Assembly (NCBI GenBank): GCA_027080995.1
Contig: JALWNT010000060.1
Coordinates: forward strand, 1-46,774
Length of the DNA: 46,774 nt
Source of the DNA: Campylobacteraceae bacterium
Lineage (GTDB): Bacteria > Campylobacterota > Campylobacteria > Campylobacterales > Sulfurovaceae
Direction: 5' to 3'
Part shown: piece after piece, positions 1 through 46,774 of the stretch
How the letters are laid out: every line of letters begins with the position of its first letter
How positions within the stretch are numbered: the stretch's first letter is position 1
The notes under the pieces: generated by a model
Databases searched by the model: none
Told to the model about the DNA's origin: nothing
Seen by the model: the letters and a program-made list of their open reading frames with translations, nothing else
Program-made: the position numbers and the translations under genes

Positions 1-548
1 AAGCGTCGGGCGTTGGCACGGTCGAGGTTGGCGGTGGGTTCGTCGCAGAGGATGATCTGCGGATCGGCGGCGAGAGCCCGGGCGATGGCGACGCGCTGCT
101 TCTCTCCGCCCGAGAGGCGCCCGGCGCTCTGCTGGGCTTTGTGGGCGATGTTGGCCAGCCGCATCGCCGCATCGACCTTCGTCTCCAGCTCCTTCATCCC
201 CATTCCCATCGGCACGAGCGGCACCTCCACGTTCTGTCGGGCGCTGAGATGCTCCATCAGGTTGTAGTGCTGGAAGATCATCCCGATGTGCCGGCCCCGA
301 AAACGGCTCAGGTGCCGATCGGGCAGCTTGGCGATCCCCTCGGCTTCCACCAGCACCTCTCCGCTGCTGGGCCGATCGAGCCCGGCGATGATGCTCAGCA
401 GCGTCGTCTTGCCGCTGCCGCTGATCCCTTTGAGGATGACACACTCCCCCTCCTCCACCGTCAGATCGATGTTTTTGAGCGCGTGGAAACGTTCCTCCCC
501 GCTGTCGAAATGACGATTCAAATTGTGGATTTCGATGATCGGTTTCAT
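1..548 (-). CDS. ABC transporter ATP-binding protein, LolD/MacB type (C-terminus outside window)
   Basis: The minus-strand reading begins with ATG at 548 (MKPIIEIHNL) and runs off the window at base 1, so only about 182 residues are seen. It has a Walker A motif (GISGSGKTT), a Q-loop region (MIFQHYNLMEHLSA), the ABC signature LSGGEKQRVAIARAL and Walker B with DEPTANLD. This pattern is typical of LolD/MacB/FtsE ATPases that partner with FtsX-type permeases. It should energise the permease at 790-1968, which lies upstream in the same direction. The 241 bp between the two genes are filled with heptamer repeats. The substrate cannot be read from the sequence; a role in periplasmic metal-protein or lipoprotein handling is only suggested by the NosL neighbours. 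Confidence 0.9.
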   Translation of the reverse strand, partial: MKPIIEIHNLNRHFDSGEERFHALKNIDLTVEEGECVILKGISGSGKTTLLSIIAGLDRPSSGEVLVEAEGIAKLPDRHLSRFRGRHIGMIFQHYNLMEHLSARQNVEVPLVPMGMGMKELETKVDAAMRLANIAHKAQQSAGRLSGGEKQRVAIARALAADPQIILCDEPTANLDRANARR

Positions 549-611
549 CGGAGAGCTCCGAATGTTGAAGTGGGCAGATCTCTTGGAGAGACCAGTAACC
601 GATAGTTGATG

Positions 612-793
612 GAGAATTGAGAATTGAGAATTGAGAATTTTGGATTACGTTGCCTGGCAACCCTTCCCCTCTTAGCACTTAGCACATAACACGTAACACG
701 AATGAAACGACAAACGACAAACGACAAACGGCGAAACAGCGCCAAAGGCGCTATATACTCTTCACTCCTCACTCTTAACTCCTCACTATTCAC
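612..793. repeat. Cluster of four different 7-bp tandem arrays
   Basis: The gap between the ABC permease and its ATPase contains several period-7 arrays. They are GAGAATT four times at 612-639, CTTAGCA-type units at 671-698, AACGACA three times at 706-726 and CACTCCT-type units at 756-790. The last array includes the permease stop codon (790-792 on the minus strand). No gene is supported in 549-789; the only open frame there is built from these repeats. Confidence 0.85.
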
Positions 794-1968
794 AGCATCG
801 CCTCCTTCGGATCGGTGACGGCGATTTTCCAGACGGGGAGCAGCACCGCGGCGATGAAGCTGACGCCGTAGAGGAGGAAGATCGAGCTCAGGACCGAAAA
901 ATCAAGCACCGGCACCAAACGGGGGGCGGAGGCGAGATTGCCCGCTCCCAGGAAAATCTGGCGCAGCAGCGGAGCCCCCAGGGCGAAGACATAGAAATAG
1001 GCCGCGACACTTCCTAAGATAAAGCTACTGACGACAACGGCGAGAGTCTCGTAGAGTTTGAGACTCAAAACATCCCGGATACTCCAGCCCAGCGCCCGCA
1101 GAATCCCGATGCTGCGTTTCTCCTGGGAGAAGACCTGGCTGGCCCGTTGATAAAGAATCAGCACAAAAGCCAGCAGGACGATCAAAAAGAGGACCAGGAA
1201 AAATCCCCCTTTGTAGTTGAAAATCTGATCGTAGGCGGCGCGGGTCTCCTTCTTGGAGATGACCCGCAGATCGTAATGCATCGCGGAGACTTTGCTCTCG
1301 ACATTGCTCCACTCGTCGTCGTTGGGGACGTTGAAGGTCACATCGGTGGCCTCCTCCGGCGAGAGCCCCAGGATCTTTCGCGCCGTTTCGATGGGGACGA
1401 TCACCATATCGTCGGCGACGAGGGAGCTGTCACGCGGTAGGACTTTGAAGAGCTTGAGTTTGACGAATGCGCCCTTTGGAGTGAGAAAATTGTAGCCGTG
1501 GGGATAGAAATGCGTGCGCATCCAGCGGGCCACCCCCTGCCCTACGATCATTTCCTCTCCCGAGAGGAAACGGCGCAGATCCGTCCCCTCGGCCAGTTTC
1601 GAGAGCGCACGGTGGCTTTGATCCTCCAAAAAATCGATCCCGACGATCAGAAAGGATTTGCCCTTGGGTTCGGTGTAATACCGCCCCCAGACCCGGGAAG
1701 CCACCCGATCCACCCCGTGGAGCTGGGCGATCTCGTCGGCCCAGTCCAGAGGCACCGGCAACAGATGATCTCCGCGTACTCTCTGCACGACAAAGTCGGG
1801 TTCGCTGACCAGGGCGCTGCGCAAAGAGTGCTGCAGCGACGAGGAGATGAAAAGCGTCGAAGCGAGCAGGAAAATCAACACGACCGAGAGCCCTATCACC
1901 ATCAGATGTTTGCGCCGTTCGGCAAAAAGGCTCAACGCCAGAAAATGAAAAAAGGGATTATTTCCCAT
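790..1968 (-). CDS. FtsX-family ABC transporter permease (LolC/MacB-like)
   Basis: This inner-membrane permease has the FtsX/MacB layout: one N-terminal transmembrane helix (about residues 20-45), a periplasmic domain of about 200 residues, then three C-terminal helices with the conserved QEKRSIGILRALGWS segment that contacts the ATPase. It most likely works with the ATPase at 1-548. I chose ATG at 1968 (MGNNPFF) because GGAG lies about 7 nt upstream; an in-frame start at 1986 is possible but lacks this spacing. The start overlaps the end of the 88-aa gene by 11 bp, which implies translational coupling. The stop codon falls inside a 7-bp repeat array. Confidence 0.88.
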   Translation of the reverse strand: MGNNPFFHFLALSLFAERRKHLMVIGLSVVLIFLLASTLFISSSLQHSLRSALVSEPDFVVQRVRGDHLLPVPLDWADEIAQLHGVDRVASRVWGRYYTEPKGKSFLIVGIDFLEDQSHRALSKLAEGTDLRRFLSGEEMIVGQGVARWMRTHFYPHGYNFLTPKGAFVKLKLFKVLPRDSSLVADDMVIVPIETARKILGLSPEEATDVTFNVPNDDEWSNVESKVSAMHYDLRVISKKETRAAYDQIFNYKGGFFLVLFLIVLLAFVLILYQRASQVFSQEKRSIGILRALGWSIRDVLSLKLYETLAVVVSSFILGSVAAYFYVFALGAPLLRQIFLGAGNLASAPRLVPVLDFSVLSSIFLLYGVSFIAAVLLPVWKIAVTDPKEAML

Positions 1969-2224
1969 AAAGGTCTCCGTAGACAAAATCGAGCCGATCG
2001 GTCGGCAAGAGCTCGGGATAGGCCGGATCGAGCGACGCTTCGAAACGCCGCAGGCGTGGCTCGAACCACTGCACCGAAAGCGCCGGAGAATCCAGCCCCG
2101 TCACCGCCACCGTATCGGCAAGCCTTTGCTGCATCCCCGCCCGGTCGCTGAGAAGATAATGCGAAAAAGCGGCGAGCAAGAGGAAAAGGAGGAAAGCCGC
2201 GACGGCGTAGAAGCGTGCGATCAT
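1958..2224 (-). CDS. Small membrane-anchored protein of unknown function
   Basis: This 88-aa protein begins with an uncleaved-looking signal anchor (about residues 4-25, rich in F, L and A). A short periplasmic tail follows, ending LDFVYGDLYGK. I recognise no domain. Its 11-bp overlap with the ABC permease indicates co-expression, so it may be an accessory subunit of that transporter. It is real rather than a shadow because it is coupled to the permease, has a coherent membrane anchor, and lies in the same direction as the rest of the operon. Confidence 0.7.
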   Translation of the reverse strand: MIARFYAVAAFLLFLLLAAFSHYLLSDRAGMQQRLADTVAVTGLDSPALSVQWFEPRLRRFEASLDPAYPELLPTDRLDFVYGDLYGK

Positions 2225-2246
2225 CGGACGCTCCGCTGCGCTTCGC

Positions 2247-2590
2247 GAATGAGGAATGAGGAATGAAGAGTGAGGAACCGAAATATAGGAACTAGTAACG
2301 AGTAACTAGTAACTAGAAACCGATCCCGTAGCATGGGATTGCTATCCCACGAATTGATGGAGGATTGAGAATTGAGAATTGAGAATTTCGTGGCGTTACT
2401 TTGCAACTCGGTTTTATGGAGGCGGGGCTTCAGTCCCGCAATGCAGGGCTGAAGCCCTGCCCCCAATGACCAATGACCAATGACCAATGACTGCGCTGCA
2501 GGCGCACACAATGTCCAATGCCCAATGCCAATCCGCGAAGAGAATCTCACTGCCTTTTTCGGTTCCTCATTCCTCATTTCTCATTCCTCG
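2247..2590. repeat. Second large cluster of 7-bp tandem arrays
   Basis: The 356-bp gap between the 88-aa gene and the NosL-like gene is almost entirely repeat. GAATGAG-type units lie at 2247-2274, ACTAGTA-type at 2291-2318, TTGAGAA three times at 2365-2385, CCAATGA four times at 2463-2490, CCAATGC-type at 2514-2527 and TTCCTCA-type at 2563-2590. The last array contains the stop codon of the NosL-like gene (2581-2583), so its final Glu-Glu-stop is written in repeat units. I see no gene here; a 118-codon open frame across it is repeat-derived. Confidence 0.85.
2418..2464. repeat. GC-rich palindromic repeat (copy 1)
   Basis: A block of two adjacent hairpins starts GGAGGCGGGGCTTCAG and ends GAAGCCCTGCCCCC. 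A close relative lies at 44205-44253 near the other end of the window. The element is intergenic and resembles REP-type dispersed palindromes. Confidence 0.7.
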
Positions 2591-3276
2591 TTGTATTCGA
2601 TCCCGTCCAACCCCATCACCATCTTCCCCGTGATTTGGTCGAAGCGGACGATCCGGTCTCCGCCGTGATCGGCGATGAAATCTTTGGCCTCTTTTTCGGT
2701 TTTGAAGGGGATCAGTTCGTTGCCCATCGGGCCGTAGAGTTTGGAGCCGATGACGTAGTAGGCCTCTTTGGCGGGGATCGCTTCGAGGGTATAAAAGTCG
2801 GTGACGAGCATCTTTTGGATCTTCGAGCGATCGTAGGGGAAGTCCCCGTCGAAGATATAGTATTTCATCATATCTTTGACCCCGTCGAAGTAGTGGGTCT
2901 TGCCGTTTACGACCATTTCGGCGGCCCACTTGGGGTATTTGGAGACGAACATTCCGCAGACGGGGCACTTGGCCCCTTTGGGGACATCGATCTCTTTGCC
3001 GTTTGCGGCGTGTACCACCGTCCCTCCGGCCTGCAAAAAGGCCGCCAGCGCTCGCATTTTGCGCCCGTCCAGCGGCGGGCAGGCTCTGCTCGCTTTGACC
3101 GCCCGGGCAATGGCTTCGGGGCTTTCTCCCTCTTTGGGTTTGGGCAGCTTCTCGTGATCGCAGAGCCGTAGAGCGATCTTCTCTCCCTTGGCGACGAGAC
3201 GGGCGTATTTGGCGGCACTGATCTGCGCCTGGGAGATACCGACAAAGAGAAAGACGAACAAAAGAAAGATTTTCAT
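2581..3276 (-). CDS. Secreted NosL-domain protein with N-terminal cytochrome-like helical domain
   Basis: This 231-aa exported protein starts with a signal peptide (about residues 1-18). Residues 25-85 form a helical domain with two cysteines (C39, C66) that resembles a class I cytochrome c but lacks CXXCH. Residues 98-225 form a NosL-type domain with KCPVCGMFVSKYP (C104, C107) and the YYVIGSKLYGPMG region. NosL proteins bind Cu(I) and deliver it during nitrous oxide reductase maturation; a similar periplasmic metal-chaperone role is inferred. The same two domains occur in the opposite order in the gene at 3396-4124. A terminator-like hairpin separates the two genes, so this one may have its own promoter. 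Confidence 0.85.
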   Translation of the reverse strand: MKIFLLFVFLFVGISQAQISAAKYARLVAKGEKIALRLCDHEKLPKPKEGESPEAIARAVKASRACPPLDGRKMRALAAFLQAGGTVVHAANGKEIDVPKGAKCPVCGMFVSKYPKWAAEMVVNGKTHYFDGVKDMMKYYIFDGDFPYDRSKIQKMLVTDFYTLEAIPAKEAYYVIGSKLYGPMGNELIPFKTEKEAKDFIADHGGDRIVRFDQITGKMVMGLDGIEYNEE

Positions 3277-3345
3277 ATTTTTTCCGTTCTAAAGAGATGT
3301 CAGAATTGTAGCACTTTGAAAAGGATGAAGCGGTTGACGAATGTC

Positions 3346-3383
3346 AAAAAACGTTCGGCGGCGGGGGAAGACCCCCGTCCGAA
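3346..3383 (-). terminator. Rho-independent terminator of the 3396-4124 gene
   Basis: Read on the minus strand, a GC-rich hairpin (CGGGGG / CCCCCG with a four-base loop, extended by TTCGG / CCGAA) is followed within 2 nt by six T residues at 3351-3346. It lies directly downstream of the minus-strand gene ending at 3396. Confidence 0.7.
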
Positions 3384-3395
3384 GGGGAAGAAGCC

Positions 3396-4124
3396 CTACT
3401 GGCCGATCGACTTGAGATAGAGAGCGACCGCCTGAAGAGGCTTGCCTTTGAGGCCGCCGCAGAGATTGTTGGCTTTGATGTAGGCTTTGGCTTCGGCAGC
3501 GGTGGCGAATTTCTTTTCGATAGGCTTGCACATCTTTTTGTAGATCTGCTCCCCTTTCTTCGCCATCATTGCTTGACGCTTGGCGATCATCGCCGCCTCT
3601 TTGTCGAAGTTGGCTTCGACCATCTTGAGCACCTTGGCATAAGGCATCACCTTCCCGCCGTACTCTTTGGCGAATTTCTCCGCCGCCTCTTTGGTTCCGA
3701 AGGCGTATTTGCTCACCTTGGACATCGTACCGGGCTTGGAGCTGCCCACGACATACCAGGCTTTTTCGGCGGGGATGAACTTGAGCGTGCTATTGTCGAC
3801 GACCTGGACATCGGTGACCTTCTTGCCCGATTTCATCTCTTCGACCAGGCAATGAATCGAGCAGAACTGCTCCATTTTGCCGTTGACTTTGGCGGCGTGG
3901 TTGGTCCGATAAAACATTGGCAGAGTCATTCCGCATTTGGGGCAGAACATTTTCGCGGGTCCCTTTTGGAGGATCTGCGCTTTATCCATCGGAACCATCC
4001 GGAAGTTTTTGGGCATCATTTTGCCGTGCCCCATTCCGTGGTGCATTCCCCGTCCCATTCCTTCGGCCTGAAGGCCCACGACCATCGCTACGGCCAATGC
4101 CGCGATCAACCACAGTTTTTTCAT
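3396..4124 (-). CDS. Secreted Met/His-rich NosL-domain protein with C-terminal cytochrome-like domain
   Basis: This 242-aa protein has a signal peptide (residues 1-20), a Met/His-rich stretch suited to copper binding (GMGRGMHHGMGHGKMM, residues 22-37), a NosL domain (about 42-170; C61, C64 and C88-x3-C92) and a helical C-terminal domain (188-242; C199, C222) like a heme-less class I cytochrome. The NosL part is very similar to the one embedded in the 900-aa fusion at 9491-12193, so the two look like paralogs. A periplasmic copper chaperone role is inferred from the family. Its promoter has the shared tandem TAACACT-type box with a 24-nt leader, which links it to the TonB/receptor regulon. The start ATG at 4124 follows a good AAGGAG site. 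Confidence 0.87.
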   Translation of the reverse strand: MKKLWLIAALAVAMVVGLQAEGMGRGMHHGMGHGKMMPKNFRMVPMDKAQILQKGPAKMFCPKCGMTLPMFYRTNHAAKVNGKMEQFCSIHCLVEEMKSGKKVTDVQVVDNSTLKFIPAEKAWYVVGSSKPGTMSKVSKYAFGTKEAAEKFAKEYGGKVMPYAKVLKMVEANFDKEAAMIAKRQAMMAKKGEQIYKKMCKPIEKKFATAAEAKAYIKANNLCGGLKGKPLQAVALYLKSIGQ

Positions 4125-4154
4125 TCATTACTCCTTCTTATTTTTGATAAAGAG

Positions 4155-4185
4155 ATTGTAAAACAGTAGTGTTAATTTTATGTTA
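4155..4185 (-). promoter_or_regulatory. Promoter of the NosL gene: tandem 11-bp-spaced box plus -10
   Basis: On the minus strand, TAACATA (4185-4179) and TAACACT (4174-4168) are exactly 11 bp apart. Seven bases later comes a -10 element, TACAAT (4160-4155). The predicted start of transcription near 4148 leaves a leader of about 24 nt. The same arrangement occurs at three other promoters in the window and is the layout expected for an OmpR/PhoB-type activator that replaces the -35 contact. Confidence 0.65.
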
Positions 4186-4281
4186 AAAAGTCTTCGTATT
4201 TGACGAAAATCTCTCTTATATAACTCATTTAATCGTCAGATAAATGAATGATGTAATTTCTGTTAATTTTCGGACTGCATT

Positions 4282-4313
4282 TAACACTCAATTAACACTG
4301 GATATATGAGAAT
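4282..4313 (+). promoter_or_regulatory. Promoter of the NosA-like receptor: tandem TAACACT box plus -10
   Basis: Two perfect TAACACT heptamers at 4282-4288 and 4293-4299 are 11 bp apart. They are followed 8 nt later by GAGAAT (4308-4313), a moderate -10. A transcript starting near 4320 would have a leader of about 24 nt carrying the AAAGGAG ribosome site. The regulator is inferred to be the one encoded at 20211-20873, whose own promoter has the same box. Confidence 0.65.
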
Positions 4314-4343
4314 TTCGTCATCTATCAAAAGGAGTAAAATTCG

Positions 4344-6353
4344 ATGAAAAAAACAGTGTTACTCTCCGTCGCAGCCGCTGCGACACTCTGGGCCGCCCCC
4401 TCCGAGGATCTGGGAGCGATCGACGTCAACGCCACCGCGTTCGAAACCACCGTGGTGGAGGATGTAGCCGGCGAAGAGATCCGCTCGGCCGACGTCGCCG
4501 ACGCACTGGCACAGAAAGTCCCCGGTGTCACCCTGGTGCGCCGCAGCGCCATCGCCAACGATATCATCGTCCGGGGACTCAAAAAAGACAATCTCTCCGT
4601 CACCATCGACGGAGCCCAGATCTACGGCGCCTGCCCCAACCGGATGGATCCGCCCATCTCCCACATTCTGGCCAACAACATCGACAACATCGAAGTGACC
4701 GAAGGCCCCTTCGACGTCACGGAGCCCGGCGCCCTGGGCGCTTCGATCAAAATCAACACTCTCAAACCCGCCAAAGAGTTCGCCGGAGACATCAATCTGG
4801 GGCTGGGCTCCTGGAAATACAGCAAACTCTCGACCAACCTCAGCGGCGGGACCGATACCTTTCGCTTTATGCTGAGTCTCTCCACCGAAACCAGCGATCA
4901 GTACAAAGACGGCAACGGCGACACCTTCGCCGAGCAGCAGGATCGCTACATCCGTGAGCATCCCTCCGCCGCCGGAATGGGGTATCTCCCCCAATACCGG
5001 GATCTGAAAGCCTATACCAAATCGACGATGATGGGCAAAATCTTTTGGGATGTCACCGACGATCAAACCCTCCAGATGAGCTACACCGCCAACCGCAGCA
5101 ACAACATCCTCTACCCCAATACACCGATGGATGCCGACTACGACAACTCCGACCTCTTCGATACCAAATACATCTTCCGCAATCTCGGAGCATACTCCGA
5201 CAAGCTGACCCTCCACTACTATCGGACCAAAGTCGACCACCCGATGTCCAACCGATATCGCAAATCCAGCCTGATGAAAGGGGTGATCAAGCACTGGTTG
5301 AGCACACAGGTCGACGGAGCCGCTCTTGTCAACGAGTATCGGATCGGGGAACACAACCTCGAAAGCGGCCTGGAGTTCAGCCGACGCAACTGGGACGGGA
5401 AATATTACAAGAACGACAATCCCTTTCCGGCTGCTTTGTTTCACAGTATCTACGATGTCGATACCGACGACTACGGCGCCTATACCAAAGACCGCTTTGC
5501 AACGGGCAGTGTGGATTGGAATCTGGGCATACGCCTGGATCACTACAAGATCGACACTCCCCGACCCGGCGATAGGGATCGCACTTTCGACGGCATAAGC
5601 GGCAATCTGCTGGCCTCTTACCGACTGAACGAAGCGTGGACACTCTTCCTGGGAACGGGAAGCTCTATGCGGGTCCCCGATCCCAAAGAACTCTACTACC
5701 GAAACAAAACGGGAGTGATGGTCGGTAACGACAATCTCGATGCGGTACGCAACTACGAAATCGACACCGGAGCCGAATGGAATGTCGACGATCTCAGCCT
5801 CCGCCTCAAAGGTTTCTACAATTATCTCAGCAACGACATTCTCTACAATGCCACAGCCCAGAAATATGAAAACGACGACGCTTACATTTATGGAGTCGAA
5901 CTCACCGGCAGCTACACCTACAGCGATACGCTCTATTTCGACGGCAGCTTCACCTGGTTGCGGGGCAAAAAGAGAGATCCTCTCAGCGGCCAGAGCGATA
6001 CCGACTTGCCCGATATCTCCCCGATGAAAGTCACCCTCGCCGCCAACTGGTCCCCCTGGGAGGATACGATGCTGCGTGCCGAATTTATGGCTTCCGGGCG
6101 CTGGAAGCACATCGATAGCGACAACGGCGAGCAGGTCATCGCCGGCTGGGGTATCGTCAATCTCAAAGCCCAAAAGAGCTGGGGAGAGCATCTGGAGCTG
6201 ACGGTCGGTATCGACAACCTCTTCGACAAAACCTACGCCGTCTCCAATACCTACAAGGATCTCACTCTCATCTCCGGCGGCACCGACGCTCCGACGATGC
6301 TTCTCAACGAACCCGGACGCTACGTTTACGCCAACATCCGTTACAAATTCTGA
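4344..6353 (+). CDS. nosA: TonB-dependent outer-membrane receptor, NosA/OprC-like (copper)
   Basis: This 669-aa protein has a signal peptide (about 1-17), a TonB-box-like segment (EDLGAIDVNA), a plug domain with VRGLKKDNLSVTIDGAQ, and a 22-strand-type barrel ending in the aromatic signature RYVYANIRYKF. The plug contains YGACPNRMDPP, a motif I know from the OprC/NosA family of copper receptors. NosA is required for copper supply to nitrous oxide reductase in Pseudomonas stutzeri, and a nos cluster lies 16 kb away here, so copper import is the best inference. Energy would come from TonB-ExbBD (18380-20155). A Shine-Dalgarno AAAGGAG precedes the ATG. A stem at the stop codon may end transcription. 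Confidence 0.85.
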   Translation: MKKTVLLSVAAAATLWAAPSEDLGAIDVNATAFETTVVEDVAGEEIRSADVADALAQKVPGVTLVRRSAIANDIIVRGLKKDNLSVTIDGAQIYGACPNRMDPPISHILANNIDNIEVTEGPFDVTEPGALGASIKINTLKPAKEFAGDINLGLGSWKYSKLSTNLSGGTDTFRFMLSLSTETSDQYKDGNGDTFAEQQDRYIREHPSAAGMGYLPQYRDLKAYTKSTMMGKIFWDVTDDQTLQMSYTANRSNNILYPNTPMDADYDNSDLFDTKYIFRNLGAYSDKLTLHYYRTKVDHPMSNRYRKSSLMKGVIKHWLSTQVDGAALVNEYRIGEHNLESGLEFSRRNWDGKYYKNDNPFPAALFHSIYDVDTDDYGAYTKDRFATGSVDWNLGIRLDHYKIDTPRPGDRDRTFDGISGNLLASYRLNEAWTLFLGTGSSMRVPDPKELYYRNKTGVMVGNDNLDAVRNYEIDTGAEWNVDDLSLRLKGFYNYLSNDILYNATAQKYENDDAYIYGVELTGSYTYSDTLYFDGSFTWLRGKKRDPLSGQSDTDLPDISPMKVTLAANWSPWEDTMLRAEFMASGRWKHIDSDNGEQVIAGWGIVNLKAQKSWGEHLELTVGIDNLFDKTYAVSNTYKDLTLISGGTDAPTMLLNEPGRYVYANIRYKF

Positions 6354-6380
6354 TTCCCCTTCCTCGCATCGGGGAAATCA
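6351..6380 (+). terminator. Possible terminator hairpin after the NosA-like gene
   Basis: TGATTCCCC and GGGGAAATCA form an imperfect stem around an 11-nt loop, beginning at the stop codon. No clear T-run follows, so termination is only possible. Confidence 0.35.
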
Positions 6381-6619
6381 GTGATCGACATTTCCAACCT
6401 CTATTCCATTTATCCTATTTTTATGCATTAGAAAGTACTTCAGATGTGTCGATGCTCGGTGCATAGGTATGCCGAAGGCATTGCAGACGGCCGATGGCAT
6501 TCGCTTCGATCGCCCATACTGTCGATGATCGATGCAGATGAGGTATTGGTTAATGCATCGAATGGGTTTAAAGCATTACATATTGTTTTGTTATTAAAAA
6601 ATGAAGATTTTGAAATGCT
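6381..6619. other. Intergenic spacer between the two TonB receptors
   Basis: No gene is convincingly supported in this stretch. A 67-codon open frame at 6444-6647 has no recognisable family and no good ribosome site, and it runs through the promoter of the next operon. The last 100 bases are AT-rich and lead into that promoter. Confidence 0.5.
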
Positions 6620-6650
6620 TAATAGATACTTAACATTGTTTCCGTAGGAT
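6620..6650 (+). promoter_or_regulatory. Promoter of the seven-gene operon: weak plus strong heptamer and -10
   Basis: TAACATT (6631-6637) matches the shared heptamer at six of seven positions. Eleven bases upstream lies a weaker half, TAATAGA (6620-6626). Seven nt after the strong half comes TAGGAT (6645-6650) as a -10. The inferred leader to the ATG at 6683 is about 26 nt. The geometry matches that of the other three promoters in the proposed regulon, though the upstream half is degenerate. Confidence 0.5.
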
Positions 6651-6682
6651 TTATGTCGCATAAACGTCAAGGAGGAGAAAGA

Positions 6683-8821
6683 ATGAGAAATAGGATTTTT
6701 TTGAGTGCGGTGCTTGCCTGTTCTCTGGTAGCAGCGGAAGAGATGGAGCTGGGAACCATCTATGTCGAATCGTCCACAATCGAAGGGATCGCACCTGACG
6801 CCAGAACGGAAGCATCGACCGTCAACGATATCAACGAAACAACGATCGAACAGATCGACCCTAAAAATATCAACGACATACTGCAGACCATTCCCGGAGT
6901 CACGGCGGATGTACGAAGCGACTCGGTGGAGATCCATATCCGTGGGGTCAACCAGCAGGAGTTTATGTGGGAGGACACCGGGGTTGCGGTGGTCATAGAC
7001 GGAGTACCGGTGATGCAAGATGGAGGGAAAGTGCGCGGGATCAACGTCGACGAGATCGAATCGATCAAAGTGATCAAGGGAAGCGCCGCCTATCTCTACG
7101 GGGCCGACGCCTCTGCGGGAGCCATCATCATCACGACCAAGAAACCCAAAGCCGGAAGCGGAATCGATCTGGGTGCGGAAGCCGGAAGCTACGGCTTCCA
7201 GGACTATCGAGCCAGAGCCTACAAAACGACCGACCGCTACGCCTTCAACATTTTTGCGAATTACAAAAAAGAGGATGGATACTGGTATCAGACCTCCAAC
7301 TACATGAAGACGGGAAATGGAAAGTTCACCTATTACATCGACGAGAGTAGCGATCTGACCCTCAACGTCGCCGTCACCAAAGGGTACGAAGAGACAACAA
7401 GAGGCGGAGTAACCGGAATCACGGAGGCCCGGAAAAATCCCAAGGGGAACGACGAGGATCTGCCCTGGGGGAAAGATTACTACTCCGACATCTACCGATA
7501 CTCCCTCACCTACAACAAGGATTTCAGCGATACGGCGAATCTGCAGGTGATCGGATACTACTACAAGGACCTCTACAACTACAAATCCTCACCTCAGGAT
7601 ACGAATGGTGACGATATAGAAGACACCTATACAAGGGATAATGACGACGACATCAAACAATACGGGATCAAATCGGAGTTCCGGGATAGTATCGGGGATT
7701 TCGCCTATATGCTGGGCCTCGATATCGGAAAAAGAGAGTATGACGAATACCGGGAAACGATCGCTCAGTACTCAAGTTATAACTGGTGGACACATTCTTA
7801 TGAAACATATTATGTTGGAGAAAGCAGTCTGGATCAATCAACGGAAGAAATCTACGCCGTTTACGGGGAAGGAAAATACCAGGTGACCGATCGATTCACC
7901 GCTGTTTTGAACCTTCGCTACGACTACAACAAATATTCGATAGATGTATTGAATCATGAGTACGATGATACAAACGATCAATGGATCGATACGCGAACAA
8001 CGGGAAGCGAAGATTTCAGGAATCTTACCTATCGTGTCGGTGCGACCTACGAACTGAGCGAAGACCATATTCTCTACGGCAACGTCGCCACCGGATTCCG
8101 AAACCCATCCGTGACCCAAAAGGCCGACAATCCGGACCTGGACAAAGAGACTTATATCACCTATGAAATCGGTTTGAGAGGGAATATGGCGTACGGCCTA
8201 CGTTATCAGGCGAGCGCATTTATCACCGATACAAAAGACATAATTTCGAAAGCAGACGGTACCTACAACTGGGACAGTGACAATTTTGCCAATGTGGGAG
8301 ACGCCCGAAACCAGGGGATCGAACTGAGCCTGAAGAGCGATCAGAGCAAACAGCTCTCCTTCAGCCTCGCGTATACCTATCTCAACGCATACTATACCTC
8401 GCATGATCCCTTCTACATCCAGGGGATCACCGATGCAAACGGCGATCCGTTGAGTTTTGATGTGACCGGCAACAAGCTGCCGAGGGTCCCTCATCATAAG
8501 GTCGATTTGATCGTCAACTACCAATTCCTTCCCAAGTGGAACCTGATGACGGAACTCTACGCCCAGAGTCGATACTACGCGGACGAAACAAATTTTGTGA
8601 GCATGCCGGGGTATGGGAAAGTGAATCTACGGCTTGATTATAAGCTCAACAAGAACTTAAACTTCTATATGAAGCTGGACAATGTCCTGGACAAGCAATA
8701 TTTCCGAACGGTCTATCTCTTCAGGGACAGAAACCACGACGGCAAGCTGGATGCGGAAGACGCCACCATCACCGTAGATCCCGGCCGGGTCTTCTATGCG
8801 GGGATCCGCTACAAATTCTAA
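6683..8821 (+). CDS. TonB-dependent outer-membrane receptor (substrate unknown)
   Basis: This 712-aa receptor has a signal peptide (MRNRIFLSAVLACSLVAA), a TonB-box-like ELGTIYVES, a plug (about 45-165; GVTADVRSDSVEIHIRGV, YLYGADASAGAIIITT) and a barrel ending RVFYAGIRYKF. Two acidic loops are notable: DTNGDDIED in mid-barrel and DRNHDGKLDAED near the C-terminus, the latter with EF-hand/dockerin-like spacing that may bind calcium. I chose ATG 6683 because GGAGGAGAAAG precedes it; an upstream in-frame ATG has no such site. It lacks the NosA-type CPNRMDPP motif, so it probably takes up something different, perhaps a metal chelate. It is the first gene of the operon, only 3 bp before the next. 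Confidence 0.85.
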   Translation: MRNRIFLSAVLACSLVAAEEMELGTIYVESSTIEGIAPDARTEASTVNDINETTIEQIDPKNINDILQTIPGVTADVRSDSVEIHIRGVNQQEFMWEDTGVAVVIDGVPVMQDGGKVRGINVDEIESIKVIKGSAAYLYGADASAGAIIITTKKPKAGSGIDLGAEAGSYGFQDYRARAYKTTDRYAFNIFANYKKEDGYWYQTSNYMKTGNGKFTYYIDESSDLTLNVAVTKGYEETTRGGVTGITEARKNPKGNDEDLPWGKDYYSDIYRYSLTYNKDFSDTANLQVIGYYYKDLYNYKSSPQDTNGDDIEDTYTRDNDDDIKQYGIKSEFRDSIGDFAYMLGLDIGKREYDEYRETIAQYSSYNWWTHSYETYYVGESSLDQSTEEIYAVYGEGKYQVTDRFTAVLNLRYDYNKYSIDVLNHEYDDTNDQWIDTRTTGSEDFRNLTYRVGATYELSEDHILYGNVATGFRNPSVTQKADNPDLDKETYITYEIGLRGNMAYGLRYQASAFITDTKDIISKADGTYNWDSDNFANVGDARNQGIELSLKSDQSKQLSFSLAYTYLNAYYTSHDPFYIQGITDANGDPLSFDVTGNKLPRVPHHKVDLIVNYQFLPKWNLMTELYAQSRYYADETNFVSMPGYGKVNLRLDYKLNKNLNFYMKLDNVLDKQYFRTVYLFRDRNHDGKLDAEDATITVDPGRVFYAGIRYKF

Positions 8822-8824
8822 GCC

Positions 8825-9478
8825 ATGGAGCTCAGCGGCTATCTGTCGATCTACATCATCGGCCTCTCCTACGGTGCGACGGCCTGTATGCTCTCTTGCA
8901 TGCCGTTTCTGGCACCGCTGCTCTTCAGCGGCTCCAACAGCACCAAAGAGGCGATGGGGGTCATTCTCCCCTTCAGTTTCGGAAGGATCTTCAGCTATAC
9001 CCTGCTCTCGATCCTGGCCTTCATGAGCTCCTATTGGCTAAAAAGAGTCCTGGATGACCGTGTGATCTCCAGTGCTCTACTCGGCTCGGTGACCGTGCTC
9101 ATGGGGATCTATATCCTCTACCAAAGTTTCGGGGAGAAACGTAGCTGTGACAGCGTAAGAAGCGCGGGCGGTGGGCAGAATCATCTGGGCCTCTTCACGA
9201 TGGGGGCAAGCATGTCTTTGAATCCATGTACGCCGGTATTGGCTCTTCTTGGATTTTCGATCAACGCCGGCGCGTTGAGCGTGGCTTTTTTCGAAGGAAT
9301 CTTTTTCGGCCTGGGTGCCGTGACCTTTTCGATTCTCTTCTACGGTTTCGTCTTTTCGAAACTGGTACGGGGACTTGTGGCGCAGTTTCAGCCCTACAAG
9401 ATCTGGATCGAACGGGGAAGCGCCCTCTTTCTCTTGGTACTGGGCGTAGCGGTTTTCAACAATCAGCTGAAGCTGTAA
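8825..9478 (+). CDS. CcdA/DsbD- or TauE/UreH2-like six-helix membrane protein
   Basis: This 217-aa integral membrane protein has about six helices in two similar halves. Each half begins with a Cys/Pro motif: CMLSCMPFLAPLL (C21, C25) and SLNPCTPVLALLGF (C134). This is the pattern of DsbD/CcdA-type proteins that carry thiol electrons from cytoplasmic thioredoxin to the periplasm, and of related TauE/SafE (UreH2) families often annotated as metal or sulfite exporters. C108 lies in the central loop. Thiol transfer could keep the NosL cysteines of the next gene product reduced; that is inference. Spacing is 3 bp to the receptor and 12 bp to the fusion gene, so it sits inside the operon. Confidence 0.75.
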   Translation: MELSGYLSIYIIGLSYGATACMLSCMPFLAPLLFSGSNSTKEAMGVILPFSFGRIFSYTLLSILAFMSSYWLKRVLDDRVISSALLGSVTVLMGIYILYQSFGEKRSCDSVRSAGGGQNHLGLFTMGASMSLNPCTPVLALLGFSINAGALSVAFFEGIFFGLGAVTFSILFYGFVFSKLVRGLVAQFQPYKIWIERGSALFLLVLGVAVFNNQLKL

Positions 9479-9490
9479 AAGGAGTGTGGG

Positions 9491-12193
9491 GTGGTCGACT
9501 TTATACGTAGGGACAAAAACGATATCTATTCCAAAAAGATACTCGGCTTTCTGTTCAAAAATCAAAAGTTTCTGTTTATATTCCGGGTGATCGTAGCCGG
9601 GCTCTTCTTTTATGCGATCTTTCTGGGATTCTATGAACCTTCCAAAGAAAACACCTTCACCACGGCGCTCTTCTGGTCCATTTTCTGGCCACTTTTTATG
9701 GTGGTGACTCTCCCGACCTTCGGAAGGATCTTCTGCGGGATCTGCCCCCACGGGTTTCTCGGGAAATATATCACCCGGATCGGTCTCAAAAAGAAAATGC
9801 CCAAATGGATGCAAAACCGCAATATCGGGATCCTGCTGCTGGTGATCGGATGGTGGGGTGTCTACTACGTCTTCCCGGGAATCTACCGAACTCCCCTGGG
9901 AACGGCGCTTCTCTTTACCGTGATGACCCTGTTGGCCTTCGGGCTCTATTTTCTCTACCGGGATATGAGCTACTGCAAATATATCTGCCCCATCGGCACA
10001 CTTACCCGCGCCTATGCCAAGCTCTCCTTTACCTGGCTGGGTACCTACCAAAGTGCCTGCAGCGAGTGTCGGACCTTCGAATGTGCCACCGCCTGTCCCT
10101 ACAATCTCAAACCCTTCACCTTCGACAAACGCAACTCCATGACCGATTGCACCTTGTGCATGGAGTGCAGCCACGCCTGTGAAGCGATCAGCTTCAAAAT
10201 CAAAAAACCCTCCTTTTCTCTCTTTTCCCGTTTTCAGATCGAAAAGGCGGAGGTATGGGCCTATCTCCTGATTCTTGCTTCGATCCCCATCGCCATGGCC
10301 TTTCATCACGGCATCGGCCGAAGCAACGCGGCGGGGGAGATGATCTGGTCGAAAACCGCCGGGATCTTCCAGTCCCTCTTTGGACCGGGGGGCGATTGGG
10401 TAGGGCTCTTCGCCTTCCTCTACGCGATGCTTTTTACGATCCTGGCGGGAACGATCGGCATGTACCTGGCGTCAAAAATCCTCAAAAGACCGTTCAAGGA
10501 GGTCTTTTACTCCCTGGGATACTCTTACGCGCCGCTCTTTATCCTCTCCTCTCTCGGGCACGCTCTGAGCAGCTTCTTTACCGGAGGATACGAAAGGATC
10601 GTCGAAGGCTTCGCCTGGGCCTTCGGTTTCAGCGTCAATGTGGAACCTCTGGCCAGAAGGGGCGACGATTGGCTGATGATCTTTTCCGCCTTCAAGTGGA
10701 TCGGCATCGCATGGGCACTGCTGCTGCTTTACAAGCGCATGAAGCTCATCAAAGCGGAAAAGCTGCGCAAAATCCTGGCCTTCCCGTTCGCCGCATCCTT
10801 GATCATCTTCTTTTTGGGGGTGAATATGTACCGAAATCACATCATCGATACCTACGGAAGAGCCTCCGGCGGCCACGGGCATATGCACCGAAGCGGCAAA
10901 ATGTTCCAAACAGTCCCTCCCAAGAAGGCGACGATCCTCCAAACCGGCCCGAGGAGAGAGTCCTGTGCCGTCTGCGGGATGAAACTTGCGATGTTCTACA
11001 AAACCAACCACGCGGCCGAATCCGACGGCAAGGTTCGCCAATACTGTTCCCTCCACTGCCTGGCCGCGGACAAGACGATCAACAAACGGAGCCTCTCCGA
11101 ATTGAAGGTGGTCGATACCGCCTCCTTGAAATTCATCAATGCCGACCAAGCCTTCTATGTCGTCGGCAGCAGAAAAAAGGGGACGATGAGCCGGGTCAGC
11201 AAATATGCCTTCGCCAAGCGGGAGGATGCAGAGCGCTTCCGCCGGCAATTCGGGGGGAAGATCGTAGACTTCGACACCGCCCTGAAAATCGCCGAAAGAG
11301 ACTTCGAAAAGAACTCCTTCGTAGCGAAACCGGAGGATACACTCTTTTTCACGACCCGAAATCCCGCCGCTAAGACACGGGGCGGTATGGGGATGCGACA
11401 CGGCGGCATGCACCGCAGCGGCCGGCAAAATGCGGTACCCTCCGCATCACTCTGGCTGGCGGGCAAAAGCCCGGCAAGGCCCAAATGCGTCCGAAACGTA
11501 GAGGGGGTCTTCTATCTGCTGAATGCCGACGGCAGGAGAGGCAAACCGCGAATCAGCAAAAAGAACGGCTGCACGAAAGTGAGTTTCGCCGTACCCAAAA
11601 GCGGATATTATCCTCTCTATTACGTACGTTCCAACCAAGGGCTCGTCAATATCGCCAAATATGAGTACAAAAGAATCGATCACAGCGGAGAGGAGGTTTT
11701 CACCAAAGCGGTCGTCGCTCCCAAAACCCTCAAAGAGATCCCCATCGACCTCCAGCGCCTTAAAGATCACGAAGACTCCTTCTACTCCCGACTCCACAGC
11801 GGAGAGAAGGTCCGATTCAGAGTCTTGAAAGACGGCAGGCCGTTGGAGAAGGCGAGAGTCACCCTCCAAACCCAATTCGGCTGGCAGAAAACGGTCCGGA
11901 CCGACAAAAACGGCATCGCAGAATTCCAACTGATCAACGACTACGATCCGGAGTGGAAAAAATTCAACAAACGATTTCGGGAAAAGTACCTTGTGGTCGC
12001 CACCTACGACAAGGGAACTCAGAGGTACAAGATCAGCTACAGCGGATTTTATCTCCCCGCTCGGGAACGTTATCAATCCTACGCATACGCGCTTCTGATC
12101 TTTTTGGGTCTGTCGGTCGTCATCGGCGTGGGAGTCTTCGCATACCGGTACCGGGTGCAGAAACCTTTTCGGGAGGTGAGCTTCGATGAATAA
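9491..12193 (+). CDS. Membrane polyferredoxin (NosR/NapH-like) fused to NosL and DUF4198-like domains
   Basis: This 900-aa protein combines three modules. Residues 1-450 are a polytopic ferredoxin protein with CGICP (82-86), CKYICP (162-167), a CSEC...CATACP group (190-203) and a ferredoxin CTLCMECSHAC motif (220-230), then five or six more helices. Residues 455-615 are a NosL domain bounded by Met/His-rich segments (GHGHMHRSGKM before, GGMGMRHGGMH after), with C492-x2-C495 and C519-x3-C523. Residues 650-855 are a periplasmic beta domain whose LHSGEKVRFRVLKDGRPL part resembles DUF4198 (metal-transport-associated). A last helix (865-887) anchors the C-terminus. It lacks the FMN-binding domain of true NosR. 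The start is GTG at 9491 with GGAG upstream. Likely role: coupling membrane electron flow to periplasmic metal handling. Confidence 0.8.
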   Translation: MVDFIRRDKNDIYSKKILGFLFKNQKFLFIFRVIVAGLFFYAIFLGFYEPSKENTFTTALFWSIFWPLFMVVTLPTFGRIFCGICPHGFLGKYITRIGLKKKMPKWMQNRNIGILLLVIGWWGVYYVFPGIYRTPLGTALLFTVMTLLAFGLYFLYRDMSYCKYICPIGTLTRAYAKLSFTWLGTYQSACSECRTFECATACPYNLKPFTFDKRNSMTDCTLCMECSHACEAISFKIKKPSFSLFSRFQIEKAEVWAYLLILASIPIAMAFHHGIGRSNAAGEMIWSKTAGIFQSLFGPGGDWVGLFAFLYAMLFTILAGTIGMYLASKILKRPFKEVFYSLGYSYAPLFILSSLGHALSSFFTGGYERIVEGFAWAFGFSVNVEPLARRGDDWLMIFSAFKWIGIAWALLLLYKRMKLIKAEKLRKILAFPFAASLIIFFLGVNMYRNHIIDTYGRASGGHGHMHRSGKMFQTVPPKKATILQTGPRRESCAVCGMKLAMFYKTNHAAESDGKVRQYCSLHCLAADKTINKRSLSELKVVDTASLKFINADQAFYVVGSRKKGTMSRVSKYAFAKREDAERFRRQFGGKIVDFDTALKIAERDFEKNSFVAKPEDTLFFTTRNPAAKTRGGMGMRHGGMHRSGRQNAVPSASLWLAGKSPARPKCVRNVEGVFYLLNADGRRGKPRISKKNGCTKVSFAVPKSGYYPLYYVRSNQGLVNIAKYEYKRIDHSGEEVFTKAVVAPKTLKEIPIDLQRLKDHEDSFYSRLHSGEKVRFRVLKDGRPLEKARVTLQTQFGWQKTVRTDKNGIAEFQLINDYDPEWKKFNKRFREKYLVVATYDKGTQRYKISYSGFYLPARERYQSYAYALLIFLGLSVVIGVGVFAYRYRVQKPFREVSFDE

Positions 12194-13175
12194 GATCCGA
12201 GACGCCATCAACCGTATCGATCTGAGGAAATTCCGCTTCTGGATTCAGCTCTTTTTTTTCGTACTCTTCGTCTACGGCGCTTATTTTTCCATCGACCTGG
12301 GGAGGGAACTTCCGATCTTCTCCTGCGGATACAACCGGGAAACCGGCGGCACCTGCTATTTCCTGGCGCTTCAGCATCAGTTGGCCCGCCCGTGGGACCG
12401 TCTCTTCAGCACCGCGAGTATCGGAGTCTTGACCGGGTTCCTGACCTTCCTGGCCTGGTTCATCATTTTCAATAAGGCTTGGTGCGGCTACGCATGTCCT
12501 CTGGGAACCCTGCAGGATTGGATCACGAGTTTCAGAAAAATGCTCAAGATCCCCTACGGCACCTATTCCCAGTCCCAGTACAAGGTCCTGAAAAAGATCA
12601 AATATATCTTTCTCTTCATCGTCATCGTCTTTCCCCTGCTTCTGGGGATCGGACTCCTTGACGGCGAGTGGAGAGGAGCCTTTTGCAAAATGTGTCCGGG
12701 GCGATTGATCACTCCGCTCTTTAGCGGAGATGTTTCCCAGTGGACGATCGACTTTTCCACCAATACCGCCATCTTTCTGACTACTTTCGGATTGGGATTT
12801 ACGGTCCTTTTCTTCGTGGGATCCTTCATCAAAAAACGATTCTTCTGCTTCTTCTGCCCCATGAGCGCCATGCATTACATCTTCAGCGACTGGGCCCTGT
12901 TTAAATTGCGAAAAGATGGAGAGAAGTGTACGAAGTGCGGGGATTGCTACAACGTATGCGATATGCAGATCAAGGATATCGCCGACGATGTCACGAGCAA
13001 AAACATCCTTCGGGACGATTGCATCTTCTGCATGAAATGTGTCGCCGCCTGTCCCGAGGAGGATGCGCTTCATGTGGACATACTGAACATGAAAGTCTTC
13101 ACCTCCACCAAGGGCGGATTCGCCAAACGGATGGAGATCGACAGTTTCAAAAAAGAAGAGAGCGATGAAAAATAG
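12186..13175 (+). CDS. NapH-like membrane ferredoxin
   Basis: This 329-aa inner-membrane protein has about five helices, the paired CGYACPLGTLQDW and CFFCPMSAMHY motifs of the NapH/NosR/RdxA polyferredoxin family, and two C-terminal [4Fe-4S] motifs (CTKCGDCYNVC and CIFCMKCVAACP). An extra CKMCPG motif lies between. Such proteins pass electrons between the quinone pool and cytoplasmic or periplasmic redox partners. The gene overlaps the fusion gene by 8 bp and the HgdB-like gene by 11 bp. I infer that it supplies low-potential electrons to the activator/double-cubane pair that follows, which would be an unusual partner for this family. Confidence 0.83.
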   Translation: MNKIRDAINRIDLRKFRFWIQLFFFVLFVYGAYFSIDLGRELPIFSCGYNRETGGTCYFLALQHQLARPWDRLFSTASIGVLTGFLTFLAWFIIFNKAWCGYACPLGTLQDWITSFRKMLKIPYGTYSQSQYKVLKKIKYIFLFIVIVFPLLLGIGLLDGEWRGAFCKMCPGRLITPLFSGDVSQWTIDFSTNTAIFLTTFGLGFTVLFFVGSFIKKRFFCFFCPMSAMHYIFSDWALFKLRKDGEKCTKCGDCYNVCDMQIKDIADDVTSKNILRDDCIFCMKCVAACPEEDALHVDILNMKVFTSTKGGFAKRMEIDSFKKEESDEK

Positions 13176-14445
13176 ACGAAAGATCGAAACGCAGGAAGAG
13201 AGACAAAACCGCCACAAAGCCATGGAGAGCGTGGCGATCCTGGACAAACTCAAAAACGACTTCTCCAAGCCCCTGGAGGCAATGGACTACTTCTACGATC
13301 TCTTCGAACGGGTCTACTGCAAGCGGGAGTCCCTCCACGAGCGAAGCGTCAAGGTAGGAACCCTCTGCATCCAGGTCCCCTACGAGATCATCTACGCTCT
13401 GGACGCCGTTCCGGTTCGTCTGTGCAACGGATTCCACACCGATGACGAGATCGGAAGCGATTTCGCCCCGTCAAAAGCCTGCCCCCTCGTCAAGGCCACC
13501 GTGGGTCAGTTCAGCTCCGGCAATTTCGTCGACCGGCCGGACCTGGTGGTCTCTCCCACCACCTGCGATCAAAAATCCAAGGCGGGCGCGATCATCGAAA
13601 GCATGGGATATCCGATCTACGATATGGAGTTTCCACGCACGAAAGAGAGCGAAGAGAGTCGGGAGTACTGGCGCAGAAGTGTCAGGAAATTCGCCAAAGA
13701 TCTCTCCAAAGAGCTGGGGGTGAAGCTGACCCGGAACAAACTGAAAAAGACAATCCAGCGGATCGGGTACGCCCAATACCTCTATCACCGCCTGAACACT
13801 TTGCGAAAGAGCGACAACCCTCCCATACTCGGGGTGGATATGTTTCTGGTGACGAATGCATTTTTCTTCGACCGGCTGGAGAGCTGGATCGAAGCGGTAG
13901 AGAGACTCGTGGAGGAGTGTGCCGCCAAAACCGAAGAGGAGAGTGCAACGTACCAAAACAGCCCGAGAATCGTCTATACAGGTTCGCCTCCCATCTTTCC
14001 GAACTTGAAAATCCCTCTACTCATCGAGCAGTCGGACGGCTTGATCGTGGCGGACGAAACCTGCTCCTCCAACCGGATGTTCAACGACATGATCAGTGTC
14101 GACGAGTGGTTTCTCTACGATATGGTCGATTCGATCTCGGACAAATACCTCAAAGGGTGCACCTGTCCGATCTTCACCAAAAACAGTGATCGGATCCGAA
14201 GGATCATCAATCTTGTAAAAGAGTATCATGCCGAAGGAGTCGTCTATCAGGCCTTTGCGGGATGTCAGGTTTATGAGATGGAGCAACGAAGCGTTCTTGG
14301 CGCGATGGAAAAAGAGGGAATCCCCATCCTCTATCTGGAAAGCGATTACAGCCCAAGCCACTTGGGACAACTGACCACGAGAATCGAAGCGTTCATCGAA
14401 TCTCTGAAAAACCGAAGGAGAAAGAAAGCATGCGCTATTTCGTAG
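13165..14445 (+). CDS. HgdB-family / double-cubane-cluster-like protein
   Basis: This 426-aa soluble protein belongs to the 2-hydroxyacyl-CoA dehydratase component (HgdB/BadD/BcrB) superfamily: KVGTLCIQVPYEIIYALDAVPVRL near the N-terminus, ACPLVK, SPTTCDQK, ADETCSSNR, GCTCPIF and FAGCQ. Six cysteines (106, 134, 300, 332, 334, 367) sit in conserved-looking positions. Six Cys is the number needed for an [Fe8S9] double cubane, as in the double-cubane cluster protein of Carboxydothermus, which reduces small molecules at ATP cost. No second HgdA-type subunit, CoA-transferase or acyl-CoA gene is nearby, so a fermentative dehydratase role is unlikely. It overlaps its activator gene by 16 bp. The true substrate is unknown. 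Confidence 0.8.
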   Translation: MKNRRKIETQEERQNRHKAMESVAILDKLKNDFSKPLEAMDYFYDLFERVYCKRESLHERSVKVGTLCIQVPYEIIYALDAVPVRLCNGFHTDDEIGSDFAPSKACPLVKATVGQFSSGNFVDRPDLVVSPTTCDQKSKAGAIIESMGYPIYDMEFPRTKESEESREYWRRSVRKFAKDLSKELGVKLTRNKLKKTIQRIGYAQYLYHRLNTLRKSDNPPILGVDMFLVTNAFFFDRLESWIEAVERLVEECAAKTEEESATYQNSPRIVYTGSPPIFPNLKIPLLIEQSDGLIVADETCSSNRMFNDMISVDEWFLYDMVDSISDKYLKGCTCPIFTKNSDRIRRIINLVKEYHAEGVVYQAFAGCQVYEMEQRSVLGAMEKEGIPILYLESDYSPSHLGQLTTRIEAFIESLKNRRRKKACAIS

Positions 14446-15236
14446 GAATAGATATCGGATCGACCGCGATCAAGATCGCGATCATCGACGAAAACGACGA
14501 CCTGGTCGGATACAAAATCAGTGCCAGCGGCAGTATGTTCTACAAATACGCCAAGGAGACGCTGGCCGATCTGTTGCGATCATTGGACTTGACGGAGAAG
14601 CAGATCGTCTATACCGTGGCCACGGGATACGGTCGGAAGCTCTTCAAGGAGGCCAACGAAAAGATCAGCGAAATCACCGCCAACGCCATCGGCGCGAGAG
14701 CGGCGGCCAAGGGTGAGTGCGAGATCCGGACCATCATCAATATCGGAGGGCAGGACTCCAAAGCCATCTCCATCGACAACGAGGGGAATGTGGTCAATTT
14801 CGCCATGAATGATCGATGTGCGGCCGGGACCGGAAAATTTCTGGATGTGGTGGCGATGAACCTTGAGATCGGTGTCGATGAGCTGGGCAAGTATCACTTC
14901 ATGTCCCAAGGAACTCCTCTGTCGATCAACAGTACCTGCGCGGTCTTCGCCGAATCGGAGATCATCGGTTTGCTAGGAAACAATCACTCCATCGAAGATA
15001 TCGTGGCCGGAGTCCATTACTCCATTGCGAAACGGATCATCAAACTGGTCAAACGCGTCGGCATCAAAGACGCTATCTATTTCGATGGGGGACCCGCACT
15101 CAACGAAGGATTGGTCAACGCAATCGAGAATGAACTCTCCAAAGAGATCTACATCCCCAAACACCCCCAGATCACCACCGCCTTCGGTGCGGCCATTCTG
15201 GCAAGGGAATCCTATGGGTATCTACAAAACTCCTGA
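14430..15236 (+). CDS. ATP-dependent activator / reductase (HgdC/BcrA/BadF family)
   Basis: This 268-aa ASKHA-fold ATPase has GIDIGSTAIK (phosphate-1), NIGGQDSKAI, NDRCAAGTGKF with C130, INSTCAVFAESE with C170, and FDGGPALNEGL. In HgdC the two equivalent cysteines of each monomer hold one [4Fe-4S] cluster across the homodimer, and ATP hydrolysis lowers the potential for electron transfer to the partner. It should drive the HgdB-like protein encoded just upstream. The ATG at 14430 is preceded by AAGGAG 9 nt away. Length and motif order are normal for the family, so this is a working enzyme by sequence. Confidence 0.9.
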   Translation: MRYFVGIDIGSTAIKIAIIDENDDLVGYKISASGSMFYKYAKETLADLLRSLDLTEKQIVYTVATGYGRKLFKEANEKISEITANAIGARAAAKGECEIRTIINIGGQDSKAISIDNEGNVVNFAMNDRCAAGTGKFLDVVAMNLEIGVDELGKYHFMSQGTPLSINSTCAVFAESEIIGLLGNNHSIEDIVAGVHYSIAKRIIKLVKRVGIKDAIYFDGGPALNEGLVNAIENELSKEIYIPKHPQITTAFGAAILARESYGYLQNS

Positions 15237-15253
15237 GAGACGGCGCACCCTTC

Positions 15254-18200
15254 ATGTTTGACAGACTGCTGAAGTTTTTCATTGAAAACTACAAGCTCAA
15301 CTACATTCTATTTTTCCTGATCTTCGGAATCGGAATCTACAGTTACCTCCTCCTTCCCAAAGAGATCTCTCCTGTGGTCGAACCCGATTCGATCACCGTC
15401 CGGGGCAGCTACAGCGGAGCCTCCCTCGATACACTGAACAAAATCGCCGTCGAAGAGATCGAAGCGGAGATAAAGAACATCGACGGAGTCGACAATATCT
15501 CCTCCCGCATCGTTCCCGGCCGCTTCACGATCACACTGGAGTTGAAAAAGGGGGCCGACAAAGCGCGAGTCCAGAAAGAGGTGGAGGATGCTATCAAGCT
15601 CATCCGATCCAACCTGCCGAGCGACATGGATGAACCGACCACCAGCAGCGTCGCACACACCCGGGGGTTGATGCAAGTCTCCATATTCAGCAAAACTCTC
15701 GACAGAGACAGGCTTATCGAGAAAGCCAAAGAGTTGAGGCTGCGTCTCCTGCGCCTGAAAGATATCGCCAAAGTGACCATCTTCGGCGACGCCGATGTCT
15801 ACTATGAGATACTGATCGACGACAAAAAAGCCGAAGCTTACGGCTTGACACAAAAACAGATCGTGGACGCGATCTCCGATGTCTCCTACATCTTTCCTCT
15901 CGGAAAACTCCAAAACAATAAACAGGAACTCTATATCTCCCTGGAAAACCGACAATTGGATGTCGACGGTTTGAAGAACACCCTGTTGGATATCGACGGA
16001 AAAGTCGTGCCGCTCAAAGATGTAGCCAGAGTAACGAAACGATACAGCGACTCCTCTACCCTGGCCAGCATGAACGGGAAAAACGCGATCACACTCTCTA
16101 TTTCGCAAAATCCGCTGGGCAACGCCATCGAAATCTCCCAAGAGGTCAGGAAGCTTATCCGTAGCCTCCGAAACGACGAGGTCAAGTACGAAATCCGCCA
16201 CGACAATTCCACCGTGATCAAGGAGCGACTCGACATCGTCATTTCAAATATTTTGATGGGGATCATACTGATCACGGTCATGACCGCCGTTTTGATCAAT
16301 CTGAGGATGGCGATCGTGATCGCCCTGGGGATTCCCACCTCTTTCGTAATCGCTGCGATCTACTTTTATCTCAGCGGATACAGCATCAATATCAATTCCC
16401 TTATCGGTGTATTGATCGCTATCGGGATCATCGTCGACGATGCCATCGTCATCAGTGAAAACATTCAACAATACATCGAAAAAGGATATCCCCCGAAAGA
16501 GGCCGCCTATCTGGGAACGAAAGAGATGGCCAAACCGGTGGTGATCGCCTCCTTGACAACCATCTTCGCGTTTATCCCTCTTTTGATGCTCACCGGCAGG
16601 CTCGGACAGATCCTGGAGCTGATCCCCATCGCCATCAGCGCATTGGTGATCGCCTCCTTGATCGAATCTTTTCTCTTTCTGCCGATCCACTCTACCCACA
16701 TTCTGGACAAGCGATCGCGCACTCGTTCCTGGAAAGGTGCCGGAGCGATCTACTCAGGAATGCTCGCGGTGGTCATCAACCACCGACGGATCTTTACCGC
16801 GCTCTTTCTACTTGGAACAGTGCTTTTAATCCTTCTGGGGGTCAAAGGATCGCGATTCAAAATGTTCGAACCCTTCGACTCCACCTCCATCAGCATCACC
16901 TTCAAAGCGTCAAAAGAGACAACGCTTCAAGACTCTCTGAAAATTGTACAGGCAATCGAAAAAGATCTTCTGAGACATAAAAAGGAGTTTTTTATCGATT
17001 ACGTCAGCTCTACGGCGGGCTACCGAAGAGGTGAAGCCGGCGGAGCGGAGCTCTATCCCTACGTGGGATACATTACTCTCTATTTGAAAAAGAAGGCGCC
17101 GGAGAATTTTCTGGAGAAGTACATCACCCCCTATCTAAGCTTCTATTATGACCCGACGGACCGAGTCCGCACGGAAAGTTCCCGGCAGATTTCGAAGCGA
17201 CTCCGGAAATTCATCAGGAAAGAGAAGTATAAAGAAAAGTTCCATTTGCGGCAGATCAATGTCCTTGAACGAAGAATCGGTCATACCCCTACGGATATCA
17301 TGATCGGGGTGGTGGGTTCGAACCACAACCGAGTCATCTCCGCCATCCGGATGTTGGAACGCGAACTGAAAGCTCAACAAGCGGTAAAATTCGTCAGCGA
17401 CAATATGAAATTCGGCTCCAGTGAAATCAAACTGAGCCTCAACTCCTACGGCAAAAAGCTCGGGGTGACGCAGCGATACATCGGAGAGTACATCGCCGAT
17501 CTCTACCTGGAAAAGAAAAAGGGAATTATTGCCGATCATAAGGGAGTGTTGGATATCAAAGTCTCCACTGCCTACAAAAACGATATCCAATACCTGAAAT
17601 CCTTGAAGATCCCGTTGAGAAACGGCCAAACCGTCGCTCTGAAAGAGATCTGTGATTTCAAGATCACCCGATCCCTGGAGAAACTGACGAAATACGACGG
17701 ATACGTCACCTTCTATGTCTACGCGAACATCGATCAGGATATCAATACCACGGACGAGGTGCTCTCCAGTCTCCTTCCGACCCTCGAAAAGATACGGAAG
17801 GAGGGATTGAAGTATCGGCTCAGAGGCGAATACCGCCAGAAGAGAATCTTACAAAAAGATATGCTCAAAGCCGTGATTGTCGCCATAGTCCTCATTTTTC
17901 TCTCCATCCTCTATCTCTTCAACTCCATCAAAGACACTCTCATCGTCATGAGTGTCATCCCGCTCTCGTTCCTGGGAGTGCTGATCGGACACAGGGTGAT
18001 GAGCTTTGACCTCTCCATCCCCTCCATCGTCGGGGCACTCGGTCTGGCCGGGGTCATCGTCAACGACGGAATTCTGATGTTGGCGGTCATCAAAACCGCA
18101 CAGGAGCGGGGAGAGATGATCGCTCTGGCGGCACGACGATTCCGGCCCATCATCTTGACGACGGTGACGACGGTGATCGGTCTCTCCTCTTTGATCTTCT

Positions 18201-18328
18201 TCGCGACGGGGCAGGCTGTGACCTTCCAACCCCTGGCGATCTCCCTGGGCTTCGGCCTGATCTGGGGAACGGTCTTAAATCTCTTTTATCTACCGGCGAT
18301 CTATGATGTTTTGCATCGATACGATTAG
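15254..18328 (+). CDS. RND-family efflux permease
   Basis: This 1024-aa inner-membrane transporter has the duplicated RND layout: one helix, a large periplasmic loop, six helices, then the same again. The proton-relay aspartates are present in TM4 (IGIIVDDAIVISENI). The matching second-half motif is GVIVNDGILMLAVI. It is the last gene of the operon, 17 bp after the activator gene. No membrane-fusion protein or outer-membrane channel is encoded in the window, so it either borrows partners or works alone. Substrate class (metal, organic, or reaction product of the upstream enzymes) is not readable. Two hairpins follow its stop. Confidence 0.88.
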   Translation: MFDRLLKFFIENYKLNYILFFLIFGIGIYSYLLLPKEISPVVEPDSITVRGSYSGASLDTLNKIAVEEIEAEIKNIDGVDNISSRIVPGRFTITLELKKGADKARVQKEVEDAIKLIRSNLPSDMDEPTTSSVAHTRGLMQVSIFSKTLDRDRLIEKAKELRLRLLRLKDIAKVTIFGDADVYYEILIDDKKAEAYGLTQKQIVDAISDVSYIFPLGKLQNNKQELYISLENRQLDVDGLKNTLLDIDGKVVPLKDVARVTKRYSDSSTLASMNGKNAITLSISQNPLGNAIEISQEVRKLIRSLRNDEVKYEIRHDNSTVIKERLDIVISNILMGIILITVMTAVLINLRMAIVIALGIPTSFVIAAIYFYLSGYSININSLIGVLIAIGIIVDDAIVISENIQQYIEKGYPPKEAAYLGTKEMAKPVVIASLTTIFAFIPLLMLTGRLGQILELIPIAISALVIASLIESFLFLPIHSTHILDKRSRTRSWKGAGAIYSGMLAVVINHRRIFTALFLLGTVLLILLGVKGSRFKMFEPFDSTSISITFKASKETTLQDSLKIVQAIEKDLLRHKKEFFIDYVSSTAGYRRGEAGGAELYPYVGYITLYLKKKAPENFLEKYITPYLSFYYDPTDRVRTESSRQISKRLRKFIRKEKYKEKFHLRQINVLERRIGHTPTDIMIGVVGSNHNRVISAIRMLERELKAQQAVKFVSDNMKFGSSEIKLSLNSYGKKLGVTQRYIGEYIADLYLEKKKGIIADHKGVLDIKVSTAYKNDIQYLKSLKIPLRNGQTVALKEICDFKITRSLEKLTKYDGYVTFYVYANIDQDINTTDEVLSSLLPTLEKIRKEGLKYRLRGEYRQKRILQKDMLKAVIVAIVLIFLSILYLFNSIKDTLIVMSVIPLSFLGVLIGHRVMSFDLSIPSIVGALGLAGVIVNDGILMLAVIKTAQERGEMIALAARRFRPIILTTVTTVIGLSSLIFFATGQAVTFQPLAISLGFGLIWGTVLNLFYLPAIYDVLHRYD

Positions 18329-18372
18329 TCGTCGTTTTCTGGAGACGACTGAGTCATCTCCCCAACCGGGGA
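18327..18372. terminator. Two hairpins between convergent operons
   Basis: AGTCGTC (18327-18333) pairs with GACGACT (18344-18350), and TCCCC (18359-18363) with GGGGA (18368-18372). They fill the 51-bp gap between the RND gene and the tonB gene, which end facing each other, so a bidirectional stop is likely. There is no strong T-run. Confidence 0.45.
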
Positions 18373-18379
18373 TTCGAGA

Positions 18380-19354
18380 TCAGTGTATGCGATACTGAAG
18401 CGTTACGGAGAGTCTGCGGGGAAGAGAGACGTTGATACCGGAGACGTTTACGGGAAAGGCCTGTTGGACGGCACGCCTGGCCGAGGCGGTAAAGGCTCGG
18501 GGACCCCGGACGCTGATGGAGGCCACACGACCGCTGGGTAGCACAGTGAAACTGACCCGTACCATCCCCTGCAGACGCCGTCGTCTTGCAGCGGGAGGAT
18601 AGCGTTTGTGTCGGGCGATACGCCGTTTGATGCTCGCTAGGAATCGGTTGGCGCTCAGGCTCCCTCCCCTGCGGGCTCGGGAACGAACCGAATCTTTCGA
18701 CGCACGCCTGTTCTTTCGAGTCTTGTGCTTTGGCCGGCTTTTATGCTTTTTTAGCGCTTTATGGACCTTGCTTTTTTTGCGGACCTTCTTTTCCGGTTCT
18801 TTCGGATCGAAGAGCGCCAGCTCCCGATCGTTCAATGGGCGTTTGAGGGATTTGTAGAGTTCCGGATCGCAGGGGGTCACAGGCTCCATCGGCGGCCGCT
18901 CCACAGGCTTCGCCGGGGTTACAACACTGTGAGCGGCCGGCCGGTCGATCGCCACGGCTTCCGGAGTTTTGGGTGCCTCCGGGGCCGGAGCGGGCTGCTC
19001 TCGAACCTCTTTGGGCGGAGGCGGAGGCTCCTCCGGCGGCGCGGGTTCGATCTCTGCAGGCTCTTCTTTGGGGGGTGTCGTCTCCTCGGGTGTCTCTTCG
19101 GGGGTCGGTTCCTCCTGTTCCGGCGGAGTGATCTCTTTGGGGGCTTCCTCTTCCGCCTCGGCGGCTTTGGACGCTTCGGAGTTGACCGTCTGTTTCGCAT
19201 TCTCCCAGGTTTCACTGGCGCGGACAAGGGTCACGGTCGTGCAATGGGCCTCTTCCGATATCCGGGTCCAGCGGTGCAAAAAGATCCAAGCAGAGCCCGC
19301 CAGTAGCAGATAAACGCTCAAAGCGTAAAGAAGCGCATGGAAACGGAGATTCAT
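18380..19354 (-). CDS. tonB: TonB energy-transducing protein
   Basis: This 324-aa protein has one N-terminal membrane helix (about residues 7-27), a long Pro/Glu-rich periplasmic spacer (about 75-160), then an unusually basic Lys/Arg-rich stretch (about 188-245). It ends in a C-terminal TonB domain with RYPPAARRRRLQGMVRVSFTVLPSG. It transmits proton-motive force from ExbBD to outer-membrane receptors, here most obviously those at 4344 and 6683. It overlaps exbD by 4 bp. The basic block after the acidic Pro/Glu spacer is a strong charge asymmetry that may contact the peptidoglycan; that is speculative. Confidence 0.9.
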   Translation of the reverse strand: MNLRFHALLYALSVYLLLAGSAWIFLHRWTRISEEAHCTTVTLVRASETWENAKQTVNSEASKAAEAEEEAPKEITPPEQEEPTPEETPEETTPPKEEPAEIEPAPPEEPPPPPKEVREQPAPAPEAPKTPEAVAIDRPAAHSVVTPAKPVERPPMEPVTPCDPELYKSLKRPLNDRELALFDPKEPEKKVRKKSKVHKALKKHKSRPKHKTRKNRRASKDSVRSRARRGGSLSANRFLASIKRRIARHKRYPPAARRRRLQGMVRVSFTVLPSGRVASISVRGPRAFTASARRAVQQAFPVNVSGINVSLPRRLSVTLQYRIH

Positions 19355-19728
19355 CGCAGTGTGACGATATTGATCGTTTCAAACCCCAGACCTTTGAGCC
19401 GGTCCAGCACCTCGACAAATCGCTCGTATCTCGCCTGCTTGTCCCCGGAGAGGAAGACAGGACTTTTGGGATTTTTCCCCTGTAAGAAGGAGGCGATTCC
19501 CTCCGCATCGGTTGGATGCCCGTCGACATAGATCTTCCCGTCGGCGGCGATCGATATGCGGATCGCTTCTTCCCGAGGGAAGTTTTGGGCGCTTTTGCCC
19601 GAGGGGAGCTCCAAGGGGATCACTCCCTTGGCGATGAAGGTCGCCGTAGTCAATACGATGACGAGCAGTACAAGCATAATGTCGATCATCGGCACGACGT
19701 TGATGGAGTCGAACTTTTTAATCTGCAT
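19351..19728 (-). CDS. exbD: ExbD/TolR-family biopolymer transport protein
   Basis: This 125-aa protein has a single N-terminal helix with VVPMIDIMLVLLVIVL, including the conserved membrane aspartate of the ExbD/TolR proton channel, followed by a periplasmic domain of about 90 residues (ISIAADGKIYVDG). It forms the energising complex with ExbB and TonB. It overlaps exbB by 11 bp and tonB by 4 bp. Confidence 0.93.
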   Translation of the reverse strand: MQIKKFDSINVVPMIDIMLVLLVIVLTTATFIAKGVIPLELPSGKSAQNFPREEAIRISIAADGKIYVDGHPTDAEGIASFLQGKNPKSPVFLSGDKQARYERFVEVLDRLKGLGFETINIVTLR

Positions 19729-20155
19729 CTTTTTGGAGAATCTCCCAGCGGTTGAGCAGCACTTCGATCTTACGGCTGACGTGGTTGTAAAAGAGCATCG
19801 CAGGAATCGCCACCACGAGACCCAACGCCGTCGCCTTGAGCGCCAGGGCCAAAGAACTCATAATCGACCCCGCGTCCATCTGCCGGGTCTGACCCAGGAG
19901 ATAGAAAGTAATGATGATTCCCAACACCGTCCCCAAGAGCCCCACATAGGGAGCGTTGGAGCCGACGGAAGAGATCAGATTGATGTTGTCGGTCAAATCG
20001 ATCTCCAACTCTTCGCGGTGACGGTAGCGGCTCAGATCAATCTTCCGATAAAAGAGCAGACGCTCGAAATAGGCCCACAGCGCAATAAATCCCATCAGGG
20101 CCAACACGCCCAACACTCCCCAGTCAACAAGCTCTTTGAGCCAATGAACGTTCAC
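19718..20155 (-). CDS. exbB: ExbB/TolQ-family proton channel protein
   Basis: This 145-aa protein has three helices and the MotA/TolQ/ExbB signature SNAPYVGLLGTVLGIIITF followed by ALALKATALGLVVAIPAMLFYN. It is the short ExbB form common in Campylobacterota. The start is GTG at 20155 with AAAGGAAA upstream. It follows the response-regulator gene by 55 bp and is probably co-transcribed with it. Confidence 0.93.
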   Translation of the reverse strand: MNVHWLKELVDWGVLGVLALMGFIALWAYFERLLFYRKIDLSRYRHREELEIDLTDNINLISSVGSNAPYVGLLGTVLGIIITFYLLGQTRQMDAGSIMSSLALALKATALGLVVAIPAMLFYNHVSRKIEVLLNRWEILQKDAD

Positions 20156-20210
20156 TATTTTCCTTTTTCATAATCAGATTTTCCGAAAAACCTCCGGTTT
20201 CACACGTTGT

Positions 20211-20873
20211 TCAGAGCACCTGCTCGTCTTGACAAAAACGGTACCCCACCCCCCGGATATTTTCGATCCGTTTCCCGAAAAGTTTCTTGAGTTGGGTGAC
20301 GTAGACGCGAATCGCGCCATAGCTCGCCTCCTGCGCCGTCGGCCAGAGCGCCGAGGCGATCCTCTCCGTCTCCACCGTCTCGCCCGAGTGCTTCAGAAAG
20401 AGAAGCAGTAGCTCGAACGGCTTGCGGCCCAGCTCGATCTCCTCCTCTCCCCGAAAGACCCGGTAACGTCCCGCATCGATGAGATAGCCGTCGATTTCGT
20501 AACGTTGCGGCCCCTGATGGCGGCGAACGTTTGCCCGAATCCTCAGCGCCAACTCTTCCAGATCCACCGGCTTTCTCAGATAATCGTCGGCTCCGATCTT
20601 CAACCCCTCGATCAAGGAAGCCCGATCGTCACGCGACGTCAGGAAGATCGCCGGAGTCTCATCGCCGCTCTCACGCAATGAGCGTAGAAAATTCAACCCG
20701 TTGCCCATCGGCAAATTGATGTCCAGAAGATAGAGATCGAATCGCCGATGATAACAGCGATCCATCGCCGTACGGGCATCATATACGCCCACCGTCTTGT
20801 AGCCCTCTTCTTCGAGAAATTCGCAAAGGGTCTCGTTGAACATCCTGTCGTCTTCGAGTACCAATATCGTCAT
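20211..20873 (-). CDS. OmpR-family response regulator without a neighbouring kinase
   Basis: This protein of about 220 aa has a receiver domain (acidic LEDD at 7-9, phospho-acceptor D51 in LYLLDINLP, and Lys in YLRKPVD) and a winged-helix output domain (RYRVFRGEEEIELGRKPFELL, RGVGYRF). ATG 20873 is preferred; a TTG two codons upstream is possible. No histidine kinase lies next to it; the nearest is at 33535 and has its own regulator. Its promoter carries the tandem TAACACT box, so autoregulation is likely. The same box before the NosA-like, NosL and double-cubane operons makes it the best candidate regulator of all four. Copper or oxygen limitation is a plausible but unproven signal. Confidence 0.88.
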   Translation of the reverse strand: MTILVLEDDRMFNETLCEFLEEEGYKTVGVYDARTAMDRCYHRRFDLYLLDINLPMGNGLNFLRSLRESGDETPAIFLTSRDDRASLIEGLKIGADDYLRKPVDLEELALRIRANVRRHQGPQRYEIDGYLIDAGRYRVFRGEEEIELGRKPFELLLLFLKHSGETVETERIASALWPTAQEASYGAIRVYVTQLKKLFGKRIENIRGVGYRFCQDEQVL

Positions 20874-20943
20874 AAGCAACCGACTCTCCCTCTCCCGACG
20901 TAACGGCTACGCGCTCTCCCCTTTGCGCACAACCATTCTTGGG

Positions 20944-20974
20944 ATTCTAGGAAAGAAGTGTTAGAAAAGTGTTA
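20944..20974 (-). promoter_or_regulatory. Promoter of the response regulator-exbB-exbD-tonB operon
   Basis: On the minus strand two perfect TAACACT heptamers (20974-20968 and 20963-20957) are 11 bp apart. Seven nt downstream is TAGAAT (20949-20944), a 5/6 match to a -10. There is no separate -35 hexamer; the tandem box takes its place, as in PhoB-type activated promoters. Confidence 0.68.
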
Positions 20975-21023
20975 AATTGAAAGTGTGCGCGCTCGAAAGG
21001 CGCGAAATGTACTGCGGGGTATG

Positions 21024-21545
21024 TCAATAGAGGCGGTGAATATTCTCCAGAAGATTGTCGACGGTGATGTCGTCACCGTGTTCGGCCAGAAATTCATTGA
21101 GATATTTCTCGGAGGCTTCCATTCCCCCCTCTTTTTCGATCTCGGTGAGTTTTTTGTAGAGGGGATCGAGCAGATCGGTAACGTGGTGGGAGATCTTCTT
21201 GCGCACCGCTTTGTAGCCGGTCAGCTCCCCTTTATCATCGTGAATCGGCTCGAAGTCGGTAAAGACCCAGTAGTAGCGGCCGTCTTTGGCCAGGTTTTTT
21301 ACCGCGGCGATGAAATTGCGATCCGATTTGAGCCGATCCCAGAGATATTTGAAAAGGATTTTGGGCATATCGGGGTGGCGGACGATGTTGTGCGGCTGCC
21401 CCACCAGCTCCTCGGGGGTGTAGCCCGAGATTTCGGCGAAGTAGTCGTTGGCGTAGGTGATGATCCCTTTGGGATCGGTGTCGCTCTCGATGTAGACGTT
21501 GTTTTTGAGTTCGATCTCTTCGTTACGGGGTTCGGGTCGTTTCAT
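21024..21545 (-). CDS. Single PAS-domain protein (Aer-like sensor)
   Basis: This 173-aa soluble protein has a PAS domain of the aerotaxis type (about residues 10-120): YIESDTDPKGIITYANDYFAEISGY, PHNIVRHPDMPK and WVFTDFEP. A helical tail of about 50 residues follows, with no methyl-accepting, kinase or GGDEF domain. Such proteins in Campylobacterota act with separate chemotaxis partners or as redox/ligand sensors; FAD or heme binding is possible but not visible. AAAGGAG precedes the ATG. Its location between the TonB regulator and the nos-linked genes may be chance. Confidence 0.8.
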   Translation of the reverse strand: MKRPEPRNEEIELKNNVYIESDTDPKGIITYANDYFAEISGYTPEELVGQPHNIVRHPDMPKILFKYLWDRLKSDRNFIAAVKNLAKDGRYYWVFTDFEPIHDDKGELTGYKAVRKKISHHVTDLLDPLYKKLTEIEKEGGMEASEKYLNEFLAEHGDDITVDNLLENIHRLY

Positions 21546-21561
21546 CGGTTTCTCCTTTGAG

Positions 21562-21681
21562 CGTGTTACGTGCTAAGTGTTACGTGTTACGAAATATGCC
21601 TTCTCTCTTGCGGGAATGAATCATTCGATCGCGTCGCACAGCGGCGCCCTGAAATTCTCCATCCTCAATTCTCAATTCTCC
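21562..21681. repeat. Two 7-bp tandem arrays between the PAS and NosL-like genes
   Basis: CGTGTTA-type units occur four times at 21562-21589, and ATTCTCC/ATTCTCA-type units four times at 21654-21681. The second array ends 5 bp before the stop codon of the NosL-like gene. The unit sequences are the same as, or complements of, units at 612, 671, 2365 and 37939. Confidence 0.85.
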
Positions 21682-21686
21682 ATCAG

Positions 21687-22220
21687 TCACATATCGAGGT
21701 ATTTGATCAGTCCAAAGCCTTTCTTGCGCATCTCTTTGTAACTCATAATCCGGGTGCCGCCGTAGCGTTTGACAAAGAGTTCGGCGCGGGTTTTGGAACT
21801 CAGCGGGATCAGATCGTCTCCGTGGGGGCCGGCGAGGCGGGAGCCGAAGACGTACCAGGCTTTCTCGGCCGGGATTCTCGTCCCATCCAAGTAATCCCGG
21901 ACATAAAGCCTATCGATCCCCTGGCCTCGGGGGCCGACGCCGTATCCTGGGTACTTGAAAGGCTGATAAAAGAAATTCATCATCGATTTGACGCAGCAGA
22001 AGCGAATCGTCCGGCCGTTTTTCAGCAAAATCTCCGCTTCGAATTTGGGATATTTATCCACATCGAGCATATAGACGGGATCGAGCTTGCTTTGCCACAC
22101 CTTGGCGACGGAAGAAGCCTTCCCCCCTGCGGCGGAGTGTGTCGCATTCCCCTCCGCCGCCGTTGCGACGGAACCGCTCAGCAGGGCCAGTATCGTCAGG
22201 ACAATCCAAACTTTTTTCAT
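21687..22220 (-). CDS. Secreted NosL-like protein lacking the CXXC motif
   Basis: This 177-aa protein has a signal peptide (about 1-22) and a NosL-like domain recognisable from FCCVKSMMNFFY, the RIPAEKAWYVFGSRLAGPHGDDLIP segment and the end region KRYGGTRIMSYKEM. The usual CXXCGM copper site before it is absent; only the adjacent pair C75-C76 remains. ATG 22220 is preferred because GAGGAAA directly precedes it; the GTG at 22229 would use up that site. It lies 50 bp downstream of nosY in the same direction and could be the last gene of the nos transcript. Its partner metal or protein is unclear. Confidence 0.78.
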   Translation of the reverse strand: MKKVWIVLTILALLSGSVATAAEGNATHSAAGGKASSVAKVWQSKLDPVYMLDVDKYPKFEAEILLKNGRTIRFCCVKSMMNFFYQPFKYPGYGVGPRGQGIDRLYVRDYLDGTRIPAEKAWYVFGSRLAGPHGDDLIPLSSKTRAELFVKRYGGTRIMSYKEMRKKGFGLIKYLDM

Positions 22221-22270
22221 TTTCCTCACTCCCTTTTCATCTTCAATTTTCCAAACCGGGGACTCCCCGC

Positions 22271-23098
22271 TCAGAGCAAATCTTTCTTACGAAAGAGAGC
22301 ATAACCGAAAAAGGCAAACAATGCTCCCACTACAATCGGATAGACGACGGCGTAGAGCATCAAAAAGCCGTGGCCGAGTGTGTCGAGCAGATAATAGGCC
22401 ACGGGGCCGATCACCGTCAGCTCCGGATCGAAGAGTGCGATCGCCCCGATGCGGAACGCTTCGAGGGGATTGAGCATCGCGATCGTGATGACCACCCCGT
22501 CGGAGACACGGTTTTGCATCATCAGACCGATCAGCGCCACATCGATGAAGGCCAGCAGGAGAACCCAGACTGCAAAAGAGAGCCCCAGCCCCACATCGTG
22601 GGATTTGACCAGCGTCGAAATGAAAAAGGCGACCCCCAAAAAGGAGAGACAAAGCGACAAAATCAGCAGCGAATAGAGGATCACCATCCCCCAGGGGATC
22701 GCTCCGCCCTTGAAAAGCCCCCAAAGGACCCCCACCAGCAGTGCCACGAAGACCGGGAAAAAGACCGTCACGAAGCGGCCGAGGAATTTGCCCCAGTAGT
22801 ACTCTTTGAGCGAAATGGGAAAAGAGAGCATATACTCAAGGATGTTGCTCTCCCGGTCCCCGGAGATCGACTTGACCGTCGTAATGAGGATAAAGATCGG
22901 CAAAATCACGATCGTCACCTGCATAAAGACCAGCAGCAGACGGCTAAGTCCCGTAAAGCCCATCACCACCGAGTCTGTGATCCCGCTGATAAAAAAAAGC
23001 CCCATCAATCCGCCGAAGACGAAGGCATAGACATAGAACCATTTGGAGCGCAGGGACTCGCGGATATCGAGATAACTGATAAGAAAGAGATTTTTCAT
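22271..23098 (-). CDS. nosY: NosY, ABC permease for nitrous oxide reductase maturation
   Basis: This 275-aa inner-membrane protein has six helices and the ABC-2/NosY pattern, including SGDRESNILEYMLSFPISLKEYYWGK near the first loop. NosDFY moves a sulfur- or metal-related component needed to build the CuZ site of NosZ. It overlaps nosL by 4 bp. In Wolinella the published order is F-Y-L, whereas here it is F-L-Y. A GC hairpin at 22257-22269 follows the stop but lacks a T-run. Confidence 0.92.
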   Translation of the reverse strand: MKNLFLISYLDIRESLRSKWFYVYAFVFGGLMGLFFISGITDSVVMGFTGLSRLLLVFMQVTIVILPIFILITTVKSISGDRESNILEYMLSFPISLKEYYWGKFLGRFVTVFFPVFVALLVGVLWGLFKGGAIPWGMVILYSLLILSLCLSFLGVAFFISTLVKSHDVGLGLSFAVWVLLLAFIDVALIGLMMQNRVSDGVVITIAMLNPLEAFRIGAIALFDPELTVIGPVAYYLLDTLGHGFLMLYAVVYPIVVGALFAFFGYALFRKKDLL

Positions 23099-23577
23099 TG
23101 GGGTTCGACCCCCCTTCGTTCATTGTTTTTGGCTTCGATCTTCCGGATCAGCTCCGTTGCCTGCCGGAAGTCGAGCGCTTTGTGCCCTTTGGGAAAAGTA
23201 CGATCGCTGAAGGCGGCGATCCCGTACGCCATCGGCGTGATGGAATCGCTAGTGTATTTGGCTTTGCGCGCATCGAGCCACTCACCCGTCTTGGCGTCGG
23301 TGACCCAGATCTTCGCCCGATCGGCCCAGGGGATATGCTCCTCCTCCAACCAGAGGGTCGCGCAGCCGATGTCGTCGAATTTGTAGACCTTGTTCGTCTT
23401 GGGATCGACGATCTCGGCGGCGTATTTGCGTTCACTGAGAACCATCTTGCACCGTTCGCACATATCGCGGTCCCAGTGTACGGCTTCGACCGCTCCCGCG
23501 GGACGTTTCTTCCCGCATCCGGCTCCCAGCAAACCCAAAGCCGCGAGGAGGAGAAAACGCCGTCTAGACTCTCTCAT
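23095..23577 (-). CDS. nosL: NosL copper-chaperone lipoprotein
   Basis: I start this 160-aa protein at ATG 23577 (MRESRRRFLLL), which gives a proper lipoprotein signal with lipobox cysteine C21 (LLGAGC). A longer open frame upstream only encodes nosF in another frame. The Cu(I) site CERCKM (C40, C43, M45) is present, followed by the NosL fold (AYGIAAFSDRTFPKG). NosL delivers copper to apo-NosZ in the periplasm. It overlaps nosF by 14 bp and nosY by 4 bp. This is the canonical NosL among five NosL-like domains in the window. Confidence 0.92.
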   Translation of the reverse strand: MRESRRRFLLLAALGLLGAGCGKKRPAGAVEAVHWDRDMCERCKMVLSERKYAAEIVDPKTNKVYKFDDIGCATLWLEEEHIPWADRAKIWVTDAKTGEWLDARKAKYTSDSITPMAYGIAAFSDRTFPKGHKALDFRQATELIRKIEAKNNERRGVEPQ

Positions 23578-24220
23578 CGTCGACCACCTTGCCGAGGTCC
23601 ATATAGATCTCCCGGTTGACCAGGCCGGCCAGCTCTTCGGCCCGGTGGGTGATATAGATCGCCGCATGCTCGTAATCGATCGCCTGAAGCATCTCGTAAA
23701 AGTGCTCCCTCGCCCGCGGATCGAGGCTCGCCGTCGGTTCGTCGAAGACCAGCAGGCGGCTTCGCCGTGCCAACGCGATCGCGATGAGAAGCTTCTGTTT
23801 CATCCCGCCGGAGAGTTTGAAAAAGGGCTTTTGGCTGTGTTTGACCACATCGAGTTCCATCTCCCGTGCCTTTTGGGCGATCATCTCCGCCGAAGTCCCG
23901 CTGCTGCGCTCGACGAATCGGAGCAGCTCCGCGACCGTCAGTTTGACCGGCGGAGGAAGCTGCGGGATGAAGCCGACCGATTTGAGCACTTCGACCCGCT
24001 CTTTGACCGGATCGTGTCCGGCGACTTGGATCCGGCCGCCGTCGATGTGGTAGAAGCCCAGGATACAGCGCACGAGCGTCGTCTTGCCCGCCCCGTTGGG
24101 GCCCATCATCGCCACGCGGTCTCCGAGAGAAATCTGCAGATTGACATTGTCGAGTACGGTCGCCCCCTGGAAACGCTTGCGGACGTTTTCGACGTCGACG
24201 ATGACGGTGGAGGTTTCCAT
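23564..24220 (-). CDS. nosF: NosF, ABC ATPase for nitrous oxide reductase maturation
   Basis: This 218-aa ATPase has Walker A MGPNGAGKTTL, signature KLSGGMKQKLLIAIAL, Walker B LLVFDEPTASLD and the switch histidine in ITHRAEEL. It pairs with NosY and periplasmic NosD. The start ATG overlaps the nosH stop by one base (TGATG). The length is shorter than many NosF proteins (about 300 aa) and matches the short epsilon-type form. Confidence 0.93.
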   Translation of the reverse strand: METSTVIVDVENVRKRFQGATVLDNVNLQISLGDRVAMMGPNGAGKTTLVRCILGFYHIDGGRIQVAGHDPVKERVEVLKSVGFIPQLPPPVKLTVAELLRFVERSSGTSAEMIAQKAREMELDVVKHSQKPFFKLSGGMKQKLLIAIALARRSRLLVFDEPTASLDPRAREHFYEMLQAIDYEHAAIYITHRAEELAGLVNREIYMDLGKVVDDERV

Positions 24221-25131
24221 CAGACCATATCCTTCAGGCGGAACGTATAGTTGTAGGCATCGGTATGGCAGACGTCAAAGCATCGCGCGCAGAGCGTGCA
24301 GTCGCCGTTGATCACCAACTGTTTGGTGATCCCCTTCTCTTTGCGCTCTTTGTCGTGCTTGGGTTTGATGAACTCCAGGACGTGATCCTCGAAGCAGGCA
24401 TCGAGGCAGGCACCACAGTGGTCGCATTTGTCCATATCCCACTGCACCCGCGTCGCACTGACCCAGCCGACGAGATTGTAGGTGGTCCCCACGGGACAGA
24501 TGTATTTGCACCATCCCCGACGGGAGTAAAAGACTTCAAACGCCAGGATCACCGCCACCCAGACGATCGCCAGGCTCCAGCCGTAGACGATGAAACGGCT
24601 CAGAATCCCGATCGGGTTGATGATCTCGAAGACCAAAATCCCGTCGAGAAAGGTGATGATCAGAAAGACCGCCCAGAAAGCGAAGCGGATCCGAGGATCC
24701 CAGCGATGTTCTTTGATGATCTTTTTGCGGACCAGCTGCTGATGCCAGTACTCCCCGATCTCGCTGAGCACCCCGTAGGGGCAGGCCCAGGCGCAGAAGG
24801 TCTTGCCCCCGACCAGGAGGTAGAAGATGAGGATCGTCACCGAGCCGATGATCATATTGGTATGGATCACGTGCGTCGCCGCCCAGGTCTCCAACGCCGT
24901 AAAGAGATCGATCATATGAAAGCCCAAAAGCCTCGATCCGTTCATCGTCCCTTCGAGCAGCTGGATATCGATGTGATAGGAGAGAAAAAAGGCGATGTTG
25001 ATGACAATGACGCTCATCCATCGCCAAAAACGCCAAGTCGGTCGGATCTTCCCCTCCCGCGTTTTGTAGTAGAACGTGGAGAAGAAAGAGGCCCGCAGTA
25101 TGTCGCGGATGCTGCCGTTGTATCGATCCAT
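24220..25131 (-). CDS. nosH: NosH, NapH-like membrane ferredoxin
   Basis: This 303-aa membrane protein has four or five helices, CAWACPYGVLSE and CKYICPVGTTYN motifs, and two C-terminal [4Fe-4S] motifs (CDHCGACLDAC, CTLCARCFDVC). With NosG it forms the putative menaquinol dehydrogenase feeding the Nos cytochromes in Campylobacterota that lack NosR. AAAGGA precedes the ATG. It lies between nosC2 and nosF, as in Wolinella. Confidence 0.92.
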   Translation of the reverse strand: MDRYNGSIRDILRASFFSTFYYKTREGKIRPTWRFWRWMSVIVINIAFFLSYHIDIQLLEGTMNGSRLLGFHMIDLFTALETWAATHVIHTNMIIGSVTILIFYLLVGGKTFCAWACPYGVLSEIGEYWHQQLVRKKIIKEHRWDPRIRFAFWAVFLIITFLDGILVFEIINPIGILSRFIVYGWSLAIVWVAVILAFEVFYSRRGWCKYICPVGTTYNLVGWVSATRVQWDMDKCDHCGACLDACFEDHVLEFIKPKHDKERKEKGITKQLVINGDCTLCARCFDVCHTDAYNYTFRLKDMV

Positions 25132-25159
25132 CAGGAAATCCTTTGCACAGAGGCCGTCG

Positions 25160-25681
25160 TCAGTTTCCGGCGGCTTTGAGTTTCTCGGCGAAAGTCGAGA
25201 TCTCTTTACTCAAATCTTTGAGCTGCTGGTCGTTCATCTTCGAAAGCAACCCGTACATTACGTAGTTTTTGCGTTTGCCCGATTTGAAGTCGACCAGTGC
25301 CTGATAGACTTCCGCCTCGCTCTTGCCGATCAGTTTGGGACCGATGATCCCCTCCCCGTTGACGCCGTGGCAGGAGGAGCACTTCTGCTTGTAGAGAGGG
25401 CTGACTTTGAAAGCCATCACATTCCCCGCACGTTCACGCAGAGCCTTGAGCTTCTTGCTCGCTTCGTCTTCCGCTTTTTTCCGCTTGGTCTGAGCGGCCG
25501 TCGGCTCGGACTTGCTGATGGGGGTGATGTTGTTGGCGACGTGCACCTTCTCCATCTGCGTCTTTTGGATGAGCTGCTGAATGTGCGCGAAGCGCTCCGC
25601 TTTGCGATCTTGCTGAGCCATAAACCAGACAGCCCACGCTGCCAGGAGGATGGTGATTGCCGCGATGATGTGTCGAATCAT
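25160..25681 (-). CDS. nosC2: NosC2, monoheme cytochrome c
   Basis: This 173-aa periplasmic cytochrome has an N-terminal membrane anchor (about 4-22), a charged helical linker, and one heme site, CSSCHGVNGEG, with GPKLIGKSEAEVY after it. It carries electrons from NosGH toward NosZ. ATG overlaps the nosC1 stop (ATGA). The C-terminal 60 residues are clearly similar to those of nosC1, which suggests an old duplication. Confidence 0.9.
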   Translation of the reverse strand: MIRHIIAAITILLAAWAVWFMAQQDRKAERFAHIQQLIQKTQMEKVHVANNITPISKSEPTAAQTKRKKAEDEASKKLKALRERAGNVMAFKVSPLYKQKCSSCHGVNGEGIIGPKLIGKSEAEVYQALVDFKSGKRKNYVMYGLLSKMNDQQLKDLSKEISTFAEKLKAAGN

Positions 25682-26241
25682 TGTCTACCCTTTCTGAGTT
25701 TCTGGATTTGTTCGTTGAAGGCCGCGATTTCGTCGGCGATGCTCTTGAGCTTGGCATCGTCGATTTGGCTGACCAACTCTTTCATCAGGACGTTTTTCCT
25801 TTTGCCCGTCTTGAAATCGATGAGATGCTGATAGATGAAATCTCCGCTTTTGCCCAGGAGAGAGGGACCAATGACGCCGTTGGCGTAATCGTCGTGGCAG
25901 GGAGAGCATCGGACGATGAAGTCCCGGCTGAGCCGCTTGATCATCAGGGTGATTTGCACCCGCTCATAGGGCGAGCGGATATGGAGGTAGGCATCCAGCG
26001 TCGTACGGGTCTTGGGCTCCTCTTTGCTGGCGTTTTTTTCCGTATTGTAAGAGTAGTAGAACTTTCCGCTATTTTCTTCGTTTGCCGCTTTCTCTTTGAC
26101 TTTTTTGACGGCTCCTTGGGTGATCTTGATCTGCGGAGCCGCGGCGGAATTTTCCGCCGACTCCTCCTGCTTCTTGCCGCAGCCGGCCAGGCTCAGCGCC
26201 AAGGTACCGGCCAGCAGTAGCGTCAAGCTCTTGTTACGCAT
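25678..26241 (-). CDS. nosC1: NosC1, monoheme cytochrome c lipoprotein
   Basis: This 187-aa protein starts with a lipoprotein signal (LALSLAGC, C21), then a low-complexity Glu/Ala/Lys linker and one heme site, CSPCHDDYANG, with GPSLLGKSGDF. It is the proposed first cytochrome between NosGH and NosZ. It overlaps nosG by 8 bp and nosC2 by 4 bp. Confidence 0.9.
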   Translation of the reverse strand: MRNKSLTLLLAGTLALSLAGCGKKQEESAENSAAAPQIKITQGAVKKVKEKAANEENSGKFYYSYNTEKNASKEEPKTRTTLDAYLHIRSPYERVQITLMIKRLSRDFIVRCSPCHDDYANGVIGPSLLGKSGDFIYQHLIDFKTGKRKNVLMKELVSQIDDAKLKSIADEIAAFNEQIQKLRKGRQ

Positions 26242-27037
26242 TTTTGGCTCCCTTCTTGCCGTAGATGTCGGCGTAGGTTTTGCGCGGGATCACTTTGATC
26301 ACGTCGGTGGGGCAAAGCTCGACGCAGGCGCCGCAGCCGTTGCACGCTTCGCGGATCTCGGGCAGCAGTCCTCCTCCCTTGGCGTCCACCATCCCGATCG
26401 CCTTGCTCGGATCGGGGTGGAAGGGGCACATATCGGCACAGATCGTGCAGGGCTTTTCGCCCCGATGCTTCTCGAGCTTTTGGAGCAGCTGCTTTTGCAA
26501 GACCACCTTCTCGGGATCGTCGTCGTTGATCTGTACCTTGTGCTCCTCGCGCTCTTTGGCACTGAGGACTTTCGTGTGATCGTAGATCCGGTCGATCGCT
26601 TCATCGGGAACAGGAGTCCCCGTCTTGGCGAGACAGCCCTGGGGATTGTGGACGACGGCGATCCCCATATGGACGAACTCGATGCTATCGTGTTCGTGGT
26701 CCAGCGCCCCGCTCGGACAGGCCAGGATGCAGGGGAAAGCGTCGCAGAGGTAGCATCCCCGCTCTCTGGGCTCGATGTACGCCATCCCCACACTGGCCCG
26801 TCCGTCGATATCCTCCAGCCGGATCGCGTCGTAGGGGCAGACCTGGAGGCACTGGCCGCATTTGATGCAAAGCCCCAGAAACTCCTTTTCGGGAACGGCA
26901 CCCGGCGGACGCAGTCGCGGCCCCTCGGCTTCGAGATAGGGAGCACCGAAGATGCCTCCGGCCGCCACCAGCCCCAGGACACCGAGTCCTGTCATCTGCT
27001 GAATAAACTGTCGTCGTTTTTTTGGATCGTTGGACAT
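26234..27037 (-). CDS. nosG: NosG, Tat-exported NapG-like ferredoxin
   Basis: ATG 27037 (MSNDPKKRRQFIQQ) gives 267 aa with a twin-arginine signal (KKRRQFI plus a hydrophobic stretch). Four [4Fe-4S] motifs follow: CIKCGQCLQVCP, CYLCDAFPCILACP, CTICADMCP and CNGCGACVELCP. It is the periplasmic partner of NosH in menaquinol oxidation. The upstream extension of the open frame only covers nosD in another frame. Start and nosD stop share one base (TGATG). Confidence 0.93.
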   Translation of the reverse strand: MSNDPKKRRQFIQQMTGLGVLGLVAAGGIFGAPYLEAEGPRLRPPGAVPEKEFLGLCIKCGQCLQVCPYDAIRLEDIDGRASVGMAYIEPRERGCYLCDAFPCILACPSGALDHEHDSIEFVHMGIAVVHNPQGCLAKTGTPVPDEAIDRIYDHTKVLSAKEREEHKVQINDDDPEKVVLQKQLLQKLEKHRGEKPCTICADMCPFHPDPSKAIGMVDAKGGGLLPEIREACNGCGACVELCPTDVIKVIPRKTYADIYGKKGAKNA

Positions 27038-28275
27038 CAGACTTTTCCTTTTTCGAGTTGCGTTTCGCTCATCACCGGCTTGGGATCTTCCAGGAGCTCC
27101 AGCGGCTGCGAGAGCGGCGCGAGCTTGGCCAGGAAGTTCATGATCGAAATCACCGGCGAAGCGTAGAAGAATTTCACGTTGGGATCGAACATCCACATAC
27201 GGTCGGCGTAGTAGTAGAGATGGAAAGGGGTATCCCCGATTCCGTCGCCGTTGCGATCGAACCCTTCGTAGCTGTCCCAGTAGTTCCCCTCCCAGTGGTT
27301 TTGCACCGAGTGGATGTGCACCTGATCGTCATCGTAGACGTCGTCGATGTTTCCCTTGAAGACATTGCCTACGATGTCGTTGGCGATGCTCAGCGAGTGG
27401 AAGTTGATTCCGACGGAGTTGTAAAGGATCCGGTTGTGCTCGATGCGGTTGCGCTGATCGGGTTGGAAGGGGCTGCGGTCGATGTAGAGGCCGCGGGCGC
27501 AGTAGATCACCGTGTTGTCGCGCAGGGTGAAATTGCTGCAATCCTTGAGCCCGATTCCCAGGCCGGTCGTTCCGATCGAGCTTTTGATCACATTCTTCGT
27601 CGCGATCGAATCCTGCGAATACATAAAAAAGATCCCCACCGAATTGTGCTCGTAGGTGTTGCGGGTGACAAGATTGCGCCCCGCATACATAAAGTGCAAC
27701 GAGTAGCGGCTGTATTCGCCGAAGTTGTCGGCGATGGTGTTGCCGTGGCTGTACCAGACGACCATATCCCGCGAATGGGTGATGTGGTTGGCGCTGACGT
27801 TGTTGTCGTTGCTGTACCAAAGACGGATCGCGTCCCCCCGCAAGCCCAGGCTGAAAGGCTTGGAGCGGATCCAGTTGCGGGTGATCTGCGAGTGATGCAC
27901 CTGCTCCATATCGACGCCGAAGAGGCAATCGTCGATGTGGCAACGGTCCACGGTGACATGCTTAGCCTTTTTGATCGAGACGGCGGCGTCGACTTTCTCG
28001 TGCTCCGAGCCGCTGTGCAGAATCGTCAGATTCTTCAGCGTCACGTAGTCGCTGCGGATCGTCACGACGGTCCCTTTGCCCTCCCCGATGATCCGGGCTT
28101 TCTGATTTTTCCCGTCGATGATCAGGGGTTTGCGGATGACGATATTGCCGTGGTAATCACCGGCGGGAAGCTCCAGCAGCGAGCCGGGGGCCGCCCCGTC
28201 GATCGCCTGCTGCAGGACGTTTCCGGCCAGCAGAGCGCTCACACTCCACAGCATCGCCACTCCTCGTTTGAGCAT
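27037..28275 (-). CDS. nosD: NosD, periplasmic beta-helix maturation protein
   Basis: This 412-aa protein has a signal peptide and repeated right-handed beta-helix turns (many N-x-[IV]-x-x-N elements, such as NHITHSRDMVVWYSHGNTIADN and GIFFMYSQDS). It is the periplasmic component of the NosDFY complex that assembles the CuZ centre. GGAG precedes the ATG at 28275. Length and repeat pattern are normal. Confidence 0.93.
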   Translation of the reverse strand: MLKRGVAMLWSVSALLAGNVLQQAIDGAAPGSLLELPAGDYHGNIVIRKPLIIDGKNQKARIIGEGKGTVVTIRSDYVTLKNLTILHSGSEHEKVDAAVSIKKAKHVTVDRCHIDDCLFGVDMEQVHHSQITRNWIRSKPFSLGLRGDAIRLWYSNDNNVSANHITHSRDMVVWYSHGNTIADNFGEYSRYSLHFMYAGRNLVTRNTYEHNSVGIFFMYSQDSIATKNVIKSSIGTTGLGIGLKDCSNFTLRDNTVIYCARGLYIDRSPFQPDQRNRIEHNRILYNSVGINFHSLSIANDIVGNVFKGNIDDVYDDDQVHIHSVQNHWEGNYWDSYEGFDRNGDGIGDTPFHLYYYADRMWMFDPNVKFFYASPVISIMNFLAKLAPLSQPLELLEDPKPVMSETQLEKGKV

Positions 28276-28299
28276 CGTCGTTCTCCGATCCGTCCGCGC

Positions 28300-29088
28300 T
28301 TAGGAGGCCTGCGCCCGCTGCTTACGCGCTTTACGCTTGGAGATGATGGCCAGCAGGCTGAAAAAGCTGATGGCCAGCAGGAGCCAAAAGCCCGTCGTCG
28401 GATAGGAGTGCGTCGTAAACTGCGCCACCTTGCCGTCCCCGAAGACCGTCGGGGTGAAGGGCTTGATCTTGAACGCTCCCCAGGCGTGCATATGGTGACC
28501 GAACCAGTAGAGCCAGTAGGAGTAGAAGCCGATAAAAATCAGCGGCAAAAAGACCGGAATCCACATCAAATAGTCCAGAATCTTCGCATCGTAGAGGATG
28601 TAGAGCACCATCAGCACCGCCAAACCGACAAGCGCATAGGGAGCCAGAGCCCGCAGATAGGGAGCACCCCGTTCCATCGGATCCATTCCGATGAAGTGGT
28701 TGATGGTGTTCATCTCATGCACATCTCCGCTGAACCCGTCGAAATGGTAATAGACGGGAATGCCGTTGGGGAAAGCCTCTTTGGGATAGTTGGGGGCCTC
28801 CAGCGCCACGTACCAGATCGGCGCGCTGACGACGGAGAGTTCCGCGTCCTCGTCGATCATCTTTTTCAGAGAGCCTACGGCGTCTTTGGGAGTGTTGGGG
28901 CTGACGTACTGCCCCTTGGCGTAATAATCCCAGACTTTGTAGGAGATCGCGGGGATATCCTTGACCTTGCCCTCCTTGGCCAGCTCCACCACATCGTGGG
29001 TGAAGACCGCGGGGATCACGAACCAATAGAGCAAAATGCCCAAAGCGATCAGGGTGAAGATCCTCGCCTTCATCATCGAACTTTTCAT
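28300..29088 (-). CDS. nosB: NosB-like membrane protein of epsilon-type nos clusters
   Basis: This 262-aa protein has an N-terminal helix, a periplasmic domain of about 120 residues, then three or four helices (LVGLAVLMVLYIL, WIPVFLPLIFIGFYSYWLYWFGHHMH, LLLAISFFSLLAI). Its place right after nosZ matches NosB of Wolinella; function is unknown, perhaps in NosZ electron supply or assembly. ATG 29088 is chosen over 29127 because AAGGAAG lies 5 nt upstream. The gene has its own Fnr-type promoter, with a leader of about 21 nt. Confidence 0.85.
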   Translation of the reverse strand: MKSSMMKARIFTLIALGILLYWFVIPAVFTHDVVELAKEGKVKDIPAISYKVWDYYAKGQYVSPNTPKDAVGSLKKMIDEDAELSVVSAPIWYVALEAPNYPKEAFPNGIPVYYHFDGFSGDVHEMNTINHFIGMDPMERGAPYLRALAPYALVGLAVLMVLYILYDAKILDYLMWIPVFLPLIFIGFYSYWLYWFGHHMHAWGAFKIKPFTPTVFGDGKVAQFTTHSYPTTGFWLLLAISFFSLLAIISKRKARKQRAQAS

Positions 29089-29115
29089 CGCACTTCCTTT
29101 GCAAAATATCGATTG

Positions 29116-29156
29116 ATTATACTCCAATCGTTCCCGAAAGGATTGATTGACGTCAA
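29116..29156 (-). promoter_or_regulatory. Fnr/Crp-type promoter of the nosB operon
   Basis: TTGAT-TGAC-GTCAA at 29143-29156 matches the Fnr consensus half-sites at nine of ten positions. A perfect -10 TATAAT lies at 29121-29116 on the minus strand, 21 bp away. With transcription starting near 29109 the box is centred near -40.5, close to the canonical class II position. It lets nosBDG... be made independently of nosZ. Confidence 0.65.
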
Positions 29157-29269
29157 TAAAAAATTATCTTTTATTTATTCGTCAAAATCCCTTGGGGAAA
29201 GATTGCGTAGTATTCCCGTTTTATCAGGGGTTTTCATTTTTCTTTTCAAAAAATCATTTGGAAATCGTG

Positions 29270-29308
29270 TTCCCCATCGTTGGGGAAAAGCCGGGAGGCT
29301 CCGGCTTT
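29270..29308 (-). terminator. Tandem hairpins after nosZ
   Basis: AAAGCCGG (29287-29294) pairs with CCGGCTTT (29301-29308) just 3 bp past the nosZ stop. TTCCCC (29270-29275) pairs with GGGGAA (29282-29287). On the minus strand the first stem is followed by TTTTCCCC. They probably stop or attenuate transcription, or protect the nosZ message. Confidence 0.55.
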
Positions 29309-29311
29309 CGA

Positions 29312-31915
29312 TTAGAACAGGTTGGCGTTCTTATCGATCCACTTGAGGTATTCGATAATGTCGTTGACCTGCTGCTCGGTCATACCCTGGTTGGGCATGC
29401 GGAGGTTGAAGTAGTTGGTCATCGATTTGATGTACGGGTTGTTGTACATCTTCTCGGGATGGAGGATCCACTCTTTGACCCACTTCTCACCGTTTTGGTG
29501 CCGCTGCAGGACGCCGACCAGGTCGGGACCGGAAGAGACTTTACCGATGACGTGGCAACCGTTACATCCGCCTTCGAGATAAGCTTCATGTCCGCGGCGA
29601 GCCGCTTCGCTCATCGGAGTGGCCAGTTTCTTGACCAGAAGATCACGTGCACGGATACCGACGTCGGCGGTCTTGACCATATACTGCCAGATCATGTTTT
29701 CGAAGAGGATCGCTTTGTTCAGATCGCCTTTTTTGTAGGCTTCGTCCGCTTTCTTCTTCTGCTCCGCGATCTTGCTGTACTGATCCAAGGCATCTTCGAC
29801 CAACTGCTTGACGACCGGATACTTCTCGTAATGGTTCTCTTTGAGGAACTTCACGACACTCTGGATGACTTTGTCGGTCGCAGCGTTGGTGGCGACGATT
29901 TTCTTATACTCTTTCTCCAGCTCTTCTTTGGACATTTTGGCCATTTTGAGCTTTTTGGCGGAGATATAGTGCTTGTTGGGATCTTTGACGAGCAAATAAC
30001 CCATCATCTCCAGGTGCAGTGCCGAACAGAACTCCGTACAGTAGTAGGGGAAGACACCCTCTCGGTCCGCTTTGAACGTCAGAGCGACCGTTTTACCCGG
30101 CTCCAACGAAGCGTGAACGTTGTAGTGGTCCACGGTAAATCCGTGGGTCTCATCCTCGGCGCGCTCCAGGTTGGTCAGGTAGAAGGTGACGGTGTCACCC
30201 AGGTTGACGGTGACATGCTCGGGGTTGATGTGCGAGCGCACCATCGTACCGTAGACATAGACATGGTTGCCCTTGCGGACGATATGCTCCTGTCCGGCCA
30301 GTGTCTTGCCGACGTGAGGCTTGCCGGTGAAGGGGTTGGTTCCCATTTTGTAGCGCACTTCGGGCTTGAGCTTGCTGGCCCGGATCGCGACCGCCTGGTG
30401 AGGCTCACCCAGAGGGATCGGCATATCGTAGAGCAGCTGCATCTTCTTGCCGCGAATGTCGATCAACTGGTGGTTCTGCGGGTGCAGAGGCCCGATCTCG
30501 TTGAAGCGGTCGATGGCCAGTTTGTTCAGCGCGATGATGTAATCGCCCTGGGGATCTTCACTCTTGCCCTCCATACCGCAGAGGTGACCGATGTTGTAGT
30601 TGACGTTCTGGCGGTCTTCGACCTTACAAGTCAGGTAGTCCCACTTGACGACCTGGCTGTCGACGTAGAGCGAGGTGTAGATCTCACCCTGCTTTTTCCA
30701 GTGCTTGCCGAACTGGTTGTGCAGGGGCCCGAGGCCCAGCTCAGCCTGGCAATGCATCGCTTTTTTCATATCGATGATGGGGATACCGTAGGGATCTTTG
30801 CCGACGAAATCCTTGTTGTCGATCGCTTTTTTGATCTTGTCCCAACTGTAGACGGTCGCGTGGGTATCGAGCTTTCCGCAGACGACGATATATTTGCCGT
30901 CGGGAGAGACATCGACCCCGTGCGGAGACTTGGGCTCGGGAATCAGGAAGAGCGCATTGTTCTTGACCGCGACATCGATGGGAACGACACGCATTCCGTT
31001 GATGATTTTGACGTTTTTGTCATCCTTGGCCAGCTCAGCCAATTTCTTCCAGTTGTAAACGTGGAGGAAGTCGGTGTCGTTCCGCGAACAACCCGCTTCG
31101 AAAGGAGGCAGACCCTTTTCGATTCCTCCGGTGTACATCTCGGAGTTGAAGCTGTTGGTAAAGCCCCAGCCGTAGCTCGCCTCTTTACCGGCATCGGAGA
31201 GGTCCTGCATATAGGGAGGAAACTCAATCGTAAAAGATTTTTTCGGTTCGATCCGACCGATTTTGGGGTTGAACTTCCAAACCGTCACCCCGCCGCGATA
31301 GGTCTCTTTGTATTCGCTCATCGGGTGCCAGTTGTTGTCCAGAGGCGCAGCGTACTGGCAGGCCTCGAGGATGTATTCGCTGTTGGGGGTGAAGAAAGCC
31401 CCGCCGTGATCCGACTTGAAGACCGGGTTGACGACGATCTGCTTGGTGACGAAGTCGTTCAGGTCGATGACCGCGATGCGGGGGTTGGCTTTGTCGTTGA
31501 TGACCAGCCATTTCCCGTCGTAGCGACCGTTCGTCTCCGAAAGCGCCGGGTGGTGGGTATCTCCCCAGGTGATCTGCTTGCCGCGAATCTTGCCCTCGGC
31601 GAGGATTTTCTTGGTGTCGTCGTCATAGCCCCACCCCTGCCACGGCTCGGGGGTGAAGACGCCGATGTACTTGAGGATCCGCATCGAGGGAACCCCGTAG
31701 ACGAGGATCTGCCCCGACTGCCCCCCGGAGCTGAAGACGATATATTTGTCCCGTCCTCCGCTGGGGGTATAGGTTTTGGCGGCCGCCAACAGATCCTGCT
31801 GGGTCAGCCCCCGTTCCTTCATCACTTTGTCGAGCTCCGAATTGGCCGAAGCCATGGAGACACCGATCAGGGCGCCAATGGCGGCCATGGATAGCCGTTT
31901 GACCATCGAATTCAT
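29312..31915 (-). CDS. nosZ: Nitrous oxide reductase, clade II with C-terminal cytochrome c domain
   Basis: This 867-aa enzyme reduces N2O to N2 in the periplasm. It has a Sec signal peptide (MVKRLSMAAIGALIGVSMASA) rather than a Tat signal, the seven-bladed propeller with the CuZ histidines (GDTHHP near residue 120), and the CuA site CTEFCSALHLEMM near residues 625-640. A fused monoheme cytochrome follows, with CNGCH near residue 783. The fusion is characteristic of Campylobacterota and lets the enzyme take electrons directly from the Nos cytochromes. ATG 31915 is chosen because AAGGAG precedes it; the longer frame adds nine residues with no such site. Confidence 0.97.
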   Translation of the reverse strand: MNSMVKRLSMAAIGALIGVSMASANSELDKVMKERGLTQQDLLAAAKTYTPSGGRDKYIVFSSGGQSGQILVYGVPSMRILKYIGVFTPEPWQGWGYDDDTKKILAEGKIRGKQITWGDTHHPALSETNGRYDGKWLVINDKANPRIAVIDLNDFVTKQIVVNPVFKSDHGGAFFTPNSEYILEACQYAAPLDNNWHPMSEYKETYRGGVTVWKFNPKIGRIEPKKSFTIEFPPYMQDLSDAGKEASYGWGFTNSFNSEMYTGGIEKGLPPFEAGCSRNDTDFLHVYNWKKLAELAKDDKNVKIINGMRVVPIDVAVKNNALFLIPEPKSPHGVDVSPDGKYIVVCGKLDTHATVYSWDKIKKAIDNKDFVGKDPYGIPIIDMKKAMHCQAELGLGPLHNQFGKHWKKQGEIYTSLYVDSQVVKWDYLTCKVEDRQNVNYNIGHLCGMEGKSEDPQGDYIIALNKLAIDRFNEIGPLHPQNHQLIDIRGKKMQLLYDMPIPLGEPHQAVAIRASKLKPEVRYKMGTNPFTGKPHVGKTLAGQEHIVRKGNHVYVYGTMVRSHINPEHVTVNLGDTVTFYLTNLERAEDETHGFTVDHYNVHASLEPGKTVALTFKADREGVFPYYCTEFCSALHLEMMGYLLVKDPNKHYISAKKLKMAKMSKEELEKEYKKIVATNAATDKVIQSVVKFLKENHYEKYPVVKQLVEDALDQYSKIAEQKKKADEAYKKGDLNKAILFENMIWQYMVKTADVGIRARDLLVKKLATPMSEAARRGHEAYLEGGCNGCHVIGKVSSGPDLVGVLQRHQNGEKWVKEWILHPEKMYNNPYIKSMTNYFNLRMPNQGMTEQQVNDIIEYLKWIDKNANLF

Positions 31916-31976
31916 TCCACACTCCTTATAGTCTTGTCTCACACAGACCGGGGCCGTTCCCCAGACTGCATACCGA

Positions 31977-32018
31977 ATTGTAATACGTTTGATAAGCAGG
32001 AGACTTGATCTATGTTAA
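31977..32018 (-). promoter_or_regulatory. Crp/Fnr-type promoter of nosZ
   Basis: TTGAT-CTAT-GTTAA lies at 32005-32018 (TTAAC-ATAG-ATCAA on the minus strand). It mixes an Fnr-like half with the TTAAC half used by epsilonproteobacterial NssR-type regulators. The -10 TACAAT lies at 31982-31977, 22 bp away. With a start near 31970 the box is centred at -41.5, the class II position. Confidence 0.6.
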
Positions 32019-32114
32019 GAGTTTTTAACAATTTTTGAAAAAGGCGGTGAAATGAGCGGAGTTTTCCGCGGGAAAGCCCCGCAGAGGCATTCATTCAAAG
32101 AGCCAGAAGAGCGT

Positions 32115-32354
32115 TCAGTGGGTGGACGAAAGTATCCGCTTTACCTCTTTTTCCCTCTTTTTAGAGACTTTCAGTTTTTTGACCGTACAGCCGTTTTTGT
32201 TGACTAGCGCGAAAAACGGAGTATTGGGGCAACGGTCATAACGATCGGGAACGCCGTCAAGATCCCTGTCTGCGGTAGCACTGCAGTGGTGAGAGCTTCC
32301 AGCCCAGAGCAGCGAAGATCCGAACAGGGTGAGAAGAAAGAGTAAACGTTTCAT
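32115..32354 (-). CDS. Small secreted protein with a thrombospondin type 3-like motif
   Basis: This 79-aa protein has a signal peptide (MKRLLFLLTLFGSSLLWA) and one acidic calcium-binding-type motif (ATADRDLDGVPDRYDRCPNTP) like those in the linkers of OmpA-type proteins. A basic tail without an OmpA domain follows. It looks like a stand-alone calcium-binding element. Its ATG shares a base with the stop of the low-complexity secreted protein upstream, so the two are co-expressed. Confidence 0.7.
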   Translation of the reverse strand: MKRLLFLLTLFGSSLLWAGSSHHCSATADRDLDGVPDRYDRCPNTPFFALVNKNGCTVKKLKVSKKREKEVKRILSSTH

Positions 32355-33487
32355 CAGAAACCTCCTCCCATTCCACCGCCGCCCATTCCGCCGCCCATTC
32401 CGCCGGAATCACCCATACCTCCGTTGTCTCCGCCGATGCCTCCCATGCCTCCGGCTGCCGTTCCGGCCAAACCTCCACCGGCACCACCGAAACTGCTGAT
32501 CGCCCCCAACGCGGCGTTGCCAGATCCTTTGTGCCCACTGATCGCACTCATAGCTGAATTGGCATGACTTCTGGCACGACTATGCGCTTTGGAAGCTCTG
32601 CTTTTCGCCTGGGAATGTTTCGCCTGGGCGCGAGCGTGAGTCTGCTGTTGCTTCGACTTCACCGCTTTCTCTTGCACGTTCATCTTAGCTTGGACCTGCG
32701 CGCTCTTCGCCTGGACCGCCGCTTGCAGATCCGCAATGGCCTGCTGCTGCTGTTGCCGGTTCATCGCGGCGATCTGAGCTTTGATCTCGTTCATCACCTT
32801 ATAGGCTTTTTGCCGGGATGCTTGCTGATACTGGGCGATCAGGCTGTCCATTTGGCTCAGATCGCTTTGGGGTGTCTCTGCCTGGGCTTTTCCCCCTTTA
32901 TCCGTTTGGCTTCCTTTCGTCTGTGTCTCGGAGCTTTGGGTATTTTCTGTCTCTCCCTGCTTCGCTGTGGATCCCCGGGTGCCGTTTTGTGTCGTATCCG
33001 AGGTGTCGCCAGCTGCCGTGGAGCTTTCTGCGCTCTGCGTGCTTTCACCGTTTTCCCCTGCAGCCGTGGAAGTATCCGTAGCTCCCATCGCCTCATCTGC
33101 ACTCTGCATCCCCTGCTGCGCCGCATTGCTTGCTGCAGCCATTCCCTCTTCGGCCGCCTGCTGTCCAGCCGCGATCCCCTGTGTAGCGGTCTCGGCCGCA
33201 GCCTGTTTCCCCGCTTCCGCCGTGACGGCAGCCCGACTCATCGCATTGTGGCCCGGAGTGTTTCCGGACGACTTCTCTTCGTCGGTCCCCACCTGCTGCG
33301 ATGAGGTATCACTGTTTTGCTGCGAAACCTCCGTCTGCGAGCGGCCGGCTGTGCCACCGCCCGCTTGGTTCGTCTGCTCACTCGTCGAAGCCCGATCGCT
33401 TCCGGTGCCGGCTTCGGCGGCTGCGAGGTTGCCGGAGAGCAACAACACGGCCATAACCGCCGCGGCGGTGAGATTGATCTTTCTCAT
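32354..33487 (-). CDS. Secreted low-complexity Ala/Gln/Ser-rich protein with Gly-Met tail
   Basis: This 377-aa protein has a signal peptide (about 1-24), a disordered Ser/Thr/Gln/Ala region (25-200), a coiled-coil-prone Gln/Ala/Lys region (about 205-290), a His/Ala/Lys/Ser stretch, and a Gly-rich tail with repeated GGMGG units. I recognise no family. It could be a surface, biofilm or metal-binding protein. It lies 47 bp downstream of the histidine kinase gene and is followed by the 79-aa gene, so it may be the target of that two-component system. Confidence 0.7.
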   Translation of the reverse strand: MRKINLTAAAVMAVLLLSGNLAAAEAGTGSDRASTSEQTNQAGGGTAGRSQTEVSQQNSDTSSQQVGTDEEKSSGNTPGHNAMSRAAVTAEAGKQAAAETATQGIAAGQQAAEEGMAAASNAAQQGMQSADEAMGATDTSTAAGENGESTQSAESSTAAGDTSDTTQNGTRGSTAKQGETENTQSSETQTKGSQTDKGGKAQAETPQSDLSQMDSLIAQYQQASRQKAYKVMNEIKAQIAAMNRQQQQQAIADLQAAVQAKSAQVQAKMNVQEKAVKSKQQQTHARAQAKHSQAKSRASKAHSRARSHANSAMSAISGHKGSGNAALGAISSFGGAGGGLAGTAAGGMGGIGGDNGGMGDSGGMGGGMGGGGMGGGF

Positions 33488-33534
33488 GACTTTTCTCCTT
33501 ATAGTTTGGATAGTGAAAGTGTAGAGAAAGAGCG

Positions 33535-34590
33535 TTACCTCTGCATTACCTCCCGAAGATCCAGAGTCACCGTCGTCCCCTTTCCCTCGGTACTCTCGAG
33601 ATTCACGCCGATCTTCATATCTTCTGCCAGCTTTTTGACGATGTGCAGCCCAAGCCCCAGGCCGCGTTCTCCCTCTTTGTAGTATCGTTCGAAAGCCCGA
33701 TCCGGATCGCGCATTCCCCGGCCGTTGTCGCGGATCTTCAGGAGGGCATCGTCCAGTTTGATACAGACCCGGCCCCCCTTCCGGTTGTACTTGCAGGCGT
33801 TGGAAAGGAGGTTTTCCACAATCCGGGCGAAGGCGTCCCGGTCACACTCCAGCGTGACTCCCTCCGGGACCTCATCCAGAAACGTAAGCGAAGGGTAGAG
33901 CCCCCGCAGAGCGTCGATCCGTTCCTCCAGAAGGGGCCGAAGCCCGAAACTTTCGCGGCTGCCGGGCCGGCGGGCGAGAAAGGCACGCAGATTCTCCTGC
34001 AGCGCATGCACGGTATCGAGCGACGCAAGCATACGCTCGACGCTGCGGTTTTCCCCCAGGCGACGACGCAGGATTCCCAAGTCGATCCGTAGAGCACTCA
34101 ACGGAGTGTTGAAGTCGTGCAGAATATCCCGAACGAACTCTTCGTTGAGCCGCAGCGCCCGGCGGTAGGGATTGAGACTGTAGTAAGAAAACAGGAGTGC
34201 CAGCAAAGCGATCGACAGGATGTAGAGCGGCCAGCCGCGTAGTGCTTCTCGTCGGATTGCGGCGATGCGCCGATCGTACTCCCGCTGCGGCAGACGGATC
34301 CTGAGGAGATATTTCCGACTGCCGGGAATCTCAAAAAGCGCGTAGGGCCCCTCCGAAGAGTGGACAAGATGCCAAATCCTTTCATCACTCTTTTTCTTTT
34401 CAAACGCCACGTCGAAATTGCCCCCCAGAGGTTTGAAACTGAAGATCTTCATTTCACTGAGCAAAGTTTCGTCCAATTGTCGGCGTCGATCCCGATAATT
34501 CATCCATGCGAAGAGCCCGTAAAGCAGACTCATCAGCAAAAAATAGAGGATAAAACTTTTCCAAAGCGCTTCACGCTCATAACGTTTCAA
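33535..34590 (-). CDS. Sensor histidine kinase
   Basis: This 351-aa kinase has two membrane helices (about 12-30 and 120-138) around a periplasmic sensor of about 85 residues, then a dimerisation domain with H158 in ILHDFNTPLSALR. The ATPase domain has ENLLSNACKYN (N box), DNGRGM (G1) and GLGLGLHIV (G2). The start is probably TTG at 34590, overlapping the regulator gene by 14 bp; no good ATG lies nearby. It pairs with the regulator at 34577-35218. Confidence 0.87.
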   Translation of the reverse strand: MKRYEREALWKSFILYFLLMSLLYGLFAWMNYRDRRRQLDETLLSEMKIFSFKPLGGNFDVAFEKKKSDERIWHLVHSSEGPYALFEIPGSRKYLLRIRLPQREYDRRIAAIRREALRGWPLYILSIALLALLFSYYSLNPYRRALRLNEEFVRDILHDFNTPLSALRIDLGILRRRLGENRSVERMLASLDTVHALQENLRAFLARRPGSRESFGLRPLLEERIDALRGLYPSLTFLDEVPEGVTLECDRDAFARIVENLLSNACKYNRKGGRVCIKLDDALLKIRDNGRGMRDPDRAFERYYKEGERGLGLGLHIVKKLAEDMKIGVNLESTEGKGTTVTLDLREVMQR

Positions 34591-35218
34591 GCAAGTACCC
34601 CTGACCGCGAATATTCGTGATTTGAATCCCCAAACGCTTTTTGAGTTTGGCCAACGTCACCCTCAGAGCATTGGAGCCCGGGTGTTCCAGTAGCTCCATC
34701 AACTCTTCGGAAAGAACCAACCTTCCCCGCCGCTTCAACAGAAGCGTAAAAAGCCTGCGTTGGACTTCTCCGAGATAAAAGGGAACCTCCCCTACTCCCT
34801 CGATCCGTCCGCTATCGGGATCGAAACGAATCGCCCCGTATCGGAGAATTCTATTGTTTTCTCTCTCACGAAAGATATACCGGATCCGCAAACGCAGCTC
34901 TTCGGGATCGAAAGGCTTTTTGAGATAATCAACCGCTCCGATCTCGAACCCCCTGGAGATGGAGGCAATATCAGTCAACGCCGAAATGTAAATCGCCGGT
35001 GTATCGTCACCGGCCTCCCTCAGTGCCCGAAGTACCTCCAGACCGTTGATATCCGGAACGTTGATATCGAGGATATAGAGATCGTATCTCCCTATATAGG
35101 TCGCATCAAACACCGCTTCTCCTCCGGCGACACGCTCCACATCATCTCCATCCATCTGCAGGTATTCGACGAGACTCTCCGCCAGCAATTCATCGTCTTC
35201 AAGTAACAATATCTTCAT
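34577..35218 (-). CDS. OmpR-family response regulator
   Basis: This 213-aa regulator has a receiver domain (LLEDDE, D51 in LYILDINVP, Lys in YLKKPFD) and a winged-helix domain (GEVQRRLFTLLLKRRGRLV, NIRGQGYLL). ATG 35218 (MKILLLEDD) matches the family start. It is the first gene of the operon with the kinase and the secreted proteins, divergent from mltG across 116 AT-rich bases that must hold both promoters. Confidence 0.9.
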   Translation of the reverse strand: MKILLLEDDELLAESLVEYLQMDGDDVERVAGGEAVFDATYIGRYDLYILDINVPDINGLEVLRALREAGDDTPAIYISALTDIASISRGFEIGAVDYLKKPFDPEELRLRIRYIFRERENNRILRYGAIRFDPDSGRIEGVGEVPFYLGEVQRRLFTLLLKRRGRLVLSEELMELLEHPGSNALRVTLAKLKKRLGIQITNIRGQGYLLETL

Positions 35219-35334
35219 TCTGCCAGTATAACATTCACTGACAAACATGGGAAAAGGGAGTTTTGACTACAATCGCTATTTGATATTTCTTTACATAATA
35301 ATTGTGAATATAAAGATGGAGGAGAGACATAATC

Positions 35335-36492
35335 ATGGAAAAGAGATGGGGATGGTTATTGGCCGCGATTAGCCTCCTCATGTTGCTTATCCTCCTGCCA
35401 CTCTGGTTCCATTCTGCCCGGACCCGCAATGTCGAAGCCCCCTCCACTATTCAGCGTACGGTACAAAAAACTCCACCGAAAAAACCGGCTTCCACAATAC
35501 GAAACATCCCAAAAGAGACAAATCAAACGCTCGAACCTCTTACCTTGGCGGAACTGAGGCATATGAACCGTCTGGGCACGCTTCCCCGTCTCATCTATCT
35601 CCCCGCTGCCGATCGGGGAGAGATCTTCCGCTCTTTGCGGCGACAGGGACTACCTCTGTGGATATCGGATCGGTTTTTCCTCCTTCCCAAACGGATCAAA
35701 CCCGGCTGGATTCGGCTAAAAAAGCCGATCTCTCTGCGGGAATTTTTCGAAAAGATCAACGACTTCCCCCGGGAAAGGACTCGGCGTGTCGTGATGTACA
35801 GCGGCGATAGTCTCGACGACTTCGTCCGACACTTCTCCCGCCAGACCCGGCTGCGTCCCCGCGCGATCTTCGACGAGTATTTCCGCTTCAGCCCCTATCT
35901 GGAGGGAGGCATCCTCGCCGGATACTATCGTCTCCCCTACCGTCTCAGCGCCGGCCCCGCGATGGCCTATCTCACAGGTGAGAGCGAAAAGGTCTTCGCC
36001 CGTCTTGCTCGCAAATACCTCGGAGAGTACGATCCCGCCGGCTTCAAACGCTATCTCATCGTCGCCTCCATCGTCCAACGGGAGACTTGGCACCCCGAAG
36101 AGATGCCCCACATCGCCTCGGTGATCTACAACCGTCTGGAACGCGGGATGAAACTTCAGATGGATGCCACCCTCAACTACGGCCCCTACTCCCACCGCAC
36201 CGTCACTCCCGAAAGAATCCGCAGCGACAGCAGCCGCTTCAATACCTACCGCTACAAAGGCCTCCCCCCTGAACCCCTCGGCAGCGTCACCCGTGAAGCC
36301 CTCATCGCGGCGCTTCATCCGGCCAAAAGCTCCGATCTCTATTTTGTCCGCAATCTCTCGGGTACCCACGATTTCGCCCCGGATTACGCCACCCACCTCG
36401 CCAACATCAACCGCATCAGAGTTGAACGATCGCACCGAAAACACTCCCGAAAAACTGGAAAAAGTGTCAAAGGAGGAGAAAACCCCAAATAA
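35335..36492 (+). CDS. mltG: MltG-type endolytic murein transglycosylase
   Basis: This 385-aa protein has one N-terminal membrane helix, a LysM-like segment, and the YceG/MltG catalytic domain with [27 protein letters not shown] (E250 is the expected catalytic glutamate), [10 protein letters not shown] and [13 protein letters not shown]. It cuts nascent glycan strands and helps set their length. GGAGGAG precedes the ATG. The C-terminal 25 residues are basic and poorly conserved-looking. A 131-bp inverted-repeat element starts 5 bp after its stop. Confidence 0.92.
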
Positions 36493-36496
36493 TATT

Positions 36497-36627
36497 GAGT
36501 GCTCTGAAAAACTGAAGAGATTCTTCATCGTCATCCTGAACTCGATTCAGGATCCACGGTTCAATGGGTATTCCAAGCCCTGGATTCCGGGTCAAGCCCG
36601 GAATGACGGAAGTTTTTCAGAGCACTC
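36497..36627. repeat. MITE-like element with 17-bp perfect terminal inverted repeats
   Basis: GAGTGCTCTGAAAAACT at 36497-36513 is the exact reverse complement of 36611-36627. Inside are two further hairpins, TCCTGAACTCGATTCAGGA and ATTCCGGGTCAAGCCCGGAAT. The inner pair recurs at 45031-45107. No gene lies inside. It sits between mltG and trpB and may also act as a terminator. Confidence 0.75.
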
Positions 36628-36706
36628 TATTGTTATTGTTACCGTCACAGATATTAAGATAAGCTATAATCCCCTTCATTATAAATCCTTTTGCGAGAAG
36701 AGCAGA

Positions 36707-37936
36707 ATGAATCAGACAGATAATTTCTATATCCCTACCCCTTCCCCCTACGATCCCGACGAGCTGGGACACTTCGGCATCTTCGGCGGCCGTTATGTCC
36801 CCGAAACCCTGATGCCCGTCCTCGAGGCCCTCAAAAAGGACTACGAAGCCGTTCGCTTCGATCCGGAGTTCTGGAGAGAGGTGGACTACTACTACCGCAA
36901 CTACGTCGGCCGCCCCAGCGCCCTCTATTTTGCCGAGAACCTTTCCAAAGAGACCGGGGCCAAAATCTACCTCAAGCGCGAAGATCTCAACCACACCGGG
37001 GCCCACAAGATCAACCACACCGTCGCCCAGGCGATCCTCGCCAAGCGGCTGGGCAAAAAGAAGATCATCGCCGAGACCGGCGCGGGACAGCACGGAGTGG
37101 CCACCGCCACCGTCGCGGCGCTGTTTGGCCTGGAGTGCGAAATCTTCATGGGGGCCAAGGATGTGGCCCGCCAGGAGCTCAACGTCTTTCGCATGAAGCT
37201 GCTAGGCGCCAAGGTCCACGCCGTCCAGAGCGGCTCCAAGACCCTCAAAGACGCCATGAACGACGCCATCCGCCACTGGGTCACCCACGCCCGTGACACC
37301 TTCTACGTCATCGGCACCATCGCCGGGCCCCACCCCTACCCGATGATGATCCGGGATATCCAGAGCATCATCGGCTGGGAGGCCAAGCGGCAAATCCAGC
37401 AGGCCGAAGGGCGTCTGCCCGATCACGTCATCGCCTGCATCGGCGGGGGAAGCAATGCCATCGGAATCTTCAACCACTTCCTCACCGAAGAAGGAGTCGA
37501 GTGCATCGGGATCGAAGCGGGCGGCCTGGGGCTCGACTCCAAGCACGGCGCCAGCTTGGCCAAAGGCTCTCCGGGAGTGCTCCACGGCCAGATGAGCTAC
37601 CTGCTCCAGGACGACGACGGCCAGATTCTCGAAGCCCACTCCATCAGCGCCGGCCTCGACTACCCCGGCATCGGCCCCGAACACGCCTACCTCAAAGAGC
37701 TGGGCAAAGTCCGCTACGATCACATCACCGACGCCGAAGCCCTGGACGCCTTCGTCTGGCTGAGCCAAAAAGAAGGGATCATCCCCGCCTTCGAGAGCTC
37801 CCACGCCGTGGCATACCTCAAGAAAATGAAGCCCGAAGAGCTCCAAGACAAACTGATCCTCATCAACCTCTCCGGCCGGGGGGACAAGGATATGATTCAA
37901 GCCAAAGAACTCCTCGACTTCGGCGGGGCCGAATGA
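36707..37936 (+). CDS. trpB: Tryptophan synthase beta chain
   Basis: This 409-aa PLP enzyme joins indole and serine to make tryptophan. It has [14 protein letters not shown] at the N-terminus, the PLP lysine in [12 protein letters not shown], the phosphate-binding loop IGGGSNAIG and the C-terminal [10 protein letters not shown] start at ATG 36707 (GAGAAG upstream); the open frame continues upstream through the repeat element and the end of mltG without biological meaning. No trpA lies next to it in the window. Four heptamer units begin 2 bp after the stop. Confidence 0.95.
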
Positions 37937-37938
37937 GA

Positions 37939-37966
37939 ACGTGCTACGTGCTACGTGTTAAGTGTT
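37939..37966. repeat. Four-unit 7-bp array after trpB
   Basis: ACGTGCT, ACGTGCT, ACGTGTT and AAGTGTT follow in register. The array occupies most of the 43 bp between the trpB stop and the four-helix-bundle gene. A complementary array lies on the other side of that gene. Confidence 0.88.
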
Positions 37967-37979
37967 ACGAGGAGCTTTG

Positions 37980-38330
37980 ATGAAATGTGAGAAGCTTGAT
38001 GTATGGAAGAAAAGTGCCCGATTGGCTGCGAACGTTTACAAAGCGTTTCGGGAGTGTCTAGACTTTGGCTTCAAAGATCAAATCACACGATCCGCTCTTT
38101 CTATCCCTAGCAACATTGCGGAAGGAATGGAAAAAGAATCACTCAAAGAGCAGATTCGCTTTCTGGAAATCGCCAAAGGTTCATCGGCCGAATTCATTAC
38201 ACAAACTTACATCGCAATGGATATCGAATATCTTAATAGAGAGCTTGGAAAAAAGTGGATCGAACAAACCGATCATATACTTTCGATGTTGACCAAACTC
38301 CAACACAATCTAAAAAATCGTAACACGTAG
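37980..38330 (+). CDS. Four-helix-bundle protein (23S rRNA-IVP / S23 family)
   Basis: This 116-aa protein is of the four-helix-bundle family first known from 23S rRNA intervening sequences and related to Avd accessory proteins: KLDVWKKSARLAANVYKAF, DQITRSALSIPSNIAEG and KGSSAEFITQTYIAM. No rRNA or retroelement is nearby. Its cellular role is unknown. It is more AT-rich than trpB and pepA on either side and is framed by inverted 7-bp arrays; the last residues (RNT) and the stop codon are encoded by the downstream array. ATG 37980 follows GAGGAG. This suggests a mobile or recently inserted cassette. Confidence 0.88.
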   Translation: MKCEKLDVWKKSARLAANVYKAFRECLDFGFKDQITRSALSIPSNIAEGMEKESLKEQIRFLEIAKGSSAEFITQTYIAMDIEYLNRELGKKWIEQTDHILSMLTKLQHNLKNRNT

Positions 38331-38340
38331 CACTTAACAC
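38320..38340. repeat. Three-unit 7-bp array, inverted relative to 37939-37966
   Basis: CGTAACA, CGTAGCA and CTTAACA are in register and complementary in type to the array before the gene. The stop codon of the four-helix-bundle gene (38328-38330) lies inside it. Confidence 0.85.
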
Positions 38341-38358
38341 GAAATAAAGGAAAATCAA

Positions 38359-39843
38359 ATGAAAACCATCAAATTCTACGAAAAACTCCTCAACGAAATC
38401 GACGCCGACATCGAGATCGTCATCGTCGTCAACAAAAACTTCGATCAGCGCTTCTGCGACGAGGAGAAAGAGCTTCTCAAAGAGGCGGGGTTTAACGGCG
38501 AGCAGGACGAGACCTGCCTCCTGGCCGAAAAGCGCAAGATCTTCGTCGGGGCCGACTCCATCAAGAGCGCCGACATCCGCTCCGCCGCTGCCAACGCCGT
38601 GCGGGCCCTGGAGGGCAAAGGGTATAAAATCGCCAAGATGGGCAGCTATATGAGCCACCCCACCTGCACCGCCACGCTGCGGGCCCAGGCCGAGGGGCTG
38701 CTGCTCGGAGGCTACCGCTTCGAACGCTACAAGAGCAAAAAGAGCGACAAGCACCTCCACAAGGTCCGTATCTCCCTCGAGGAGTACAACGGCTACGCTC
38801 TCGACATTCCCGCCGCCCAGCGGGCCATCGAAAAAGGAATCGTCAGTGCCGAGGCGACCAACTTCGTCCGGGATATCGTCAACACCGCCCCCGACGACTG
38901 CACCCCGGAGACAATGGCCCAGATCGCCGAAGAGCTGGCTGAAAAAGAGGCGCACCTGAAGGTCGAGGTTCTCGGGGCCGAGGATATGCGCAAAGAGGGG
39001 ATGAACGCCCTGCTGGCCGTCGCCCGGGCCAGCCGCCACGAGCCCCGGCTCATCCATCTGAGCTACATCCCCAAGGAGAAGCCCGTCGCCACCGTCAGCC
39101 TGGTGGGCAAGGGGCTCACCTACGACAGCGGCGGCCTCAGCCTCAAACCTGCCGACTATATGGTAACGATGAAAGCCGACAAGAGCGGCGGCTCGGCCGT
39201 GCTGGGGATCCTCAAGGCCGTCGCCGAACTTCATCTGCCCATCGAGGTCCACGGTTTCGTGGGCGCGGTGGAGAATATGATCGGCGGAGACGCCTACAAA
39301 CCCGACGACGTGCTCGTAGCCAAAAACGGCAAAACCATCGAAGTGCGCAACACCGACGCCGAGGGGAGATTGGTCCTCGCCGACGTGCTCTGCTACGCCC
39401 AGGAGAAGGTCAAAGCCGACTACCTCTTCGACTTCGCGACTCTGACGGGTGCCTGCGTCGTCGGCGTGGGGCAGTACACCAGCGGGGTGATGGGCTTCGC
39501 CGCCGAGCCGACCAACCGGGTCCTCTACGCCGCCAATACCCTGGCCGGAGAGATGGCCACAAAACTGGACTTCAACCGCTTCCTGCGCAAGACCCTCAAA
39601 AGTGAAATCGCCGACATCTGCAACATCTCCAACACCCGCTACGGCGGGGCGATCACCGCGGGAATGTTCCTGGGAGAATTCATCGACGAGGAGCATAAAG
39701 ACAAATGGGCCCACATCGACATCGCCGGTCCCGCCTTCGTCGAGCACCCCTGGGGAGAGAATCCCCACGGCGCCAGCGGTGCGGGAGTGCGGATGATGAC
39801 CCGGCTGCTCGAAAAACTCGCCCGGGGCGACGAGCACAAATAG
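38359..39843 (+). CDS. pepA: Leucyl aminopeptidase (M17)
   Basis: This 494-aa peptidase has the M17 signature NTDAEGRLVLADVL, metal-binding GKGLTYDSGGLSLKP, MKADKSGGSAV and the C-terminal HIDIAGPAF. It releases N-terminal residues from peptides in the cytoplasm, using two metal ions. The N-terminal domain (about 1-170) is of normal size. AAAGGAAAA precedes the ATG. Confidence 0.95.
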   Translation: MKTIKFYEKLLNEIDADIEIVIVVNKNFDQRFCDEEKELLKEAGFNGEQDETCLLAEKRKIFVGADSIKSADIRSAAANAVRALEGKGYKIAKMGSYMSHPTCTATLRAQAEGLLLGGYRFERYKSKKSDKHLHKVRISLEEYNGYALDIPAAQRAIEKGIVSAEATNFVRDIVNTAPDDCTPETMAQIAEELAEKEAHLKVEVLGAEDMRKEGMNALLAVARASRHEPRLIHLSYIPKEKPVATVSLVGKGLTYDSGGLSLKPADYMVTMKADKSGGSAVLGILKAVAELHLPIEVHGFVGAVENMIGGDAYKPDDVLVAKNGKTIEVRNTDAEGRLVLADVLCYAQEKVKADYLFDFATLTGACVVGVGQYTSGVMGFAAEPTNRVLYAANTLAGEMATKLDFNRFLRKTLKSEIADICNISNTRYGGAITAGMFLGEFIDEEHKDKWAHIDIAGPAFVEHPWGENPHGASGAGVRMMTRLLEKLARGDEHK

Positions 39844-39853
39844 AAGGCCCCCC

Positions 39854-40609
39854 GTGCGCCCCACCGTCGCCCTTTTTGTCCCCTGCTACGTCGACGACTT
39901 CTACCCCCAGACGGCGCTGGCGACCCTGGAAATCCTCGAAGCCCAGGGCTTTCGGGTAGAGTATCCCCAACCCCAGCGCTGCTGCGGCCAACCCTTTATC
40001 AACAACGGCCTTCTCGACGAGGGCCGCGCCTTCGCTACCTCTTTCGCCGATCTTTTTGAAGCGTACGACTACGTCGTCGCCCCCTCCAGCAGCTGCATCG
40101 GCACCGCCAAATACCGCTACGAGGGGCTCCTCGAGCCCGAACGCCACCGGAAGCTCGCCCCCAAACTTTACGAACTCTGTGAATTTCTCCACGACGTAGT
40201 GGGCCCGGAGCGGCTCCGCCTCGAGCACCCCTTCCCCCACCGCGTAGGCCTGCACAACAGTTGCCACGCCCTGCGCGAGCTGGAGCTCGCCCGCCCCAGC
40301 GAACTGATGATCCCCCACTTTTCCAAGATTGAAGCGGTCCTCTCCCGCATCGAGGGGATCGAGATCGTCCACCCCGAGCGGGACGAGTGCTGCGGTTTTG
40401 GCGGCACCTTCAGTGTGCAGGAGTCGGCGGTCTCGGCCGCGATGGGGCGCGACCGCATCGCCGACCACCGGCGGCAGGGGGTCGAGATCATGGCTGGGGT
40501 GGACCTCTCCTGCCTGATGCATATGCAGGGGCTGGCCCGGCGCGACGGCACGCCGATGCGCTTCGTCCACGTCGCGCAGATCCTGGCCGGACGCGTAGAT
40601 TTTGAGTGA
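39854..40609 (+). CDS. lutA: LutA-type (Fe-S) oxidoreductase subunit, CCG domains
   Basis: This 251-aa protein has the paired cysteine-rich CCG domains: RCCGQPFINNG and later DECCGFGGTFSVQ, with LFVPCYVDDFYPQ at the N-terminus. With LutB and LutC it oxidises L-lactate to pyruvate. The start is GTG at 39854, 10 bp after pepA. The stop codon is in the first unit of a 7-bp array that separates it from lutB. Confidence 0.9.
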   Translation: MRPTVALFVPCYVDDFYPQTALATLEILEAQGFRVEYPQPQRCCGQPFINNGLLDEGRAFATSFADLFEAYDYVVAPSSSCIGTAKYRYEGLLEPERHRKLAPKLYELCEFLHDVVGPERLRLEHPFPHRVGLHNSCHALRELELARPSELMIPHFSKIEAVLSRIEGIEIVHPERDECCGFGGTFSVQESAVSAAMGRDRIADHRRQGVEIMAGVDLSCLMHMQGLARRDGTPMRFVHVAQILAGRVDFE

Positions 40610-40631
40610 GGAGTGAGGAGTGAGGAGTGAG
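40604..40631. repeat. 7-bp array bridging lutA stop and lutB start
   Basis: GAGTGAG occurs four times in perfect register. The first unit holds the lutA stop (40607-40609) and the third holds the probable lutB GTG start (40620). The units themselves supply GAGGAG, a Shine-Dalgarno-like sequence. Confidence 0.88.
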
Positions 40632-42014
40632 GAATCGAAGTTTGTGGATCATTTCAGAAACGCCGAGGAGTTTCTGAAGGATCCGGAGCAGGCGCGCTGG
40701 CACGACCGGGCGCTTTGGTTCGTCCGCCAGAAGCGCGACACCGCCGCCGCTTCCGTACCCGAGTGGGAGGAGCTGCGCCGAGCCGCCGAAACGATCAAAG
40801 CCCACACCCTCGAGCATCTGGGCTACTATCTGGAGCGTTTCGAGGAGCGGGCGCAGGCCAACGGCATCGAGGTGCTCTGGGCCGAAGACGCCGCCGAATT
40901 TCGCCGTCTCGTCGCGGAGATTCTCCAGCGCCACGGCGCCAGCCGGGTGGTCAAGAGCAAATCGATGCTCACCGAAGAGTGCGGCCTCAACCCCCATCTG
41001 GAAGCCCGGGGGATCGAAGTGACCGACACCGATCTGGGGGAGCGGATCGTCCAGCTGGCCGGCGACCGCCCCAGCCACATCGTCCTGCCCGCCATCCACC
41101 TGCGCAAAGAGCAGGTCGCCGAGATCTTCTCCTCCCATCTGCACACCGACCCTTCCAACGCCGATCCCTCCTACCTCACCCGCGCCGCCAGAGAGCATCT
41201 GCGCCGCAAGTTTCTCGAAGCCGACGCCGCCATTACAGGAGTCAACTTCGCCCTGGCCGAGGAGGGGGCCTTCGTCGTCTGCACCAACGAGGGCAACGCC
41301 GACCTGGGCACCGCCCTGCCCGATCTGCACATCGCCTGTATGGGGCTGGAAAAACTCATCCCCTCCGCCAGGGATCTGGGGGTCTTCACCCGCCTCCTGG
41401 CCCGCAGCGCCACCGGCCAGGCGATCACCGCCTACACCTCCCATTTCCGACGCCCCAAACCGGGGGGCAAACTCTACCTCATCCTCGTCGACGATGGCCG
41501 CAGCGCCCTGCTGCAAAGCTCCCGCCGAGAGCTCCTCAGCTGCATCCGCTGCGGCGCCTGCATGAACACCTGCCCCGTCTACCGCCGCAGCGGAGGCCAC
41601 AGCTACGGCACCGTGGTCCCAGGCCCCATCGGCTCCGCCCTCGCCGGCACCCGCGATCCCGGGCGTTACGCGTCGCTTCCCTTCGCCTGCAGCCTCTGCG
41701 CCTCCTGCGACCTGGTCTGCCCCGTACGCATTGACTTGCATCAGCACCTGCTCGACGAACGGCAACAGACGATTCGCGTCCCCGAGTACCGGGGCAAGGT
41801 CCGGGGCCTCAAAGCCGCGGCCTTTCTCCTGCGCCATCCCCGCCTCTACCGCCAAAGCATAGCCGCACTGCGGTGGCTGCTGCCCCGGCTCCCCCGCAGC
41901 CTGATCTACAACCGCTTCAACCTCTGGGGCCGGGAGCGGGAGATGCCCTCCCCCGCCCCCCGGAGCTTTAGCGAACTCTACCAAGCACGCCAGGGAGCCG
42001 ACAATGAACGCTAA
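40620..42014 (+). CDS. lutB: LutB-type iron-sulfur lactate oxidation subunit
   Basis: This 464-aa protein has an N-terminal LUD domain (KSKSMLTEECGLNPHLEARGIEVTDTDLGE) and two C-terminal [4Fe-4S] sites, CIRCGACMNTCPVYRRSGGHSYG and CSLCASCDLVCPV. The probable start is GTG 40620 inside the GAGTGAG array; GTG 40644 is an alternative and would remove the repeat-encoded residues. It overlaps lutC by 11 bp. Confidence 0.92.
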   Translation: MRSEESKFVDHFRNAEEFLKDPEQARWHDRALWFVRQKRDTAAASVPEWEELRRAAETIKAHTLEHLGYYLERFEERAQANGIEVLWAEDAAEFRRLVAEILQRHGASRVVKSKSMLTEECGLNPHLEARGIEVTDTDLGERIVQLAGDRPSHIVLPAIHLRKEQVAEIFSSHLHTDPSNADPSYLTRAAREHLRRKFLEADAAITGVNFALAEEGAFVVCTNEGNADLGTALPDLHIACMGLEKLIPSARDLGVFTRLLARSATGQAITAYTSHFRRPKPGGKLYLILVDDGRSALLQSSRRELLSCIRCGACMNTCPVYRRSGGHSYGTVVPGPIGSALAGTRDPGRYASLPFACSLCASCDLVCPVRIDLHQHLLDERQQTIRVPEYRGKVRGLKAAAFLLRHPRLYRQSIAALRWLLPRLPRSLIYNRFNLWGREREMPSPAPRSFSELYQARQGADNER

Positions 42015-42603
42015 GCAGATAATCCTCTCCCGCCTCGGAGGCCACCGCACTCCTCCCGCCGAATACCCACGACCAGCCATCCGTACTCGGCCTTTCGACG
42101 ACCCCGTGCAAGCCTTCATCGACGCCCTCCGCACCGCCGGCGGCGAAGCGCTCTTCGTCGAAGACACGGCTTCTCTCGACACCGAAATCATCCGGGCTTT
42201 CGATGATCCAGCAAATATCATCGACACCCGCACGCCCGTCTCCCCTACACTCGAAACAATGGAGCGCTGCGATCTGGCCATCGTCGAGGCCGCCTTCGGC
42301 GTCGCCGAAAACGGCGCCGTCTGGATCGACCCGGCCGAGCGCTATCCGAGGGCCCTGCTGACCCTGGCCCGATCCCTGGCGATCCTGCTGCCCTGCGAGG
42401 CGATTGTCCCCACGATGCACGAAGCCTACGAGCGCCTCGACTTCGACGAACTCGCCTACGGCCTTTTCATGGCCGGCCCCTCCAAAACCGCCGACATCGA
42501 GCAAGCTTTGGTTCTTGGGGCCCACGGAGCCATGACGCTGAAAGTGTTTCTGACGCCGATCTCCGGTCAATCAGATTTTATCTCTCCAAAGGAAAAACAG
42601 TGA
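42004..42603 (+). CDS. lutC: LutC-type LUD-domain protein
   Basis: This 199-aa protein has a LUD domain (CDLAIVEAAFGVAENGAVWI, PTMHEAYERLD, LFMAGPSKTADIEQALVLGAHG). It is the third part of the lactate oxidation complex. The order lutA-B-C is normal. It overlaps the next gene by 4 bp (GTGA). Confidence 0.92.
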   Translation: MNAKQIILSRLGGHRTPPAEYPRPAIRTRPFDDPVQAFIDALRTAGGEALFVEDTASLDTEIIRAFDDPANIIDTRTPVSPTLETMERCDLAIVEAAFGVAENGAVWIDPAERYPRALLTLARSLAILLPCEAIVPTMHEAYERLDFDELAYGLFMAGPSKTADIEQALVLGAHGAMTLKVFLTPISGQSDFISPKEKQ

Positions 42604-43376
42604 TCGAACCGAAATTCTTCGCTTTAATTATCGGCACCGAGATCCTCAACCGGCGCCGAAACGACAGGCACTTCGACTTCCTCTCCCGGGAGCTCCTGGA
42701 CCGCGGCTACAAACTCTCCGGCAGCTTCATCATCGAGGACGATCCGGCGCTGATCGTCCAGACCCTCAAATTCCTCGCCTCCCAGCCCAACGCCGTGGTC
42801 TTCACCTTCGGCGGCATCGGCTCCACCCCCGACGACCATACCCGCAAAGCGGCGGCGATCGCCCTGAGAGACGGACGTCTGATCGAGCTTCCCGAAGCGA
42901 GGCGGATCATCGAGGAGCGTCTGAAAGAAATGGAGGTCCCCAACCCTCAATACCCTCTGAAAATGGCCGAGCTTCCCCGGGGAGCCAAACTCCTGACAAA
43001 CAATCCCGTCAACGGGATGCCGGGCTTCTATCTGGACGACCGCTACTTCTTCACCCCCGGCTTCCCCGAAATGGCCCATCCCATGGTGCGGGAGGCGCTG
43101 GATCGCTCCTTCCCTCCCCGCCGGGACAAAAGTGTGCGAAGATCCCTCACCGCCCTCACCCGAGAAAGCGCCCTCATCGACCTGATGGAGAAGCTGCCCG
43201 AAGGGGTGGAGCTCTCCAGCCTCCCCAAACTCTACAGCGACGGCCCCAGGGTCGTCATCTCCCTCAGCGGCCGGGATCCCCGAAAGGTCGACGAGGCGTT
43301 CGAGACCTTCATCCGGGCGCTGGAGGAGCGCGGCATCCCCTACAGCTTGGGAGACGAGACCAACGGAGACGAATGA
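42600..43376 (+). CDS. MoaB/CinA-type molybdopterin-binding-domain protein
   Basis: This 258-aa protein has the MoCF/CinA N-terminal fold: ALIIGTEILNRRRND, FTFGGIGSTPDDHT and NPVNGMPGFYLDDRYFFTPGFPEMA. It lacks the C-terminal amidase domain of CinA. The family includes nucleotide- and molybdopterin-processing proteins; the substrate here is unknown. The start is GTG 42600, coupled to lutC by a 4-bp overlap. Confidence 0.85.
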   Translation: MIEPKFFALIIGTEILNRRRNDRHFDFLSRELLDRGYKLSGSFIIEDDPALIVQTLKFLASQPNAVVFTFGGIGSTPDDHTRKAAAIALRDGRLIELPEARRIIEERLKEMEVPNPQYPLKMAELPRGAKLLTNNPVNGMPGFYLDDRYFFTPGFPEMAHPMVREALDRSFPPRRDKSVRRSLTALTRESALIDLMEKLPEGVELSSLPKLYSDGPRVVISLSGRDPRKVDEAFETFIRALEERGIPYSLGDETNGDE

Positions 43377-44083
43377 ACTCCGAAACACTTCACCGACTCT
43401 CACTCTCCGACGGCGAGACACTCTCCTACACCCTCAGACGAAAAAAGAGGATGAAGCACCTCTATCTCTACGTCAAGGAGGGGGAGCTGGAGGTCCGCTG
43501 CAACCCCAGAGTCTCCCTCAGCGCGATCGAGAGCTTTCTCCTCAGCAAAGAGCCCTGGATCCTGCGCAAACTCCACGAACAGCATCCGGATCACGATCCG
43601 GCCAAGAACTTCCCCTGGGACGGGCGCCTGGTGCCCATCCACTTCAAAGAGGAAAAGAACTCCGATGTTTTTCGCTTCCGCTACGAAAAAGAGAAAGACC
43701 ATGCCCTGATCCAGGGCCCCTATTTCCCCCCAAACGACGAGCTCCAGAACCTCTACGAGGGCTACTACCGCCTCCACGCCTCCCGGATCCTTGGCCCGCG
43801 AATCGAGCACTGGAGCGAAGTCACCGGCCTGCACCCCTCCAAAGTCGGCTACCGCAAAGCCAAAAGCCGCTGGGGCAGCTGCAGCTCCCGAAACTCCGTC
43901 AACCTCAACACCCGCCTGCTGCTCTGCCCTCCGGAGATCCGAGACTATGTGATCGTCCACGAACTCTGCCACATCCGGCATAAAAACCACTCGAAAGATT
44001 TTTGGAATCTGGTGGGCCGGTATCTGCCGGACTGGAAAGAGCGGAGGAAACGTTTGCGGGAGTATGAGAGGTATCTTCTTTAA
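43373..44083 (+). CDS. YgjP/SprT-like metallopeptidase (DUF45)
   Basis: This 236-aa protein has the zinc motif VHELCHIRHKNHSKDFW (HExxH-like HELCH plus a downstream His) and the preceding KSRWGSCSSRNSVNLN segment typical of YgjP/DUF45 proteins. Physiological substrates are unknown. It overlaps the previous gene by 4 bp (ATGA). Two AGTCGCA heptamer units start 1 bp after its stop. Confidence 0.9.
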   Translation: MNSETLHRLSLSDGETLSYTLRRKKRMKHLYLYVKEGELEVRCNPRVSLSAIESFLLSKEPWILRKLHEQHPDHDPAKNFPWDGRLVPIHFKEEKNSDVFRFRYEKEKDHALIQGPYFPPNDELQNLYEGYYRLHASRILGPRIEHWSEVTGLHPSKVGYRKAKSRWGSCSSRNSVNLNTRLLLCPPEIRDYVIVHELCHIRHKNHSKDFWNLVGRYLPDWKERRKRLREYERYLL

Positions 44084-44084
44084 G

Positions 44085-44253
44085 AGTCGCAAGTCGCAAG
44101 CACGGGGCTTCGCCCCTCACGTCGCAAGATTTCTATACGACTTGTCTCGTTCCCACCGTCCTCGGTGGGAACGAGCGATAGTCGATAGTTTTTTCCCATC
44201 TTTCGGAGGCGGGGTTTCAACCCCGCACAGTGCGGGACTGAAGTCCCGCCTCC
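44085..44253. repeat. Repeat patch: 7-bp units, REP hairpin and GC palindrome copy 2
   Basis: AGTCGCA occurs twice at 44085-44098, right after a stop codon. CTCGTTCCCACCG and its complement form a hairpin at 44146-44175 with loop TCCT. The GGAGGCGGG...CCCGCCTCC palindrome at 44205-44253 is a second copy of the element at 2418. No gene is seen in 44084-44268. Confidence 0.8.
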
Positions 44254-44268
44254 AATTCTCCTTAACGG

Positions 44269-44571
44269 TTATACGGATCCTTTTTTATAAACATCTCCCC
44301 GAAACCCGATATCCATCACGATCGCCTCGATGATCACCTCCTCCTCTTTAAGGGTGACGATGATACGAATGTTCCCCTTGCGAATGCGATAGACATCCGA
44401 TATCGTGCCGCTCATCTGCTTAACATCGATGTTGACATCGAGATTGTAGATTTTGCGCTTAACGAACTTGACGATCAACGCGTCGACCTGCTCTTCGGTG
44501 ATCACCGAAGGGTGCTTGGCTAGGAACTTGGCCGCCTTTTTGAGGTAGGTAAGTTTGATCTCCCGCTGCAT
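44269..44571 (-). CDS. RelE/ParE-type toxin
   Basis: This 100-aa basic protein has the RelE-type layout, with central SGTISDVYRIRKGNIRIIVTLKEEEVIIEAIVMDIGFRGDVY. It probably acts as an mRNA interferase. It starts 2 bp after the antitoxin stop, the usual antitoxin-first order. Confidence 0.85.
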   Translation of the reverse strand: MQREIKLTYLKKAAKFLAKHPSVITEEQVDALIVKFVKRKIYNLDVNIDVKQMSGTISDVYRIRKGNIRIIVTLKEEEVIIEAIVMDIGFRGDVYKKGSV

Positions 44572-44573
44572 TG

Positions 44574-44849
44574 TCAGAGATCGATACGGAGTTTTTTGGT
44601 CTTGGCCACTTCCCGATCTTCCGGGGACATGTTGGCCAGGATCTCCTCGATCTCCTTTTGCTCCAGTCTATCGTAGGCGCTTTGCAGCAGCTCATACTCC
44701 TCGATAGAGATGATCACTGCTTCGGGCTTGTTGCGGCGGATAATGGCGATCTTGCTATACACGTGGGAACGTACCTTATCCAGGTAGCTACCCAGCGATT
44801 TGCCCAGTTCGGTGATACCCACCATCTCTTCTTTCGCATATTTGACCAT
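44574..44849 (-). CDS. Phd/YefM-type antitoxin
   Basis: This 91-aa protein has an N-terminal Phd/YefM DNA-binding fold (EEMVGITELGKSLGSYLDKV, IIRRNKPEAVIISIEEYELLQ) and an acidic C-terminal tail (EIEEILANMSPEDREVAKTK) that would neutralise the toxin. ATG 44849 has GGAG 7 nt upstream; the in-frame ATG at 44867 has none. It should repress its own operon. Confidence 0.88.
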   Translation of the reverse strand: MVKYAKEEMVGITELGKSLGSYLDKVRSHVYSKIAIIRRNKPEAVIISIEEYELLQSAYDRLEQKEIEEILANMSPEDREVAKTKKLRIDL

Positions 44850-44893
44850 AGTTTTCTCCGCATTCAAATATGGATTATTATACTATTTTTTTG

Positions 44894-45006
44894 TCTCGTT
44901 CCCACGGTTTCCGTGGGAATGCATCCGGCACGCTTGCGATTCATCTCGGTTTAACCGGCGGATAAGATATAGGTATGCATTCCCACCGAGGACGGTGGGA
45001 ACGAGC
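44894..45006. repeat. Pair of inverted REP palindromes (BIME-like)
   Basis: TTCCCACGG / CCGTGGGAA (44899-44919) and TTCCCACCG / CGGTGGGAA (44980-45001) are in opposite orientation, with the shared flanks CTCGTT and ATGCAT. They match the single copy at 44146-44175. Confidence 0.75.
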
Positions 45007-45030
45007 GAAAACGGAGTATTTCGATTCCGT

Positions 45031-45107
45031 CATCCTGAACTCGATTCAGGATCCACGGCATAGTAGGCATTCCAGGCTATGGATTCCGGGTCGATCCCGG
45101 AATGACG
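45031..45107. repeat. Second copy of the mltG-trpB element core
   Basis: The hairpins TCCTGAACTCGATTCAGGA and ATTCCGGGTCGATCCCGGAAT recur as in 36530-36606. The outer 17-bp inverted repeats are mostly missing; only AAGAGCACTT remains downstream (45115-45124). Confidence 0.75.
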
Positions 45108-45420
45108 AAGGTTTAAGAGCACTTGATTTCAGCGCCACTCCATCCTTCTATTAGCAGAACATTTTGTCATGCTATTGGAATATAGGCTATTATCTGAACA
45201 AAAATGTTCAGATAACGGCTGTAGAACCAATAGCAAGACATTGTGAATAAGGAAATTCTGATGGAAAATACAGTAGTATGAGGCAAAATATGTCAAATTG
45301 TCATATTACTGATGATAGCAGAACATTTCAAATGTTCTGCTATTGGGTGATTTTAGGGGTGTTTGGTATAAAATGTTCACACAATAAATAGTTAAGTGCA
45401 CATAAAACAAAGGATGATTA
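45108..45420 (+). promoter_or_regulatory. AT-rich palindrome-rich leader before the PHP-ATPase gene
   Basis: No gene is seen in these 313 bases. TATCTGAACA-AAAA-TGTTCAGATA (45191-45214) is a perfect hairpin, bracketed by GCTATTGG (45171) and CCAATAGC (45227-45234). A 14-bp-arm palindrome, ATAGCAGAACATTT / AAATGTTCTGCTAT with one base between, lies at 45315-45343. GCAGAACATTT also occurs at 45154. The repeated AGAACATTT core suggests operators or recombination sites. Confidence 0.5.
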
Positions 45421-46774
45421 TTGAAATATCCAAAAGGTTCTGAATGGCGAAAATGGGATTTACATTTTCATACACCATCTTCATACGATTACAAAGATAA
45501 ATCTATATCAAACCAAGATATTATAGACGAATTATATGATAACAATATAGCAGTGGTAGCTATAACAGATCACCATATTATTGATTTAGATAGAATTAAA
45601 GAGCTACAAACACTTGGCAAAGACAAAGTAACAATATTGCCCGGAATTGAATTTTTATCTGAATCAAGAGGCAAACAACCTATTCACTTTATAGCAATAT
45701 TTGATGAAAATTCAAAAATAGATTATATTTGGGATCAAATCAAGAACCGTACAAATATTAAAAGAATTTATGGTGAAGACAAAAAAGTAAATGAAGTTTA
45801 TTGTCAATTAGAAGACACTATAAATCTTGTCCATGAACTTGGTGGAATCATAACTATTCATGCTGGTGATAAACACAGTAGTATTGAAAACATAACTCAC
45901 TCATTACCACATACGGAAGCTCAAAAAACTGATATTGCAAAGATGGTGGATATATATGAATTGGGAAAAGAAAGTGATCAAGAAGGATATATCAAAATTG
46001 TCTTCCCTGCAATAAAAAAGTATATACCTATGATTATATGTTCAGATAATCATGATATAAAAAACTATAAACTAAAGCAAAATTGTTGGATTAAGGCAGA
46101 TCCAACATTCAAAGGTTTGTTGCAAGCATTAACTGAACCCAAAGAAAGATTCTACATAGGAGAAACTCCTCAAAAGAATATAACAGTTGCATTAAATAAA
46201 CATAAATATATAGATAGCATATCAATAAAGAAAATTTCAACTTCTAAAGAAAAAGATATATGGTTTGATTGCGAAATTCCATTAAATCATAATTTGGTAG
46301 CCATTATTGGGAATAAAGGAAATGGGAAAAGTGCACTATCTGACATTATAGCTTTTACAGGTAATGCAAAAATTATTAGTCAAAATGATTTCAGCTTCCT
46401 TAATGAAAAGAGATTTAAAAAAAATGGACTTGCTGGAAATTTTGAAGCAAATTTAAAATGGAATAATGAATCAGTTATAACTTGCAATTTAAATGATAAT
46501 CTAAAATTAGATAAAGAAGAAAAGGTAAAATATCTTCCACAAAAGTATATAGAGAAAATATGTACTGAAGATAACTATGAAATATTTCAAGAAGAAATTA
46601 ACAAAGTAGTTTTTTCACATATTAATGAAACAGAAAAACTAAATAAAGATAATTTGAAAGATTTAATAAAAGAGAAAACTGATTCATTACGAAATAAACG
46701 CAATGAATATAGAAAGAATTTACAGGAAAATTTTGAAAAAGCGATAGATTTAAAAAGCAAATACAGTGATATAG
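45421..46774 (+). CDS. PHP-domain AAA/SMC-like ATPase, TrlF-like (C-terminus outside window)
   Basis: The start is TTG 45421 (LKYPKGSEWRKWDLHFHT) with AAAGGA 6 nt upstream, and the frame is open to the window end (451 codons). The N-terminal PHP domain shows its metal ligands: H15 and H17 in DLHFHT, TDHHII, GIEFLSE, HAGDKH and SDNHD. A P-loop ATPase follows (IGNKGNGKSALSDIIAF), then charged helices that look like the start of an SMC-type coiled coil. TrlF-like PHP-ATPases occur in variable or defence-associated regions; their biochemical role is poorly known. Base composition is far more AT-rich than the rest of the window, which indicates horizontal acquisition. Confidence 0.82.
   Translation, partial: MKYPKGSEWRKWDLHFHTPSSYDYKDKSISNQDIIDELYDNNIAVVAITDHHIIDLDRIKELQTLGKDKVTILPGIEFLSESRGKQPIHFIAIFDENSKIDYIWDQIKNRTNIKRIYGEDKKVNEVYCQLEDTINLVHELGGIITIHAGDKHSSIENITHSLPHTEAQKTDIAKMVDIYELGKESDQEGYIKIVFPAIKKYIPMIICSDNHDIKNYKLKQNCWIKADPTFKGLLQALTEPKERFYIGETPQKNITVALNKHKYIDSISIKKISTSKEKDIWFDCEIPLNHNLVAIIGNKGNGKSALSDIIAFTGNAKIISQNDFSFLNEKRFKKNGLAGNFEANLKWNNESVITCNLNDNLKLDKEEKVKYLPQKYIEKICTEDNYEIFQEEINKVVFSHINETEKLNKDNLKDLIKEKTDSLRNKRNEYRKNLQENFEKAIDLKSKYSDI

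Follow-up and report, generated by a model that had tools for sequence, protein, structure and literature searches.

What would a TonB-dependent receptor and membrane ferredoxins do in one gene run with a double-cubane-type protein and its ATPase activator? The question is raised by seven genes on the + strand of a 46,774-nucleotide stretch of contig JALWNT010000060.1 (Sulfurovaceae; the whole stretch is referred to as the window). All seven open reading frames reported by the initial annotation are present between 6653/6683 and 18328. The intergenic gaps, in order from gene A to gene G, are +3, +12, -8, -11, -16 and +17 bp, confirming that neighbouring genes overlap or lie at most 17 bp apart. 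This spacing suggests a single transcript.

Gene E (13165..14445, 426 aa) encodes the protein from which the question arises. It scores 308.7 bits against the HGD-D model PF06050 (cut-off 28.4) and thus belongs to this fold family. Its score of 336.9 bits against the double-cubane model NF040772 is under the equivalog cut-off of 350, and E was therefore classed as a divergent sister type rather than as a member. The models of CoA-type enzymes score far below their cut-offs (bzdN, 78.1 bits, cut-off 453.8; HadC, 67.5, cut-off 700; bcrC, 45.6, cut-off 421.15). The cluster-ligand cysteines of E, at positions 68, 106, 134, 300, 334 and 367, are kept in 85 out of 85 aligned rows (75 distinct, since the alignments of D, E and F contain repeats of the same loci). 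They align with BzdN C36, C73, C100, C263, C293 and C327, the [8Fe-9S] ligands as given in PMC11971306; in this alignment C134 falls one column off C100, but it is in register with the chains of the double-cubane cluster protein (DCCP). Judged from its sequence, E is a double-cubane-type protein of divergent kind in which none of the six [8Fe-9S] ligand cysteines is missing.

The adjacent gene F (14430..15236, 268 aa), which overlaps E, encodes a BadF/HgdC-type ATPase activator (BcrAD_BadFG, 184.1 bits; TIGR00241, 230.2 bits, cut-off 125.4), whose cysteines C130 and C170 are found in all 82 aligned rows (73 distinct). A single HGD-D gene thus stands beside an activator gene, and a genome-wide profile search returned E as the sole PF06050 match in its assembly. 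A CoA dehydratase or a class I benzoyl-CoA reductase is ruled out by the single HGD-D subunit and the low family scores. The proposal of the initial annotation that E is of double-cubane rather than CoA dehydratase type is borne out by the distance between NF040772 and the next family (336.9 vs 78.1 bits) and by the single HGD-D gene; the distant partner subunit that it had named as contrary evidence was not found in the genome.

In other genomes, 67 related loci were collected, 40 of which have enough flanking sequence for neighbour counts; among the 27 excluded for short flanks, no E reading frame was picked at L060 and L085, and the rest lie near a contig end. The carriers are Campylobacterota, Bacteroidota, Calditrichota and gammaproteobacterial MAGs. 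At the flanked loci, a DUF4198-like domain (see below) and D are always present (40/40 each), the TonB-dependent receptor is found in 38/40 and F in 37/40. D lies immediately upstream of E at 57 of the 67 loci, including all 40 flanked ones; D counts were rechecked under a stricter rule, by which a D longer than 300 aa had to be directly upstream of E. With mechanically assigned ORF starts, D and E are adjacent in 60 loci and overlap in 54, and E and F are adjacent in 57, with a spacing of at most 13 bp throughout. Counts labelled 'CN' were left aside because the CN model cross-matches D. The A-D-E-F set with the DUF4198-like domain is a conserved system, beyond chance, which supports the single gene set read by the initial annotation; the gene order is not unique to this genome, contrary to the refuting outcome that it had named.

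There are exceptions. L069 carries E without D, DUF4198-like domain, receptor or F in its 7.2 kb; F is not near E at L047, L049 and L077, and no receptor is found at L033 and L045. Neighbours beyond the operon at L113, L121, L131 and L136 gave no clue to the substrate; those scanned include housekeeping genes, for DNA polymerase III, glycyl-tRNA synthetase and phosphomannomutase, and a MoxR/Bat-like run. The E protein of L048, a locus labelled Petrimonas, is 69% identical to that of the window, and its contig may be a misbinned campylobacterotal one.

The receptor A (6683..8821, 712 aa, or 722 aa with a start at 6653) has Pfam Plug and TonB barrel domains, and its closest solved relatives are siderophore or metallophore receptors, e.g. 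5fp1, CntO and FoxA. A second TonB-dependent receptor is encoded just upstream (4344..6353, + strand). Its best-scoring family is the TonB-copper model TIGR01778, yet its 155.8 bits are below the curated cut-off of 472.45; relatives above 150 bits occur only at L019, L022/L113 and L058, and it is a possible partner of the operon, outside the core. The convergent TonB, ExbD and ExbB genes (18380..20155, - strand, by Pfam) presumably energise the system; at the flanked loci, ExbB, ExbD and TonB genes are close by in 14/40, 13/40 and 15/40, respectively.

The two remaining membrane proteins vary more. B (8825..9478, 217 aa) is of CcdA/DsbD_2 type (PF13386, 54.9 bits, above cut-off), and G (15254..18328, 1024 aa) is an RND permease (ACR_tran, 466.7 bits) that scores 217.2 bits against the heavy-metal RND model TIGR00914 (CusA/CzcA), below the curated 701; no adaptor or outer-membrane channel gene is found within the seven-gene run. 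CcdA genes accompany 30/40 flanked loci and RND genes 12/40. These two genes would fit a thiol or detoxification system, in which E/F or CcdA would supply the electrons that hold a thiol or metalloid site of the periplasm in its reduced state, and a toxic compound would travel through the receptor and the RND pump. We regard this as very improbable, given that CcdA is missing from examined Bacteroidota operons such as L073, L075 and L084, and that the core includes nothing like a resistance determinant.

The third protein, C (9491..12193), combines Fer4_5, NosL and DUF4198-fold parts. Its N-terminal part (9491..11398, residues 1-636) consists of a NapH/NosH-like polytopic Fe-S half (Fer4_5, 44.8 bits) and a NosL domain (58 bits, residues ~489-595). 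The C-terminal part (11399..12193) is a domain, predicted to be periplasmic, followed by a C-terminal TM helix. PF10670 (DUF4198) scores 27.6 bits on this domain, below the Pfam gathering score of 34, and at most 32.5 bits in those relatives that give a match. Its AlphaFold model (pLDDT 90.7) was compared with known folds, giving Zcp as the best match (Z 16.4 over 183 residues), then Ni-DUF4198 (Z 13.7), the next unrelated fold being at 9.7; the model clearly predicts a DUF4198 fold. Canonical DUF4198 domains have an N-terminal histidine metal site (PMC12537917). In the 16 rows examined none of these histidines is found at the domain start, so that metal binding by the DUF4198-like domain of C is putative. 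His, Met and Cys are in slight excess ahead of the domain (8.3% vs 6.0%). A 'GMH' motif in this position was dropped as a candidate, being present in only 24 of 90 sequences.

It is this domain, rather than the NosL or NapH-like half, that is the conserved portion of C. A NosL insertion occurs in just 11 of the 31 long fused copies, which rules NosL out as a core part. The NapH-like half and the RND pump are, like NosL, optional lineage additions; all three had initially been taken as essentials.

The polyferredoxin D (12186..13175; Fer4_5 and Fer4) resembles NapH, NosH and CcoG in its four TM helices, its CX3CP and CX2CP motifs and its two [4Fe-4S] motifs on the predicted cytoplasmic side. 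It scores 71.5 bits against the NapH/MauN model TIGR02163, below the curated 213. Sixteen cysteines are invariant, both in an alignment of 82 rows (72 distinct) and in one of 48. Unlike those proteins, D has four extra invariant cysteines, C47, C57, C167 and C170, predicted to be on the periplasmic side, with no counterpart in either the NosH of the window or the N-terminal part of C. The structural model has four TM helices and a middling pLDDT of 73.3, weakest in the C47/C57 loop; its comparison with solved structures gave nothing below E 2.6, which is not taken as a sign of a new fold.

The direction of electron flow is approached through a shorter sister operon, made of receptor, DUF4198-like gene and a D homologue (D') without E and F. 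It lies beside the E operon at L127 and L042, and incompletely at L077, where the contig ends; it is also found in G095, G016 and G254, three genomes for which a search of 397 genomes at 1e-30 returned no E. D' from G391, G095, G016 and G254 (all four examined) has the 16-cysteine pattern of D. Because this operon occurs without E/F, receptor, DUF4198 and D look like a working module, to which E/F would be an added ATP-driven electron source. The initial annotation had the system powered by ATP and quinol; the part of quinol found no support, and the E/F-less operons rather suggest that E/F feed D.

We propose, giving it an even chance, that low-potential electrons passing outward via D free metal from chelates imported through TonB-dependent transport. 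Receptor A would deliver the chelate to the periplasm. There the DUF4198-fold domain, through its membrane anchor, would keep the chelate or its metal at the inner membrane. In the cytoplasm, the ATPase F and E would spend ATP to generate electrons of very low potential and hand these on to D, which would conduct them across the membrane by way of its clusters on the cytoplasmic side and its four-cysteine site on the periplasmic side. The metal, reduced and freed in the periplasm, would then pass to a copper chaperone (the NosL domain, where present) or to a ferrous-iron importer, and the RND pump, where present, may recycle the emptied ligand. We infer the topology, the direction of the electrons, the contact between D and E, the role of DUF4198 and the metal. 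Of the uptake-reduce-export pathway first suggested, the logic of taking up and reducing a metal chelate is retained, while export is not conserved, as the RND counts indicate.

The opposite direction is unlikely, though it accounts for part of the data. Here a transporter encoded elsewhere would take the imported compound over the inner membrane, for E to reduce it in the cytoplasm; D, with C, would pass electrons from quinol or the periplasm to F, and the RND pump would export the product. Of the readings considered, this one comes nearest to that of the initial annotation. Double-cubane proteins reduce acetylene, azide and hydrazine, and E retains the full catalytic ligand set; the resemblance of D to quinol-side NapH/NosH and the RND genes near some loci also agree with inward flow. 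Quinol is a poor donor at so low a potential, and the conserved set is without any inner-membrane importer. Inward flow would also leave the predicted periplasmic cysteines of D and the anchored periplasmic domain without explanation, and the E/F-less operons still hold receptor, DUF4198-like domain and D'.

As to the metal, given outward release, copper would have about an even chance and iron an appreciably smaller one, any other metal being improbable. Copper is slightly favoured over iron on the basis of the NosL insertions and of an association with N2O reductase, against which stand the 13 of 27 class-sample carriers without NosZ. In the window, a nos cluster (21687..31942, - strand; Pfam order NosL, NosY, NosL-like, NosF, NosH, NosC2, NosC1, NosG, NosD, NosB, NosZ) lies 3.4 kb from the operon as a neighbour, outside the system; NosC1 and NosB, without Pfam match, are presumed from position and length. 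The complete nos cluster, like the DUF4198-fold domain and the putative periplasmic cysteines of D, was absent from the initial annotation. At L084, NosG-H-F-L-Y follow right after F, and nos genes are near the system at L079 and L082.

In the class sample, NosZ is found in 14/27 carriers vs 114/370 other genomes (Fisher p 0.03), and two copies in 5/27 vs 3/370 (p 5e-5). Among carriers labelled Bacteroidota it is found in 8/11, counting L048 as Bacteroidota and G433 and G610 as without NosZ, vs 129/395 Bacteroidia (p 0.008); G433 has NosY on its locus L082 and no NosZ match. On the E tree, the NosZ label changes 5 times, compared with 10.3 in shuffles, and is thus clustered; this tree was built without the outgroup L108 (in-frame stop) and carriers G024, G033, G610, G433, G435, G436 and G438, of which G433, G435, G438 and G610 have no NosZ match. 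These data would also agree with an operon that helps N2O reductase directly, by supplying copper or low-potential electrons for building or reactivating the NosZ copper centres. We consider this improbable: 13 of the 27 class-sample carriers have no NosZ, even at 1e-5, for which the strict form of this reading was lowered; E and NosZ are often distant (about 50 to 840 kb in the complete genomes G373, G106, G103 and G187); the receptor is hard to account for except as copper supply; and the association could stem from a shared lifestyle.

Other observations bear on release in the periplasm and on iron. FecCD-type permeases gave no match in the window genome and 21.5-39.0 bits in six further carriers, vs at least 244 bits in the other 13 of the 20 carriers, this comparison being among carriers only. 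The seven with no or weak match have 4-5 TonB-dependent receptors each and a FeoB, which fits metal release in the periplasm; the 13 with FecCD permeases are counted against it. A Fur box scan of 73 upstream regions gave no support for iron regulation by Fur: none stands out, the lowest p being 0.045 (L084), and the best matches are mostly as common in shuffles. The siderophore receptors among the best relatives of A are counted against copper. Ordinary copper chelates give up their copper without so low a potential, which is counted against the proposal itself.

FpvG, the reductase of the pyoverdine pathway, is of PepSY type. Precedents for import, reduction and release are that pathway for iron (PMC6954188) and Bordetella CrtA/CrpH for copper (PMC13038864). 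The pyoverdine pathway (FpvA, FpvG, FpvC/F, PvdRT-OpmQ) shares TonB import, release by an inner-membrane reductase, periplasmic binders and recycling by efflux, but here an Fe-S protein and E/F take the place of an unrelated reductase without ATP-driven electron source. CrtA imports copper by TonB-dependent transport and shares its operon with CrpH, a membrane protein of a ferrisiderophore-reductase family; unlike D, CrpH belongs to the PepSY_TM type and serves haem-copper oxidases, and the abstract names no Fe-S or ATP-driven parts. Clusters of DUF4198, PepSY reductase and TonB-dependent receptor have been linked to periplasmic iron reduction (PMC8238504, PMC3751524, PMC11870441, PMC7190382). 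The PepSY-DUF2271-DUF4198-ApbE clusters, proposed to reduce iron, have a secreted DUF4198 protein, a transmembrane electron carrier and sometimes a TonB receptor (PMC8238504), but electron source and carrier differ: no PepSY, DUF2271 or ApbE is among the Pfam matches of the seven operon proteins. The closest likeness of E/F is to DCCP and its activator (Carboxydothermus, PDB 6eno/7yyl), also a one-subunit HGD-D protein beside a BadF/HgdC-type ATPase, with aligned ligand cysteines. E differs in being at most 33% identical to canonical DCCP within the same class (score gap 1e-169 vs 1e-62) and in its tie to a receptor and a membrane polyferredoxin, neither of which was found by blastp in 20 kb around two canonical loci.

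Searches of open-access PMC papers listed none that describes this gene set, and the function of double-cubane proteins was still called unknown in a 2025 paper (PMC11971306). Tentatively, and at somewhat less than even chance, we see here a conserved machine of a new kind, whose nitrogenase-like double-cubane pair would use ATP to push low-potential electrons outward over the inner membrane through the 16-cysteine Fe-S protein D and strip metal from TonB-imported chelates, in one branch copper for N2O reductase. Read from its sequences, the gene set points to a new means of extracting scarce metal, such as copper or iron, from imported complexes. Since the conserved set includes a receptor, a periplasmic domain and a wire through the membrane, double-cubane function comes within reach of genetics. 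If the proposal is true, a double-cubane protein would for the first time have a known physiological task, and ATP-powered export of electrons for metal uptake would likewise be without precedent. Outward electrons would give anaerobes a route to reduce chelates beyond ordinary donors and, in the NosZ-linked branch, N2O respirers a possible copper route, bearing on N2O emission.

The seven ORFs of the operon, their spacing and the broad families proposed in the initial annotation were borne out by ORF calls and family profile searches. The window is contig C60 of an assembly of 1.97 Mb with a completeness rating of 99.95%. The genome collection was scanned for the double-cubane-type HGD-D protein (E), using six orthologues as queries and two peptide patterns; 67 loci were obtained, a set that is not exhaustive, since only two patterns were used. 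Most of the loci are campylobacterotal (Sulfurimonas, Sulfurovum, Sulfuricurvum, Arcobacteraceae, Sulfurospirillum and Hydrogenimonas labels); the others are Bacteroidota (Lutibacter, Flavobacteriaceae, Bacteroidales), one Calditrichota and three with gammaproteobacterial labels, the records, all but one, being titled MAGs. HGD-D matches at 1e-30 were found in 68 of 397 genomes of the window's class. Twenty-seven of these carry E orthologues at 1e-169 or better, 59-80% identical to the window's E (itself excluded), and the next matches drop to 1e-62, with identities no higher than 33%. Within the genus, E is patchily distributed, as only G005 matched among 12 other genomes searched; locus L019, from a MAG with a Nitratifractor sp. 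label, encodes an E 98% identical to the window's. The gene set is rare in Bacteroidia (2 of 395 genomes), one genome being the centre of the sample and the other G610, where the order is TonB-dependent receptor (TBDT), DUF4198-like domain, membrane polyferredoxin (D), E and ATPase activator (F).

Gene neighbourhoods were compared in the 40 loci with at least 6.5 kb before and at least 1.5 kb after E. All 40 contain D and the DUF4198-like domain, 38 a TBDT, 37 F and 30 CcdA; TonB (15), ExbB (14), ExbD (13), the RND permease (12) and NosL (9) are less frequent. D lies directly upstream of E in 57 of the 67 loci; eight other loci have an E ORF, and in seven of them the contig ends within 0.8 kb of E. 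L069 has E and no D anywhere on the locus. F was not found near E in L047, L049 and L077, nor TBDT in L033 and L045. The D-E and E-F gene pairs overlap in most loci. G285 and G318 each hold one E copy beside F and one without it. L124 (G285), L128 (G318) and L047, which shares the BM502 MAG with L027, are second E copies lacking an adjoining activator gene; the other copy in each genome has one, and two E copies may share an activator in these three genomes.

The part of gene C conserved with E is the C-terminal DUF4198-like one, present in 40/40 flanked loci. In the window this gene is a fusion: the NapH-like N-terminal half is absent from Bacteroidota and part of Campylobacterota, where the DUF4198-like protein is a standalone gene. 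Among loci L019-L085, 33 such proteins are standalone and 31 fused, with NosL in 11 of the 31. The C-terminal domain gave a good model (pLDDT 90.7), whose strongest structural match is Zcp (Z 16.4, 183 residues), a protein with structures containing zinc, copper or cobalt, followed by a DUF4198 protein with bound nickel (Z 13.7). Because these two matches stand clear of the unrelated ones, which run from Z 9.7 down, the domain is assigned to the DUF4198 fold; its sequence score falls short of the Pfam threshold. Canonical DUF4198 proteins carry a histidine site at the N-terminus (PMC12537917, which also links DUF4198 neighbourhoods with nickel); it was not seen at the start of this family's domain in the 16 rows inspected. 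In other reports, DUF4198 genes accompany TBDTs and PepSY reductases in settings of iron limitation or Fur control (PMC3751524, PMC7190382, PMC11870441, PMC8238504).

D is predicted from hydropathy, charge and a model of middling confidence (pLDDT 73.3) to have four transmembrane helices with both termini cytoplasmic; a solved-structure search with this model returned no match. Sixteen cysteines are invariant in 82 rows (72 distinct) and, separately, in 48 rows. CX3CP (100, 104), CX2CP (221, 224) and the [4Fe-4S] motifs 248-258 and 279-289 fall on the predicted cytoplasmic side, whereas C47, C57, C167 and C170, which lack counterparts in the window's NosH and in the N-terminal part of C, fall in two predicted periplasmic loops.

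E reached 336.9 of the 350 bits set as cut-off for the double-cubane model, and at most 78.1 bits with dehydratase and benzoyl-CoA reductase models; no other HGD-D protein was found in the window's assembly. The six cysteines binding the [8Fe-9S] cluster of BzdN, as listed in PMC11971306, align with C68, C106, C134, C300, C334 and C367 of E. In this alignment C134 sits one column away from its BzdN counterpart, yet it is in register with the two double-cubane (DCCP) chains. All six, as well as C87, are kept in 85/85 rows. In F, C130 and C170, flanked by AAGTG and AVFAE and presumably the ligands of the activator's bridging cluster, are kept in 82/82 rows. Canonical double-cubane-type gene pairs occur in other Campylobacterota (L016 9039-11038, L017 8311-10222), and in the surrounding 20 kb of each, tblastn detected neither a TBDT nor a D homologue.

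A second run, composed of TBDT, a 272-aa DUF4198-like protein, a D relative (D', sharing 35% identity with D) and CcdA, lies beside the E operon in L127 (15277-20000) and L042; in L077 it reaches D' before the contig end. When 279 class genomes were searched with D, 17 matched at 1e-20. Fourteen of them, all E carriers, encode a D of at least 50% identity, and three (G095, G016, G254) have D' without D. These three show no E match at 1e-30, and neither E nor F in 14-20 kb around D'. The operon is TBDT, DUF4198-like, D' and CcdA in G095 and G016; in G254 it includes a TonB gene, and CcdA was undetected. Such sister operons, of three or four genes, lie at L171 8707-13448, L172 6339-10960 and L173 about 9944-13947. 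D' of G391, G095, G016 and G254 has the same 16-cysteine pattern as D. The TBDT-DUF4198-D' operon would form a separate, uncharacterised uptake unit. Since the sister operons lack E and F, the receptor-DUF4198-D unit stands alone, and this is the chief argument for a flow of electrons from E and F to D instead of from D to E.

The window's nos cluster (21687-31942) lies 3.4 kb downstream of the operon, on the opposite strand. It encodes two NosL-like proteins, and the gene for one of them (23095-23667) overlaps that of NosF. Outside the cluster, 2581-3276 and 3396-4124 also code for NosL proteins; the second of these shares about 45% identity with the NosL domain in a near relative's gene C. 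Elsewhere, NosG, H, F, L and Y directly follow F in L084, nos genes fall inside the fetched flank in L079 and L082, and NosZ and E are about 18 kb apart in G361; in G285, a second NosZ is about 23 kb from one E copy. In the class sample, where species are not independent, NosZ was found in 14/27 carriers versus 114/370 others (Fisher p 0.03), and two NosZ in 5/27 versus 3/370 (p 5e-5). NosZ was also present in 11/14 carriers reached via the loci, and in 8/11 carriers labelled Bacteroidota versus 129/395 Bacteroidia (binomial p 0.008). On the E tree, NosZ presence requires 5 changes, against 10.3 in shuffles; most branches bear NosZ, and one derived campylobacterotal branch is mostly without it (9/11 rows). 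NosZ cannot be the sole client, because it has no match at 1e-5 in 13/27 carriers.

In five Bacteroidota carriers two distinct NosZ genes stand in tandem, one sharing about 43% and the other about 52% identity with the window's NosZ (L147 in G432, L148 and L149 in G434, matches in G426, G428 and G437). The second type had no equally strong match in the 129 NosZ-bearing Bacteroidia genomes (best 5.6e-134, versus 6e-204 or better). In G285, L138 12363-13646 encodes a 427-aa NosB-like/NosC2-like fusion with one CXXCH motif, directly before a second NosZ gene.

No FecCD permease match was found in the window genome, and G014, G058, G103, G106, G187 and G361 gave matches of 21.5-39.0 bits only; the other 13 of the 20 carriers searched (carriers only) have at least one match of 244 bits or more. 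The window genome and the six weak-FecCD carriers each have 4 or 5 TBDT matches and a FeoB match above 200 bits, a pattern that would fit metal release in the periplasm. The mechanism judged likeliest, at about even chances, is that a chelate would be imported through the TonB system and dock at the DUF4198-like domain anchored in the membrane; electrons driven by ATP would pass from F to E to D and cross the membrane through D to the periplasmic cysteine site, where the metal would be reduced and then released. Inferred in this scheme are the sequence of the final steps, the E-D contact and the identity of the metal. NosL and NosZ slightly favour copper; iron is favoured by the receptor's relatives, the DUF4198 literature and energetics. 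Ferric catecholates need about -600 mV for reduction. The related BzdNO transfers its second and third electrons at potentials below -600 mV, according to PMC11971306. Pyoverdine handling (PMC6954188) and CrtA/CrpH (PMC13038864) follow this logic with different reductases.

The individual parts are members or close neighbours of known families. Among the open-access papers listed by the literature searches, none had their combination, the 16-cysteine D type or a double-cubane pair attached to a TonB system.

Follow-up and report, generated by a model that had tools for sequence, protein, structure and literature searches.

A polyferredoxin fused to NosL and DUF4198-type domains as a putative periplasmic arm of a TonB-dependent copper-acquisition regulon in Campylobacterota

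The stretch of DNA analysed here (46,774 nucleotides in full, hereafter the window) encodes a single membrane protein in which a polyferredoxin, a NosL domain and a DUF4198-type beta domain are joined. With moderate confidence, we interpret this fusion as the arm that reduces and captures copper in the periplasm within a regulon for TonB-dependent copper acquisition. Bacterial copper uptake is poorly understood, and periplasmic copper reduction and hand-over of the metal are largely an open question; a protein whose single chain combines an electron-transfer part with a Cu(I) chaperone domain makes reduction-coupled capture directly testable. A literature search found no work that joins polyferredoxin, NosL and DUF4198.

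An earlier note had described a triple fusion, and this description held. The coding sequence is a single open reading frame of 900 codons with no interruption, it is intact, full length and 97% identical in an independent Nitratifractor MAG, and the same architecture was found in Sulfurimonas, Sulfurospirillum and Arcobacteraceae MAGs; the full-length copy and the occurrence in other genera rule out an assembly join or frameshift. The polyferredoxin part gave two Fer4_5 matches in Pfam (E 1.2e-11; 44.8 bits against a cut-off of 22) and contains two four-cysteine ferredoxin motifs, at residues 190 and 220, beside which sequence comparison revealed two further membrane Cys pairs. Twelve cysteines together with His87, His273 and His357 are invariant across 53 polyferredoxin relatives. 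The NapH subfamily profile scored 29–30 bits, below its cut-off of 213, and the NosR profile 13.9–16.7 bits against a cut-off of 1000, the latter matching residues 155–227 only; no Pfam match to an FMN domain was obtained in the fusion. The FMN domain of NosR is N-terminal, whereas the added domains are C-terminal, and the polyferredoxin stands alone in 19 of the 51 rows of its tree, so that the proposed replacement of a NosR FMN domain was not borne out. Membership of the CcoG family was also rejected, TIGR02745 giving 8.4 bits against a cut-off of 316.7; FixG_C had no Pfam match in the fusion, and a true CcoG (493 bits) is encoded elsewhere in the same genome.

Ten transmembrane helices are predicted for the polyferredoxin. 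According to hydropathy and charge (positive-inside), the predicted topology has the N terminus inside, the ferredoxin loop in the cytoplasm and residues 447–864 in the periplasm, which places both the NosL and the DUF4198 domain between the last two helices on the periplasmic side, as had been supposed. One helix (approximately 341–360) was missed by hydropathy, yet lies within a long helix of the AlphaFold2 model of the fusion (mean pLDDT 72.9, pTM 0.47). The NosL assignment was confirmed by a Pfam match of PF05573 to residues 489–595 (58 bits against a cut-off of 24, E 1.6e-15). Residues C495, M497, H507, C519, H522, C523 and M566 are invariant in 29 NosL relatives, and the fused domain keeps the clade-II-type CXXCXM site by sequence comparison; a CxM copper motif and a second conserved Met have been described for NosL (PMC6530538). 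Residues 481–604 of the model matched NosL 7og7 with Z 12.4, far above unrelated rows. The domain had been called Met/His-rich: such stretches are indeed present, but they form two linkers (Table 1) and lie outside the NosL core.

The metal-associated DUF4198-like domain proposed for the C-terminal part was also upheld, by fold. In Pfam, PF10670 matched residues 767–814 with 27.6 bits, below the cut-off of 34 (E 3.8e-6), and 20 of 34 aligned relatives gave a match at E<=1e-3 (best 1.1e-8). Modelled residues 613–856 matched Zcp with Zn, Cu and Co (Z 17.7, 2.8 Å over 185 residues) and the Ni-bound Ideonella DUF4198 protein 9gcb (Z 14.6), both far above unrelated rows, and structure comparison of the model thus settles the predicted fold as of the DUF4198 type. 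An alignment profile of the domain found nothing useful among PDB sequences (best E 0.12), and the link is made by fold comparison only. The N-terminal His metal site present in 79% of the DUF4198 family (PMC12537917) is missing from the fusion, in which the domain is internal and a His/Met linker precedes it.

Table 1. Coordinates in the window of the fusion, its domains, the neighboring genes and the direct repeats
Feature	Position	Strand	Remarks
Second free NosL	2581..3276	-	Downstream of free NosL, same direction; 115.6 bits
Free NosL	3396..4124	-	242 aa
Direct repeat, exact	4170..4186	-	Upstream of free NosL
Direct repeat, exact	4281..4297	+	Upstream of OprC-like receptor
OprC/NosA-like copper receptor (TBDT1)	4344..6353	+	CxxxM (GACPNRMD at 95) and HxM (DHPMSN at 298) conserved
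Direct repeat, 1 mismatch	6619..6635	+	Upstream of TBDT2/fusion/DCCP operon
TonB-dependent receptor 2 (TBDT2)	6653..8821	+	First operon gene
DsbD_2/CcdA-like membrane protein	8825..9478	+	C21, C25, C108, C135 invariant
Triple fusion CDS, polyferredoxin-NosL-DUF4198	9491..12193	+	900 aa, GTG start
Polyferredoxin membrane part, residues 1-445	9491..10825	+	CGICPHG 82, CKYICPIG 162
His/Met-rich linker, residues 461-471	10871..10903	+	GHGHMHRSGKM
NosL domain, residues 489-595	10955..11275	+	CAVCGM 492-497, YCSLHC 518-523
DUF4198-type beta domain, residues 613-858	11327..12064	+	Followed by last TM helix, 865-883
His/Met-rich linker, residues 631-644	11381..11422	+	GGMGMRHGGMHRSG
NapH-like membrane ferredoxin	12186..13175	+	
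Double-cubane cluster protein (DCCP)	13165..14445	+	8 invariant Cys
DCCP reductase-type ATPase (BcrAD_BadFG / CoA_E_activ)	14430..15236	+	
RND permease	15254..18328	+	Last operon gene
TonB	18380..19354	-	
ExbD	19351..19728	-	
ExbB	19718..20155	-	
OmpR-type response regulator	20211..20879	-	Best NCBIfam match heavy-metal regulator TIGR01387, 137 bits (cut-off 279)
Direct repeat, 1 mismatch	20959..20975	-	Upstream of regulator-ExbB-ExbD-TonB

The gene neighborhood of the fusion is strongly conserved. Among polyferredoxin-DUF4198 loci with enough flanking sequence, the NapH-like gene was found downstream in 24/24 and the gene for the double-cubane cluster protein (DCCP), an [8Fe-9S] reductase, in 23/24, with DsbD_2 upstream in 25/26 and a TonB-dependent receptor upstream in 20/23; polyferredoxins lacking DUF4198 had DCCP at 0/9 loci. 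Across 298 genomes, a DCCP gene lay about 3–4 kb from all 13 of the 13 long fusions. The DCCP of the window matched 6eno/7yyl over nearly its full length (E 8e-62); it scored 336.9 against the NF040772 cut-off of 350, and orthologues in the operons of genomes G201, G205, G271 and G289 were above that cut-off. The ExbB, ExbD and TonB genes are convergent in the window, just past the operon and together with the OmpR-type regulator, and in Sulfurimonas loci they were recognized by sequence within the operon. At four loci (L072, L073, L076 and L080) the set TBDT-DUF4198-NapH-DCCP-ATPase-DsbD_2 is kept without the polyferredoxin, which argues for two modules: DUF4198-NapH-DCCP on the one side and, on the other, the polyferredoxin, whether or not NosL is attached to it.

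A survey of the architecture, as the earlier note had advised, uncovered four arrangements in the 51-row polyferredoxin tree: polyferredoxin alone (19), with DUF4198 (20), with NosL and DUF4198 (10) and with NosL (2); the triple fusion recurs in other genera of Campylobacterota. Four changes on this tree account for DUF4198 and 11 for NosL, and hence DUF4198 is the stable partner of the polyferredoxin and NosL is not the defining part. The fused NosL domains group together (90/99), separately from the free NosL proteins, which fits a history in which NosL was probably fused once and then lost many times, and locus L042 retains an edge of the NosL domain (KLFQSVPAEAATIV), as would be expected after an in-frame deletion. 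NosL is dispensable in many relatives, the operon being kept despite its loss, which counts against the copper reading, and the unit that matters is the operon with the double-cubane reductase. A scan of genome contigs, with search patterns suited to close relatives, returned Campylobacterota only. Many of the carriers are sulfur- and N2O-metabolising Campylobacterota from sulfidic environments, in which little copper is presumably available. NosZ and cbb3 oxidase require copper.

The copper reading is carried by a shared promoter motif and by the genes that share it. A direct repeat, TTAACA-N5-TTAACA, which we take to resemble the C. jejuni PhosR box, was detected upstream of TBDT2 at 19 of 23 loci at <=1 mismatch (0.21 expected); the pattern was derived from the TBDT2 upstream regions, so that this count is partly circular, while its use elsewhere is not. 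The window contains four sites against 0.06 expected, a number reached in 0/100 shuffles. The whole genome has only two exact copies, those of the NosL/OprC pair, and at one mismatch nine sites against six for the reversed control, which makes lone one-mismatch sites weak by themselves. The motif precedes free NosL at 10/10 loci (the window and its near-copy counted). In 8/9 further genomes it was located upstream of the OprC-like gene, at −57 to −62; it also lies ahead of DCCP clusters without polyferredoxin and recurs across the phylum Campylobacterota. Its position ahead of 5/8 related regulator genes suggests that the OmpR-type protein is the putative controller of the motif genes. In an alignment to 6fok, TBDT1 keeps four of the four ligands of the CxxxM-HxM copper site described for OprC (PMC8610252); its score with TIGR01778 was 155.8, below the cut-off of 472. 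An OprC-like receptor was present in 31/32 polyferredoxin genomes compared with 83/298 overall (p 1.3e-18, phylogeny ignored), and at the genus level in 15/15 compared with 29/58 (p 2.6e-6, finer phylogeny ignored). This copper-type regulon supports, as the best reading, the coupling of electron transfer to metal handling that had been suggested for the fusion.

One could instead envisage iron (metallophore) uptake, in which TBDT2 imports a ferric chelate, the polyferredoxin, NapH-like protein and DUF4198 are the Fe-S counterpart of a PepSY-DUF2271-DUF4198 ferric reductase, ATP-driven electrons aid the reduction of ferric complexes of very low potential, and NosL is a side branch. This would account for a possible need of low-potential electrons, and the nearest solved relatives of TBDT2 are siderophore or pseudopaline receptors. 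DUF4198 genes belong to Fur regulons and to clusters with PepSY reductases, and the location of some known DUF4198 proteins in ferric-reductase clusters (PMC8238504, PMC11870441) counts against the copper reading, as do the nearest solved relatives of TBDT2. Iron uptake nevertheless appears unlikely to us, given that the motif is common to the OprC-like and NosL genes and that the OprC-like receptor co-occurs so regularly; furthermore, a search of the whole window that allowed <=3 mismatches detected no Fur-box-like site, a missing motif being weak evidence.

The window also carries a clade II nosZ/nos cluster at 21.7–31.9 kb, the four strong NosL matches that the genome contains all fall within the window, and nosZ occurred in 9/13 fusion genomes compared with 89/298 (p 0.003, phylogeny ignored). 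These observations favor a dedicated role in NosZ maturation, the fusion lying beside the nos cluster and serving as an additional NosL for loading of the CuZ site. NosZ is enriched in fusion genomes, yet it is not an obligatory client, since 4/13 lack it. The operon lies far from nosZ in other genomes, the motif was not found upstream of the nos genes in the window, and many fusions have lost NosL with the operon retained; on these grounds we judge such a dedicated role improbable. Handling of Ni, Zn or Co by the DUF4198 domain, while NosL serves a different metal or functions as a thiol domain with redox activity, seems still less probable. The Ideonella DUF4198 protein binds Ni with a Kd of 18 nM, some known DUF4198 proteins bind Ni best, a point against the copper reading (PMC12537917), and Zn, Co and Cu are present in Zcp structures; but the Ideonella site involves an N-terminal His, impossible in an internal domain, and the fusion shares its regulon with OprC-like and NosL proteins.

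In the copper-acquisition reading, copper, free or chelated, would enter the periplasm through the OprC-like TBDT1 and TBDT2 using ExbBD-TonB. The polyferredoxin, with its NapH-like and CcdA-like partners, would carry electrons outward across the inner membrane, and these would either reduce Cu(II) on the periplasmic side of the membrane or maintain copper and thiols there in the reduced state. Cu(I) would then be taken by the NosL domain, the DUF4198 domain and its His/Met linker would bind or present metal, and Cu(I) would pass onward to periplasmic cuproproteins, for example the neighboring clade II NosZ. DCCP and its ATPase may be either the source or the consumer of low-potential electrons in a difficult reduction tied to the DUF4198 module. 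Copper specificity, the direction of electron flow and the function of the ATP-driven reductase are our inferences. Reduction of Cu(II) to Cu(I) requires no ATP-driven low-potential electrons, and simple cupric reduction therefore leaves the DCCP pair unexplained; either the complex that must be broken up is very stable, or DCCP has a different job. A tentative proposal, which we think could hold but would not expect to, is that DCCP and the ATPase drive copper acquisition, with ATP-activated electrons passing through the NapH-like protein and the polyferredoxin to the periplasm, or onto the imported ligand, and freeing copper from a very stable complex; if true, this would be the first physiological role for DCCP proteins and an ATP-driven reductive metal-scavenging system. 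Least probable of all is that the true enzyme is the DCCP pair, which would reduce an imported small molecule, organic or inorganic, in the cytoplasm with electrons from the membrane ferredoxins and with the metal domains as accessories: DCCP reduces acetylene, azide and hydrazine, its physiological role being unclear (PMC11971306), and DUF4198-NapH-DCCP clusters occur without polyferredoxin, but the conserved operon has no recognisable inner-membrane importer and the polyferredoxin is found with TBDT and TonB genes where DCCP is absent. The operon provides a concrete context for a protein whose physiological relevance has been called still unclear, and our literature search found no report of DCCP within a copper-type regulon. 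The two outer-side metal domains of the fusion, together with a copper-scavenging gene set that includes an ATP-driven iron-sulfur reductase, suggest that bacteria with this regulon reduce copper chemically during import.

By analogy, the fusion may have a mode of action similar to that of CcoG- or CrpH-type reductases. The polyferredoxin CcoG, which carries an Ig-like domain in the periplasm, is a cupric reductase (PMC7558416), and the CcoG/RdxA/FixG proteins resemble the fusion in having a membrane polyferredoxin with two sets of [4Fe-4S] motifs, a C-terminal periplasmic beta-sandwich and a proposed function in copper reduction; they differ in that the fusion bears NosL and DUF4198 where CcoG has the Ig-like domain, is coupled to TonB genes and belongs to another family. 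CcoG itself is described as a copper reducer on the cytoplasmic side, which counts against the copper reading. In CrtA-CrpH of Bordetella pertussis, a copper TBDT and a PepSY_TM protein, the gene for a TonB receptor is likewise coupled with that for a putative inner-membrane copper reductase (PMC12914433, PMC13038864), but CrpH is a heme PepSY_TM protein whereas the fusion uses an Fe-S polyferredoxin, and here NosL, DUF4198, NapH-like and CcdA-like proteins and the DCCP pair are present as well. The periplasmic PepSY-DUF2271-DUF4198 reductase systems also use DUF4198 in metal uptake, beside an electron carrier that spans the membrane (PMC8238504, PMC11870441); unlike them, the fusion has no PepSY, FMN or DUF2271, its DUF4198 is fused and the motif is not Fur-like. 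The NosL copper chaperone has the same fold and CXXCXM motif, but the NosL domain of the fusion is not a small exported lipoprotein: it has no lipobox and lies inside a membrane protein, between the last two helices. OprC/NosA corresponds to the regulon partner TBDT1 with its four copper ligands, which is encoded by a separate gene outside the fusion, and the DCCP with its reductase (6eno/7yyl) corresponds to the neighboring DCCP gene, which here sits in a TonB operon. Finally, in CopZ of Archaeoglobus fulgidus a copper chaperone is linked with a Cu(II)-reducing Fe-S domain (PMC7558416); CopZ, in contrast to the fusion, is cytosolic, and its chaperone and Fe-S domains are of other kinds.

Five NosL-type modules of the window lie inside 22 kb, and the strong NosL matches of the whole genome, four in number, were every one found inside the window. 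The nos cluster gave profile matches to NosZ (864 bits) and NosD (413 bits), and it also encodes the ABC proteins NosF/NosY, ferredoxins resembling NosG/NosH, cytochromes c and NosL-like proteins. No histidine kinase adjoining the OmpR-type response regulator gene of the window was identified. In two genomes of the survey, the nosZ match was in two pieces (G038, contig C15; G311, contig C1), with an in-frame TAA in one; because the matches are split, these nosZ genes may be decaying or misassembled.

Among the related loci, some tandem sets of L072 and L081 carry a distant DUF4198 branch, with 16-20% identity to the DUF4198 domain of the window. The part of the NosL region left at L042 has the pattern expected after an in-frame deletion.

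Coordinates of features in the window and related loci (TBDT, TonB-dependent receptor; NapH, NapH-like membrane ferredoxin; DCCP, double-cubane cluster protein; DCCP pair, this protein and its ATPase)
Feature	Position	Strand	Remark
NosL-type module	window 2581-3276	-	free gene
NosL-type module	window 3396-4124	-	free gene
NosL-type module	window 10955-11275	+	fused domain
NosL-type module	window 21687-22229		
NosL-type module	window 23095-23667		
Small PAS-domain protein	window 21024-21545	-	between regulator gene and nos cluster
Clade II (Sec-type) nos cluster	window 21687-31942	-	profile matches
Polyferredoxin-DUF4198 without NosL	L042:8037-10400		start of NosL region retained
Polyferredoxin ORF broken into two adjoining ORFs	L065:9001-10484		250 + 229 aa
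Tandem TBDT-DUF4198-NapH sets	L072:3411-16001		single DCCP pair common to the sets
Tandem TBDT-DUF4198-NapH sets	L081:1-8635		single DCCP pair common to the sets
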